In this document: positions 1-64,000 of the stretch, one piece after another
How the letters are laid out: each line of letters begins with the position of its first letter
Position numbering within the stretch: position 1 is the stretch's first letter
Source of the DNA: Coptis chinensis
Taxonomy: Eukaryota > Streptophyta > Magnoliopsida > Ranunculales > Ranunculaceae
DNA: 64,000 nucleotides
Assembly: GCA_015680905.1 (NCBI GenBank)
Contig: CM027380.1
Coordinates: 37,130,001-37,194,000 of the forward strand
Direction: 5' to 3'
The notes under the pieces: model-generated
What the model was told of the DNA's origin: nothing
The model's database searches: none
What the model saw: only the letters and a program-made list of their open reading frames with translations
Translations under genes and position numbers: made by a program

Positions 1-236
1 AAAATAAAATTAAAAGAAAACCAAATTAACCCACGCCCACAGTTCAAATCAACTTCCAATCTAATCTAAAATCTTTCCACCACCACCTCCACCAATTTAA
101 ATCATCAAAAACCACCGGGAAATAAAAAAATTTGAACTGCCGATCCACCACCGCACCACCACCATTGTTGTTCCAGTGAGGTTGTTCCTCATTGCTTCCT
201 ACACCTTCTACAAACCCCAAATCAATTCAAACTCCA

Positions 237-1381
237 ATGACTCAACAACGTCGAATTTTGCCGGAGCAAGCATTTACTGGCGACCACTTCGCACCGTTTT
301 ACGGTGACAAAATGATTAGTAGAGACTGGAATAGCTTGTGGTACTCGACCGAAACCTTTTACCATGAAGACTTAGTCCGACGGTTTTACAACACGAGGGA
401 GTTGGAGGGGAGTAGAATTTTTGTTATGGTGGCGAAGAGGAGGAAGGAAGTAACTGCTGGGTTGTTGGCTAAGATTCTAGGCATTCCACCTAGAATCCAT
501 CTGGATGCCACGCTTACGAGTCCCAATATAATGGGGTAGAGCCGTTGATGAACGTGGCCAGTTACGAAGGGAACTACAATGCGAGCTTCGCATTGTGTTC
601 GCCCGAGCATCCCTCGAATCCAACCAAACCGGTGAACGCAGCGGCTTAGTGGATTGGTCGGAACGCCCTAGGGAAGGAGAAGGTCAGCGACATCGGTCCG
701 AACTGCCTCCACATTTTATGGATACTCGGGAGCGTAGTCACGAGTTACGTATCTTGGAATTTTTGCTTAACATGATTAGGGGAGTAGGGAAGTCTATTGC
801 ACCTCTCCCCTGTTTTGATAACCAAGATCATCTTTGAAGTTGAGAGCGCTCGGCGTCGATAGGATTTACCTCACCCTACACGAAATCCTCGTTATCTATA
901 AGGATTGTGTCCAACAAGTTTGGAGGTTGCCCGAGGATAGGGTAGAGGGCGAGGAGGATGGTGGAAATGAGAATGACTTTCGAGAGGATGAGGAGGACTT
1001 GACTTGTTTTGATGTCGATGCCTTGGAGAGGTGTTGGTCGGATGTAGAGCGCATGGCCGATTCATCGTGGCATCGCGTTCACTCAACACTATCTGCGAAG
1101 ACCTCCGGACTTCGACAAGCTACTATCCATCATAACCGAGATCCGTACCCAACGAGGGATGGCGGTGGGAACAGATGAGGACCGCTAGAAGCTCGGTGCG
1201 GTTCGGGCGATATGCTTGCACGCTTCCCACCTCACGGGGACTCTCCTTCCGAGGATACAAAGATCGACACGGCGTCGTCGCCCGAAAGATGAATGGTGCC
1301 GGCCCGTGGGAGCTCGGGGAGCCATCTCCTCGAAGTGTTCCCTCCGCTACCAAGATGCGAAAGTGTTTAGGGATAGTATAG
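237..1381 (+). pseudogene. Extra ORF X of element A (putative plant transposon protein type), frameshifted
   Basis: The likely start is the ATG at 237, because copies at 56960 and 61437 begin with nearly the same codons. The first 101 codons are open and contain an LPEQAF motif, a W...L...FY segment and an LLAKILGIP motif. Together these resemble the extra ORF of Athila-like elements (the putative plant transposon protein or ATHILA ORF-1 type). A stop at 537 and frame changes follow. The reading moves through a hydrophobic stretch near 720-835 to an acidic C-terminal part (EEDGGNENDFREDEEDL, about 940-1005). The function is unknown. Many breaks fall where the other copies differ at CAG/CTG or CG sites, so the ORF may be less damaged than it looks. 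Confidence 0.6.
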
Positions 1382-2206
1382 TTTGATGTTTTTTATTTGT
1401 AGTTTTATTGTTGTTAGTTATTTTAATGTAAGTTTTAATTCCGTAATTTGGATTTTGTAGTAAAAGGGCATTTAATGCCAAATTTAATATAATGCGGTTA
1501 TTTTCATTGTGCGTGGTTGTTTAATATTGATCCCACCTTCCCAAATTGTTTGGGGGTGGTGTTATCTATTCCAACATGAGTTTTATATGACCCTCGTTTT
1601 TAGAAGATATTTCGGAGTCAGGGTGAGAATATAGCCAATTAGGCATATCTATGAATAAATATCATGGTAGGATGAAATCTCGATAAAATAGGTATATTCT
1701 ATCCTAAATTCAACCTAAAAAATACTAGGGTTGTTTTAGAATCAAGAATATGAGTTGTTTCCATTTTTGGGTTTGGAAATTTTAGTATTTTCGAAAACTG
1801 CCGTAAAAACATTTTGGCAACTTCCCGATCCGTTTTAGCAACTTAAAACCTATATAAACTTCATTCATTCTACACTCACAACCCACAATACACCTAACTT
1901 CCATCACTCACCTTTCAATCCCACGTTTCCCACGTTTCGTCTCATTTTTCACGAATCGACTCCTCGATCGGATCGCTTCTGCAGAGGATGCGCTTTGCTT
2001 CCTACACATTTGTCGAATTTGTACAGAGCGCACTCAGCGCTTCAAGGTGGCGACTTCGCGCCAAACACTGAACTCCAAAATCATCAGAGCACACCCGCTC
2101 CCAAGAGGAGCCCACTCGCGCCCTGACCTCCGTAAACACAAAAATTTCCAGTTTTCTGCGGGTTGTTCCCGGATCATTTGCAGTTGTTCCAGAGCATCGT
2201 TTTGAG
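1382..2206 (+). other. Spacer between X and Y with a G-rich tract
   Basis: No coding sequence is seen. A polypurine-like tract, TTGTTTGGGGGTGGT, lies at 1546-1560, about 165 bases after the end of X. A conserved block leads to a TATA box near 1850 and then to the Y start at 2207. The same arrangement recurs in elements B and D. The function is inferred only from this conservation. Confidence 0.6.
1850..1859 (+). promoter_or_regulatory. Candidate internal TATA box upstream of ORF Y
   Basis: CTATATAAAC lies about 350 bases before the Y start codon. It is followed by a C/A-rich stretch typical of a plant transcript leader. The same box with the same neighbours recurs at about 22860, 58579 and 63065. 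Promoter activity is inferred, not shown. Confidence 0.45.
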
Positions 2207-3138
2207 ATGACATCTCCTACAATAATACCGGAACAGTCTTTCGAAGATTTGTTCCAAAGCACTACTTATGGTGCTTGGTTTTGCGAGGCGATAACATATG
2301 TAGGCTGGGAACCGCTTATGGTAAGACCTGCTGAACTTTATTCTCCAACACTAGCACCTTATTTTTACGATAACTGCATTTTCTTTGGGAGACCAGATGG
2401 AGAACAAGTGTTCTCCATCAACATTGATGATGAACCAATGGAAATTACCAGGTTCTTGCTAGCATTTGTTCTTGGACTTGCTATGCCCGTTGAAATACAA
2501 GACCCATGGTGCTATTGGGTAGATAATATGTATGTCTACACTTATGAGTTTTTGCATGAGTCGTATGGGGCAAGCATTTTCCGTATCGAGGACCAAGGGG
2601 ACTATAACGTTGCTTTTGGTAGCCTGTCCATGAACATAGGAACTGTTATGTTTTGGATCATGCTAAACATTTTAGGGGAATGACGTTTTTCTTCTATGAA
2701 TGATGCCACTTGCAGCGTCTTCCTTGCTTTAGCCACGGGACATATGTGCCATGACCTTCCCAAAACCTTGATGTTTAGTTTAGCTCGAGCCCATAGCATG
2801 AGGCATAAGTACCTTCTTATGCCCGTTCTAATTTCCCGTATTATGCTATGTTTCTTTCCTGTTTTTTGTACACGTTTCACGGATTGGATTATGGTCGATG
2901 GAATCGCATGCGACCCACCAATAGTATTATTCGATCTTTCCGTGCAATGACTTGGCAAGGGTGGAGGATACAACCTCATCAGGTTGCACCCTACACCCCG
3001 TCAGATCAAGTGGCGCTTAATAGGTTAGCAATAATAGATGATAAATGGCGGGAAGCTTGGCAAATTATCATCGCATGGTAGGACGCGAAGGAACCTCACT
3101 TCTTTATAGAAGAAGATGATGAGGAGAATGATGAATAA
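2207..3138 (+). pseudogene. Extra ORF Y of element A, frameshifted
   Basis: The ATG at 2207 is conserved at 23178, 58898 and 63387. The first 158 codons are open to a stop at 2681-2683. The reading then continues in other frames through a conserved-looking segment: an MRHKYLLMP stretch near 2800, a GLDYGRWNRM stretch near 2885, and a final open part with WREAWQ near 3045. It ends with an acidic tail and stop at 3136-3138, giving about 310 residues. The N-terminal pattern (IPEQSF, WEPL, YSPTLAPYFYDN, LLAFVLGL) parallels ORF X and the extra ORF of element E, which suggests divergent paralogues. No enzyme motif is recognised. Confidence 0.6.
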
Positions 3139-3151
3139 AGCGGGAGATAAG

Positions 3152-3289
3152 GTAAGTTTTAATTTTACTTAGTGTCTGCTTATGTCCCAAGCAATTTGAT
3201 TCTTGTTAACCCCATAATGGGTGGAACTCTAATAGAGTTGCGTCAGTTTTTTATTTCCTATATTAGTACGTTCTAACCTTGTTTTGCAG
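3152..3289 (+). other. Intron-like segment after ORF Y
   Basis: The donor AAG|GTAAGT at 3152 and acceptor TTGTTTTGCAG|AT at 3289 bound 138 bases of T-rich sequence just after the Y stop codon. Element B has the same segment with intact GT/AG at 23388-23517. Splicing is inferred from the conserved splice-site sequences only. Confidence 0.45.
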
Positions 3290-4953
3290 ATGTTCCTGAA
3301 TTTCACGCATTTCAATGGTATTTTTCCTACCCTCTTTATTTAAATGCTTTAAGGACAAAGCATGCTTCTTGTTTGGGGGGGGCATAGAAACACGTGTAAT
3401 TAAGGCATTGGTTAGGATATAGATAGGTATAATATGCACTTGTTTTCTAGTTAAAATTTCAAAAATTCAAAAATATAAATAAATAAGTTCATGCTATACA
3501 CTTAGGAATATTGGTATTGTTTTCCTTCTCTATGCTCTTAATAATCTAGAAGTCTCACGTAGCTTTTGGATTAGAATAATTTTTAAAAACTTAGGTTAAT
3601 ATGTAGGTAATAATCTTTGCATCTATCTATAAATATATTACATGAGTATCTATGATTGTTAGCAGTAAGTTTCTAAACTCTAGGCTAGAGTACTTATTCT
3701 ACAAATCCTGTGAGAATATAGCCTAAAGCCTTATATGAGCGAAACATTTGAGAAATGACACAAGGGAGAAGTAAAATCCGGATAGAGAAATCACACGTCC
3801 ACTTGCTTGATCACTATACCATATCCTAAGCGAGAATTTAGGCCCTCTTTGGATCGATATAGCCAGAAATTCAAACCTATGAATTATTTTTCGCTAGTCG
3901 CCCCTCTGAGCCTTTCTTTAGCCTTTCATAAACCACAAATCCTTTACCCTGTTACAAAAACATAACAAAATAAATAAATAAATAAAAACAACCTACCCAA
4001 TTTAGATAAGTCTGAGAATATAATGAGGAAGAAAGAAGAAGAGAAAAACCTGTGTAAACAAAAGTTAGTTAATTGCTTCAGAAAATAAAGAAAAGAAGTT
4101 TCCATCCAAAGAAAATAAAAATAAAAATAGAAATAAAATAAAATCTCCAAAAAAAAAATAGAATAAAAGGAGTCAAAAGCCAAAGAAAAAAATATATATA
4201 TGGCTAAGGATGGAAACATAGTGTAGAAGCAAAAGTAAATAACAAGGTTTTCTCTAGTTACATAATATGAAGACTCTATTATCTCAGACTTGTCCTTTTT
4301 GAATATCCATTTCCTTCCTTCTTAAACCATCTCCTAATCCCCGCAACACCTAATAAAGACCTCTAGCTCAATTAGGAATAGGTTAGTGTGATAGTAAGTG
4401 GCAGATGTGTTTGATCGACTCCGGCTTCCTTGTTGTCATTAAGATTGTAAGGTAAAGTGTGCCCACGCATTAATCGAGTAAAAACTTGAGTGGAAAAATC
4501 AGAGTGTTGTATCTTGACTATTATTGTGAGAACCTACTTAAGGACGCTATTCCGAGTTTCAGAAACGAACCTGCTAGCCATTTCATAGTATTACTTATTG
4601 TATATATGTTTATTGTAGATGATTGATTATTATGAATATATTAGCTTAGGTTTCGACTTGATTACTCTATATGCATTGCTAGTGAAAGGTATAGTTAATT
4701 TAGAGCATGAATAAGGAAACAATAGTTTTATTTCTTAGTCGTTGTAGTATAGATGAAGTTTGTGAGTACCTTCACTGGAAAACTCTCACGAGGCTATAAC
4801 TCGTCTACTAGGGAATTCCTAGTGAAGGCCTTGTTGCATATGGTCAATGCAATCGCACTTTCAGTAAACGAGTAGATAGAACTTCATTTTTGGTCACTTA
4901 TTCTAATTTCTCATCTTTGCTTGAGGACAAGCAAAATGTTGTTTGGGGTGGTT
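3290..4953 (+). other. Non-coding 3' region of element A with two G-rich tracts
   Basis: No convincing ORF is present. The region opens with an ACAAAGCATG...GTTTGGGGGGGG tract near 3355-3382. It ends with the related GAGGACAAGCAAAATGTTGTTTGGGG tract that abuts the LTR and serves as the likely 3' polypurine tract. It is closely similar to 23518-25187 in element B. Confidence 0.6.
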
Positions 4954-6450
4954 TGATAATAGCCCAAAACTGTAGTTTTAACCCTCAGAATAGCCATACT
5001 TTTAGACCAATTATGTGAGTAATAATTAAGAGTTAATACCGATTCACGTGTTTTTATGCATTCCAGGCTTCAAAGTCCATTATGTGCAGAAATGTGCCAC
5101 TTTAGCGAGATAAAGGAGCAAAGGTCGGTTGCTAAGGAGTCCTGTGATTAAAGGCCAAGATTCAAGAAGACAAAGCCTTTCTAAAGCCCGGTTAAAGCTG
5201 AAAAGTCGACGCTTGGGCGTAAAAAAGACACAAAGTCAGTGAGAAACTTCCGAAGGCCGTATCTTTGGACTCAGACCTCGGAATTGGGCCTACCTTATGT
5301 CAAAACGACTGGCTCGGAAAGAGCTTTCCAATGGTCTAAGCCTTGACCTAATCCAAGGAGCAGAAATGGACTAAAAGTCTGTTGAAGCCAACTGCAGCTG
5401 AAGAGGCCCTTTTAGACTGAAAGAATTGGGTTTTGGATCTGAAAGTATAAAAACAAGAGCTTGACTCTTTGTTAATGGTAGATAGTTAGACCTAGATTAG
5501 TTAGCCTCCATTAATTAGTTGTAGAATTTCAATTAGTTAATTAATTAGTTTTTCATATCTTGTTTTAGATCTAGTTTCATGTTTAATTAATTACTTTAGA
5601 ACAAAGTAGATTATTAATTTAGTATTTGAATCATTGTTTTATTATTCATTAGATTAATAAAATAGTGTTCTTGGTAATCTAGTTTCATTTTCCATTTACT
5701 TATTTAGTTAAATTCTTAGATTCAATTATTTGTCATTATTAGTTTAATTCAATTATTGCATGAGTAGTTTTGAATTGAGTTTAAACAAGTAAAGTTCAAA
5801 TCTTTATATCATGTCTTGTTTGAATTCCATTGGGAATGATTGCGTAATGATTCTCGGCTAAACCTCCATTAGAGGGGGTTGAGAAGCCTTGATGAAAGCT
5901 TGATTCCGATTATCATAGAGTCGTCATAATTTCCTTTCCACTGTAGAAACGATTAGTTCACCATGAGAATGGGTGTAATCGTTCACATGCTAGTTATGAA
6001 TTGGTAGAAATGTCATGTGTAATTAGGGATTAGGAGTAACCAGATTGTTCTGCGAAGCAGTTCAATTCGGATTATGACGATTCGTCGTTAGTAGGATTTA
6101 GTCGAGTTAAGGTGGAATCAATCCCCCTCTAACTCCTTATCATAGAATCGACGTAGCATTCCCATAGTTGTTCTAATAGTCGACTAGTTGCATCTTGTGG
6201 GTAGTTGCATCGTAGTCTAGTTGCCATTTCGTAAATCTCTCATTAGACTAAAGAGTTAAGATTACTTATACGTAGAGAACACAGCATGAGGAAGGACTAG
6301 GAGTGGAACGAATCTTCTACTCCACTATATCTCATAGGATTGAGAGTAGAAATCTTTGATAAATATAGGCACGTATTAAGTTTTAGTTTACTTACGTTTT
6401 GAGTTTCATCATTCATTTCGTAGGTAAACTATCATTTTTATGTTTTATCA
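4954..6450 (+). repeat. 3' LTR of element A (about 1.5 kb)
   Basis: The LTR starts TGATAATAGCCC directly after the polypurine tract and ends TTTTATCA, with a TATAAAAAC box at about 5446. It aligns with the LTRs at 17166, 25188 and 50595. Relative to those it lacks about 50 bases just before the TATA box, between two short TTTTGG repeats, as expected for slippage. Confidence 0.85.
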
Positions 6451-6643
6451 CCTACTCTTCTGAGCCGTGTAGTAGAGCCATCCTAGTCTTGCACCCAATT
6501 GTTCCCTTTAACAGGGCATAGTAAATTATAGACCAAGCAAAGTTTTCAAAACTCCATACTTGCAAAAATGAATTTCGATTGCTTGAGCATACTTTGCATC
6601 GTTTGCGCATGTTAGGATAGTTTTGCGGGCTTGCTAAAAGTGC

Positions 6644-8101
6644 ATGATACTGCGTTCAGGCATTATAGGTATTAGCAAGAATAAAACTTACTCATATAGG
6701 AGAGCACGACATTTTAGACAATCTCCTATTTCTAGTCCTCCATCCACTAAGATGGCTGACGAAGTAGTGCAAGCTGAAGAGTCTCTCTCTAACTTCTACA
6801 CACCGTTGCAAGATGGGCCTCCATCTTGTATACGACTCACACCGCTCACGAGCGATTTTCGCATTCCATCGAACATGTTCAATCCTCTACTCATCTTTCA
6901 CAGGTTAGAACACGAGTTACCATACAAACATCTACGCCGAATACATGAAGTATGTAATACTTTCTACCATCTGGGCGTCATCGACGATCAAGTGAAGCTA
7001 CGAATGTTTCCTTTCACTCTAGCTGGTAAGAGTCGCACATGACTTCTTTCTTAGAAGCCCAATTCTTTCGATACATGGGAAGAGGTTGTGTTCTCCTTCA
7101 TGAAGAAGTACTTTCCACCGAAGAAAACAGAAGAGATAAGAAGTATGATATAGTTCTTTAGACAGAGTCCAAGTGAGACATTTTCCGAAGGATGGGATAG
7201 ATTCTCTGACCTATTATATTCATGTCCTCACCACAAACTAGAAAAATCCACTCTTGTCCAATGTTTCTTCAACTCCAAGAACACAAAGTAACCCTCGACA
7301 TCATGACTAATGGTAATTTTTTGGATAGAGGTGCAACCGAAGCCTTAACCTTTCTTGAAAACCAAGATGAAAAGAGTACCCATTAGGGCGACATAAACAA
7401 TTCCAGAACATCCCAACCCAGTACATCTAAGGCTAGTGGTATTTTTTAGGTGAAATTCGATCTAGAAATCAAAACCTTAATCGAAGCCCTCACAAAAAAG
7501 GTAGATGCCCTCACAACCAAACAAAAAGACCAAACTCCTCATCTTGTCATGAACATAAATACCTCACCATGCAATTTTTGTCTAAGCTTAAATTATATAG
7601 ATCCCACCTGTCCCTTGATCACAAACTTATCATCACTTCAACCAGAAGAAGTATGTGCTTTCAATGTACCAAATGAACCATGGAGACAACATCAAAACTT
7701 CACATGAACTAACATTCCACAAAACCAACCACCTCCAGGTTTCAATAAACCACCAAATACAAGGATAAGATACCTATAACAATCAGGACAGAGTATTGGT
7801 TCCATCACAGTTTAACCAGAACTACCAAAACCTATCCATCAACAACCAAAGAGACCTAGTTCCAGTTACACCATCAACTAGCGTCCAAACAGATAAGCCT
7901 ACCGAAATAATGCTATCTGTCAAGCAACAACAAACCCAAATCCTAGCATCCATGCAACAATCACTAAACTTGTTAGCCCAAAACAAAACCCAAAAAGGTG
8001 TGTTCTCAGGACAAGCTATTCCAAACCCTAAACCAAGAAACACAGCATTTGAATACATAAGTGACGTGAACGAAGCTGGAGCGCTAAAAACTCTTTCATG
8101 A
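6644..8101 (+). pseudogene. Degenerate gag of element E
   Basis: The start ATG at 6644 gives an MILRSG motif; element D has the matching MRLRSG at 52624. The first 132 codons are open and include the Athila-type gag core (HKHLRR-like KHLRRIHEVCNTF, followed by KLRMFPFTLAGKS). After a stop at 7040, further gag blocks appear in shifting frames: the FPPKKTEEIRS-like region near 7110, a DRFSDLLYSCPHH-like region near 7200, and an IKTLIEALTKKVDAL coiled segment at about 7468. The C-terminal GVFSGQAIPNPKPRNTAFE segment at about 8000 matches the usual gag-protease linker of Athila elements. No zinc knuckle is seen. Confidence 0.75.
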
Positions 8102-10016
8102 TCATCCCATCTACGAGGATTAAATCCTCTTTTCCGATGTATTATTTTCCCATTCCATTCCATCTTTTACTTTAAAGGGAATACATCAATAAGGTAACTG
8201 GACCACTCCACTTGGAGTATGTGGTTGTAAGTGTCGGAGCCTTAGTCCACGTATATCTCGCGTATTTTTTGTAAAAAATATTTTACTCGTCGTTTGAGTA
8301 AGTGTGAACCTGTAGAGCGAGTATACAATTTTTATTTTCTTTATTTTACATTTCTTTTTCAAAAATAGTTGTTTTCTCTGTTATGTTAATGCTAGATTCT
8401 CGATACATTAATAGTTATGTGATTTTCCAAAAAAACAAAATGGGCAATGGATTTTACACAGACCAACCCCTAGAACAACGCAATCTAAGGGCAATTTAAG
8501 ATCAGTTTTGCTTACTAAAGGTCGCCTATATCACCGAGCTATTTGCCCGGGTTAGGACATTCCATGTCCTGGGCAGTAAATCCCCCAACTCGCGGAGCTG
8601 AAGCTTTATCTATCTAGATTGAGTTTGCCACCGAACCAACACGAAAGTTTCCTGAGATTTCCATTTATGGTTTGTTTTGCATCACAGCATTTTGAGTACG
8701 AGTTTCTTGAAATATCTTTCCATAGTTTTCAAAACTAGAGGATATAAAAATGAAAACTATATGCCCCGGAGTAGCCAAAATGATACCGGATTCACGTATA
8801 ATTTTATCTTCTTGTCAAAACCTCTATATGGTTAGAGATATCTTTTGCATGAGAAAATCAACTAAAAAAAAAGATGAGGCGTCTCCAAACGAGAATTAAA
8901 CCAATAGAGTAACCTAAAGTGACACTATTCTCTGTTTAATTCTATCTTTTGATCCACCTCTCTATTTGTCTCAAGAATTTGACGTTAAAAGACTCAAACT
9001 TGTACAAAATTTCAAAAAATCTTCCCTTTCTTCTCAAAAAATTTTCCCCTTCTCAATCTTTCCCTTTCTAAAAAGTTTGAAAAATTTTTAAAAATGTCTT
9101 CTGTAACGAACAAAAACCCTCCACCTAGCAAGACTAGATGGATATATAAGTTTCAATGATCGTGTGCAAGCACTTCCTAGAGAACTACAGCTAAAAATAT
9201 TGACACATATACCGAAAATCATTCTTGGTTTAGGTAAGAGTTCATATGCACGTAAGAGATGAGCTATAAGAGAAGGCTGGTGCTCGAACTGTCAAACACC
9301 AACTTGTCCCGTTCTTCAACCTCATAGTAAATATTTAGTTTTCAAGGTTTTCATGTTTCAGCCACCTGCTCATTGAGCACAGCTGATGAGAATAATCCAA
9401 CCATCTGGTTGGGATTGACTCAAGTTTTCAAAAACTTCTAAGTCTTGGGAATCTGACTTAAAATGACCAACCTTTTTAAATTTCAGTCAAACTTATTCAA
9501 ACCCAAAAAAAAAAAATTAATTAAATTTTTCCTTCTTTCGTTTGAACATATTTCCCTACAGTTCCTTTTCATTTCTTTCTTTCATTTGCTTTTCATCCAC
9601 TGTTGGATGTGAGTGTACCCTATATCGTTGCATGGGATTTTCGATGCTGATCGGTTGGTACCTCACAGGTCAAGATCGGACTAGTAAAAAGCACGGATCG
9701 GCTCTTGAACTTGTCAAGGCACTGAGGACAATATCAGAATTACCTGATTTCATTTGGGCTTGGGCCAAAAATTTGTTTTCACTTAAAAGGCACTTGCCAT
9801 CAAACCTATTTAACCCACGTGACCGCCCAACCATCCACCATCATCCTCAAACATTTCCAAACCCTAGCCGCCCAAGTTAACTCGCGACCACCCCCCCTTC
9901 AGCTTGCGACCGCCTACTCACCCAAACACCACCACTCCAAATATTTTACAACCTGCTCCATTGTCAACCCCCATTCCAACTCAAAATCCCAATTTTATCA
10001 ATTCCGCCTACTCCAA
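8102..10016 (+). other. Non-coding spacer of element E
   Basis: The protease ORF is missing. At about 8180-8250 the sequence resembles the stretch that follows the protease ORF in elements B and D (for example 55900-55990). No gene is seen. A small hairpin (GCCC...AGGACA facing TGTCCTGGGC) lies at about 8546-8576. The remainder is AT-rich with short A-runs near 9510. Confidence 0.5.
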
Positions 10017-10483
10017 ATGGCTCGAGTTCTAAAAATTGTTCTGGAGCAAAATTTTGAACCCATCTTCAATTTCAATCTATTTGAAGTGCACATCAAGCCT
10101 GAGGTTAGAAGAAGACGATGGAAAGCTTTGGTTTTGTTGGAAGGTGCCCTTATTCTCCCTCTCTCACCCTTTCATTTTATAATCATATGCTTAAAGGGGA
10201 GGATGACCGCATCTTGGTTATCAAGGATGGTCGCACGCTTGAGCTCACCAAGGAGGTAGTGAGTGAAGTTTCGGGGATTCCTCTGAAGGCTTATGTTCAG
10301 ACGGAACAGTCCCCAGACAACAAGACCATCGATGTGATGATGGCAGAGATGATTCTCGAGGGGGTGAAAAACCCCAAGTCTCGTTACACATTTCGAGTTC
10401 GCTGCGAAAGAATCAGTTGGCAGTATCTCAGTGGACAGCCTATACAACTTGTTAGCCTCAGCCAAGCCTTCGGATATAGGTAA
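10017..10483 (+). pseudogene. Extra ORF of element E, 5' part
   Basis: The ATG at 10017 opens a frame that includes VLEQNFEP and RRRRWKAL. A frame change near 10140 continues into YSPSLTLSFYNHMLKG, an RILVIKDGR stretch and a VSGIP motif, ending at a stop at 10481-10483. The spacing of W..L, YSP.L..FY and the LG/SGIP motif matches ORF Y and, more weakly, ORF X, so this is probably a member of the same extra-ORF family. It is separated from its continuation by the insertion at 10590. Confidence 0.5.
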
Positions 10484-10589
10484 GGCGATGCTCCATATTT
10501 TATGCATGGAGTCTTCAAGAGCAGAAGAATAGCTTTTGCATCATCACCTTTGTAGGAACCGTTATGGTTGCATGTCATTGTTTACAAAC

Positions 10590-11809
10590 TGTGAAAACCC
10601 ATGTGCAGTGGAATAAAGGTGTTCACGATTTTGATTAGGAATCATACCTTTTGATCAGCTGTGATATCTCTGAGAATCCAAGCTCTACGAATCAGCAACC
10701 TCTTGATCTTTTATTGTATTCCTATCCTTGGAATAGACGTTGTGTGGGCAACAATCTACCAGCCCCTTCTTTCTTTCTTGGCCTCTCTTACTCACAAGGT
10801 TAGAACCGAATTTAGGAACTAATTTTGCTTAAGCAATAACTCAGTGTTTTGGCCAGGAAAGAAGGGTTTCCTTATATAAGCTATAACAAGGACCATGAGG
10901 AGAAATTAGGGTTAGGTCTCCTGACAGGCTTGGGCTTCCCATATTCGCCCAGAACACACGGCCCAAGTCCGTCAACAAATGGCTTATTCCACTAAAGGTC
11001 GTTGTTGCACTACTGCCCTAATCCCAAATTACGTGTATTACGTTTATGGGCTCCATATTATATGCTTGTTGATCTCCCCGTGTTAAGATATCGAATGCCC
11101 ATTGATTAAGTCAAGTTACTGACAACTACATTAATCAACTTCTTATGTCCTTGAGTAGTAACACTCAACCTCATTGTCATGTCGGATTAAATCCACCTGC
11201 AGGGTTTACATGACAATCCTTATGAGCTCCTCAAGGGGACATCATCAACCCGACTTCATGCAAGTCATGGATTCCTTCTATAATCAACAGCACACCTTAC
11301 ATACAATGTCATTACCCAATCCATCGAGTTTGTTGATTCACAAATGAATCTAACTCATTGATGATTTAAAGCAATGTACAATGCACGTAAGTGCCCGTTA
11401 TTATATCCGGATTAAGAGGATAAGCATCCATAATAACAAAGGTGTTTGTTTTATTATATAATCAGTATAAAGAGAAATAACCTCACTTGGTCCTGTTCAA
11501 TACACACAAAGTGTACTAGTGTAATCTTGTAGTCAAGATAGACTAAAACCAAATTATACTACAACCATTCCAATGGTTTGTCCAAATCCATCTAGGATGT
11601 GAACATTTACTTATACTTTATAAGGTACTGATGATATGATATTCTGTGTGTCACCACACACCATATCATCTACAACATAAAGTATTAGACGCATAGATAT
11701 AACTAATAACATATATAATATGCATAACATTTGCCCATATGATTCTTATTCAAAAAATGAAGAATTATAGTTAATACAAAAGTAATGATTTTAGTAGATA
11801 ACCCTATCA
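10590..11809 (-). repeat. Probable solo LTR of a Ty1/copia-type element
   Basis: A 1.22-kb block unlike the surrounding element begins TGTGAAAACC and ends CCTATCA on the plus strand, so it has TG...CA ends. Read on the minus strand it carries a TATATAAGG box at about 10872-10884, and its terminus ends TTTTCACA as copia LTRs often do. The extra ORF of element E appears to resume after it. No clean 5-bp target duplication is visible (CAAAC before, ACCTT after), so boundaries and class are uncertain. Confidence 0.45.
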
Positions 11810-12437
11810 ACCTTCGTTTGGGAGCAACTCTGCAAACCCAAAAGGTCCACCACCCCTTTACCAGTGCTGGTCACCAGGATCATGCAACACTGGAGGTTTG
11901 ATTCTACAGGCACCCTAGTGGAGGTCAAGGACGCTACCACAGGTCCTATCTATGCCCACTGCGTCCAGAAATTCTGGCGTCCACTTGCAGCCAAAGTTGT
12001 CGAACAAGCATGCCCTACCGAGCAAGTGGACTACTTCACTGAAGGTGACACTCGATAGTTCACTCAGCCCATTAATGGAATTCACTTCCTCCGTGGAGGC
12101 CAGAGGATTCTGCACTAGCACATCCACCAGCTCAGGCAAACACAGGGAGTCATTATAGCGACACAGTAGACCCTCAGAGAGGAGTAGCAGACTTTCCAAC
12201 AGGAGTAGCGCCGTTTTCAGCACAGTGTCACTAGAACACTACAGATAATTAGAAATGTGCTCCCGCGTAGTGATAGACATGCTAGGACCCGACATCATCA
12301 AGGAGAAGGATCTTCTCGATGTCGTGACGAGTCACGCAAGGATTCTGACTAGGCAGCTCCCTAGTGTCAGTATAGATAGTTATAGTTTATGTTTTATTTT
12401 TCAGTTGTTTTTTTTCTATACTTATGTAGTATTATGA
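11810..12437 (+). pseudogene. Extra ORF of element E, 3' part
   Basis: An open stretch at 11864-12058 (VTRIMQHWRFDSTGTLV, then YAHCVQKFW) and fragments up to 12437 appear to continue the ORF broken at 10483. Stops at 12056 and in later frames show decay. No domain is recognised beyond its position in the element. Confidence 0.35.
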
Positions 12438-12586
12438 CATTAGACTAATATTAATTCTATATATGCTTATGTTAATTGTTTTTCTTGTGGATTTGATATA
12501 TGAGTAGAAGGTAATACATATACATCATGCCAAAATTTTCCATATTTATTTTTCATTTCATGCATTTCATATGTTTTCAAAACTAC

Positions 12587-12648
<62 letters not shown>
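12587..12648. repeat. Poly(A) followed by (TA)n microsatellite
   Basis: About 18 A residues run into roughly 22 TA units just after the extra ORF of element E. Confidence 0.95.
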
Positions 12649-12649
<1 letters not shown>

Positions 12650-14485
12650 TAGTAGAATAATAATACCTAGTACAATAAACCATGTATTTCTCGTTCTATA
12701 TCAAACAACCCACGCCCCAAACTTATTTGGCGATGGCGTATTTTCATCATGAAGAACAGAATACAGGTGTATTGCCATTTTTGCTAATGTTTATATGGTA
12801 ATCTCTTTCCTTATCTCTTCATACTTTGAGGACAAATCATATTTCTATTTGGGGGTGGTATAGTAACATTTTGCAAAAACTATGTATTTTCTATATTATA
12901 TATAATATTATATTTCTTCAATTCTAAAAAAAATTTGAAAAAGACCAAAAATATTTTTCTATTTAGTATTAAAAATTCTTGTTTCTATTTTCTATGATGA
13001 ATAAAAAGTTTAGAAGTCTCATTATAGCAATAGAGTAAGGACTTGTTCTTCAAACTTAGATTAATATACATACAATAGTTTCTGCATCTTTTCATAAGTA
13101 TTGAATGGCATGCATAAGTATTTGTTTGTATATAGCAGTGAGTTTCCAAGACCAAGGTTAGAACAATTAAGTTCCATATCCTATGAGAATCTAGCCAAAA
13201 ACCTCATTTAAATGATTATTGAGTGATGACACAAAGGATGTCCGGATAGAAAGACCACACGTCCACTTGCTTGATCACCACGCCATATCTTAAAAGAGAA
13301 TTTAGGCCCTTTTTGGATCGATATAGCTAAATAAACGTTAAAAACCCAAAAAGATAGTTTTTCCTCTAGTTACCGCTTTTGAGCTTTCACTATTTTCTAA
13401 AAGCCTTTTTATTCTTCACCATAAATCCCTAATCCGTTACCACACACAAAAAAAAGCTTACCCAGTTGACGAGTTAAGAATTGGATGGATATCAAAAAAA
13501 GAGAAGAGAAGACCTTGTAGAAAAACAGATTAGTTAGTTGCTTCGAAAAGAAAAGAAAAGAAAGAAAAGAAAAGAAAGACCCATCAAAAATCAAAGGAGT
13601 CAAAAATCGAATCTCCCAAAAGTCAAAATCAAAAGGAGACGATATCAGAAACAAAAGCAAAAAAAAAAAAAAAGCAAAGCTAGAACTCCCAAAATTCAAA
13701 ATCATATGGAGTCACAAAGCTAAAGGGCAAAAAAATCATAATTCGGAAGCAAAAAACAAAACGAGGTTCTTTTCTGGTCACAAGTAGCTTGAAGACCCAA
13801 TTTCTTAACTTATCATATTTTTGTTTTTCCCTTCCTTTTCTTTCTAAACCATCACCCTATCCCCGTAACTCCTAATAAAAGACCTCTGGCTCAATTAGGA
13901 ATAGGATGGTGTGATAGTAAGTGATAAATGTGATCAATCGACCCCGGTTTCTTTGGACGTCATTTGAGTATGTGAGGAATATAAGTGCCTGCTGTACTTG
14001 AGAGAACGAAACTTAAGTGAATCTATCAGAGAGTTGTGATTGCAACGCACTCCTGTGAGAACCTACCTTAAGCACGTTCTCCAAAAGTCTCAGAAACGAC
14101 TCTGCTTTTGCATTTCATTGATCATGTTTTGCGCATTTAATTATCTTTGGATGATTAAATTATTGTACATATGTTATTCTAAGTTCAAAGGAGCTTGTCC
14201 TTATTCCCCGCTAATGAGATGTATAGACTTCTGAGAATAAAAGGAAACAATACCCCTTTGTACTAAATAGAAGAAGTTTGTGAGTACCTTAACTGGAAAA
14301 CTCTCACAAGGCTTAAAGCTTGTCCACTAAGGAATTTCTAGTGGTTTAAGGCCTTGTTGCATATGATCAATGCAATCGCACTCCGCGAAATGAGATTAGT
14401 ATAACTTATAATAAATCGCTCATTTGTGATCTTAGTTTTTTTCTCATCCTTACTTGAGGACAAGCAAGATGCTATTTAGGGGTGG
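12649..14485 (+). other. Non-coding 3' region of element E with two polypurine-like tracts
   Basis: No gene is seen. The region carries TATTTGGGGGTGGT at about 12847-12860 and TATTTAGGGGTGG ending at 14485, directly before the LTR. Both are preceded by GAGGACAA-like sequence. The block is related to the 3' regions of elements A and B, including a shared TTGCTTGATCACC stretch near 13270. Confidence 0.6.
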
Positions 14486-15363
14486 TGATCAGCTCCCAAA
14501 TGTGCATTTTATTATCCTTACATTACTGTATTACAGCCCTTCTTACGCATAATGAAAAGACAACTCATAGCTTTTATTACATTTTTCAAGTTACAGAGAA
14601 ATTCAAACCACTTATCGTAAAAGCTACGTCTTAGCACCAAAATGAGCCTTAATTACGCTTATTATGAAGACTAGAAGCTGCTATGAAAAAGTATTGAAAA
14701 AATCAAAGTCAAAGGTCAAAAACTCATAACCAAGGACCTGAAAGTCAAGTCCTCAACTAAAAAAACCAGAGATAGATGTCCTTAACTCAAAAGAAGGTTT
14801 TCTCTAAAACCTATCTTGATCAAGAAGAAATCAAAAAGAAAAAGCAAAAGCATAAAGCAAAGGGTGAGGTGTCTCAAATGTAATGGAGAAGGGCAAATCA
14901 GTCATTTGTATAAAGTAGGGGTATAAGAACTAAAAGTTAGGGAGAGAGAGTGCACCTAGACTTATTCTAGTGTCATGTAGGATTTAATTTCTAGTTTTTT
15001 TTCATTCAAGTCATTAACTTTATTGTTCTTCAGTTTCAATCTTGTTATTTGTTTTTGTTATTCAATCAATCAATCATCTTTCTTTGTTGTTCTTGTTTCA
15101 ATCTTTTCATTTTACTTCTTCAATTTTGTGTTCTTTCAATCATTAACAACTTAAGTTTTTCATTGTTCTTCATTAACTAGTTAACCAATACAAGTCCTAA
15201 ACTAAAGATCCTACCTTCATTTCTTCTAAAACTCCCAACCATTCAAACTCTAAACAATCTATGGTGAACCTCACTTCAATAACTTTTGAATCTACCACTA
15301 TTAATACAAATTCAATATAATACCAACCTCTGACTTTTTTGGACAAGTCAACTTTTTTCAACC
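14486..15363 (+). repeat. LTR of element E (TGATCAGCTCC family), 3' end truncated
   Basis: The LTR begins TGATCAGCTCCC after the polypurine tract. It is recognisable by comparison with copies at 17025, 27192, 43686 and, inverted, up to 50568. At about 15364 it gives way to sequence belonging to the internal 3' region, so the end is lost in a rearrangement. Confidence 0.65.
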
Positions 15364-17024
15364 TCTCACAATTTGGAAGCAAAGAACAAAATGAGGTTCT
15401 TCTCTAGTTACAAGTATCTTGAAGACCCAATTTTTCAACATATCAGTATAGTAACATTTGGCAAAAACTAGGCAATTCTTATATCAGACATATTAATATA
15501 TTTCTTTCTTTCTTAAATTTTTTTCAAAAAAGACCAAAAATATTTTTCTATTTAGTACTAAAAGTCTTGTTTCCTTTTTCTATGATGAATAAAAAATTTA
15601 GAAGTCTCATTATAGCAATAGAGTAAGGATTCGTTCTTCTAACTTAAACTAATATACGTACAATAGTTTCAACATATTTTCATGAATGACATGCATAATC
15701 ATTTGATTGTATATAGCAGTGAGTTTCTGAGACCAAGATTAGAACAATTAAGTTCCATATCCTGTGAGAATCTAGCCAAATGCCTCATCTGAATAATTAT
15801 TGAGTGCTGACACAAAGGATGTCCGAATAGAAAGACCACATGTCCACTTACTTGATCACCACGCCATATCCTAGGAGAGAATTCAGGCTCTTTTTGGATC
15901 AATATAGCCAAATAAACGTTAAAAACCCAAAAAGATAGTTTTTCATCTAGTTACCCCTTTTGAGCCTTCACAAATTTCTAGATGCCTTTTTATTCTTCGC
16001 CATAAATCCCTCACCAATTATAACACACAATAAAAAGCTTACCCAACTGACAAGTTGAGAATTGGATAGATATCAGAAAAAGAGAAGAGAATACCATATA
16101 CAAAAACAGATCATTAGTTGCTTTGAAAAGAAAGATCCATCAAAAACCAAAACTCCAAAAAATCAAAAGTGTCAAAAAAATCGAATCTCCCAAAAGTGCA
16201 AAATCAAAAAGGGTCGATAAGCAAAAGCAAAGTTAGAACTCCCAAAAATCAAAGTCGTATGGAGTCACAAAGCCAAAGGGCTAATGAATGAATCACTATT
16301 CAAAAGCAAAGAACAAAATGAGGTTCTTCTCTACTTACAAGTATCTTGAAGACCCAATTTCTCAACTTATCAGATTTTATTTTTCACTTCTTTTTTCTTT
16401 CTAAACCATCAGCCTAGCCCCGTAACTCCTAATAAAAGACCTCTAGCTCGATTAAGAATAGGATGGTGTGATAGTAAGTAGCAAGTATGATCAATTGACC
16501 CCAGTTCCTCTAGACGTTATTCGTGTATGTGAGGAATATAAATACCCACTACATTTGAGAGAACGAAACTTGAGTGAATCTATCAGAGAGTTTGTGTTTT
16601 AACACATCCCTGTGAGAACCTATCTTAAGGATGCTCTCCAAAAGTTTCAGAAACGACTCTGCTTTTGCATTTCATTGCTCATGTTTGTACATTTATTTTT
16701 AGATAATTAAATTACTCTACATATGTTATTTTAAGTTCAAAGGAGCTTGTCCTTGATGTATAGACTTTTGAGAATAAATAAAGAGACAAGCCCCTTTGTA
16801 CTAGATAGAAGAAGTTTGTGAGTACCTTCTGTGGAAAACTCTCACGAGGCTTAAGCTCATCCACTAGGGAACTCCTAGTGGTTTAAGACTTTGTTACATA
16901 TGGTCAATGCTATCGCACTCTGCCAAATGAGATTAGTATAATAAATAATAAATCACTCATTTGTGATCTTAGTTTTTTCTTTTATCCTTGCTTGAGGACA
17001 AGCAAAATGCTATTTGGGGGTGGT
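15364..17024 (+). mobile_element. Rearranged second copy of the element E 3' region
   Basis: 15369-15444 matches 13741-13815. The sequence then jumps back: 15445 onward matches 12857 onward and runs to the polypurine tract TATTTGGGGGTGGT (about 17011-17024). The 15369-15444 block recurs at 16302-16375 within the same copy. No coding sequence is seen. Confidence 0.6.
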
Positions 17025-17165
17025 TGATCAGCTCCAAAATGTGCATTTTATTACCCTTACATTACTGCATTACAACCTTTCTTATGCGTAATGAAAAGAC
17101 AACTCATAGTTTTTAATGCCTTTTTTAGGTTACAGACTATTTTAGACCACTTATCATAAAAGCTC
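17025..17165 (+). repeat. TGATCAGC-family LTR, first part, split by element B
   Basis: The LTR begins TGATCAGCTCC and stops at AGCTC (17161-17165), the left target duplication of element B. The remainder continues at 26673. Confidence 0.8.
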
Positions 17166-18654
17166 TAATAAGAGCCCAAAACTGTAGTTTTAACCCCTTA
17201 ATAATCATACTTTTAGACCAATTATGTGAATAATAAGTAAGAGTTAATACTGATTACGTGTTTTTATGCATTTCAGGCTTCAAAGTCTATTATGTGCAGA
17301 AATATGCCACTTTAGCGAGATAAAGGAGCAATGGTTGGTTGCTAAGGAGTTCTGTGATTAAAGGCCAAGATTCAAGAAGACAAAGCCTTTCTAAAGCCCG
17401 TCCAAAGCTGAAAAGTCAAAGTCAACGTGGGCAGAAATAGCACACAAAGTCAGCGGAACTTCCGAAGACCATATCTTTTGACTCAGACCTCAGAATTGGG
17501 CCTACCTTATGTCAAAACGACCGGCTCGGAAAGAGATTTCCAATGGTCTAAGACTTGACCCAATCAGAGGAGCAGAACTGGACGAAACATCTGTCGAAGC
17601 CAACTACAGCTGAAGAGCCCATTTTGGACTAAAGAAATTAAGTTTTGGGCCTAATTCTCTGGCCCAAAACATGGCTCCAAGCCCATGCATGATTTTTGGA
17701 TCTAAAAGTATAAAAACAAAAGCTTGACTCTTTGTTAATGGTAGATAGTTAGACCTAGATTAGAATTAGATTAGTTAGCCTCCATTAATGAGTTTTAGAA
17801 CTTAGTTTTAGAATTTCATTTCTTGTTTAGATTAATTTCTTGAATCATTAAATATCATTCATTAGATAAATAAAATAGTTATTATTCTTGTCATTTCGAT
17901 TTTTGTTATTTCAATCTATTATATCTAGTTTTAATTATTGTTGGTTACTATTTCTTAGTTGTTAATTAGATTTTAATTATTGTTTAATTTAGATTAGTAA
18001 ATTTCGAATCTTGATATTATGTTTAGTTTAGATTCATATGGAAATGATTGCGGAATGATTCTCGGCTAAACCTCCATTAGAGGGGGTTGAGAAGCCTTGA
18101 TGAAAGCTTGATTCCGATTATCGTAGAGTCGTCGTAATTTCTATTCCACTCTAGAAATGATTAATTCGCCATGAGAATGGGTTTAATCGCTCACATGCTA
18201 GTTATGAATTGGTAGAAATGTCATGTGTAATTAGGGATTAGGAAGAACCAATTGTTCTCAAGGTGAGCGATTCAATTTGGATTACTTAACGATTAAATCG
18301 TTAGTGAGTTAAGTTGAGTTAAGGTGGAATCAATCCCCCCTAATTCCTTATTATAGAATCAACGTAGTATTTCCGTAGTTGAATCAATTATAGTTTGTAT
18401 CTTGTGGGTAGTTGCATCGTAGTATATATAATTCCCCCTCGTAAAACTCTCATTAGACTTAAGACCGATTAGTTAACTATGAAATCATTCCATGCTAGAG
18501 AACTAGGAGTGGAACGAATTTGTTACTCCACTCTATTTCGATAGAATTGAGAGTAGAAATATTGATAAATATAGACTCGTATTAAGTTTTAGTTTACTTA
18601 CGTTTTGAGTTTCATCGTTCATTTCGTAGGTAAACTATCATTTATCATTTATCA
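17166..18654 (+). repeat. 5' LTR of element B
   Basis: The LTR starts TAATAAGAGCCC (TG changed to TA at the first dinucleotide) and ends TTTATCA. A TATAAAAAC box lies at about 17709. It is followed two bases later by the primer-binding site. Confidence 0.9.
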
Positions 18655-18656
18655 AA

Positions 18657-18669
18657 TGGCGCCGCTGCC
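18657..18669 (+). promoter_or_regulatory. Primer-binding site, tRNA-Asp type
   Basis: TGGCGCCGCTGCC matches the Athila-type PBS complementary to the 3' end of tRNA-Asp, with one difference in 13 bases. The same sequence follows the LTR of element D at 52087. Confidence 0.8.
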
Positions 18670-18959
18670 ATCTTAGTTTCACTTTAGCATTGTTTTCATA
18701 GTATAATTAGTCATTGTTAAGTCCCATTAAACCCTACCCACCCTTGTTTGATTCATACTGTGGTTGTCCGTTTCAGCATTGAAAAGTTCCGCGAAAATTA
18801 CACCTGAGCGTACATCACCGCTTCAAACCGAAGCATCTTGGCAAACGCTGGAACCTTGAAGCGACCGCCCCCATATCGAAAGCGACCACCCTAAAACATC
18901 AGAAACTTGAAGTTACACGAGCTAAACCGCTTCAAAAACGAGCGCACCAGCGCCACTAA

Positions 18960-20460
18960 GCTGAAATTTGCCGATTTCCACGGGTTAATCGCCTTGCCGC
19001 TTAATTCTCGTGGACTCGTGGGCCAAACTTGTTCACCACTTTTATGAAACATTTTACCCACCCCTAAAGACGGATGAAATGCTTTCCAAGATTCACTTCT
19101 TTCGGCCGAATCCTCATGAATCATTTTCGAGGCTTGGAATCGTTTCACCGATCTCCTTATAGAGTGTCCACACCATCACCTAGCAAAACACGTTAGTTCG
19201 TTGCCTTTTTTCAAAGGACTTCTACACCACCATAAAGAAGTCCTAGACATAATGAATGGGGTAGTTTCCTAAGTAAAGGAGCCTCGAGGCATATAAATTT
19301 TTTGGAAGATCGGACTAAGCGTAATAATAATTGGGGGTAGTGACGATTACTCGGCTCCGCTAGTTCTTCTTCAACAGCTTAATGCTACCAAGATGTTTGA
19401 GGTTAAATCAGATCCCGAGCTTAAAACTCTAATTGAATCCCTCACAAAAAGGTAGAGGCCATTTACGTACAACAAAAGCCTATCCCCGTCATGAATGTAA
19501 ATTCAAATCCATGTAGTTTCATTGGAGTCCCGAAAGATCCCGACTCCCACGTCCTATAGCCTATGAACATTCTTGTTCCATTAATAGTGAACCTAACGCC
19601 TTGGAGACAAAATCCCAACTTCGGTTGGAGAAATAACCACCAAGTCACACCTACGAGGTACAATAATCAATATGTTAGGCCAACGCCACGCTTATAACCA
19701 AGCTCCACCACAACAAAGACAGATCGGGTAATTATAATAATTATAACAACCAAAGCGCAACCTCCCGACAAGGTCAAGCACAAGGTCAATGTAGTTATAA
19801 TAATTATAATGCTAATACAGTATCGCTCGTAAATAATAACTATCACAATCCGCCCATAAATAATCAACGCCAGATAGTTCCAAATCCACACCACCCGCGA
19901 CTACTACACCTACACAACCGGATCGCCTTGACACCTTCATACAAGTGAGCCAACAACTTTTCCAAACCATGGCTCAATCTAACCAACACATTCTACAATC
20001 CGTTAATAATTTAAACCAACAGTTAGCCCAAGAGAAAGCCCAACCAAAAGGCGTGTTTTCGTGCCAAGCCGATACCCAACCCTAGAACAACAAACACGAC
20101 TTTTGAGGTAAACGGTAATACTAGTACGGAAACTACAACCGTAGGTGAAGTTAAATGCCATCACCACCCTCCGCTTGCGAAGAGTGGTTGATAACAAAGT
20201 AACTATGCCTATAGTTACCCCATCAAGACTCCTACACCGGATATCGAACTAGATACCGAAATAGAAACCTAAGAACCTACCACCGTAGAGGTACCGGTTA
20301 AACCACAACCTAAGAAATAGAAAGCCAAGGTTACACATCAAGTCGAGCCATACGCTAAATATAGAGCTTTAAACCACCGTTCCCTCGAAATTAGCCATGC
20401 TAACCGGGGATACTAACTTTGAGGAGATTAGGAACGTTTTCAAAAATCTAACGATAAACC
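18960..20460 (+). pseudogene. Degenerate gag of element B
   Basis: Translated in several frames, the region shows gag blocks also present in elements D and E: a WNRFTDLLIECPHH-like block near 19135, an FYTTIKK block near 19225, FEVKSDPELKTLIESL near 19400, and a glutamine/asparagine-rich C-terminal part near 19690-20080. Many stops and frame changes are present. No protein can be made from this copy as written. Confidence 0.7.
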
Positions 20461-20595
20461 TTCCTTTTCTCGGCTATAAAAAGCTACCTAACCACGCTTA
20501 AGTTTCTTAAAGAGTTGTGCACTACTAGGCGTAAGACCAACATACCTAAAGACGCCTTTCTAACCGAACAGCTTCCCAACTTTATCCGAAAATAA

Positions 20596-21899
20596 TGGAA
20601 TTGTTAAGTACAAGGACCCCGGTCGCCCCATCGCATAATGCACCTTAGGAGATTCTCACACGACGACCGCTACTACTAGACACGGGGGGCTAGTGTTAAC
20701 TTACTCCCGCTTTTATTTGTATAAACAAATAGGTCTAGAGGAGATGCAACCTACTAAAATGACATTGCAATTAGTCGATCGGTCTATTAAGTATCCTAAG
20801 GGTGTGGTTGAAAACGTCTTTGGTTAAAGTCCAAATTTTTACTACCCAAACCGACTTCGTTATCCTCGACCACGTAAGTCACTAACGACTCTGTACCTAT
20901 CATTTTTTAGGCGTCCCTTCTTGGCTACTTTAACGACTCATAAACGCGCCACATGGTTCGATGTCCTTGTCTTTTGGCCATCTTTCCTTCGTTGAGGTAA
21001 ATGTTTTCAAAATGAGGACACAAGATCCCGATTCATCTACAAATGGAGAGGTTAGCATGATCGAGAGCTTAGCTCAAGATTACTTCAAAAACATGTTTCC
21101 GGAGAAACAGATTAACAAATTCCTTTCCTTCGGAAATTCCAACTTTAACAATGACTCCCTGGTAGTAGACGAAATCGAAGAAGAATTCCTGCAACTCTTT
21201 TGCACCGCTTCTTTACCACTTCGCGAGTCCCCCCTTGCCAACAACCATTCATCCCTTAATGCTATGACGGAAGATGAATTTTTCAATCTCTATCCCAGTG
21301 ATCCTTTTGACCCACCTATTGAGGAATTTCTTGCATATATCAAGATTTCTGATGATATAGACTTGAGAGCTCTAGCTGAGAATCATTCACCTTCCATCAC
21401 CAATATTCCTCACCCTCCACCTTTTCAAAGGAACCTCAAGTTTGCACTCGATCCTTTAGTTTCTCTTGTGCTTCATGATTTTTTAAATCCACCTAGTAAA
21501 CAAATACTTCCTAAGGATAAACCACTTGACACCTTCATTTTCAGACTTGAGACAGTCCCTAACTACACCATGAATGAGTTTTGTGCTAAACCCACATCCT
21601 TATTTCTTCCATGCTTTCCCTCTAAAACTTATCCCAATCCACCATATCTTCCACAACCATTCACTTTTCCACACTTATTCACTAGGACACCCTCTCGTTC
21701 AAAGATGAAATACGAGGTGCATGCTCGGTTATGTTATAGGTCTATCCGACTTCGCTTTCATTCCACTAGGCTGCGTTGTAGGAAATCTTGGTGCTTGATT
21801 GTGTTTGGATATGTTTTCTGTGATATTTATTTATGGAACGATCCACAACTATTTCGGTTGTTGATATATGATAAACTGCATATTCATACATATGTTTAG
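20596..21899 (+). pseudogene. Retropepsin region of element B with open C-terminal tail
   Basis: The first part (20596-20960) aligns with the intact protease frame at 54616, but the catalytic Asp-Leu-Gly-Ala region near 20680 is disrupted. From 20961 to 21899 the frame is open for 312 codons. It starts with the SFGHLS...VEVNVFK segment that normally follows retropepsin, continues through an acidic low-conservation stretch, and ends in a basic tail with FGYVFCDIYLW and YDKLHIHTYV just before the stop. The tail is shared with element D; its role is unknown. Reverse transcriptase does not follow. Confidence 0.7.
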
Positions 21900-23177
21900 A
21901 TAAAGTCTCGAGTATCTGACTATAAACGACTTAATTTTTGTTTTTGGTGCATTTCCTTTCATTTCCATATATTGGTGAATGCACCATTCAAGTAACCGGG
22001 CCCTCCCTATGGAGTGTGTGGCTATAAGTACTGGATCCTAAGTCCACGTTTCACATAATTCACGTTTTCCACTCTTGCATGTTTTCTTGGTTTTTGAGTC
22101 ATGTTTCTCTATGGTGTGAATTATGTCTTTATCGCTTATTATTTTCCTTTATATTAAACCTAATTCATAAAAAGTAAAAAGTTTAAAAGCTATAAAAATA
22201 GTAATCTAGCAAGTCTCGAATCGACTTTAAAAGACCCGACGTTTTAAAACAAATTTTTACAAACCTGTTTTCAAAAATTTGTTTGGGGGTGGGGTGTTGG
22301 TTTTTCCATTCTTGATCACTCAAATTCCTATTCTTACCCCCACCTCGCTCCCTTGAAGAGTAGCTAGATTTCTTCTTGTTTGTTGTTTTGATGTTGTTTG
22401 CTATTATATTTAGTAGATATGATGTTACGTTGTTAAATTCCGTAGTTAATTTTGACTTTTGTAGTGAAATGTTGTTTGAATGACAATATTAATATAATGT
22501 GGTTATTTTCATTGTGCGTGGTTGTTTAATGTTGATCCCACTTTCCCAAATTGTTTGGGGGTGGTATTATGTAGTCCAACATGATTTATATATGACCTCC
22601 TTTTTTTTTTAGAAGTTATTTCGGAGTCAGGGTGAGAATATTGCCGAATAGGCATATATATGAGTAAATATCATGGTAGGATGAAATCTCGATAAAATAG
22701 GTAGGTTCTATCCTAAATTCAACCTAAAAGATATTAGGGTTGTTTTAGAATCAAGAATATGAGTTGTTTCCGTTTTCGGGTTCGGAAATTTTAGTATTTC
22801 TGGAAATTGCCGGAAAAGCTTTTTGGCAATTTCACGATTCGTTTTAGCAACTTAAAACCTATATAAACTTCATTCATTCTATACTCACAACCCACACTAC
22901 ACCTAACTTCCATCACTCATCTTTCACTCCCACGTTTCCCGTTGTTCGTCTCAATTTTCAACTATCAGCACCTCGGAGCGCACCGGGCGCTAGAAGTAGA
23001 GCGCACACACCTAAGTTGTTGAAGCTACCAAAACAAAAACACTATAAGTCAAAAAAAAACTAAGCGCACTGCTTCAAGTGGAGCGAGCGACTGACTTTGA
23101 CTTCCGTGACCGAAAAATTTCTAGTTTGTCGGGTTGTTCCCTGGTCATTTCCACCGTTCTCCAGGCGTAGTTTCGAG
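21900..23177 (+). other. Spacer of element B: two G-rich tracts, TATA box, ORF X deleted
   Basis: GTTTGGGGGTGGGG lies at 22280-22293 and TTGTTTGGGGGTGGT at about 22551-22565. In elements A and D the X reading frame stands between such tracts; here only its last flank (from about 22370) remains, so X has been deleted. A CTATATAAAC box lies at about 22859-22868. No gene is seen. Confidence 0.6.
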
Positions 23178-23380
23178 ATGACATCTCCTACAATAATACT
23201 GGAATAGTCTTTCGAAGATTTGTTCCAAAGCAGTACTTATGGTGTTTGGTCTCGCGAGGTGATCACACACGTAGGCTGGGAACCGCTTATGGTTCTTGCT
23301 AGCATTTGTTATTGGACTTACCATGCCCACTGAAATACAAGACCCATGGTGCTATTGGGTAGATAATATGCATGTCTGGG
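23178..23380 (+). pseudogene. Internally deleted remnant of ORF Y in element B
   Basis: The ATG at 23178 and the first 40 or so codons of Y are present. A jump near 23295 then removes the YSPTLA part, and a second jump after about 23377 removes the rest. A stop interrupts the IPEQ motif. No function is expected. Confidence 0.7.
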
Positions 23381-23387
23381 AGATAAG

Positions 23388-23517
23388 GTAAGTTTTTAAT
23401 TCCATTTAGTGTCTGCTTATGTCCCAAGCAATTTAATTCTGTTAACCCCATAATGGGTGGAACTCTTATAGAGTTGCGTTAGTTTTTATATTAGTATGTT
23501 TTACCCTTGTGTTGCAG
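23388..23517 (+). other. Intron-like segment in element B
   Basis: AAG|GTAAGT at 23388 and GTGTTGCAG|AT at 23517 bound 130 bases homologous to 3152-3289 of element A. The splice sites are kept although the Y frame before it is deleted. Confidence 0.45.
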
Positions 23518-24196
23518 ATGTTCCAGAATTTCACGCGTTTCTATGGTATTTTTCTACCCTCTTTATTTAAATGCTTTGAGGACAAATCATGCTTCTTGTT
23601 TGGGGGTGGGCATAAAAACACGTGTAATTAAGACATCGGTTAGGATATAGATATGTATAATATGCACTTGTTTTCTAGTTAAAATTTCAAAAATTAAAAA
23701 ATATAAATAAATAAGTTATGCTATACACTTAGGAATATTGGTATTGTTTTCTTTCTCTATGCTCTTAACAATCTAGAAGTCTCACGTAGCTTTTGCATTA
23801 GAATAATTTTAGAAACTTAGGTTAATATGTAGGTAATAATCTTTGCATCTATCTAAAAATATATTACATGAGTATCTATGATTGTTAGCAGTAAGTTTAT
23901 GAAATCTAGGCTAGAGTACTTATTCTACAAATCCCGTGAGAATATAGCCTAAAGCCTTATAAGAGTGAAACATTTGAGAAATGACACAAGGGAGAAGTAA
24001 AATCCGGATAGAGAAATCACACGTCCACTTGCTTGATCACTAAACCATATCCTAAGCGAGAATTTAGGCCCTCTTTGGATCGATATAGCCAGAGATTCAA
24101 ACCTATGAATTATTTTCCGCTAGTCGCCCCTCTGAGCCTTTCTTTAGCCTTTCATAAACCACAAATCCTTTTACCCCGTTGCAAACAAAACAAAAC

Positions 24197-24227
<31 letters not shown>

Positions 24228-25187
24228 CTACCCAATTTAGAATAAGTCTAAGAATAGAATGAGGAAGAAAGAAGAAGAGAAAAACCTGTGTAAACAAAAA
24301 TTAGTTAGTTTCTTCAAAAAATAAAGAAAAAAAGTTTCCATCCAAAAAAAAATAAAAATAAAATAAAAACTCCAAAAAATAGAATAAAAGGAGTCAAAAG
24401 TCAAAGAAAAAAAATATATGGCTAAGGATGGAAACAAAGTGTAGAAGCAAAAGTAAATAACAAGGTTTTCTCTAGTTACATAATATGAAAACTCTATTAT
24501 CTCAGACTTGTCCTTTTTGAATATCTATTTCATTCCTTCTTAAACCATCTCCTAATCCCCGAAACACCTAATAAAGACCTCTAGCTCAATTAGGAATAGG
24601 TTAGTGTGATAGTAAGTGGCGATGATGTGTTTGATCGACTCGGGCTTCCTTTGTGTGTCATTGAGATTGTAAGGTAAAGTGTGCCCACATCAAGCACTAC
24701 TAGAGTAAATAAACTTGAGTGGAAAAATCGAGTGTTGTATCTTGACTATTATTGTGAGAACTTACTTGAGGACGCTATTCCGAGTTTCAGAAACGGACCT
24801 GCTATTGTATTTCATAGTATTACTCATTGTATATATGTTTATTGTAGATGATTGATTATTATGCATATATTACCTTAGGTTTTTGACTTGGTTATTCTTG
24901 TTCATAGCTAGTGAGATGTATAGATAATTTGGAGCATAAATAAGGAAACAATAGTTTTCTTTCTTAGTCGTTGTAGTATAGATGAAGTTTGTGAGTACCT
25001 TCACTGGAAAACTCTCATGAGGCTATAACTCGTCCACTAGGGAATTCCTAGTGGTTTAAGGCCTTGTTGCAAATGGTCAATGCAATCGCACTCAGCGAAA
25101 TGAGAGTAGATAGAACTCCATTTTCGGTCACTTATGCTAATTTCTCATATTTGCTTGAGGACAAGCAAAATGCTGTTTGGGGGTGGT
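23518..25187 (+). other. Non-coding 3' region of element B
   Basis: No gene is seen. A CTTGTTTGGGGGTGGG tract lies at about 23595-23610, a run of about 36 A residues at 24191-24226, and the final polypurine tract GCTGTTTGGGGGTGGT just before the LTR. Confidence 0.65.
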
Positions 25188-26672
25188 TGATAAGAGCCCA
25201 AAACTGTAGTTTTAACCCCTTAATAATCATACTTTTAGACCAATTATGTGAATAATAAGTAAGAGTTAATACTGATTACATGTTTTTATGCATTTCAGGC
25301 TTCAAAGTCCATTATGTGCAGAAATGTGCCACTTTAGCGAGATAAAGGAGCAATGGTTGGTTGCTAAGGAGTTCTGTGATTAAAGGCCAAGTTTCAAGAA
25401 GAGAAAGCCTTTCTAAAGCCCGATCAAAGCTGAAAAGTCAAAGTCAACGCGGGCAGAAACAGCACACAAAGTCAGCAGAACTTCCGAAGACCATATCTTT
25501 GGACTCAGACCTCGGAATTGGGCCTACCTTATGTCAAAACGACCGGCTCGGAAAGAGCTTTCCAATGGTCTAAGCTTTGACCTAATCAGAGGAGTAAAAG
25601 TGGACGAAACATCTGTCAAAGCCAACTGCAGCTGAAGAGCCCATTTTAGACTAAAGAAATTGGGTTTTGGGCCTGATTCTCTAGCCCAAAATGTGGCTCC
25701 AAGCCCATGCACGATTTTTGGATCTGAAAGTATAAAAACAAAAGCTTGACTCTTTGTTAATGGTAGATAGTTAGACCTAGATTAGAATTAGATTAGTTAG
25801 CCTCCATTAATGAGTTTTAGAACTTAGTTTTAGAATTTCATTTCTTGTTTAGATTAATTTCTTGAATCATTGAATATCATTCATTAGATAAATAAAATAG
25901 TTATTATTCTTGTCATTTCGATTTTTGTTATTTCAATCTATTAGATCTAGTTTTAATTATTGTTGGTTACCATTTCTTAGTTGTTAATTAGATTTTAATT
26001 ATTGTTTAATTTAGATTAGTAAATTTCGAATCTTGATATTATGTTTAGTTTAGATTCATATGGAAATGATTGCGGAATGATTCTCGGATAAACCTCCATT
26101 AGAGGGGGTTGAGAAGCCTTGATGAAAGCTTGATTCCGATTATCGTAGAGTCGTCGTAATTTCTATTCCATTCTAGAAACGATTAATTCGCCATGAGAAT
26201 GGGTTTAATCATTGACATGCTAGTTATGAATTGGTAGAAATGTCATGTGTAATTAGGGATTAGGAAGAACCAATTGTTCAAGGTGAGCGCTCATTCGATT
26301 ACTTCTGACGATTATCGTCGTTAGTGAGTTAGGTTGAGTTAAGGTGGAATCAATCCCCCCTAATTCCTTATTATATAATCAACGTAGTATTTCCGTAGTT
26401 GAATCAATTATAGTTTGTATCTTGTGGATAGTTGCATCGTAGTATAATTCCCCCTCGCAAAACTCTCATTAGACTTAAGACCGATTAGTTAACTATGAAA
26501 TCATTCCATGCTAGAGAACTAGGAGTAGAACGAATTTGTTACTCCACTCTATTTCGATAGAATTGAGAGTAGAAATATTGATAAATATAGACTCGTACCT
26601 AAGTTTTAGTTTATTTACGTTTTGAGTTTCATCGTTCATTTCGTAGGTAAACTATCATTTTATCATTTATCA
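25188..26672 (+). repeat. 3' LTR of element B
   Basis: The LTR begins TGATAAGAGCCC and ends CATTTATCA, with a TATA box at about 25731. It is followed by the AGCTC target duplication. Confidence 0.9.
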
Positions 26673-27191
26673 AGCTCCCTCTTAGTGCCAAAAGAAGCCT
26701 TATTAACGCTTATTATGAAGACTCAAGATGCTATGGAAAAGTGCTAAAAAAGTCAAAATCAAACTACAAGTCAAAGTTAAAGTCAAAGGTCAAGGACTCA
26801 AAACTAAAGTACTTAAAGTCATGTCCTTAACTCAGAAGACTAGAGATGGATGACCTTGTCATAAAAGAAGGCTTGCTCAAGAAGATATGAAAAAGCAAAA
26901 GCAAAAGCATAAAGGGAAAATATAATGCAACATAGTGAGGTGTCTTGATTGTAGAGGGAGAGGGCAAATCAATCTTTGGCAAAAGGTGTAATATAAAAGC
27001 CCAAAAGTAGGAGGAGAGAAGGCACCTATACTTAATTTAGTGTCATGCAGGAGTAGTGCAATCTTTATTTTCAAGTCATTTACATTCTAGTCTTTTTCAT
27101 TTAATTTTTGTTCTTCATTCTTCAATCAAAGTTATTTCAATACAAGTTAATATTCAAGTTGTCATTTAATCTTCAACACAAGTTTGTTCAT
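26673..27191 (+). repeat. TGATCAGC-family LTR, second part
   Basis: Resumes the LTR interrupted at 17165. It aligns with the 14600-15050 part of the LTR at 14486 and is cut by another LTR start at 27192. Confidence 0.65.
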
Positions 27192-28318
27192 TGATCAGCT
27201 CCTAAATGTGCGTTTTATTACCGTTACAATACTTCAAATATGCCCTTCTTATGCTTAATGAATAGACAACTTATAGCTTTTGCTATCGTTTGTAGGATAC
27301 ATGCCATTTAGGATGTATATTCCTAATACGTGCATTTTAGCTAAAAAAAGACTGCTATTGACGCTACTTGGGAAGATTCCAGCTTAGGAACAAAAGTGTC
27401 AGAAAGTCAAAATCAACTGTCAAAGTCAACTTTCAAAGACTCAAGGACTTAAAGCTAAAAGCCATGGACTCAGGGACTTAAAGCCAAAATAAAAAATTCA
27501 ATTGTATGGGCTTAAGTCAAAAGCCCACAAGATTGTTTCTAGAAGGAAGGGCAAAGATGTAATTGGTGTCTTATATAAACCAAAGAAATGTAGAGAATTA
27601 GTTATCCAATATTTTAGGGTCCAAACCATTTGGTTTGTTAGAAGTAGAAACCCTGGAGCTAATCTTTGGTCATTAGGAGTAGATAAAATGTTTTAATTTA
27701 ATAGTGTAATTTGTTATTTCCTTGTTTTCCATTTTTATGTTCTTCAAGCTTTAGTGTAAACCAAATTCTTAATCTTTTCAATACAAGTTTTAATTACATC
27801 TTTTCAATACAAGTTTTCATTACTTATCTCTCATTGATTCAATCCCACAAACACAAGTCATACTCATTTGACAAGTTCAAATGAGTATAACTTTGTAAGC
27901 AAGATAATCATCCAATCTATTTTCATAAATGTTTCTCTATTAAATCCATAAGTGTTAAGATTTCAAACTATTCTAGATAAGAACTAGTGTTTCCACCATT
28001 AAACTTAGGAACAAAAGAGTAAGAGAGACTAGAAAATAGTAGAGAGAGTTTTTTCCATCCATCAAACCATTCCTCCCACCAAAAGGATTTAAGGTGAACA
28101 ACAACAAACCTAACACCACTATTTACACCAAACATCCATTCAATACAAAGTTTTTCTTCATTCAAGTTAGTCAAGTTTCAATACAAGTTTGTTTCATTAA
28201 AGAACAAGTCATGAGTTGTAAGAGACTACCTTCCCACCTTCATAAACTCCCATCAATCCATCTTTAAACAATCTATGGTGAACCTCATCAATCTTTTGAA
28301 CACTTACCACTATACTAA
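27192..28318 (+). repeat. Additional TGATCAGC-family LTR or fragment
   Basis: Begins TGATCAGCTCCTAAATG. It shares the family's opening 100 bases and later a CTTTAAACAATCTATGGTG stretch near 28261 that is also found near 15250. The right boundary is estimated from where similarity ends. No gene is seen. Confidence 0.5.
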
Positions 28319-28800
28319 AATGTCACAGGACCTAGCTGAGGTCTTGGTATAATTCTGTGATGAATTGTGTTAAACACGTGTATAATATACATTGGCTGTG
28401 TATATTAGTTCCTCACACAACCCCCTCTCATTAGGTTGTTCTTATTATGTATGACAATCTAATAAGAGATTAATACCACACGTGTTTACCAATTCTTTTG
28501 GTAAATAGTTTGGTCTATTTCCCTTTTGTTTTCTTAAGATTGAAAAACGGGTGGCCCATAGTTGTGCATATTGGGCCCATTGGATGATGTGCGCATTGAA
28601 GAAACAAGAAATTTGTCTCAAGGCCCATTTTCGAATAAAAATCACTCTCAAAACTAGCGATTTTTTTTTATCACTCTTCGAGGACAAATTTTGGGTGAAA
28701 ATAACCCAGAAAACCAATTTTCGAGTGAAAATATCCCTTAAGGACAAATGACCCGGATTTGAAATAAATATTTTTCCGATTTTATCATTTATGTCGTTTT
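28319..28800. other. Unassigned sequence
   Basis: No gene or known repeat is recognised. Two short open frames near 28551-28751 lie on opposite strands of the same bases and have no recognisable domain. Confidence 0.4.
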
Positions 28801-29530
28801 GCTATGAACAATGAGTGTGCATACCTTGTGTTGATGTATGAACAATGATTGTTTATACCTCAAATATGTGAACATACCTCATACAACATATTGATATATG
28901 AACAATGATTATTCATAGCTCATGTTGAGGTATAAACAATTATTGTTCATACTCCGATCCAATAGGTGTTCTACTCATCATATATTATGTTGAGATATGA
29001 ATATTGATTTTTCATACTCTAACTAGATATGAACAATTATTGTTCATAGTTCATGTTGATGTATGAACAATGATTATTCATACCCTAAATAGATATGAAC
29101 AATGATTGTTCATATACTCCAATGAGTGTTATTATTGATCAAACATTATGTTGAGGTATAAACATTGATTGTCCATACCCCAAATAGGTATAAACAATGA
29201 TTGTTCATACTCTAATAAGTGTTCTTATTGATCATACATTATGTTGAGGTATGAACATTGATTGTTCATACCCTAAATAGGTATGAACAGTAATTGTTCT
29301 TATGAACAATAATTGTTCATAGCTTATGTTGAGGTATAAACAGTGATTGTTCATACTCCAATAGGTGTTTTTACTGATCATACATTATGCTGAGGTATGA
29401 ACAGTGATTGTTCAACCCAAATAGATATAAAGAATCAAATGAACAATGAGTGTTCATAGTTCATGTTAAGGTATGAACAGTGATTGTTCATACCCCAAAT
29501 AGATATAAACAATCATTGTTTATACTATAT
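28801..29530. repeat. Array of imperfect palindromes (GAACAATGATTGTTC core)
   Basis: About twenty variants of the self-complementary core GAACAATGATTGTTC recur, usually within TATGAACAATGATTGTTCATA. A longer unit of about 93 bases is also repeated, for example the ACATTATGTTGAGG block at about 29143, 29236 and 29382. The array is flanked by an 11-base inverted pair, AAATGACCCGG at about 28746 and CCGGGTCATTT at about 29536. Confidence 0.85.
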
Positions 29531-29565
29531 ACACCGGGTCATTTCGGTTAAGCCAGACCGTTTAT

Positions 29566-29665
29566 TATTTCGTACTAGGGATATACTTGACATTTTATCT
29601 ACCCGAGCCGTTTTTAATTTCGCATCAAGGGTATACTTACCTTTCATCTAACCGGTCCTTGTGAG
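29566..29665. repeat. Two-copy tandem repeat of about 50 bases
   Basis: An ACCGTTTATTATTTCG... block is followed by a CCGTTTTTAATTTCG... block. Both contain a GGTATACTT-like and a TTTCATCTA/TTTTATCTA segment. The repeat lies between the palindrome array and the F-box gene. Confidence 0.5.
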
Positions 29666-29927
29666 TGATTAAAAAAAAAAAGTGTCCTCTAGAATTACTT
29701 TCCCCTTGTAACTCCCTCTTGAAAAAAAAACCTTTATATTATAAGATATATTAGGAAAAAAATTTTGAAACATTGAGTATTTGACACAATTGCATAAATA
29801 GGTCATAATCAACTTGTTCAAATTCAAGATGGTATTAAATTTCTGAACCCAAAAACTTTCCCTCCATTATTTTCTCGAAAAGTTTTAAAAACGTTTCAAA
29901 TCAAGAAAATTGGACTTGTTTTTATCG

Positions 29928-29936
29928 TTTATAAAC
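29928..29936 (+). promoter_or_regulatory. Possible TATA box of the F-box gene
   Basis: TTTATAAAC lies about 90 bases before the ATG at 30027 and is followed by a CT-rich leader. Confidence 0.35.
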
Positions 29937-30026
29937 TTCCACAAACCCTCACGTCTCTCCTCTTAATTCTTGAACCTCATTTCATTTTCACAACCTCATC
30001 ATATCTTCTTCTTCCACTATAACAAA

Positions 30027-30660
30027 ATGAATCTCCTCCTTTCTCTCTTCTGTAGAAGAAAAAGATATAAAAGAAAGTCCAAACAAAAGCGTCAAAGGGT
30101 GGTCTGCTCTTTGATCACTCTCCCAGCAGAAATCGTCTTGGACATATTCTCCAGACTAGCCTTAAAATCTGTAATGCGTTGCAAATGCGTCTGCAAAACA
30201 TGGCATTGCATCGTCGACAACAACCCGACTTACGCAAAACCCAAAGTTTCTGTCGAGAGAAACAAGTATCTTATAGAAAATGCGGGGTGCGGCAGCGAGG
30301 TAATAAAGTCACTTACATTGCCCCCATATTTTAGTTCTTTAGATATTGTTGATTCTTGTAATGGGTCGTTGTGCTTAACTGAATTTTATTATAGTGGTGT
30401 TATAACTATGTATGTTTGCAATCCATTTACAAGGGAAAGTACAAAACTTCCTTCTACTAATACCATTCCTTTTAAGGTTTGGTTTTGGTTATGATCCTAT
30501 ACGCGTTGAGTATAAGGTGGTACGATTAGTTTTTCATTCTTTAAAAACTTGCATTGCTGATTGTAAAGTAGAAGCTGAGGTTTTTACACTTGGTTCGACT
30601 TCTTGGAAAAGGATTGGGGAGTCCCCATTTAGTCCTAATGATCCGGATTGTTCTGTGTAT
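30027..30660 (+). pseudogene. F-box protein gene, 5' part, broken by a copia insertion
   Basis: The first in-frame ATG is at 30027. A basic N-terminus is followed by an F-box at about residues 30-70 (LPAEIVLDIFSRL, then CKCVCKTWHCIV), the part that would bind a SKP1-type adaptor in an SCF ubiquitin ligase. An F-box-associated domain then begins (DSCNGSLCL, VCNPFTRES). A frame change at about 30478-30490 separates this from GFGYDPIRVEYKVVRL in the next frame. The open sequence ends at 30660, where a copia LTR begins. The rest of the gene is at 36316-36797. The frameshift may be an older lesion or a base-call error. The substrate is unknown. Confidence 0.85.
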
Positions 30661-31277
30661 TGTTGGAATCTCTTGTGTATTTCTAAATACTAGTGTGTGT
30701 GTGCAAAGTGGAGGAGATGAACAAATGGTATTCTCGCCACTTTAGTGCATAGTAGATAGTCCCACATTGGTTATCCACCACATCGGGTAGGGTTCGGGCT
30801 TGGGCTTGGGCTTACTGTTGTGGGTAGTGGTTAGACCAATAGCCTAAACTTGTTTTGCCTTTTTCTTGAGCAGCAAGTTTCAGTGTTCTATTAGGAGTTG
30901 GTCTCTCTTTCTCCTAACCTCTATAAATAGGACTGTGAGTCCATAGAGAGAATAGACTTGATCAGAAACTCAACTCAGAGAAACAGAAACTCAAACCAGT
31001 TCTTTTCTTCTTCTCTTCTTCCGGCCGCCGAGAGAGTTATATTGTCGTTCTAGAGGGTAGTCTGTTCTAGTGCAAAGTCAGGCTGCTGTTAACCATTGAA
31101 TCCTGTGAGGAAGACGCCACTGTTGCCTTTCTGCACCATTGGAAGGGGCGAAATCTTTCCTTAAGGACAGCCTAATCCGCGCCTTGGTTATTCCCAGTTA
31201 TTGTTGTCCTTGTTTCTTTATTGCTACTGTTCCTTCTGTTCTACTTTAGTTGCTGTGTTCATACAACTATTCTAACA
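30661..31277 (+). repeat. 5' LTR of the copia element
   Basis: 617 bases with a CTATAAATAG box at about 30922. The first 209 bases are identical to the 3' LTR; the remainder differs in clusters at CAG/CTG and CG sites. Confidence 0.95.
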
Positions 31278-33499
31278 ATCTTAAGGAAAGATTTTTGTAG
31301 TAGAACAAAGGAGAGTGCTTTAATACGACAATCAAAAGATAAGTCTTTTACTTTGAGTTATTGTTTGTGTTATTGGGTTATGAGTTTAGAAATTTTCTAA
31401 TAATTTCGTTTTTGGTAGGGAAACCAATTAAAGATTGAATATTTATTGATCTTTTGTGGTTTATTAAACCCTATATGGTTGTAGACTTTTCTCCTACGTT
31501 TGTGGGAGTCAAATATGAGATTTCTATCAAGAAAAACATCAAAGTTCGTCTTTTTGACAGCTGCGCCACTTTCTTCACGAAACTGCTATAACTTTCAGCT
31601 CAGAGCTCGGTTTTGCAATCCACTTCTTGTGTTGGATAGCTGATTCAAAGAGCTTTCCAGTGGTATAAGGCTTGATACCCAATTCTTCATGAGCTGGTTC
31701 AGAATTACAGTTCTTTTGAACTGTTTTTTCTAGAAGGAGGAAAATATGGTAATCCGGTTTTTCAATCGGTTAGGTATCGTATTCTTTCACTCTTTGCAAT
31801 TCTTTTGGTTTAATTATATGGTGATATTCTTGCCTTGAGTTGCATGCTAGTTTTTCTTAGGAAGGAAATCCCTAAGCTTAAACTTCTTTAATAACCTAGT
31901 CAACAAATTATACGTGTATATCACTGAGGAATTAATTGGTTTAACTAGAAGTAGTTTGATATTAATTTTCTTTGTACATATGTAGATGTATGTAGATGGT
32001 CTAAGAGAGACCTTAAGATAGTTAATATCAACCACACTCAAATCTTGGATAGTAATTATAATGTATTCAATGCATAATTACTTATCTTTATTGAGTGAAC
32101 GTGTTGTTAGACGATGGTTATAATTGTACTGTTGTGAAAATACATGTTAGATGAAGTAACTTGTAGCTTATATCTAATATAGCATATGTTAAAGTTGTGT
32201 AGCATGCTAGTTTTGGATATTAATCATCGTGGATTTACTTTAAACTTGATAATAGTTTATTGGTAAATTTTTCTAGTTGAAGACATTAATGGATTAAGCC
32301 ATTAGATGTTGTGGTAGTACTTGAGGTCTTGTTGATAGGGTATTCTATCTTACTTGAGCTCATATAAAAAGAGGAGGTGGAGTCCTCAGTTGTTTTGCAT
32401 ATTTAGTGGCTAGATTTGCTTAAATATCGTATACTTTTTGTTGTGAGGGGTACAGTTAAAGTTTACTTTTCCTTAACCTATGATATGATATTTACCATGT
32501 TTGGCATGAATGCATTATTTAACATTGACATGAAGTTTAACCATGTCATATATTATTAAGTAATGAGCATCGTTGTCTACGAGAGGAAACAATATAGGAA
32601 ACAATCAATATCCTCTTAAACCTAATTTAGTCAAGGAGATGTAAAGTAATGGTTTGTCTTCTTAGACAATATCCTCCAGTGACTATTTTAGACAAGGAGA
32701 TGTAACGCTTGTAGATTGTCTTATTAGGCATTATCCTCCTATGACTATTGATAAATAGCCAAGGTGATGTACAAGTGCGTGGATTGTCTCCCTATGACAG
32801 TTGGAATGTTGAATGATGAAAAGAAGGATGATAATGATATTATCTTGGGTAAAACCCTTTTCATCTAAATTCTTTAAAATTCATTTGAATCACTTGTGGA
32901 TTTCCTTTCATATAGATAGCATGAACATAATATGACTATGTTTAATATGATCTAGAATCATAGACTTGAGTAAAGTATATTCTTGTCATAAGAGTGCATT
33001 TTATTGTTGTTGTTTCTTTTTTTAGTGTTTGTAGCAAAGATAATGTGTTTTGCATGTAAGTTTGATTAGGTTGAGTAACCATTGAACTGTGGGGGTAGTG
33101 ACCCATATGCATGACACTGTTTTACCATAGTTCATCTCACAAGATAATTGGAAAGACACTTGAACTACAAAGTATGGAAAGGTCTTGGGCCTATCCAAAA
33201 ATGTTTCAAAATGTGGGGGGTGTCTTGCCAAGGCTATTGTGAATGAATCTAAAAGAAATATATATATATATTTTTTTTGAGACCTAGAATTATCAAGTAG
33301 ATGTTCATTGGTGAAACTCATAATAGTGATATTTGTTTTCAGTTGTCATGAGTGATAACAATTTTGTAGATACCACACTATTATTGAATGTCTTATATGC
33401 TAATTTTATTTGAGGTTGTGCTTTCTGAAATTGGCATAGAGTGGTTGAATGTTCATAATGAACTACATAAGATAATCCCATTATTTCTGCACAAGAAAT
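31278..33499 (+). other. Copia internal region without recognisable coding sequence
   Basis: Gag, protease and integrase would be expected here, but no open frame longer than about 100 codons and no family motif is seen. Repeated phrases of the type ATTGTCTTATTAGGCA with CCTCC near 32650-32800 suggest local duplication. Confidence 0.5.
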
Positions 33500-34215
33500 T
33501 TGGAAGACTATCAATGAGTATTTCCACCATTAACGGTGATGATGTTTATATGTTTCTTAAGGAAGATTCATTAACCTATAAGGAAGTTGTCTGTCTATGA
33601 GAAGTGTCTTTTTTGAAGGATACAACTCCTCTAAACCGACTCTTGATTTATTGGGGATCTATAGGTTGAATTGGATCTTCAAGAGAAAACTAAAACGTGA
33701 TAGTTGTATTGCAAAATACAATGTTAATAATAATAGCCAAGGGGTTTCAATCGAGAGACAAAATTTATACTATTTTGAAACCTTGCTCATATAACTAGAA
33801 TTTCTTCTACGAGAATTCTAAAGACTCTAGTTGAGTAGTTGTCTTGGAACTACAATACCAAGTAGTACCGTGATGAAATGGGAAGGTATACAATTTAGTT
33901 AAATCTTTGTATGAGTTGATTCAAGCCTATAAATGGCATGAGCAATTCAACAACATATTAGTGTCATATGGATGTCAAAGTACCGTTGTTGATAAAAAAA
34001 AAAATGTACTTTCTTTAGAGCAAAGCAAGACATATGTGTTAATCTCTCTTTGTTTAGATGATTTAATATCATGAGTGCTAGCATTGAGAATGTGTATGAG
34101 ACAGAGAAAATCCTATTTGAAACACGCCATAAACCGTCATTGAAAATGATATTTTATTATGTTGTTAAACTCATTTCTCAGAATCGCTATATTCAGGTTG
34201 TCAAGATGTTGACGT
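33500..34215 (+). pseudogene. Copia reverse transcriptase remnant
   Basis: In shifting frames the region shows WIFKRKLKRD followed by IAKYN (about 33671-33725), a YFET block at about 33770, then a KSLYEL...QA block near 33900 and a VISLCLDDL block near 34045 in place of the usual YVDD motif. The centre of the domain is missing between the YFET and KSLYEL blocks. This is the copia order of the RT domain. Confidence 0.7.
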
Positions 34216-34569
34216 TTGAATATGGTTGAAGGCCACACACCTTAAACCGGACCGGCGGATGGTATAGGGGAATTTCGGCACTACTGAGAATTGAATGACC
34301 GTGAATATAGGAATTAAAACTTATGTTGGTCTCATTATATTGTTATAGCACTTAGTAGAAATATTTTTCATTGAAAAGTATGGGTATTATGATAGTAAGC
34401 ATGTGTTAACACATTTTGTGGCAAATATCCATCTTATGAAAAATAATCTCCTTGTGTTTTCTCATACTAAATATGTCAATATCATTGGTAGCCAATTGTA
34501 CTTGATGGATAATGTATGTGAGACATGACATTGCCTACATTAATGGCATCTTGGTGATAACCCATTGTG

Positions 34570-35110
34570 TCCTTATAAGGAACTTTGATGTATATTGTCG
34601 ATTATCCAAGTACTATAGCAGAGCCATTGATTATGGATGATATTTAGTAGATTTCCATCATTGTTAGAAGGGTAATATGTTATAAACCGGATCCAAAGAA
34701 TGTTTATGTGTTTACCTTTAGTGGAAATTGAGTGTCTTGGATATCATCCAAGCTAATCGCCTTAGAAAAGGCATGTGATGATGCCGGTGGGTTAGCAACC
34801 TCTTGGCAAATCTTCCCATTGGCTCTAAACAATGTGTATATGCTTTGCAACCGTCTCATTGCAATAGCTAAGACATGTTATCTTATGTGCAATGGGAAAA
34901 GAATACATGTAAGTTGAGATATAACTTAATCAAGCAAAATGCTAGAGATTATGTTAGGTTGGACTTAGTTTGGCCACATGTCTAACTCACCACTTCTTTG
35001 GAGGCAAGTGGTTATACGTCGAGGGGATGGGACTTTTGCTTTAGATAGAGGGCTTACACCGACGCAACCCCACCTATCGATTGGAGATCCCATGAAGTAG
35101 GTTCAAAGGA
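34570..35110 (+). pseudogene. Copia RNase H and polyprotein C-terminal remnant
   Basis: VYVFTFSG and VSWISSKLIALEKA (34700-34790) match the SGYVFT...VSWKSSKQ...STMESE-type copia RNase H. A YLMCNGKRIHVS stretch (about 34880-34915) matches the YNGKSRHI motif. At about 35045-35100 the usual C-terminal end (TDATPPIDWRSHE) is readable. Several stops are present. Confidence 0.7.
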
Positions 35111-35674
35111 AAAACAAGTCACCTCGTTGCTCGGGTATGCTATTGTCTTTCTTTGAGGCGTCCCACCCTATGACTAGATAGCATTATTGTATACTTTGTA
35201 TAACTTGAATAGCAATGAGAAAAGGATGAGTTATTTTACTCTTAATGGAATCCATAGTCCATTATTTTTATGAGATAGTGTATTTTAACTGCTATGTACA
35301 CTTGATGGATATCCACCTACGTGAATGTAGATTTGGGTCGGTTCTTATGAGTATTCGTGCAAGTACTCTAGAGCATTCACATAACACGAAATGTATGAAA
35401 AAGCCAAAAAGCATAACACCGCTGAAAACGGTATATATAATGAAAGAGCAATGTGGGTACATGTCCTCTATTTTACTACAAGGGAATGTTGGTTCAAAGA
35501 TTTTTAATCCACCACTTTCACGTATTATAAGACATGTTACCCTATGACCGGTTCAAGCCCAGTAAAGCACCAAGATCTTTATGCATTATTTTTTCGATTC
35601 TCTCGGCATTTCGTTAACTCATTTCTTTTGTAATATCCTATTCCAAAATAGTGGGAGACTATTAGTATTTTGAA

Positions 35675-35686
35675 ATAGTGGGGGAT
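35675..35686 (+). promoter_or_regulatory. Polypurine tract of the copia element
   Basis: ATAGTGGGGGAT directly precedes the 3' LTR. A weaker copy (ATAGTGGGAGAC) lies about 30 bases upstream, and the two are separated by a short duplicated stretch. Confidence 0.8.
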
Positions 35687-36315
35687 TGTTGGAATCTCTT
35701 GTGTATTTCTAAATACTAGTGTGTGTGTGCAAAGTGGAGGAGATGAACAAATGGTATTCTCGCCACTTTAGTGCATAGTAGATAGTCCCACATTGGTTAT
35801 CCACCACATCGGGTAGGGTTCGGGCTTGGGCTTGGGCTTACTGTTGTGGGTAGTGGTTAGACCAATAGCCTAAACTTGTTTTGCCTTTTTCTTGAAAGCA
35901 AAGAAGTTTCAAAGGTTCTATTAGGAGTTGGTCTCTCTTTCTCCTAACCTCTATAAATAGGACCAGAGTCCATAGAGAGAATAGACTTGATCGAAACTCA
36001 ACTCGTGAGAAACGAAACTCAAACCAGTTCTTTTCTTCTTCTTCTTTCTCCTTTGTCGGCCGCCCGAGAGAGTTATATTCTTGCATTCTAGAGGGTAGTC
36101 CGTTCTAGTGCAAAGTCGTCAACATTAACCATTGAATCCTGTGGAGGAAGACGCATGCTGCTTGCCTTTACGCACCATTGGAAGGGCGAAATCTTTCCTT
36201 AAGGACTGACTAATCCGCCTTGGTTATTCCCGCTATTGCATCCCTTTGTTTCTTTATTGATCGTTCTTCATACGTTTCTACTTTAGTTCTTTGTGTTCAT
36301 ACAACTATTCTAACA
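35687..36315 (+). repeat. 3' LTR of the copia element
   Basis: 629 bases, same ends as the 5' LTR, with a CTATAAATAG box at about 35951. Confidence 0.95.
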
Positions 36316-36797
36316 TGTATTTGGATGGAACTATATATTGGATTGCTAACTCTACTGATGATTCAGATAAAATTGGTATTGGTTCTTTCCGCTTTGGGGA
36401 TGAGAAGATGGAGTTTGATCCATTAATACCAGAGTTGGTTCCATTGTGGGATGATTTCATTGAGATTGGTGTTTTGGGACAATGTCTAGCTGTGGTTGAT
36501 TATTCTTCTCATGAATTTGCTGATGTATGGATACGTTGTGGGGAAACTGCGAGTTGGCTACATGCGTTTGCGTTACAAATATTTGATGTTGTGTCGTTGA
36601 GCCTGTTGTACTTCTTGAATAATGGTGAGTTTCTGTTCTCAATTAACTATCGTGATGTGGTTTGTTGTGACCCTACTGGTTATGAAGATGGTAGGGAACT
36701 TGGGATTCATGGCATGTCAAAGTCAGTTCAACCATTTGTTCACATAGGCACGCTTGTTTCGCCTATAATCGGTAATGTCGTTCAGTTGGAGAGGTAA
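36316..36797 (+). pseudogene. F-box protein gene, 3' part
   Basis: After the copia element the F-box-associated domain resumes in the frame that ended at 30660 (LDGTIYWIAN, FGDEKMEFDPLIPE, then VQPFVHIGTLVSP) and runs about 160 codons without a stop to 36795-36797. The last codons overlap a good splice donor (GAGAG|GTAAGAG), so a further exon is possible. The good condition of this half suggests that the insertion is not old. Confidence 0.85.
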
Positions 36798-38401
36798 GAG
36801 TAATATCTTCTTCTTTTTTCTATGTTTGTTTGCTTAATTTTTGTTTTATTTACTTTCATATCTGCATTATCTTGTGCATTTTGCTAAGGGTAGAAATATC
36901 TCTTGCTTTTTAGGCTAAATTTTGTTCACCTGTGTCCAACTCTATCTCTTGGTTTGCAATATTACAGTTGTGTTTCATGATATTTACATAACTGCATTCT
37001 TAGTTCATGTTATCTCTATGGTGTTTGGAAACTGGAATTGTAAAATAGGTTGGAAAGAATGGAATTGGCAGATTTTAAGGATTCACCTGAATCCAATTCC
37101 AGCTCATAGTATGTCTGGTTGGTTGCTATATTCAATCCTCCAGCACTTTCAAATTTTGTATTTCTTTCTTTTCTTTGTTTGGGAGGTGGAAAATAAGGAA
37201 ATCCATTTCTATAGTCTACAAATCAGTTGGATTAACAGGGGTCCCTTCATGTACACCTATTCTGAAGCTTGTCGTCTCAGTAGAACTTTTCTGACCTAGA
37301 GCAAATTGGAACTAAGTTTTGCAGCACTTTACCAATTATTACAGCTTGTATGTCTATTGGGCACAACTTTAAGAACTTGGGACCATTTATCACAGATTTA
37401 TAGAATGCTAATTGTTAATCATCCTTTTCAATAACCTTTTATGTTGTATAAATTTTGTTAAATATCTTGTGTTAATTCAAGATGTAGCTGCAAGCTGATT
37501 CATCAAGATTTTTCTCAACTTTTGACTAACTTGGGTTTGTCAAAATTCACGTTCGTCTCTTAAAATTATTGGAGAAAGCATCTTCTTTGCTTTCTGAAAA
37601 CGAAGCACATGGCAAACTACTAAAAATTAGCGGAAGTGCTTGCCTGATAGATGGTCCCAAAATTGTATTATACTTAGGGATAGAAACAAACTTATTTCCA
37701 GTCCGTATCAATGAGAATCTAGATCATTTTTACTGGGGTGGATACTGGATGCTTCGAAACCCTCTGTCAAAGAATACAGCCAAGCAAGCATGTGAATCCG
37801 AAAGGCATGGAGATTGGAGTGGTTGAAGGAATTTTAACATTTCAATTATCAAAGTCTTAAGCCATTGTGCTTTTTCAGGAAGTAATTTCCAGGCAATACT
37901 TCTGTACCAATCACGATTTACAGGCAACCTGGTAATGTTTGAATTGATGAGTGATGAGGAACTTGTATGAACACTCTAAAGAATATAATTTATTGAAAAC
38001 TCTATATGTTAAATTGTTAATCAGTTGTCTTGACAACTCTTGATGAAGGGGTCATTAGTGTGATGGCTCTGTCTCTAAAAGTCCTAGGCGAGATACTGAT
38101 CTACTATTCCGAGATACTATGTCAGAAGTTATAAGAGGGGCTTTGCTCAAGCCAAGGGGTAGAATGTAGAAACTAACTTACAACCTGTTGTGCACAAAAA
38201 TAGGATGAAGAGAGCATGCTCTAGATCGATCTGTTGTGACTGCATTGCACCAGTCTAATGTTTTATCTATATTTTCACCCTCTCTAGCTTGAGTCTTGAC
38301 CAAGTGGGCATATATAACATATTCAAATGACATGATGGTCATGGTGAGGAGACCATCTCCACAAAGAATCATCCCTCATTTCATTATGTAGCTAGGTTCG
38401 T
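36798..38401. other. Region between the F-box gene and the LINE fragment, no gene recognised
   Basis: Likely holds the 3' untranslated part of the F-box gene. Open frames at 36922-37299 and 37569-37826 have no recognisable domain and are rejected as genes. Confidence 0.4.
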
Positions 38402-38416
38402 CTTAGAAAGTGATAT

Positions 38417-38762
38417 AGGACAAGCATATGGGTGGAAACTGATTCATCTTCAGTTGCTCTTGCATTCCAATTTGGCAGGGTACACTGGAAGCTCAAGGAC
38501 GAATGGGACGATCTCAAGAAGCGAGCAGTATGGATTAACATCACTTCCACCTGGCGTGAGGTTAACTTTGGAGCAGATTGCCTATCTAAGTTTGGAGCAA
38601 CTTTAGCAAAGAACACTAAAACATGGTGGAATGAGAAACCTGATCTCTTGCATAGGATTGAAAATCCAAACACCACGTACTTCAGATTTGTGACATAGAA
38701 ACTTGACTTTTGTAACTTTTCCAATTCTTTTATTAATCAATTATCCTTTAGCAAAAAAAAAA
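38417..38762 (+). mobile_element. 5'-truncated LINE insertion with poly(A) and 15-bp target duplication
   Basis: The target duplication CTTAGAAAGTGATAT lies at 38402-38416 and 38763-38777, and the insert ends in a run of A. The 346-base insert encodes the C-terminal end of a plant LINE RNase H-type domain in one open frame (38432-38698): VETDSSSVAL, then REVNFGADCLSKFGA, then a stop and a short 3' tail. It was dead on arrival, as usual for 5'-truncated copies. Confidence 0.9.
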
Positions 38763-38991
38763 CTTAGAAAGTGATATGTACACAAAGATGTCCATATTTC
38801 ATTCGCATTAAGGAAAACAAAAAGCTGTGGTAGCGGTCCCTTATGCAAAAGGATTCATATATATATTTACAGTATGCATGTGTATATATATTTTTCTTTT
38901 CCTCTCTGATCGACTCTCTATTTACAATGTTTTTTGTTTGCTCTATGCAAGCCCGTAAGAACTGCAGTGAGATCCAATTGAAACTTGGTAA

Positions 38992-40522
38992 TCAATTCAT
39001 GCTAATCAATTTAGTGTCACGACCGCGTGGTAGCTTCACCATGATTTGTTTCTTTAGGCAATTCCTTGAGAGCTTAGATGTTTGATGTAATCTTATACTT
39101 CCAGCCGTGTAGGTGCGGATGTTGTTTCCAACTGATGACAGTTCGATTTTATTGGATTGTCTAACACGGATCCTTTTACAGGGTGAGTTCTTTGGAACTC
39201 GAAGAACTTTAACAACACATGCCCTCTCCAAGTATGGGATTGCATGCAGATGGGAAGGTAGATCGATCAAGAAATCTCCATACTCGTTCGTTATTTCTTG
39301 TGCCCAATCGTTCACCTTCATCTTTCTCCGACCACTCTTGCATGAAATGGCTACCAAGGCACCTACAGAATGATTTCAAACACCATATCATACATTCTGC
39401 ACGATCAAGTATTTGAAGTATAGCAGAAATGTGACTGCACGTTAGAATATACTTTAGTTGGAATAATTATCCCAAATAAGTGTCCGATCCAACATTAGTC
39501 TGGGTAAATTGCTCATATGACGAGTTATATTGGCTTTGCTGCAGCTATATAAATAAATTTTACGAAACTGCAAGAACTGGCACAACTTAATTTAATTATT
39601 ACTGATACAAGCTTAATTAAACTCGTAGTTTTCATTTACATGCAGAAGTTTTCAAGGGACAAGTGACGGCGGACAGATTGATGAACGAAATCTCTCTGGG
39701 CATAAAAAATACTTATTTTAAGAATAATCAAGAATGACCATGTTCCATCATAGGTGACCATGCATGTAATATAATACTGATCTTTAGATCGAGGTATTAC
39801 AGCAAAAAACATTGTGGCCTAAATTAACTATCAGTCTTTGAAAATTATTGATATTTGAGAGGAAAACAGAACAAACCAAAAGAACTGTAAAACGTTAATT
39901 TCGATAGAAGAACATATCTGGTAGCTGGAGCTGAAATTTTATTAGTTTGACAGCCATCACCAAGAATATATGTTAGGTGGTGATGCAGTTCCAAAATCTC
40001 TTTTATTGATGTTACCTGCCAACCTATTCTATCTTCCGATTCAAGTGGCCGGATTCCTGGAATATATATAGATACAATATTTATAATAAAGAAAATGTTG
40101 GAAGCCATTTCATTCTACAAATTTAATTTTTAGTCTGATTTATTTTATTTTTTTAAATAAGAAAGTTTTTCTGATCTTTCAAACTTGTTCTTCATACCGT
40201 CGGAGCAAGTATTAAAACATAAAAAACATATATATGAAGCACAGAAGTATTGAAATTATGTACCTGTGACCGGCCATGCATAAGTTTCAGCCTCTCTATT
40301 ATCCAGACAAGCCTCACAACCAACTGTGCCGGTTACTATGACAGAAGAAAGTTTCTCCTCACCATAACCTGCCAGTTCCACAAGTTCTGACCGTGTTGAT
40401 AATTCGGCTAATGGATTCCCGGTCACTGAGGATGTAACCATAAAGAACAAGAATAGCATGAGAGCCAAGTAACCATGAAATCCGCTCATATTCTTTTTGT
40501 TTGTAGTTTCTGTGCTTTGCAT
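38992..40522 (-). CDS. Ole e 1/extensin-like secreted protein, two exons
   Basis: Exon 1 runs from 40522 to 40264 and exon 2 from 39362 to 38992. The 901-base intron has GT at 40263-40262 and AG at 39364-39363, and joins in phase inside a Gly codon, giving the family-typical PVTGALVAISC reading. The product is 209 residues from the first ATG (40522) or 198 from the ATG at 40489, which places a signal peptide (YLALMLFLFFMV) directly at the N-terminus. The Ole e 1-like domain follows: VTGTVGCEACLD, then ISCKSG, DWAQEITNEYGDFLIDLPSHL, VVKVLRVPKNSPC and SSVGNNIRTYTAG. Proteins of this family are small secreted cell-wall or pollen proteins; the molecular role here is not known. No internal stop or frameshift is seen, and this is the only intact gene in the window. 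Confidence 0.9.
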
Positions 40523-40572
40523 TATGTATTCCCTAATGGAATGTAAAGACAGTAGGGAGGTTATGGACTCGG

Positions 40573-40581
40573 TTTTATAAG
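40573..40581 (-). promoter_or_regulatory. Possible TATA box of the Ole e 1-like gene
   Basis: CTTATAAAA on the minus strand lies about 50 bases before the first ATG (40522). Confidence 0.5.
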
Positions 40582-40874
40582 ATAGTGTATCAGAAAAATG
40601 CCATCCATTTCTCACCAAATTACAACTCGAACATATTACATCTCCAAGTTTTGACTTGGAAGGCCATTCTAATTTATTAAATTGACCATCTACTGTTGTG
40701 CACTTTGATTTGGTAAATATGTTTGCTTAGAAATATTATTTGTATATTTATAAGAATTATGTTAATTAATTACTTTGAGACTTGAGCATACATTCTCAAT
40801 GAATTATCGGGGCAACTAATTACTTATATAATCAAACTTTCTCTTAAACAAACATGTTTGTGGGCAACTTAATT

Positions 40875-40980
40875 ATATAGTGTCTTGAACAATTTTTTAA
40901 TTTATAGTTATTAACTTGTTTAACGGAAGCCATTATGTAAGTTGCACAAAACACTATATAAACTGTTCAAGACACTATAT
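40875..40980. repeat. 17-bp perfect inverted repeat with 72-base spacer
   Basis: ATATAGTGTCTTGAACA at 40875-40891 faces its complement at 40964-40980. It lies about 350 bases upstream of the Ole e 1-like start, possibly a MITE remnant or a hairpin. Confidence 0.7.
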
Positions 40981-42150
40981 GCCGTATATGCCATATATAT
41001 CCGTTGTCCGTTTAAAAGAAAGTCTGCTTATTTATATATATGAGTTGCCTACATGCCACTTCACTAAACACAGACATATTTTATCCTGCAATTCTAAATA
41101 TTTATCCAAGTACAATTTTTGAGCTCAAAACTCTGCCTTTATATTGAGGTGAGCAACAATTCAATAATCAAATTACACTATCTATTATCATTCCTTGAGG
41201 GTGCAGTGCCTCTGTATTTTAAGGCCATTCCCTTCTTTATACAACCATATGCTTAATTAGGACACCAGCAGGCCATGCCTTTTATCAAAAAGATTGTAAT
41301 GAAATATATTGTTATGTATGTCGTATGTAGTTCTAGTGAAACATGAATTTTCATATAATAGGATTGTACTTTTCTTGTGAAAATACAGAGTTACCTTTAC
41401 ATCTTCTAGAATAGTCAAATAAATACCCTTTTTTTGGAAGTAGTAATAACCTGACATGTATGTTTTATGACGATAATAAATCTGTATATTGGTAGATTAC
41501 CCATACTGAGCAGTGTGTGAGTATGTTTAAAATGTGTCCAAAAAATCAGCAACGTCCCATGTATTAAGGTGGCACAAGATTTCACACTCTTTGACGTGAA
41601 GAGTTCAAACCCTCTTAACTGATGTAGAAGATCTAAGACTCTAAACAGTCTAAATAAATAAAGAGTAAATTGCGCTTAGTTAATTAAATAGTTATTGATC
41701 GTAAAAACATAATGTTGGAGTAATTGAAGCCCTTAGTAGTAGGTGGTAGTTCTGTAGTTTTGTAAGGCAACGGGGGTGGTCATGTATCCATATTAGCCTT
41801 ATTGTTGTCTTAGAAGTTGGGAAGTTAGAGGATTGGGTGACTGTTGCTTGGTTGGTTGCCTACTCACTATCTTCTTTATTCAAAATCCTCCATCACAAAG
41901 CAGTACCATTTGCTGATATGATGTTCCACAAGCTTACACGTTTGTTAATTAGCCTTTGAAATGAAGAAACAAAGGCCTTCCACTCTACTAGCAAGTATTT
42001 TCCGTAGTTGTTCAACCGTCTCCATCTGTAATCCTTTGCCATACATACCTCGTGGAGTTGAAGCTTGTACACTTGTCTTTTTTTCTTTTGCTAACTGGGT
42101 GTCTGGGCCAGCTTCCGCGCACCTAGACTAATTCCGGGCTTTGGTTGGCA
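40981..42150. other. Intergenic, nothing recognised
   Basis: AT-rich sequence without a gene. A short stretch at about 41565-41640 has a weak resemblance to a tRNA-derived B box (GAGTTCAAACCC), too little to call a SINE. Confidence 0.4.
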
Positions 42151-43685
42151 ATTCGACGTACATGGTACTACTACACCATAACAACATATTTATGACTATT
42201 TTCGAATTGTGACAACATATTGGCGTCAGAAATTTTGTGACGGTGTGTTGGTGTCAGAAATTGATGATTACTGTCAGAAAAATACATAAATTTACATGAT
42301 TTAATTCTGGCATTTATTCTACAACATACCGACGACTAGTTGGCGTCAGAACTAAGACACGTGTTAGGTCACACAACTTCAAATGGCAGCTCTCGTAAAT
42401 TTGTAACAAAGTTTTATCGATCTCTTCTCTTTCGTCAACTTCCAACCCCCTCCAAAAGTGTTCTTCATCTTCTTCTCCATTCACGAGGAGTCACACTCAC
42501 ATCCACAAAAGTGTTCGATATCATATGCCCATACCTCTCTCTCTCTCGTCTCTCATTTATTTATCCCATATCCACATGTTGATCTGAATTTTGAAGCCCT
42601 AGAATAATTTTCTCTAATTTTACAGTCTCTAATTTTAAAACCCCTAATTTCAAATCCTTTAATTTATCTGAAAATTACAAACAAGGGTCATTCAATTTGT
42701 TTTTTTTTTTTTATTAGTTGACGATTCTCATAAATTGATTTTGGGTTTTGCAATTAATTGATTTGAGGGTTTCATGTCAGTTTCGGGCTTCACTTGATCT
42801 GGATTTTTGCACAACAGAGGCAAGGTTTAATCATATTGGTGTTGTTCATTTACAATGGAATTTTGTCTTCTACATCAAGTGCGAGGTAAATCTGATTTAG
42901 AACATCATTTTGATGAATCTGTAAGTTAGAGGATTTGGAAATCACAAATGACTCTCATCCTACAAGAAAATGTTTGTAAAAAAAAAAGAGAAAAGTAAGA
43001 GTGTGGCTCTGTTTGATGGGGGGTGACGTCCTTATGTCATTTTTTTTTTTTTTTTTGCTAATATGTTGAATTTTGTTGTTGGTGTATAGTTCAAATGCCT
43101 AGAGAACAAGGTGGCTGATGTTGAGGCATTTCTCGACTTAACCAGTATGTTGGCAACTTTTGTAAAGTCGGAATGCAATGAGGGAATATAATAAAACATC
43201 TGATTTTGTAACTTTGCTACTCCTATTTTTTTTGCCTCGATCAGAGAATTTAGTGGTACTCGCGCCTTGTTGGTTTGGAAGTACATTGGAAGTTTTGCGC
43301 CTAAAGTTCTCAAGAAGGCATTGGGATTCTGCACCATGCATGTAAATAACAATGACATCTTCTTCTTTGAATTTAAGCAACATTTTCATTTTCTGGTTTT
43401 TAAGTATATGTTTTTTTACTGGTTTTGAAGGGTTGGTCCAATTAATACATAATGAAAGACATGAAGGTTATGACTCGCAGAAACTTGCGAGGTTAAGTGA
43501 TAGTTCATGCCTGCAGAGGTTCGTTTTCCTTGTTTTAGACACATTGTTTGTAACTTTGTATCATTATTTCTTAAGGACTTTGTGATGTTACATGCCTTAT
43601 GCCTTACATAAGAGGTTGACATGATGTTCTTCCCTAGATATTTGTCGTCCAAAATATGAATGTTGGTTAGAATATTGCATACATA
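42151..43685 (+). mobile_element. Possible DNA-transposon remnant
   Basis: Four variants of a TTGGCGTCAGAAAT-type motif occur within about 150 bases at 42220-42360, as in the subterminal repeats of CACTA-type elements. The sequence then looks like a transcript leader and broken short frames. The termini were not found. The whole is cut at 43686 by an LTR. Low confidence. Confidence 0.25.
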
Positions 43686-44152
43686 CTGATCAGCTCCCAA
43701 ATGTGTATTTTATTACCCTTATATTACTGCATTACAGCCCTTCTTACGCTTAATGAAAAGACAACTCATAGCTTTTAATGTCTTTTTCAAGTTACAGAGA
43801 ATTTCAGACCACTTATAATAAAAGTTGCTTTTTAGCACCTAAAGGAGCCTTAATCACGCTTATTATGAAAACCAGAAACTGCTATAGATAAGTACTGAAA
43901 AAGTCAAATTTAACGGTCAAAGTCAAAGGTCAATGTCAAAAGTTAAAGCCCTCAACTCAGAAGACTAGAGATGGAGGCCCTTATTTCAAAATATGTCATT
44001 CTCCTAAAACCTACTTTGGTCAAAAAGAAATAAAAAAACAAAAGCAAAAGCAAAAGTGAAGTGTGAGGTATCTAATTTGTAATGGAGAAGAGCAAATCTG
44101 TAAAAGGCAAAATTAGGGGTATATAACCCAAAAGTGTGAGGTATATTTGTAA
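43686..44152 (+). repeat. TGATCAGC-family LTR fragment
   Basis: Starts TGATCAGCTCCC and aligns with the first 470 bases of the LTR at 14486. It ends at a run of about 24 A residues (44153-44176). Confidence 0.7.
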
Positions 44153-44416
44153 TAAAAAAAAAAAAAAAAAAAAATTAGGAAAAATAGGTTTTGATTGATT
44201 TTTGTGGATGAAAATGAGTTGAACTTGGTTGAAGTTGTATACTTACCAAGAGATTAGAGTTTTCATTACCTTGGGAAGTTCAAGTGTTTGAGGCAAGTTG
44301 TGAATCATAGCTCACACACTTTAAATCAACTTAGTAATCAACACTCTAAGTCTAAATAACTCTATTTAATCAAGATTATCAATCTAAACTAGTTAATCTA
44401 TTAGATTAGTTTAGTA
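44153..44416. other. Poly(A) run and unassigned flank of the CACTA element
   Basis: A run of A at 44153-44176 is followed by AT-rich sequence up to the GTA target duplication (44414-44416). No gene is seen. Confidence 0.5.
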
Positions 44417-45389
44417 CACTACGAAAAATCAGTCAATAAACGATGGCCCTTATCTGTCGTTTTAGGACAAAAACGTGTGCCTTAATCCGTTGTTAGGGCC
44501 GTCCATAAAATGGTGTGGTTTTGAAAAACGTTGTTTATCCAATAATACAACGACGGCTTTTAACACTTGTTTTTTAAACAACGGCTATTGACACTTGTTT
44601 TCTATAAGTTCGTCCCATCTTAAAATGTACATTAACGACATCCTATGGCCGTTGTTTATTAATAATCATATATGTTTTTTGGTGCTCATTTTAGTACCTC
44701 GTACCCACCTGATAGTCATTTTAACCATAATATGAACTGTGCATTGTAACTGTATAAAATTAAAATGGAACACAAGTACTGAACAAAAGCACAAAAGATT
44801 CATTTAATACTTCGACTTTCACCAAAGTCAAACTCAAGTAAAACATTTGTATATACAAGTGTCTTTCATACAACAAATAAATTTAAATTACATGAGTATA
44901 AACTTTTCACCATCGAATGATACCACCCGCTTCAACGTCACCAAGGTCTTGAATCTCGTCCACCATGTTGTAGTATGCATTTTGCAATAACCCTCACAAT
45001 CACCAAGCAGTCTTCCAAAACGCAAGAACTCTACAACAAACATTTTGCGACTCACATGATATAGAGATGGACTCGAGGGAACCCAGCAAGAGAACTCCCG
45101 TCTGATACATATAACAAACTATCTAACTCCAATTTCAGCAAAGTAACATTTAATATAAAGCCTTCAAATACTCAAATAACAAGGAGAGAGGATCACCACA
45201 GCCATGGACGCCACCGAGTACTATGATTTCAATTAATAGTTTCACTTGGTGTTCATGTTGGTCTGGTCATGATGGTAAGCATATGATGATGCAGGTCTGA
45301 GGATATAGCTTCGACTCGGGGGCAGATTTGGAGAGTCGAACACCTTGCAAATACGTTGTTCACCCTTGCCCTTTCTAAGCATTAACCTA

Positions 45390-45543
45390 ATTGTGGGAGC
45401 ATGAGCTAGCACCTACCCCCATGGTTTCCTTGGATCAACGCAATGAACACACCACCACCTGGATGACATGATATGCTAGATGTTATAGTCTGAACAGTCT
45501 TTGCTAATGAGATAATGGAAGGGAAAAGATCCATCCATTTGTT
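45390..45543 (-). pseudogene. Captured HD-ZIP IV START-domain exon fragment
   Basis: A splice acceptor TTTTCAG|AAC at 45543 opens NKWMDLFPSIISLAKTVQ, which matches the start of an exon in the START domain of HD-ZIP IV transcription factors. The similarity fades within about 30 codons and a stop follows near 45405. Confidence 0.7.
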
Positions 45544-46089
45544 CTGAAAATAGAAGTACATGTCTAATCATAGGCCATGCAAGACATAGGTAGACTGAAT
45601 TTCAACTATTGGAGTCAGTAACTAGGATCCTACTTTGGATATAACATCATGTTGCTCTTCATATATAGTAGACATATTTAATCCAACAAAATCGAACAAG
45701 AAAGAATATGACATAAAACAAAAAGATTACAAAAAAAAGGCAACTTACTTTTAGTGTGAAATTTGTTCAACACTAAAGACTATGAACTTAACAATCTATC
45801 TAGAAAGTATCACGTATTATACAACTTTAAATGTACATTTCTTTGAGATTGAGAACTTACAACATCTAAGAATGCATCAGCAAGAGTAACTAAACTAAAC
45901 CTTTCCATACTAAAGCGTTTCACCTTCCAAATTCTTTCTCAGAATTAACAATTTTGAGCCCAGAACAAAGCCAAAGTGTGGTGCAATAAGACTAAAATGT
46001 ACTTACCATTCATTGTCACTTGAATCGCCTAGCTAGCAATATATTTATCAACAGAAATATTGAGCAAAGGAATAAATAATACCTCTTCT

Positions 46090-46245
46090 TTGAGTCAGAC
46101 ATTTTCAAACCAAAGATGTTGTTCATTGAATGACATTGAATGACATCGAACCTCCACAGTTAGGACAGGATATGCTCCTCAACGCGGCTTGTAGCCTAAA
46201 GTCCTCATTTTTTAGGTTCCCATTTTCGGCTTTGAGTATCACATT
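46090..46245 (-). pseudogene. Captured HD-ZIP IV leucine-zipper-loop fragment
   Basis: The reading ILKAENGNLKNEDFRLQAAL followed by CPNCGG and MSFNEQHLWFENV-like sequence matches the zipper-loop-zipper part of HD-ZIP IV proteins. In that family a CPxCGG element follows the AEN...L repeats. A 10-base duplication (AATGTCATTC) near 46120-46145 breaks the frame. Confidence 0.8.
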
Positions 46246-46546
46246 CTAGCTTCTATCTTGTTATGCCTAAATAAACATCAAACATAACAAGATAAAAAAT
46301 GTTGTGAAATTTAAAGTAACAGCAAAGCTTATATTGTGTTATCACATTAAGTAATCGTTAAACAAGAAGAGGCACAAGAATTGGTCATTAATGAGAATCA
46401 ACCAAATAGTTGAGCCAAGGTAATGAGCTTAGCTTTTTCTCAATTCTTATCCGTCCATAAGTTTATTTTTGGTACGCATGGATACTATTGTTGCTTGGAA
46501 AACGTGCATAATAAAGAAAGTAGAAATGAAAGCTAAGAACACCCAC

Positions 46547-46698
46547 CTTCATCCGAGTTTGTCGATTTTGGAACCAGAACTTAACTTGACGAGTTTTAAG
46601 TCCAAGTTCTTGGCTGAGTTTCTTGGCCTATGATAGCAAAGAAAGTGTGCTTCATGTGTAGGTAAAAAAGGTGAGAGATACTGCAACTCTGCATACAT
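46547..46698 (-). pseudogene. Captured START exon piece fused to an HD-ZIP IV homeodomain piece
   Basis: The exon begins after a CAG acceptor at 46698 with MYAELQYLSPFLPTHEAHFL, the START-domain block LMYAELQVLSPLVP. Near 46630 it changes to the homeodomain recognition helix in another frame, KKLSQELGLKTRQVKFW then FQNRQTRMK. It ends at a good donor (AAG|GTGGGT) at 46547. In a normal HD-ZIP IV gene the homeodomain comes first and START after the zipper, so the pieces are out of order. Confidence 0.85.
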
Positions 46699-49097
46699 CT
46701 GCCAAAAGATTGAATAGAAGAGTGTACAAAGTGCTGTCAGACTTTTATAAATGAATGTACAAACATTGAAAGAACAAAATCAGAGGTTCAAAAGTCCACC
46801 ATATTATTACCAAATGAAGGGAGCCATCTGATCTTAGAGGTTCAAATCTAACAACAAGTGATCTGATCTCCATGGGAATCTACATAATTAACAAGAAAAA
46901 AAAAATGACGCCCATCTCTCTCTTTGGCTAACTTTTGTTAATTTTTCAATAAAAAAAATAGAATAAAACTAATGATTTACATTGATTGGGACCCATCAGC
47001 TGGTTATGTTTACCTGTCAAGGTCCTGAATCTGTACAAGTGTACATGAGCTGAAAATAATAGCAAACAAACGATTAGAGATAAACACCATAAATGAAAAA
47101 CTAATTATTAGTGAAATAGTGCTCCATTAGAGAATTACAAGCTAAATGTGCAACTACAACCGTCTTTAGAATACTAAAGCTTAACATTATTCAAATTTGA
47201 TGAAGCAAGGAGTAAGGAATCGATAAATACAAATCATAAGGTGTTAGATGTGCAAAGATAAGAAAGTGCTTCTTAATTTCCTATAATGTCATGGCCAAAA
47301 TCCTTCTGACTTCTACGCAGAGATGTAGACGGCCCTTACTCACACCTTATGTTCTTGTACAACAACAATGCCATGTCAAGCCAAAAAAACCAAAACTAGT
47401 ATTAAACTGTTAGTTATGTGTTTCACCAACCTTTAGAAAATACAAAGCCCATATGGATCTTCGCTACTCTGCACATCAACAAGTGACCCAACCTTTGAAG
47501 TAGTAAATGAGATGTGCTCATTCCATATCACAATGTCAAGCTCCTGCCTCCCAATATGATAAGGAATTATTGGCCAGTTACTATCGCCTTCCTTCACTAT
47601 TTGAATCACAATTCCACCATTTAAAACCCATCCAAATCTTTCACACATACATTTCAACTACTTAACTATATACCTATCCAAATCATTTCTCCACGTACAA
47701 ACCCAATATGAGCTGCAACCATAAGAGTGGTCTTGAAGACACCAGCTCATTTGTTAATTGTTTCAGCAGCTAGCTGCGCAATCAAACTCCCTTTTTCTTC
47801 AAAGCAAAGTTACTGAGTTCTCATCAGATTATGTTCAAATGAATATATAGTTAGATAATAATAGTTATTCAATATGAGAAATTGCACTAATACTTATGCC
47901 GCTCAATACATGGAACCTTCACGAATTCTACAAAAAACTCAAGTTCCAAGTAATATTCACAAAAAAAACATAAGGATATAAGCTACTAGCCTTAACGTAA
48001 AAATGAAAGAACTTCTCTAACTACTAATGAATATACTAATTGAATAACTTTTAATCAAATATATAAAAGAAAAAATAACTTTAATCACATACGGATTAGA
48101 ACTTTCAAATTTCAACCAAAATCAGAAAAAGATATTATAACTAATAGTTTAAATTGGAAACTGGTATATCCATACAAAAAACATGCACAATTACAAGAAA
48201 GCAAAACATTGAATACCTTCTATTACATAGATACGAATAGCAAGCAAAACTTTCAAATTTAAACCATCTAACTTTGAGCTTAAATTCGCAATATCAGATA
48301 AACAAAGTGTTGGCTACTGATTGAGAGAATACAAAGGGTTATAATTTTTCTATAAATTAACCAAACAAGTAAACCGAAATTTCAAACTGGACTTTTGAAG
48401 CTAAATTTACGAGAAAAATTCAGGAAAAAAAAATCAAACCTTGAAGAAGATGGGAGATATTGGAACTTGTCTCCAATTCCAATCTTGAACCAAAATTCCG
48501 GAGAACCAAAACATCACAAACATTGAATTCGACCTTTAAATCCTCAGCTACAATAATAAAAGTGAAGAAGAAACAAGATTGTCTTACTAATTTCTCATAT
48601 CATAATTCATACCTCTATTAGTTGACAAAAAAACAACGTGAAATTGAATTTAACTCAAAGTTCAGTAAAGTTGAACTTTGTAAACTCAAATTGATGAAAC
48701 AAAAGGAAAATTTTACACAAAAACACGAATAATCGATTAATACCCTCGAACTCCCTGAATAGATAAATAGATGAGGTAAGGAAATAGAGGGAGTACCTGA
48801 GAAACGTGGTAAATCTGGCCTGGGTGTGGAGTTGAGATATAGTGGTGGCCTTTGGTGTGGAGTTGAGGCGGAGAGAAACAGTGGCGGCGTTGAGAACTAA
48901 ATTTTTCTGTTTGTTGTACTTTTTCATTGGGTATGAGGGTGGGAATGAGCCCAGGGAAAGCCCACTCGCAGCAAACAGAATACAACGGCCAATGAGTCCA
49001 TCAATGACGGCAAAAAACACTCACTATAGAACAAGGGCCATTAACCGTGGTTTTTGCCCCGAGACTGATGTCGTTTTTGAGCCAAAATGGTGTAGTG

Positions 49098-49143
49098 GTA
49101 TTAGTTTAGTATTAGTTTTAGTATTAGTTTTAGTATTAGTTTA
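49098..49143. repeat. 12-base tandem repeat (TTAGTTTTAGTA)
   Basis: Three to four units lie immediately beside the CACTA right end. The left flank ends with the similar ATTAGTTTAGTA. Confidence 0.8.
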
Positions 49144-50568
49144 GTTTTAAGTTTTGGGTTATTGAAGACAAAGTTGTTTAATTATCAAAAACCCAACTTG
49201 TGGGGTTTTTAAATGGACCTCTATTGTAACTTAAAACAGGATAAAGCTCGAAAGGTTGGGCTTGATTCTCATATCAGGCGCCAACCGACGTCGTCTTTTC
49301 CTCAAACAGCGTGTAAGCACGACTTGAGAGGTAAATCCTAAACCTCCTCAAAGCCTAAGTAATATGATACTTTGTGTGTTCAAACATCCTTACATGATTG
49401 TTTGAAATTTAATTTCCGCACTGCAAATTTACATTCACATATAAGGGTGAACCCGAGCCACATAACAACCATTGGGAAGTCATTCCCCAATGTAGGTAAA
49501 TTGGACGTTGCTTGATTCTTGAAGCCCTAAAAAAAATGAATTAAAATCAATCAACTAGAGCCCAAAGTAGTCATGCTCCTCAAGAAAAGGACAAAAATAT
49601 AGCCATGAAGATTTAGATCGAGTAATCAGTTATTAGATTCCGGTGGACCAACTACCTTCCTCACTCCCCTCCCCCAGATTTATCGTGAGTAAGATTCTTA
49701 GTAGCACACCACTTGGTGAAGTGACTGCCTAAAGCTTTAGATAGTGGTGGTAACTTCAAACGAGTTTTTTTTAGAAGTTAAGTTCATCCTAAATTGTTTA
49801 GAGTTTGAGTGTGGGAGTTATGAAGGAAAAAGATAGACTCTTGTATAGATTAGATTGGTTTTAAGCTAATGAAAACATGAAAGCTTTCGTTGTTGGTATT
49901 GAAATGACTTGAAAACATTGAAAGGAAGATTGATTGAAGATTTAAATAGAAACAAGTAAAATAAGATTGAAGATTAAAATAAGAACAAGTAAAATAACAA
50001 GTTTTGATTGAAAGGAAATAATACAAACAATAAAGTAAAAACTTGAATTGAAAAACTAGACAAGAAATTAAACAAACCAAATGATTTGGATCCTAAGACA
50101 ATGGATGGTTTCTCTCTCCCTTACTTTTGGGTTATATGCCCCTACTTTTACCTTTTACAGATTTGCCCTTCTCCATTACAAATTCGACGCCTCACACTTC
50201 ACTTTTGCTTTTGTTTTTTGCTTTTTGATTTCTTCTTGACCAAGGTAGGTTTTGGGAGAATGTCATATTTTGAGATAAGGATCTCCATCTCTGGTCTTCT
50301 AAGTTGAGGGCTTTGACTTTTAACCTTGACCTTTGACTTTGACCATTGAATTTGACTTTTTTAACACTTATCCATAGCAGCTTCTGGTCTTCATAATAAG
50401 CATGATTAAGGCTCCTTTTGGTGTTAAGACGCAGCTTTTATGATAAGTGGTCTGAAATACTCCATAACCTGAAAAAGGCAATAAAAGCTATGAGTTGTCT
50501 TTTTATTAAGCGAAGGGCTGTAATGCAGCATTATACGGATAATAAAATGCATATTTGGGAGTTGATTA
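49144..50568 (-). repeat. Inverted TGATCAGC-family LTR and adjoining sequence
   Basis: Read on the minus strand from 50568 the sequence starts TAATCAACTCCC and follows the LTR at 14486 for roughly 800 bases. It is preceded (50569-50594 on plus) by the complement of the polypurine tract GCAAAATGCTATTTGGGGGTGG, so this is a 3' LTR in reverse orientation. The internal part is cut at 50594 by element D. Sequence below about 49770 is not assigned. Confidence 0.6.
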
Positions 50569-50594
50569 CCACCCCCAAATAGCATTTTGCTTGT

Positions 50595-52084
50595 TGATAA
50601 GAGCCCAAAACTGTAGTTTTAACCCTTTAACAGTCATACTTTTAGACCAATTATGTGAGTAATAATTAAGAGTTAATACTGATTACGTATTTTTATGCAT
50701 TTCAGGCTTCAAAGTCCATTATGTGCAGAAATGTGCCATTTTAGCGAGATAAAGGAGCAAAGGTCGGTTACTAAGGAGTTCCGTGATTAAAGGCCAAGTT
50801 TCGAGAAGACAAAGCATTTCTAAAAGCCGGTCAAAAGTGAAAAAGTCGACGGGCGAAACGAAGACACAAAAGTCGTGAGAACTTCCGAAGGACATATCTT
50901 TGGACTCAAACCTCGGAATGGGGCCTACCTTATGTCAAAACGACCGTCTCGGAAAGATCTTTCCAATGGTCTAATCAGAGGAGCAGAAGTAGATGGAAAG
51001 TCTGTTGAAACCAACTGCAGCTGAAGAGGCCTTTTTGGACTGAAAGAATTGGGTTTTGGGCCTGATTCTCTGGCCCAAAACATGGCTCCAAGCCCATGCA
51101 CGATTTTTGGATCTGAATGTATAAAAACAAAAGCTTAGCTCTTTGTTAATGGTAGATAGTTAGACCTAGAAATAGATTATATTAGTAGCCTCCATTAATG
51201 AATTCTAGATCTAGTTTTTCATGTAGATTAATTAAGTTTAGTTCCATTTCAATTATTGTATTAGATTAAACCTTTGAATCTTGTTCTTCATTTTGATTAG
51301 ATCAATAAAGTAGTATTTTTATCAATTTCGATTTTGTCATTTCCATTCCTAGATCTAATTTCAATTCCTGTCTTTATTTCATTTGAGTCATTAAATTAGA
51401 TTTCATTATTGTTTAATTAAGTAAATTTCAATTCTTTATATCATGTTTAGTTTAAATGTAATCGGAAATGATTGCGTAATGATTCTCGGCTAAACCTCCA
51501 TTAGAGGGGGTTGAGAAGCCTTGATGAAAACTTGATTCCGAATATCGTAGAATCGTCGTAATTTCCTTTCCACTCTAGAAACGATTAGTTCACCATGAGA
51601 ATGGGTTTAATCGTTCACATGCTAGTTATGAATTGGTAGGAATGCCATGTGTAATTAGGGATTAGGAAGAACCAATTGTTCTGCGAAGCAGTTCAATTCG
51701 GATTACGACGATTCATCGTTAATAGGATTAAGTCGAGTTAAGGTGGAATTAATCCCCCTCTAACTCCTTATCATAGAATCAACGTAGCATTCCCTTAGTT
51801 ATTCCCATCGTCGACTAGTTGCATTTAGGTGGGTAGTTGCATCATAGTCTAGTTGCCTTTTTAAGTAAATCTCTCATTAGACTTTAAGTTTAGAGTACTT
51901 ACACTTGAGAACATAGCATCTTGGGAAGGACTAAAGAGTGGAACGAATCACTCTACTCCACTATATCTCATAGACTTGAGAGTAGAATCTTTGATAAATA
52001 TAGGCACTTAAGATAGTTTTAGTTTACTTACGCTTGATTTCATCGCTCATTTAGGTGAGTAGACTAATTATTTTACTTTTATCA
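50595..52084 (+). repeat. 5' LTR of element D
   Basis: TGATAAGAGCCC at the start and TTTATCA at the end. A TATAAAAAC box lies at about 51120. Confidence 0.9.
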
Positions 52085-52086
52085 AA

Positions 52087-52099
52087 TGGCGCCGCTGCC
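52087..52099 (+). promoter_or_regulatory. Primer-binding site of element D, tRNA-Asp type
   Basis: TGGCGCCGCTGCC two bases after the LTR, identical to that of element B. Confidence 0.8.
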
Positions 52100-52623
52100 A
52101 TCTTAGTTTCACTTTCGCATTGTTTTCGTAGTGTTAGTACTGTTCTTAAAGTCCCATTTCACCCACCCACCCATGTTTGATTCATACTGCGGTTGTCCAT
52201 TTCAGAGTTGAAAAATTCCGGGTAAAATTACACCGAAGCGCTACAAGCTTCTTTGAGCGCCGACCGACCATGCTAACTCATCGGACCTTTGAGCGACCCC
52301 CCATGTGGAGCGACCCGCCTTTCAACTCGGAATTTAAAATACATCGAAGCGACCGCCTCTATCTGCGGCCGACTTTGCACCCTTAGCAAATTTTGTCCGA
52401 TTTCGGCGGTTTGATTCGAACTTTGATCTTTCATATTTTTCAAGATTCTAACCTCGTTATATACACCGAACAAGCGTAAACAAGACGTTATTCATAAAAG
52501 CGAAGCAAGGACGCAATCAGGTATTCCTTTCTTCCACACCTCGCTCTCTGTTAGAGGTTTATACTAGTATATCGAATTGTTTGGAGTGTTGATGTGTTTA
52601 GCTAAGTTTGGTTTTAGCCTTGT

Positions 52624-54470
52624 ATGAGATTAAGGTCCGGCGAAACAAAAAAACACCGAACGTCATTACACAACAACGTCAACAAACAAGTCTATCTAGT
52701 ATACCACCCACTACACCTCTAGCTACTATTTCACACACATCACGACCAATGATGCCCGAAGAGAGGCCTCTCCGACTTCTACAAAGCCTTGAGCGATAGC
52801 CCCAAATCTTGCATCGCTCTAGCGGACCGGTGATTTCGAATCCCCAAATATTTTTAATTTGTTACCGCTTTTCATGGATTAGACCATGAAAAACCTTATC
52901 GGCTACACATCGTAGGATTGAACAAGTCCTAACAACATTCCACCATCCAACGGTTGGTAATGAACAAATTAAATTAAGGGTATTCCCTTTCACTTTAGCC
53001 CGATAAAGGCGGCATCTTGGTTAACTGCCCAAACGCCTAATTCTTGTGGACTCGTGGGCTAAACTTGTTCACTTGTTTATGGAACATTTTACCCACCCCT
53101 AAAGACGGATGAGGTGCTTTCCAAGATTCATTTCTTTTCGACAAAATCCTCATGAAACATTTTCGGAGGCTTGGAATCGCTTTCACCGATCTCCTTATAG
53201 AGTGTCCACATCATAACTTAGCGAAAGACACGTTAGTTCGTGCCTTTTCAAAGGACTTCTACACCACCATAAAGAAGACCTTGACATAATGAATGGGGTA
53301 GTTTCTTAAGCAAAGGAGCTTCGAGGCTTATAAATTTTTAGAGGACCAAACTAAAGCGAAAATAACAACCGGGGGTAGTGACGATTACTCCCGGCCCGGA
53401 TTCTTCTTCTTAAAGCTACCAAGTATGTTTGAGGTTAAATCAGATCCCGAGCTTAAAACTCTAATTGAATCCCTCACAAAAGGTAGAGGCCATTTTTGTA
53501 CAACAAAAAAACAATCCCCGTCATGAATGTAAATTCAAATCCATGTAGTTTCTGTTGGAGCCCCGAGCATCCCGACTCCCATCGTCCTATAGCCTATGAA
53601 CAGGGCTTGTTCCATTAATAGTGAACCTAACGCCCTTGGAAAAAAATCCCAACCGGTTGGAGAAATAACCAAAACGTCACACCTCGGGTACAATAACCAA
53701 TATGTTAGGCCTACGCGATACGGCTTTAACCAAGCCCTACTACAAGGGCGACGGTCGGGAATTTTAATAATTATAACAACCAAGTGCAACCTCGACAAGG
53801 TCAAGCACAAGGTCAAAGTAGTTATAATAATTATAATGCTAGTAAAGGTATCGTTCCTAAAATAATAACTACCCAAATCCACCCATAAATAATTCACTTG
53901 AAATAGTTCCAATCCACCACCCGTGACTACTACACTCACACAACCCGATCGCCTCTTGACACCTTCATACAAGTGAGCCAAAAACTTTTCCAAACCATGG
54001 CTCAATCTAACCAACTTCTACAATCCGTTAATAATTTAACCAAACGGTTGGCTCAAGATAAAGCCCAACCCAAAGGTGTGTTTCCAAGTAACGAAATACC
54101 TAATCCTAAAATAACAAATACAGCCTTTGAGGTAACCGATAATACTAGTAGTGAATATGAAAATGTAGGTGAGCTAAAGGCCATCACCACCACTCTCTCG
54201 GCAGAGTGGTTGATTACAAAAAGTAACTATGCCTATAGTTACCACACACCAAGAGCCCTACACCGCTATATTACTAGATACCAAAATAGAAACCCAAGAG
54301 CCTACCACTTTAGAGGTACCCGCCACAACAAAACCTAAGAAACAGGAAGCCACGGTTAAACACCCGGTAATACCATTGCTAAATATAGATGAAACCACCG
54401 TTTCCACAAAAATAGCCGTGTTAACTAGGGATACAAATTCTACGAAGAGATTAGGGATGTTTTAAGAACC
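52624..54470 (+). pseudogene. Degenerate gag of element D
   Basis: The ATG at 52624 gives MRLRSG, as in element E. Gag blocks follow in shifting frames: an IKLRVFPFTLA block near 52975, an ETFSEAWNRF block near 53155, an FEVKSDPELKTLIESL block near 53428, and a C-terminal block with PKGVFPSNEIPNPK (about 54070) in an open frame of 121 codons (53973-54338). The C-terminal part resembles the gag-protease linker of Athila elements. Confidence 0.7.
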
Positions 54471-54615
54471 TAACTATAAACCTTCCCTTCCTCGAAGCTA
54501 TAAAAAGCTACCACACCATGCTAAGTTTCTTAAGGAATTGTGTACTACTAGGCGTAAGACCAATATACCAAAAGGCGCCTTTTAACGTAATAATTCCCAA
54601 CTCTATCCGAACATA

Positions 54616-55842
54616 ATGGAATTGTTAAGTACAAGGACCCCGGTCGCCCTACTATATACAATGCACCTTAGGAGATTCCTATCGACGACGTTATTAGACT
54701 TGGGGGCTAGTGTAAACTTACTCCCGTTTTATTTGTATAGACAAATAGGTCTAGACGAGATGCAACCCACTAGAATGACGTTGCAATTAGCTGATCGGTC
54801 TATTAAGAATCCTAAGGGTGTCGTCGAAAATGTTATGGTAAAAATTCAGGATTTTTACTATCCGGCCGATTTTGTCATCCTCGACACAGAAGTCGTTAAC
54901 GACTCTGTCCCGATCATCTTAGGGCGTCCTTTTCTGCCAACTGCCAATGCACTCATTAATTGCCGTGATGGTTCAATGTCCATGTCTTTTGGCCATCTTT
55001 CTGTTGAAGTCAATGTTTTTAAAACAAAGACACAGTTACCCGATTCGTCAATGGATGGAGAGGTTAGCATGATCGAGAGCGTTGCTCGAGATTATTTCAA
55101 CAACACGTTATCTGATAATCATATGCCCAAATTTCTTTCCTTTGGAAGTTCAGACTCCAACATTTTCATCCCTACACTAGTCGATACACATATTACGGAT
55201 GAGGATGAGATAGATGACTTTCTCAAAGATGTAGAGGACTATCATAGTAACGAGGATATGACCAATCTAGATGAGCAATTCGATGAGTTTCTTCGAGCAA
55301 GTGATGAATCACCCTATCAAGAACTACTTTACACAACATCCACCTCGACTCCCCTCCTTCCACCCTTTCAAAGGAATCTCGAGTTTGCACTCGATCCTTT
55401 TGTTTCTCCTGTGCTCCATAATTTTTTAAATCCACCTAGTAAACAAATACTTCAGAAGGACAAACCATTTGACACCTTCATTTTCAGACTTGAGACAGTC
55501 CCTACACACACCATGAATGAGTTTTGTGCTAAAACCACATCCTCATTGTTTACATGCTGTCCTTCTACAACTTATCCATATCCACCATATTCTCCACAAC
55601 CATTCACTTTTCCACACTTATTTACTAGAACACTCACTCATTCAAAAATGAAAAAGAAAGTGCATGTTAGGTTACGTAATAGGGTTATCCGACTTCACTA
55701 TCATTTCACTAGGTTGGGTCATAGGAAATCTTGTTGCTTGATTGTGTTTGGATATGTTTTCTGTGATATTTATTTATGGGATGATCCACAATTATTTCGG
55801 TTGTTGATATATGATAAACTGCATGTTCATACTTATGTTTAG
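54616..55842 (+). CDS. Retropepsin with unrecognised C-terminal tail, element D
   Basis: This is an open frame of 408 codons, probably the 3' part of a gag-protease polyprotein, so the ATG at 54616 may not be the native start. The catalytic motif LLDLGASVNLLP places the Asp at residue 28; the flap region follows and IILGRPFL lies at 100-107, the standard retropepsin order. After the usual SFGHL...VEVNVFK segment comes an acidic stretch (DEDEIDDFLKDVEDY), a proline/phenylalanine-rich stretch, and a basic C-terminus with FGYVFCDIYLWDD (about 376-388) and YDKLHVHTYV at the end. In autonomous relatives reverse transcriptase would follow; here the ORF stops and non-coding DNA begins. The tail is shared with element B and the copy ending at 60331. 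Confidence 0.75.
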   Translation: MELLSTRTPVALLYTMHLRRFLSTTLLDLGASVNLLPFYLYRQIGLDEMQPTRMTLQLADRSIKNPKGVVENVMVKIQDFYYPADFVILDTEVVNDSVPIILGRPFLPTANALINCRDGSMSMSFGHLSVEVNVFKTKTQLPDSSMDGEVSMIESVARDYFNNTLSDNHMPKFLSFGSSDSNIFIPTLVDTHITDEDEIDDFLKDVEDYHSNEDMTNLDEQFDEFLRASDESPYQELLYTTSTSTPLLPPFQRNLEFALDPFVSPVLHNFLNPPSKQILQKDKPFDTFIFRLETVPTHTMNEFCAKTTSSLFTCCPSTTYPYPPYSPQPFTFPHLFTRTLTHSKMKKKVHVRLRNRVIRLHYHFTRLGHRKSCCLIVFGYVFCDIYLWDDPQLFRLLIYDKLHVHTYV

Positions 55843-56100
55843 ACAAGTCTCGAGTATCTGACTATAAACGACTCAACTTTTGTGTTTGGTGCATTTCCTT
55901 TCATTTCCATATATTGGTGAGTGCACCATTAAGGTAATCGGGCCCTCTCTATGGAGTGTGTGGCTATAAGTACCGGAACCTAAGTCCACGTTTAAACATA
56001 ATTCACGTTTTCCACTCTTGCATGTTTTCTCGGATTTTTGAGTCATGTTTCTCTATGGGGTGAATTATGTCCTTCTTGTTTATTGTTTTCTTTTTAAAAT

Positions 56101-56181
<81 letters not shown>

Positions 56182-56959
56182 GAATAAGCATAGTAACCTA
56201 GGAAGTCTCGGAAATCTGACTTAAAAGACTCAACTTTAAAACAAATTTTCTAAGCTTCGTTGTAAAAATTTGTTTGGGGGTGGGGTCTTCGTGTTTCCGT
56301 ACTAAATATTTATGTCCCATTAGAGTTGCTTAGGCCGTTTTATTGTATTATGATTCGGGTTGACATAATCCATGAATTTAGAGTTCAATTGTTCGCATAA
56401 TGTACGTCATGCACGCACTTCGAGGCATTTTCTACTATCTTATATGTCATCCAGGGTCGGAATAGAGTGTTTTATGGATCATTGGATTGGAAATTCTCTT
56501 CTGATCATTTCCATATCTCATTCGCAAAAATCGGACCGGTAACGAAGCGGCAATTTTGATTTGAAGTTTCAAAAAAATCGAAAAAATCACAAATTTCGAT
56601 TTTGGGCTTGGGCCCAACTCAACTTACATCGACAGTAGCGACCGCTTTACCTTTTAGCAGCACTTTCGCGATCTTCTTCTCCATTCCGCCATTAATGCCA
56701 AGCTCCAAAACCTAAAAAAAAACAAAATCAAAATAAAAAGAAAACGAGAATTAACCCACACCAAAATCAAATCCCAACCCAAATCGACTCCAAACACCAC
56801 CGACCACCACTCCCACCGATTTACATCACTAAAACCACCGAAAATTCAAAATTTTGTGTGCTGCCACCACCACTCCACCACCACCACTGTTGCTTCAACC
56901 GGTCGATTAAAATCCCACCACTACATCACATTTAAACCCCACTACATTCCAAACTTCCA
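55843..56959 (+). other. Spacer of element D, unit 1
   Basis: Contains the (TA)n microsatellite (56105-56178) and the tract TTTGTTTGGGGGTGGGG at about 56270-56286. A 650-base non-coding block leads to the X start. No gene is seen. Confidence 0.6.
56105..56178. repeat. (TA)n microsatellite, unit 1
   Basis: About 36 TA units. The homologous site in unit 2 (60602-60650) has about 24. Confidence 0.95.
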
Positions 56960-58107
56960 ATGGCTCAACAACAATTTTGTTTGCGAGCAAGCTTTTACCA
57001 TGAGACCACTTCGCGCCCGTTTTACGGTGACGAGATGATCGATCGAGAGATCGGAATAGCTTGTGGTACTCGACTGAAGCCTATTACCACGGGACTTAGT
57101 CCGACGGTTCTATGATACTGAGGGAGTTGGAAGGGACTAGGATTTTGTTGTGGTAGCGAAGAGGTGGAAGGAAGTGACGACTCGGTTGTTGGTCGAGATT
57201 CTAGGCATTCCGCCTAGAATCCATCCGATGTCACCCTGCAGAGTCCCAAAGATAATGGGGTAGAGCCATTGATGCACGAGACGCTTATTGGAGGGGACTA
57301 CAATGCAAGATCGCATTGTGTTCGACAGTTTCCCTTAGGATCAACCGGTTACCTCTGACCCGATGGATTGGTCTAACGCCCGAGGGAAGGGAAAGTCAGT
57401 GATATCGGCCTCGAATCGGCCTCTATATCTTATGGATACTCCAGAGGCGGAAGTATGACTTCTGCATCTTAGAGTTTTTATCGAGCATGATTAGGGGAGT
57501 AGGGAGGTCATTGCCCCTCTCCCCGTGTTGATAACAAAGATCATGCTCAAGTTGAGAGTAGCTCGGTAACCGATCGGACATACATCACTCTCCACCGTAA
57601 CCCTCGTGATCTATAAGGAGTGTGTCCAACGGGTTTGGAGATTGGCCGAGGATAGAGAAGAAGAAGAAGAGGATGGAGGAGCCGAGAATGCCGAGGAGGC
57701 GGGGACATCGATGCCTCCGGATGAGGAGGACTTGACCCGGTTTGACGCTGGATGCCTTGGAGAGGTCTTTGGATGATGCGAACGCATGGCGTGATTCATC
57801 GAGGCATGCGTTAAACTTAACACTATCTGTGAAGACCTCCGGACTCGACAGAACAACGATGCATCACAACTTCGAGCTCCGCACCCGAGAGAGGACGCAG
57901 AGGTGGGAAATGATGAGCGCCCGATTCGGGGCGAGATGTCGACCACGATTCCCACCTCACGGGGACTCTCCTTCTAAGGACACACCATCCAGCACAAAGC
58001 GTCGTCGCCCGAAGGGCGAATAATGGTGTCTTGAGGAGCTTCGGGGCTCGAGAGCTCCCGAGCATGTTCCCTTCGCCACCGATTCGGAGTAGCTAGGGAT
58101 AGTATAG
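56960..58107 (+). pseudogene. Extra ORF X of element D, unit 1, frameshifted
   Basis: Starts ATGGCTCAACAACA. Homologous blocks to 237-1381 are readable in several frames: an LWYST-like block near 57060, ILGIP near 57200, an acidic stretch at about 57655-57740, and a final open part at 57742-58023. Differences from the other two copies cluster at CAG/CTG/CG sites. Confidence 0.6.
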
Positions 58108-58897
58108 TTTGATGTTTTATGTTTTATTTGTAGTTTCATTACCATTTTATTTTTATGTAAGTTTATTTCCGTAAGTTGAATTTTGTAGTGAAATGTACTC
58201 CGCATGAATTATTTTTAATATAATGGGTCATTTTCATTATGCGTGGTTGTTTAATATTGACCCCACCTTCCCAACTTGTTTGGGGGTGGTTTTATCTATT
58301 CCAGCATGATTTTTATATAACCCTCGTGTTAGAATTTATTGTGGAGTCAAGGTGAAAATATGGCTGTTTAGGCATATATATGAATAAATATCATGGTAGG
58401 ATGAAATCTAGATTAAATAGGTACATTCTATCATAAAATCAACCTAAAAGATACTGGGTTTGAATTAGAATCAAGAAAATGAGTTGTTTCCGTTTTCGGG
58501 TTTGGAAATTTTAGGATTTCCGAAAACTGCCGTAATTAGTTTTGGCAACTTCCCGATCCATTTTAGCAACTTTAAACCTATATAAACTTGATACAATCTA
58601 TCCTCACACTACACACCTAAACTCCATCACTCACCTTTCACTCCCCCGATTCCCTCGTTTTGCTCATTTTTCGAAGTTTCTCGAACTCCGAAAGCTCAGC
58701 TTTTACAGAGCGCACTCGCTCTGTATATTTTTTCTAAGTTTTTGTCGGCCATCCGGCCAAGAAGATGAGCGACCAGCCAAACACCGAAATTTCAATTTCT
58801 TCGAGGCCAAGGCGGCGACTTCCGTGGACCAGAAAATTTCCAGGTTTTTAGCGTAGTATCTGGATCATTCGCAGCTATTCCAAAGCGTAATTTTGAG
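58108..58897 (+). promoter_or_regulatory. Spacer with G-rich tract and TATA box before ORF Y, unit 1
   Basis: TTGTTTGGGGGTGGT at about 58276-58290 and CTATATAAAC at about 58578-58587, about 310 bases before the Y start. Same order as in A, B and unit 2. Confidence 0.45.
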
Positions 58898-60331
58898 ATG
58901 ACATCTCCAACATTGATACCGGAACAGTCTTTCGAAGATTTGTTCCAAAGCACTACTTATGGTGCTTGGTTTCGCGAAGCGATCACATTCGTTGGTTGGG
59001 AGCCGCTTTTGGTAAGACCGGATGCACTTTATTCTCCAACACTAGCATCTTATTTTTATGATAACTGCATTTTCTTTGAAAGACCAGATGGAGAACAAAT
59101 GTCCTTTGGATCCTTTGGAATTGTTAAGTACAAGGACCCTGGTCGTCCTACTGTACAATGCACCTTAGGAGATTCCTATACGACGACCGCGTTATTAGAC
59201 TTGGGGGCTAGTGTAAACTTACTCCCGTTTTATTTGTATAGACAAATAGGTCTAGACGAGATGCAACCCACTAAAATGACGTTGCAATTAGCTGATTGGT
59301 CTATTAAGTATCCTAAGGGTGTCGCCGAAAATGTTCGGTAAAAATTCAGGATTTTTACTATCCGCTGATTTTGTCATCCTCGACCACGTAAGTCGCTAAT
59401 GACTCTGTCCATCATCTTAGGGCGACCTTTTCTCGCAACCGCCAATCGCTCATTAATTGCCGTGATGGTTCAATGTCCATGTCCTTTGGCCATCTTTACT
59501 TTGAAGTCAATGTTTTTAAAACAAAGACCGCGCTTACCCGATTCACAATGGATGGAGAGGTTAGCATGATCGAGGCGTTGCTTTCGAGATTATTTCAACA
59601 ACACGTTCTCGATAATCATATGCCCAAATTTCTTTCCTTTGGAAGTTCAGACTCCAACATTTCCATCCCTACACTAGTCGATACACATATTACGGATGAG
59701 GATGAGATAGATGACTTTCTCAAAGATGTAGAGGACTATCATAGTAATGAGGATATGACCAATCTAGATGAGCAATTCGATGAGTTTCTTCGAGAAGGTG
59801 ATGAATCACCCTATCAAGAACTACTTTGCACAACATCCACCTCGATTCCCTCCTCCCACCCTTTCAAAGGAATCCCGAAGTTTGCACTCGACCCTTTTGT
59901 TTCTCCCGTGCTCCATAATTTTTAAATCCACCTAGTAAACAACTACTTCGAAGGACAAACCATTTGACACCTTCATTTTCAGAATTGAGACGACCCACAC
60001 ACATGAATGAGTTTTGTGCTAAAACCACATCCTCATTGTTTACGGCTGTCTTTCTACAACTTATCCATATCCACCATATTCTCCACAACCATTCACTTTT
60101 CCACACTTATTTACTAGAACACCCACTCATTCAAAAATGAAAAATAAGGTGCATGATAGGTTACATAATAGGGTTATCCGACTTCGCTTTCATTTCACTA
60201 GGTTGAGTCATAGGGAATCTTGGTGCTTGATTGTGTTTGGATATGTTTTCTGTGATATTTATTTATGGAATGATCCACAATTATTTCGGTTCTTGATATA
60301 TGATAAACTGCATGTTCATACATACGTCTAG
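58898..60331 (+). pseudogene. ORF Y start fused in frame to retropepsin (duplication junction)
   Basis: The first 68 codons are ORF Y (IPEQSFEDLFQS, YSPTLASYFYDN, RPDGEQ). At about 59100 the sequence changes, in the same open frame, into the protease module (LLDLGASVNLLP with the catalytic Asp intact), which stays open to 59341. The remainder of the protease and its tail continues with frame changes (59473-59925 open, then 60137-60331 with FGYVFCDIYLW). At the junction TCCTTTGGA occurs twice in a row, a filler-like sequence absent from both parents. Confidence 0.75.
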
Positions 60332-60589
60332 ATAAAGTCTCGAGTATCTGACTATAAACGACTCAACTTTTGTGTTTGGTGCATTTCCTTTCATTTTCAT
60401 ATATTGGTGAGTGCACCATTAAGATAACCGGGCCCTCCCTATGGAGTGTGTGGCTGTAAGTACCGGAACCTAAGTCCACGTTTAAACATAATTCATGTTT
60501 TTCACTCTTGCATGTTTTCTCAGATTTTTGAGTCATGTTTCTCTATGGGGTGAATTATGTCCTTCTTGTTTATTGTTTTCTTTTTAAAA

Positions 60590-60654
<65 letters not shown>

Positions 60655-61436
60655 GAATAAGCATAGTAACCTAGGAAGTCTCGGGAATCTGACTTTAAAA
60701 GACCCACTGCTAAAAACAAATTTTCTAAGCTTCGTTGTAAAAATTTGTTTGAGGGTGGGGTGTTTGTGTTTCCATACTAAATATTTATGTCCCATTAGAG
60801 TTGCTTAGGCCGTTTTATTGTATTACGATTCGGGTTGACATAATCCATGAATTTAGAGTTCAATTGTTCGCATAACGTACGTCATGCACGCACTTCGAGG
60901 CATTTTCCACTATCTTATATGTCATCCACGGTCGGAATAGAGTGTTTTATAGATCATTGGATTGGAAATTCTCTCCTGATTATTTCCATATCTCATTCGC
61001 AAAAATCGAACCGGTAACGAAGCGGCAATTTTGATTTGAAGTTTCGCGAAAAATCAGAAAAAAAAAATCACAAATTTCGATTTTGGGCTTGGGCCCAACC
61101 CGCGCCCACCGAAAGCGCGACCGCGCCCTTACCTTCACCTTCCCTTCATCCGTTTTTTTTTACACACCGCCATTAAAAAGCTTCAAACCCTAAAAAAATA
61201 AATAAAAAAATTAAAAAGAAAAACAATTAACCCACGCCCACAATCCAACTCTAACTCCAAATCTTCTCTTAAACCATACCCACACCACCTCCACCAATTC
61301 AAACCACCAAAAACCACCGAAAATTAAAATTCAAAGCTGCCGCCACCACACCACCACCACCATCGTTTTTGATCAGTGAGTCGTTCCTCATTACTCCTAC
61401 ACCTTCTATAAACACCAAATCATATTCAAACTTCCA
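60332..61436 (+). other. Spacer of element D, unit 2
   Basis: Near-copy of 55843-56959, with a (TA)n tract at 60602-60650 and TTTGTTTGAGGGTGGGG at about 60744-60760. No gene is seen. Confidence 0.6.
60602..60650. repeat. (TA)n microsatellite, unit 2
   Basis: About 24 TA units after a short A-run, at the position homologous to 56105. Confidence 0.95.
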
Positions 61437-62592
61437 ATGGCTCAACAACGCCGAATTTTACCGGAGCAAGCTTTTACCGCAGACCACTTCACGCCGTTTT
61501 ACGGTGATTTAGATGATCGGTCGAGATCGAGGTAGCTTGTGGTACTTGACTGAAGCCTATTACCACGAGGACTTAGTCCGACGCGGTTCTACGATCTGAG
61601 GGAGTTGGAAGGGGACGAGGATTTTTGTAGTTAGGCGAAGAGGCGAAGGAAGTGACGATCGGTTGTTGGTGAGATTCTAGGCATTCCGCCTAGAATCCAT
61701 CTGAATGTCACCTGCAGGAGTCCCAACATAATGGGGTAGAGCCATTGATGCACGAGACAGTTATTGGAGGCGACTACAATGGGAGATCGCATTGTGTTCG
61801 ACGGACTTCCCCTTAGACCAACCAGCTAGCTACTGACCGAAATGGATTGGTGGGAACATCCGGGGAAGGGGAAGGTCACGACATCGGCCCGAACTACCTC
61901 CACATCTTATGGATACTCGGGGGAGCGAAGTATGACTTCTACATCTTAGAGTTTTTACTGAGCATGATTAGGGGGAGTAGGGAAGTCTGTTGCCCTCTCC
62001 CTGTGTTGATAACAAAGATCATCTTTGAAGTTGAGAAGCTTCTCAGCGATCGATCGGACATACATCGGCCTCCACCGTAACCCTCGTGATCTATAAGGAG
62101 TGTGTCCAACGGGTTTGGAGATTGGCTGAGGATAGAGAAGAAGAAGAAGGGATGGTGGAGCTGAGAATGAAGAGGAGGTCGGGGAAAATCAGGATGCCTC
62201 GGAGGATGAGGAGGACTTGACGTGTTTTGACGAGGATGCCTTGGAGAGGTCTTTGGTCGATCTGACGCATGGCTGTGATCCATCGCGGGCATGCATTAAA
62301 CCAACACTATCTATGAAGACCTCCGGACTCGGCAGGTAACGATGCATCATAACTTCAAGCTCCGTACCCGAGAGGATGAGAGGTGGGAACGGATGAGGCG
62401 AGCTAAAGCTCGGCGCCCGATTCGGACGAGATCGACACGATTCCCGTCACGGGGACTCTCCATCGAGGATACACCCTCGAGACACGGCCCGTCGCCCGAA
62501 AAGGCGAATGGTGCTGGTCCATCAGAGCTCGGGAAGCGATCTCGGAGGCGTGTGCCTTCCGCCACCAGTTCGGTAGCTAGGGGATAGTATAG
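61437..62592 (+). pseudogene. Extra ORF X of element D, unit 2, frameshifted
   Basis: ATGGCTCAACAACGCCG start, LPEQAF motif, then frame changes. An open part at 61847-62080 shows HILWILGGAKYDFYILEFLL, the hydrophobic middle of ORF X, and an acidic stretch follows at about 62140-62225. Third copy of X in the window. Confidence 0.6.
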
Positions 62593-63386
62593 TTTGATGT
62601 TTTATGTTTTATTTGTAGTTTCATTACCGCCGTTTATTTTTATGTAAGTTTATTTCCGTAAGTTGAATTTTGTAGTGAAATGTACTCGCATGAATTATTT
62701 TTAATATAATGGGTTATTTTCATTATCGTGGTTGTTTAATATTGACCCCACCTTCCCAACTTGTTTGGGGGTGGTTTTATCTATTCCAAAGATGATTTTT
62801 ATATAAGTCTCGTGTTAGAATTTATTTATTGAGTCAAGGTGAAAATATAGCTGTTTAGGCATATATATGAATAAGTATCATGGTAGGATGAAATCTAGAT
62901 TAAATAGGTACATTCTATCATAAAATCAACCTAAAAGATACTGGGTTTGAATTAGAATCAAGAAAATGAGTTGTTTCCGTTTTCGGGTTTGGAAATTTTA
63001 GGATTTTCGGAAACTGCCGTAATTAGTTTTGGCAACTTCCCGATCCAATTTAGCAACTTTAAACCTATATAAACTTGATACAATCTATCCTCACAACTCA
63101 CACTACACCTAAACTCCATCACTCACCTTTCACTCCCGCGATTCCCTCGTTTCGCTCTCATTTTCCGAAGTTTACGAAACTCCGAAGCAGACTCGCAAGG
63201 CTGTATATTTTTCTGAGTTTTTGTCGAGGCGCCAAACCAAGCCGAAATAGCGCGACCCACGCCACGCAAACACTGGAAATTTCAATTTCTTCAGAAGGGC
63301 CACCCGACCCGGGACCGGGAAATTTCCAGTTTTTAAGATGCGTAGTATCCGGATCATTCGCAGCTATTCCAAAGCGTAATTTTGAG
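62593..63386 (+). promoter_or_regulatory. Spacer with G-rich tract and TATA box before ORF Y, unit 2
   Basis: TTGTTTGGGGGTGGT at 62761-62775 and CTATATAAAC at about 63065-63074, about 315 bases before the Y start. Confidence 0.45.
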
Positions 63387-64000
63387 ATGCATCTCCAACA
63401 TTGATACCGTAACAGTCTTTTCGAAGATTTGTTCCAAAGCACTACTTATGGTGCTTGGTTTTGAGAAAAAAAGATCACATTCGTTGGTCGGGAGCCGCTT
63501 TTATGGTAAGACCGGATGTATTTTATTCTCCAACACTAGCATCTTATTTTTACGATAACTGCATTTTCTTTGAAAGACCGGATGGAGAACAAGTGTTCTC
63601 CATCAACATTGATAATGAACCAATGGAAATTACCGTGTTCTTGCTAGCATTTGTTCTTGGACTTGCTATGCCCGCATGAAATACAAGACCCATGGTGCTA
63701 TTGGGTAGACAATATGTATGTCTACACTTTACGAAGTTTTTGCATGAGTCGTATGGCGCGGGCATTTTTCGATCGAGGACCAAGCGGGAATATAACGTCG
63801 CCTTTGGTAGCCCGTCCATGAACATAGGAACTGTTATGTTTTGGATCATGCTAAACATTTTAGGGAATGGCGTTTTCTTCCGTGAATGATGCCACTTTGC
63901 GGCATCTTCCTTGCTTTAGCCACGGGGCGTATGTGTCATGACCTTCCCCAAACCTTGATGTCTAGTTTAGCTCGATCCCATAGCATGAGGCATAAGTATC
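63387..64000 (+). pseudogene. Extra ORF Y of element D, unit 2, continues past the window
   Basis: Homologous to 2207 onward. One base is missing just after the ATG, so the frame is lost at once. Open parts at 63455-63679 and 63692-63889 show YSPTLASYFYDN, LLAFVLGLAMP and MNIGTVMFWIMLNIL. Unlike unit 1, the sequence runs on past the RPDGEQ point into the rest of Y. Confidence 0.65.

Follow-up and report, generated by a model that had tools for sequence, protein, structure and literature searches.

The two long terminal repeats (LTRs) of a retrotransposon are identical at birth, and the question raised by this locus is why those of one copia-type element agree perfectly over their first 209 bases and then differ in many small clusters, nearly all of which had been placed at CAG, CTG or CG in a preliminary description of the sequence. 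The element lies on the forward strand of the window, i.e., the whole 64-kb stretch of Coptis chinensis DNA that was analysed. It comprises a 5' LTR (LTR1; 30661..31277, 617 bases, 20 CAG/CTG sites), an internal region (31278..35686) and a 3' LTR (LTR2; 35687..36315, 629 bases) in direct orientation with TG...CA ends, and the target site duplication TGTAT is found on both sides (30656..30660 and 36316..36320). Ty1/copia LTR retrotransposons are characterized by TG...CA LTRs, a 5-base target duplication, an RVT_2 reverse transcriptase and an integrase encoded before it. The element resembles this type in its ends and its duplication, and a putative reverse transcriptase fragment (33877..34074) gives a weak, below-threshold match to RVT_2 (PF07727; E 0.0023, 18 bits against a Pfam cut-off of 31.6); it departs from the type in its degraded internal region, a condition common to the family copies. 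That region holds no ORF of 150 aa, six forward-strand pieces taken from 14 listed ORFs of at least 60 aa yielded no integrase match, and an Rfam search of the window returned no match. A further departure is that most of the differences between its LTRs do not belong to the element itself; variants private to its LTR1 and LTR2 together occupy three columns only.

The identity of 30661..30869 with 35687-35895 is exact and belongs to a 211-base identical block that begins at 30659. Past this point, LTR1 (30870..31277) and LTR2 (35896-36315) differ in 23 clusters, close to the twenty or so first described, of which 22 are indel or complex changes and one is a single transition; 18 of the 23 touch CAG, CTG, CCG, CGG or CG in either twin. 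LTR2 is altered at 16 of the 19 CAG/CTG sites that LTR1 carries past base 209 and shows an indel or complex change at 14 of the 19 scored; it is thus the twin with more miscalls, LTR1 being nearer the intact states. The first 209 bases of LTR1 contain only one CTG, no CAG and three CG, and this near absence of CAG/CTG sites goes far to explain their identity. Once the motif-touching clusters are excluded, the K2P distance between the twins falls about tenfold, from 0.032 to 0.003, so that dating from these LTRs is unsafe, as had been suspected.

The family context was examined in 15 LTR pairs of the same copia family from the 935-Mb genome; all fetched LTR copies come from a genome search with LTR1 as the query, the pairs were picked by their likeness to LTR1, and loci L031 and L045 were excluded as duplicates of L032 and L023. 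Indel and complex changes make up 253 of the 353 clusters in these pairs, single substitutions being reported separately. They touch CAG/CTG in 127 cases against 43.6 expected at random placement, CCG/CGG in 50 against 18.4 and CG in 114 against 38.0, whereas five control trinucleotide pairs lie at 1.01-1.25 times expectation; the enrichment at CHG and CG proposed beforehand is therefore borne out by counting. When 32 trinucleotide pairs are ranked over 48 LTR copies, the top three are CCG, CGA and CAG. The vulnerable contexts are thus CG and CHG, and the CHH-type controls are not among them.

The internal region behaves similarly. A search of 34 loci gave a match of at least 400 bases in 16 elements and one over 4000 bases in 15, and in the 16 other elements the top five of the 32 trinucleotide pairs are all CG-containing or CAG. 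Private indel or complex changes occur there at 46 per 1000 CAG/CTG sites against 3.0 elsewhere, with 199 of the 377 clusters lying away from the motifs. In the element itself, 26 of the 33 private clusters of this kind touch CAG/CTG, CCG/CGG or CG, motifs that occupy 306 of the region's 4406 columns. The proposal that many frameshifts here are artefacts is supported, but not for every break: the remaining seven of the 33 private clusters fall outside the motifs, and the degraded internal region is common to the family.

Ordinary decay of old silenced repeats, through methylcytosine deamination and scattered indels, is present alongside these changes: internal-region transitions are enriched at CG (34 per 1000 sites) and CAG/CTG (19) relative to other sites (5.9), and one Athila-like pair, described below, fits such decay. 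For the copia LTRs, however, it is insufficient and very improbable as the explanation, because their clusters are mostly indel or complex rather than single substitutions, and because, of 120 clusters in which CAG/CTG is lost, 68 acquire a CG and 2 lose one, the reverse of deamination, although the gain is only partly specific: a new CG also accompanies the loss of CAA/TTG in 10 of 15 clusters that are clean. Most CAG/CTG sites show several wrong texts, and an identical single-base loss recurs in one LTR only of 10 of the 15 elements. Texts recurring in one twin of at least two elements number 11 in 20 CAG/CTG windows against 63 in 352 overlapping control windows; for at least three elements the numbers are 3 and 28. 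The errors are also patchy: 13 CAG/CTG sites spaced by 17 bases or more yield 55 adjacent pairs of errors, whereas shuffling gives 27.7 and, in 2000 shuffles, no more than 40; an earlier count, which included sites 3-4 bases apart, gave 104 against 48. Site 323 of LTR1 was excluded from the wrong-text, twin-inheritance and patchiness counts because of an adjoining run-length difference in LTR1 itself, and was kept in the 48-copy ranking.

True variants should be shared by the twins of an element, and ordinary SNPs are: only 6 of 158 twin comparisons are discordant against 57.2 expected under independence, and these are confined to 2 of the 11 columns used. The 11 columns span positions 24 to 559 and so lie on either side of base 209. 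To qualify for this test, an SNP column needed at least four minor states, at least 12 clean pairs and a location away from any motif; of the 19 CAG/CTG columns, 3 were left out. CAG/CTG states are discordant in 98 of 240 comparisons against 94.3 expected if independent, a discordance that is inflated by the choice of the 15 pairs by LTR1 likeness. A less biased tally of one site across the genome (contigs C1-C5) finds 14 of 36 pairs mixed against 17.5 expected under independence. Unlike true variants, the state of a CAG/CTG site is not passed on with the element. At the tallied site, where CG and CAG forms only were counted, the CG form (139 places) is commoner than the CAG form (108), so that the majority alone cannot tell which form is right; the twin test and the 5S rRNA genes can.

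In this assembly the 5S rRNA genes, a constrained and known sequence whose array lies at C6:51.34-51.52 Mb, carry the same kind of change as the LTRs. After removal of seven short matches and of units cut by the locus end, 81 of 101 copies have an indel or complex change touching CAG/CTG; such changes occur at 177 per 1000 CAG/CTG sites against 17 elsewhere, and 155 of the 449 clusters lie away from the motifs. The change TCAGA to TCGA is found in both sets (6 times in 5S, 13 in the LTR twins) and represents the only shared CAG context; the 219 change rules of the 5S genes and the 214 of the LTR twins have only 6 in common, of which 3 involve a motif.

These data also bear on the possibility that two genuine LTR subfamilies, with a CG and a CAG form, have been shuffled by recombination or gene conversion between elements into mosaic pairs. 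The 209-base identity followed by divergence does resemble a breakpoint, and the CG form is common genome-wide; nevertheless, SNPs are shared by the twins before and after base 209 alike, most sites display several wrong texts rather than a single haplotype, and the 5S rRNA genes are hit in the same contexts, so that this reading, contradicted by the twin SNP test, is highly unlikely. True mutation directed to methylated CHG and CG sites, e.g., small indels left by faulty repair after glycosylase removal of methylcytosine, a repair pathway established in plants, would account for the affected contexts but has a negligible chance of being correct, since it would have to accommodate twins that do not inherit their states and split almost at random on C1-C5, the repeated independent origin of one single-base loss, each time in only one twin, in 10 of 15 elements, and alteration of most 5S genes at CAG/CTG.

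The non-inheritance between twins, the near-independent split at one site and the damage to 5S in the same contexts strongly support error rather than mutation, as the preliminary description had proposed. CHG and CG are the contexts in which plants methylate silenced DNA. We consider it very probable (roughly 0.94) that the LTR clusters are methylation-linked consensus errors of the assembly, originating in native long reads and left behind by patchy correction. The link to methylation is suggested by the vulnerability of CG and CHG but not of CHH-type controls, and by the excess of transitions at the same sites, as expected of methylated cytosine. The reads were most likely nanopore reads, and the basecaller model may have had no training for cytosine methylated in the CHG context; methylated C in CAG/CTG, and in some CCG and CG, would then yield a few repeatable wrong calls, often a CG-containing text. 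Such errors would persist in multi-copy silenced DNA, where correction presumably placed reads only in patches, and this would leave one LTR right and its twin wrong.

As described in the available excerpts of three reports (PMC9749173, PMC7501810, PMC9049114), nanopore read accuracy drops for native plant DNA with models trained on other methylation patterns; differences in DNA modification are named there as a likely cause, and short-read correction is required for residual base errors. The material and the suspected cause are alike, whereas these excerpts concern overall accuracy, and contexts, texts and twin non-inheritance in a finished assembly are treated here. Together with the excerpts of PMC8188678, they give general accuracy only, with no measurement of CHG-specific consensus errors in plant repeats. 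Methylation-related nanopore errors are likewise described in bacterial typing (PMC12506013, in excerpt), where the errors are similarly ascribed to methylation, although that work concerns bacteria and typing schemes rather than CHG in plant repeats.

With such miscalls at CHG and CG, which are all but certain, part of the age and brokenness that these mobile elements seem to have comes from the assembly itself. LTR ages, frameshift counts, pseudogene calls, surveys of 5S variants and the CG/CHG composition of repeats would all be biased if taken from it, and the twin-LTR test offers a read-free means of detecting such errors. More tentatively, since the miscalls apparently coincide with methylated CHG sites, the assembly might serve as a crude record of CHG methylation and failed correction, and twin-LTR disagreement as an error meter for any plant assembly.

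Other repeats in the window show the pattern to different degrees. The three copies of the ORF X region (2..1948, 56724..58672 and 61204..63164, forward strand), for which it had been noted, carry motif-linked changes as in the LTRs, with private indel or complex changes at 102 per 1000 CAG/CTG sites, 71 per 1000 CCG/CGG and 67 per 1000 CG against 18 at other sites. A four-copy repeat (about 1444-1951 and partners) has none of its 15 changes at CAG/CTG. Among the Athila-like LTRs on the same strand, to which the pattern had also been attributed, miscall patches are found near 5205-5250 and 50845-50885 in the copies aligned at 4956..5436 and 50597..51065. In the left part of the four copies, CAG/CTG is affected by only 5 of 16 private indel or complex changes; this motif is absent from the right part, where 4 of 27 such changes touch CG. 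The pair 17168..18655 and 25190..26673 is a counter-example: its differences (24 transitions, 7 transversions and 13 indel or complex changes) are mostly single substitutions at scattered positions, with 2 changes at CAG/CTG against 1.5 expected; the Athila-like LTRs have mostly undergone ordinary decay, and the claim was overstated for them.

A perfect duplication of 5 bases, TGTAT (30656-30660 and 36316-36320), brackets the two LTRs of the copia-type element (30661-31277 and 35687-36315), which therefore belong to one insertion and are expected to have been identical when it occurred. As stated in the preliminary description, they are identical over their first 209 bases and differ thereafter; the clusters of differences number 23. 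Between bases 210 and 617 of the first LTR, 16 of 19 CAG/CTG sites are altered in the second, and the identical part contains one CTG and no CAG; the sharp border at base 209 thus largely reflects the supply of vulnerable sites. The insertion is hosted by an F-box gene with parts at 29967-30494 and 36316-36797 (F-box-like, E 4.8e-11; FBA_1, E 1.1e-06). The FBA part stays in frame across the empty site, and one frame change, identified by eye, lies upstream of the insertion, between it and the F-box part. The internal region (31278-35686) is degraded and without an ORF of 150 aa, yet 15 other elements match it at 93-95% over 4.3-4.4 kb, the state to be expected if a non-autonomous family had moved once its genes were already decayed.

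Regions around further LTR copies were fetched from the source genome (935.6 Mb, 116 contigs; the window is G000:C4:37130001-37194000), giving 49 copies including the two of the window element, among which were 15 LTR pairs from single elements. These pairs differ in 353 clusters, comprising 253 indel/complex clusters, 78 single transitions, and 22 single transversions. The proposed enrichment at CAG/CTG and CG was borne out by a count by context, in which indel/complex clusters numbered 127 at CAG/CTG against 43.6 expected under random placement, 50 against 18.4 at CCG/CGG, and 114 against 38.0 at CG; the control contexts gave 40 against 32.1 (GAC/GTC), 68 against 67.5 (CAA/TTG), 50 against 46.2 (CTC/GAG), 47 against 41.9 (CAC/GTG), and 31 against 30.2 (CAT/ATG). 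The CAG/CTG figure is cleaner than that for CG, as CG sites can arise from the miscalls themselves. When 48 copies were compared with the first LTR, the highest indel/complex rates among the 32 trinucleotide pairs were those of CCG (0.47), CGA (0.33), and CAG (0.25), and the top five in the internal region, compared with 16 other elements, were CGC, CCG, CGA, CAG, and ACG. When only changes present in at most 3 of 16 copies were counted, the number of indel/complex events per 1000 sites was 46 at CAG/CTG (133 events), 26 at CCG/CGG (25), 19 at other CG (20), and 3.0 elsewhere (199). In the internal region of the window element, 26 of 33 such events fall at CAG/CTG, CCG/CGG, or CG.

If the differing states were real, twin LTRs of one element should agree save for a few later changes. 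Ordinary SNPs behave in this manner, with twins discordant in 6 of 158 comparisons against 57.2 expected under independence (11 columns, bases 24-559), whereas CAG/CTG states were discordant in 98 of 240 against 94.3 expected (16 columns), the pairs having been selected for resemblance to the first LTR, a choice that inflates disagreement. Because of this bias, one LTR site was also tallied genome-wide by exact patterns; the CG form occurs at 139 places and the CAG form at 108, and the 36 pairs at LTR spacing on contigs C1-C5, where the tally covers all places of either form, comprise 14 CG/CG, 8 CAG/CAG, and 14 mixed, against 17.5 mixed pairs expected under independence. An identical one-base loss is confined to one twin in 10 of the 15 LTR pairs, a count whose control is less clean because texts recurring in at least two elements occur in control windows too (63 in 352 overlapping windows, compared with 11 in 20 CAG/CTG windows). 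The wrong states are patchy along a copy, with 55 adjacent pairs against 27.7 in shuffles (largest of 2000, 40) when 13 CAG/CTG sites spaced by 17 bases or more are considered; the mean correlation of states is 0.31 at neighboring sites and 0.10 at sites at least five apart. Most CAG/CTG sites show several distinct wrong texts. Mosaic subfamilies or gene conversion are contradicted by this non-inheritance, patchiness, and multiplicity of wrong texts.

A yardstick of known sequence was provided by the 5S rRNA genes in this assembly, found with RF00001 (best 47 of 23,962 candidates scored; top copies, 113.9 bits). The sample comprised 101 copies at 11 loci, including one extra array stretch, with the majority of loci in the array at locus L057 and G000:C6:51339588-51519110. 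As assembled, most copies deviate from the canonical sequence: 10 of 101 are identical to its 119 bases, and 12 agree with it over bases 4-116. One or more indel/complex changes at CAG/CTG are carried by 81 copies, and such changes occur per 1000 sites at rates of 177 for CAG/CTG (215 events), 57 at CCG/CGG (40), 48 at other CG (39), and 17 elsewhere (155); the picture is mild, if anything, since 10 of the 11 loci were centered on best-scoring copies. Surveys of 5S variants based on GCA_015680905.1 would therefore mislead. TCAGA, the one CAG context common to 5S and LTR letter for letter, becomes TCGA (6 events in 5S, 13 in LTR twins) and TCGTGA (1 and 2) in both. Six change rules are common to the two sets, three of them with a motif, and the overlap is otherwise small. 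By eye, CAGCA to CAAAGA, found in seven 5S copies, is the same run that distinguishes the window's LTRs near 30870; it is absent from the shared rules of the automatic comparison.

The direction of change bears on the cause. In the LTR pairs, CG increases in the twin with fewer CAG/CTG in 68 of 120 clusters and decreases in 2 (69 and 2 of 126 with single transversions included), which opposes deamination, as deamination would remove CG. The CAA/TTG control is not clean: among clusters with equal CAG/CTG, its loss is accompanied by CG gain in 10 of 15. Composition agrees, as observed/expected ratios for CAG and CTG are 1.40 and 1.13 in the first LTR and 0.30 and 0.42 in the second, and those for CG are 0.39 and 0.65. 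Single transitions per 1000 sites of the internal region number 34 at CG, 19 at CAG/CTG, 19 at CCG/CGG, and 5.9 elsewhere, and such an excess typifies methylated cytosine. We infer the sequencing platform, most likely nanopore, and methylation as the cause of the miscalls, in line with the consensus errors at methylated cytosines suggested earlier; methylcytosine outside CG may be resolved by the basecaller toward contexts known to it. Passages in PMC9749173, PMC7501810, and PMC9049114 describe basecalling models as mainly trained on other organisms and plant DNA modification as lowering accuracy.

The caution that LTR dating would be distorted proved warranted, as the K2P distance of the window element falls from 0.032 over all aligned columns to 0.003 without motif-touching clusters, the lower value being a floor because real deaminations are discarded too. 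It drops likewise in the other 14 pairs, e.g., from 0.039 to 0.005 at locus L015 and from 0.040 to 0.021 at L014.

Elsewhere in the window, the same pattern occurs in the ORF X copies, as had been noted (102 per 1000 sites at CAG/CTG, 71 at CCG/CGG, 67 at CG, and 18 at others). In the Athila-like LTRs it is real only in a patch at the coordinates given in the preliminary description, in the copies at 4956 and 50597; most differences between 17168 and 25190 are single substitutions scattered along the pair. Among 12 window repeat pairs, CAG/CTG enrichment is clear in 54617/59116 (41 against 19.8 expected) and 18998/53034 (18 against 7.9) and weaker or flat in the remainder (lowest, 1 against 1.2). 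In the four-copy repeat at about 1444-1951, none of 15 private indel/complex changes lies at CAG/CTG, with only 12 CAG/CTG columns available. Artefact does not account for every break in the window. A direct repeat occupies 54617-63596, its two copies each about 4.5 kb long and alike at 87.5%; in this region CAG/CTG stands at about half of expectation and CG at expectation, possibly a footprint of miscalls. A diverged direct-repeat array with several overlapping self-matches (75-79% identity) lies at 28803-29526.
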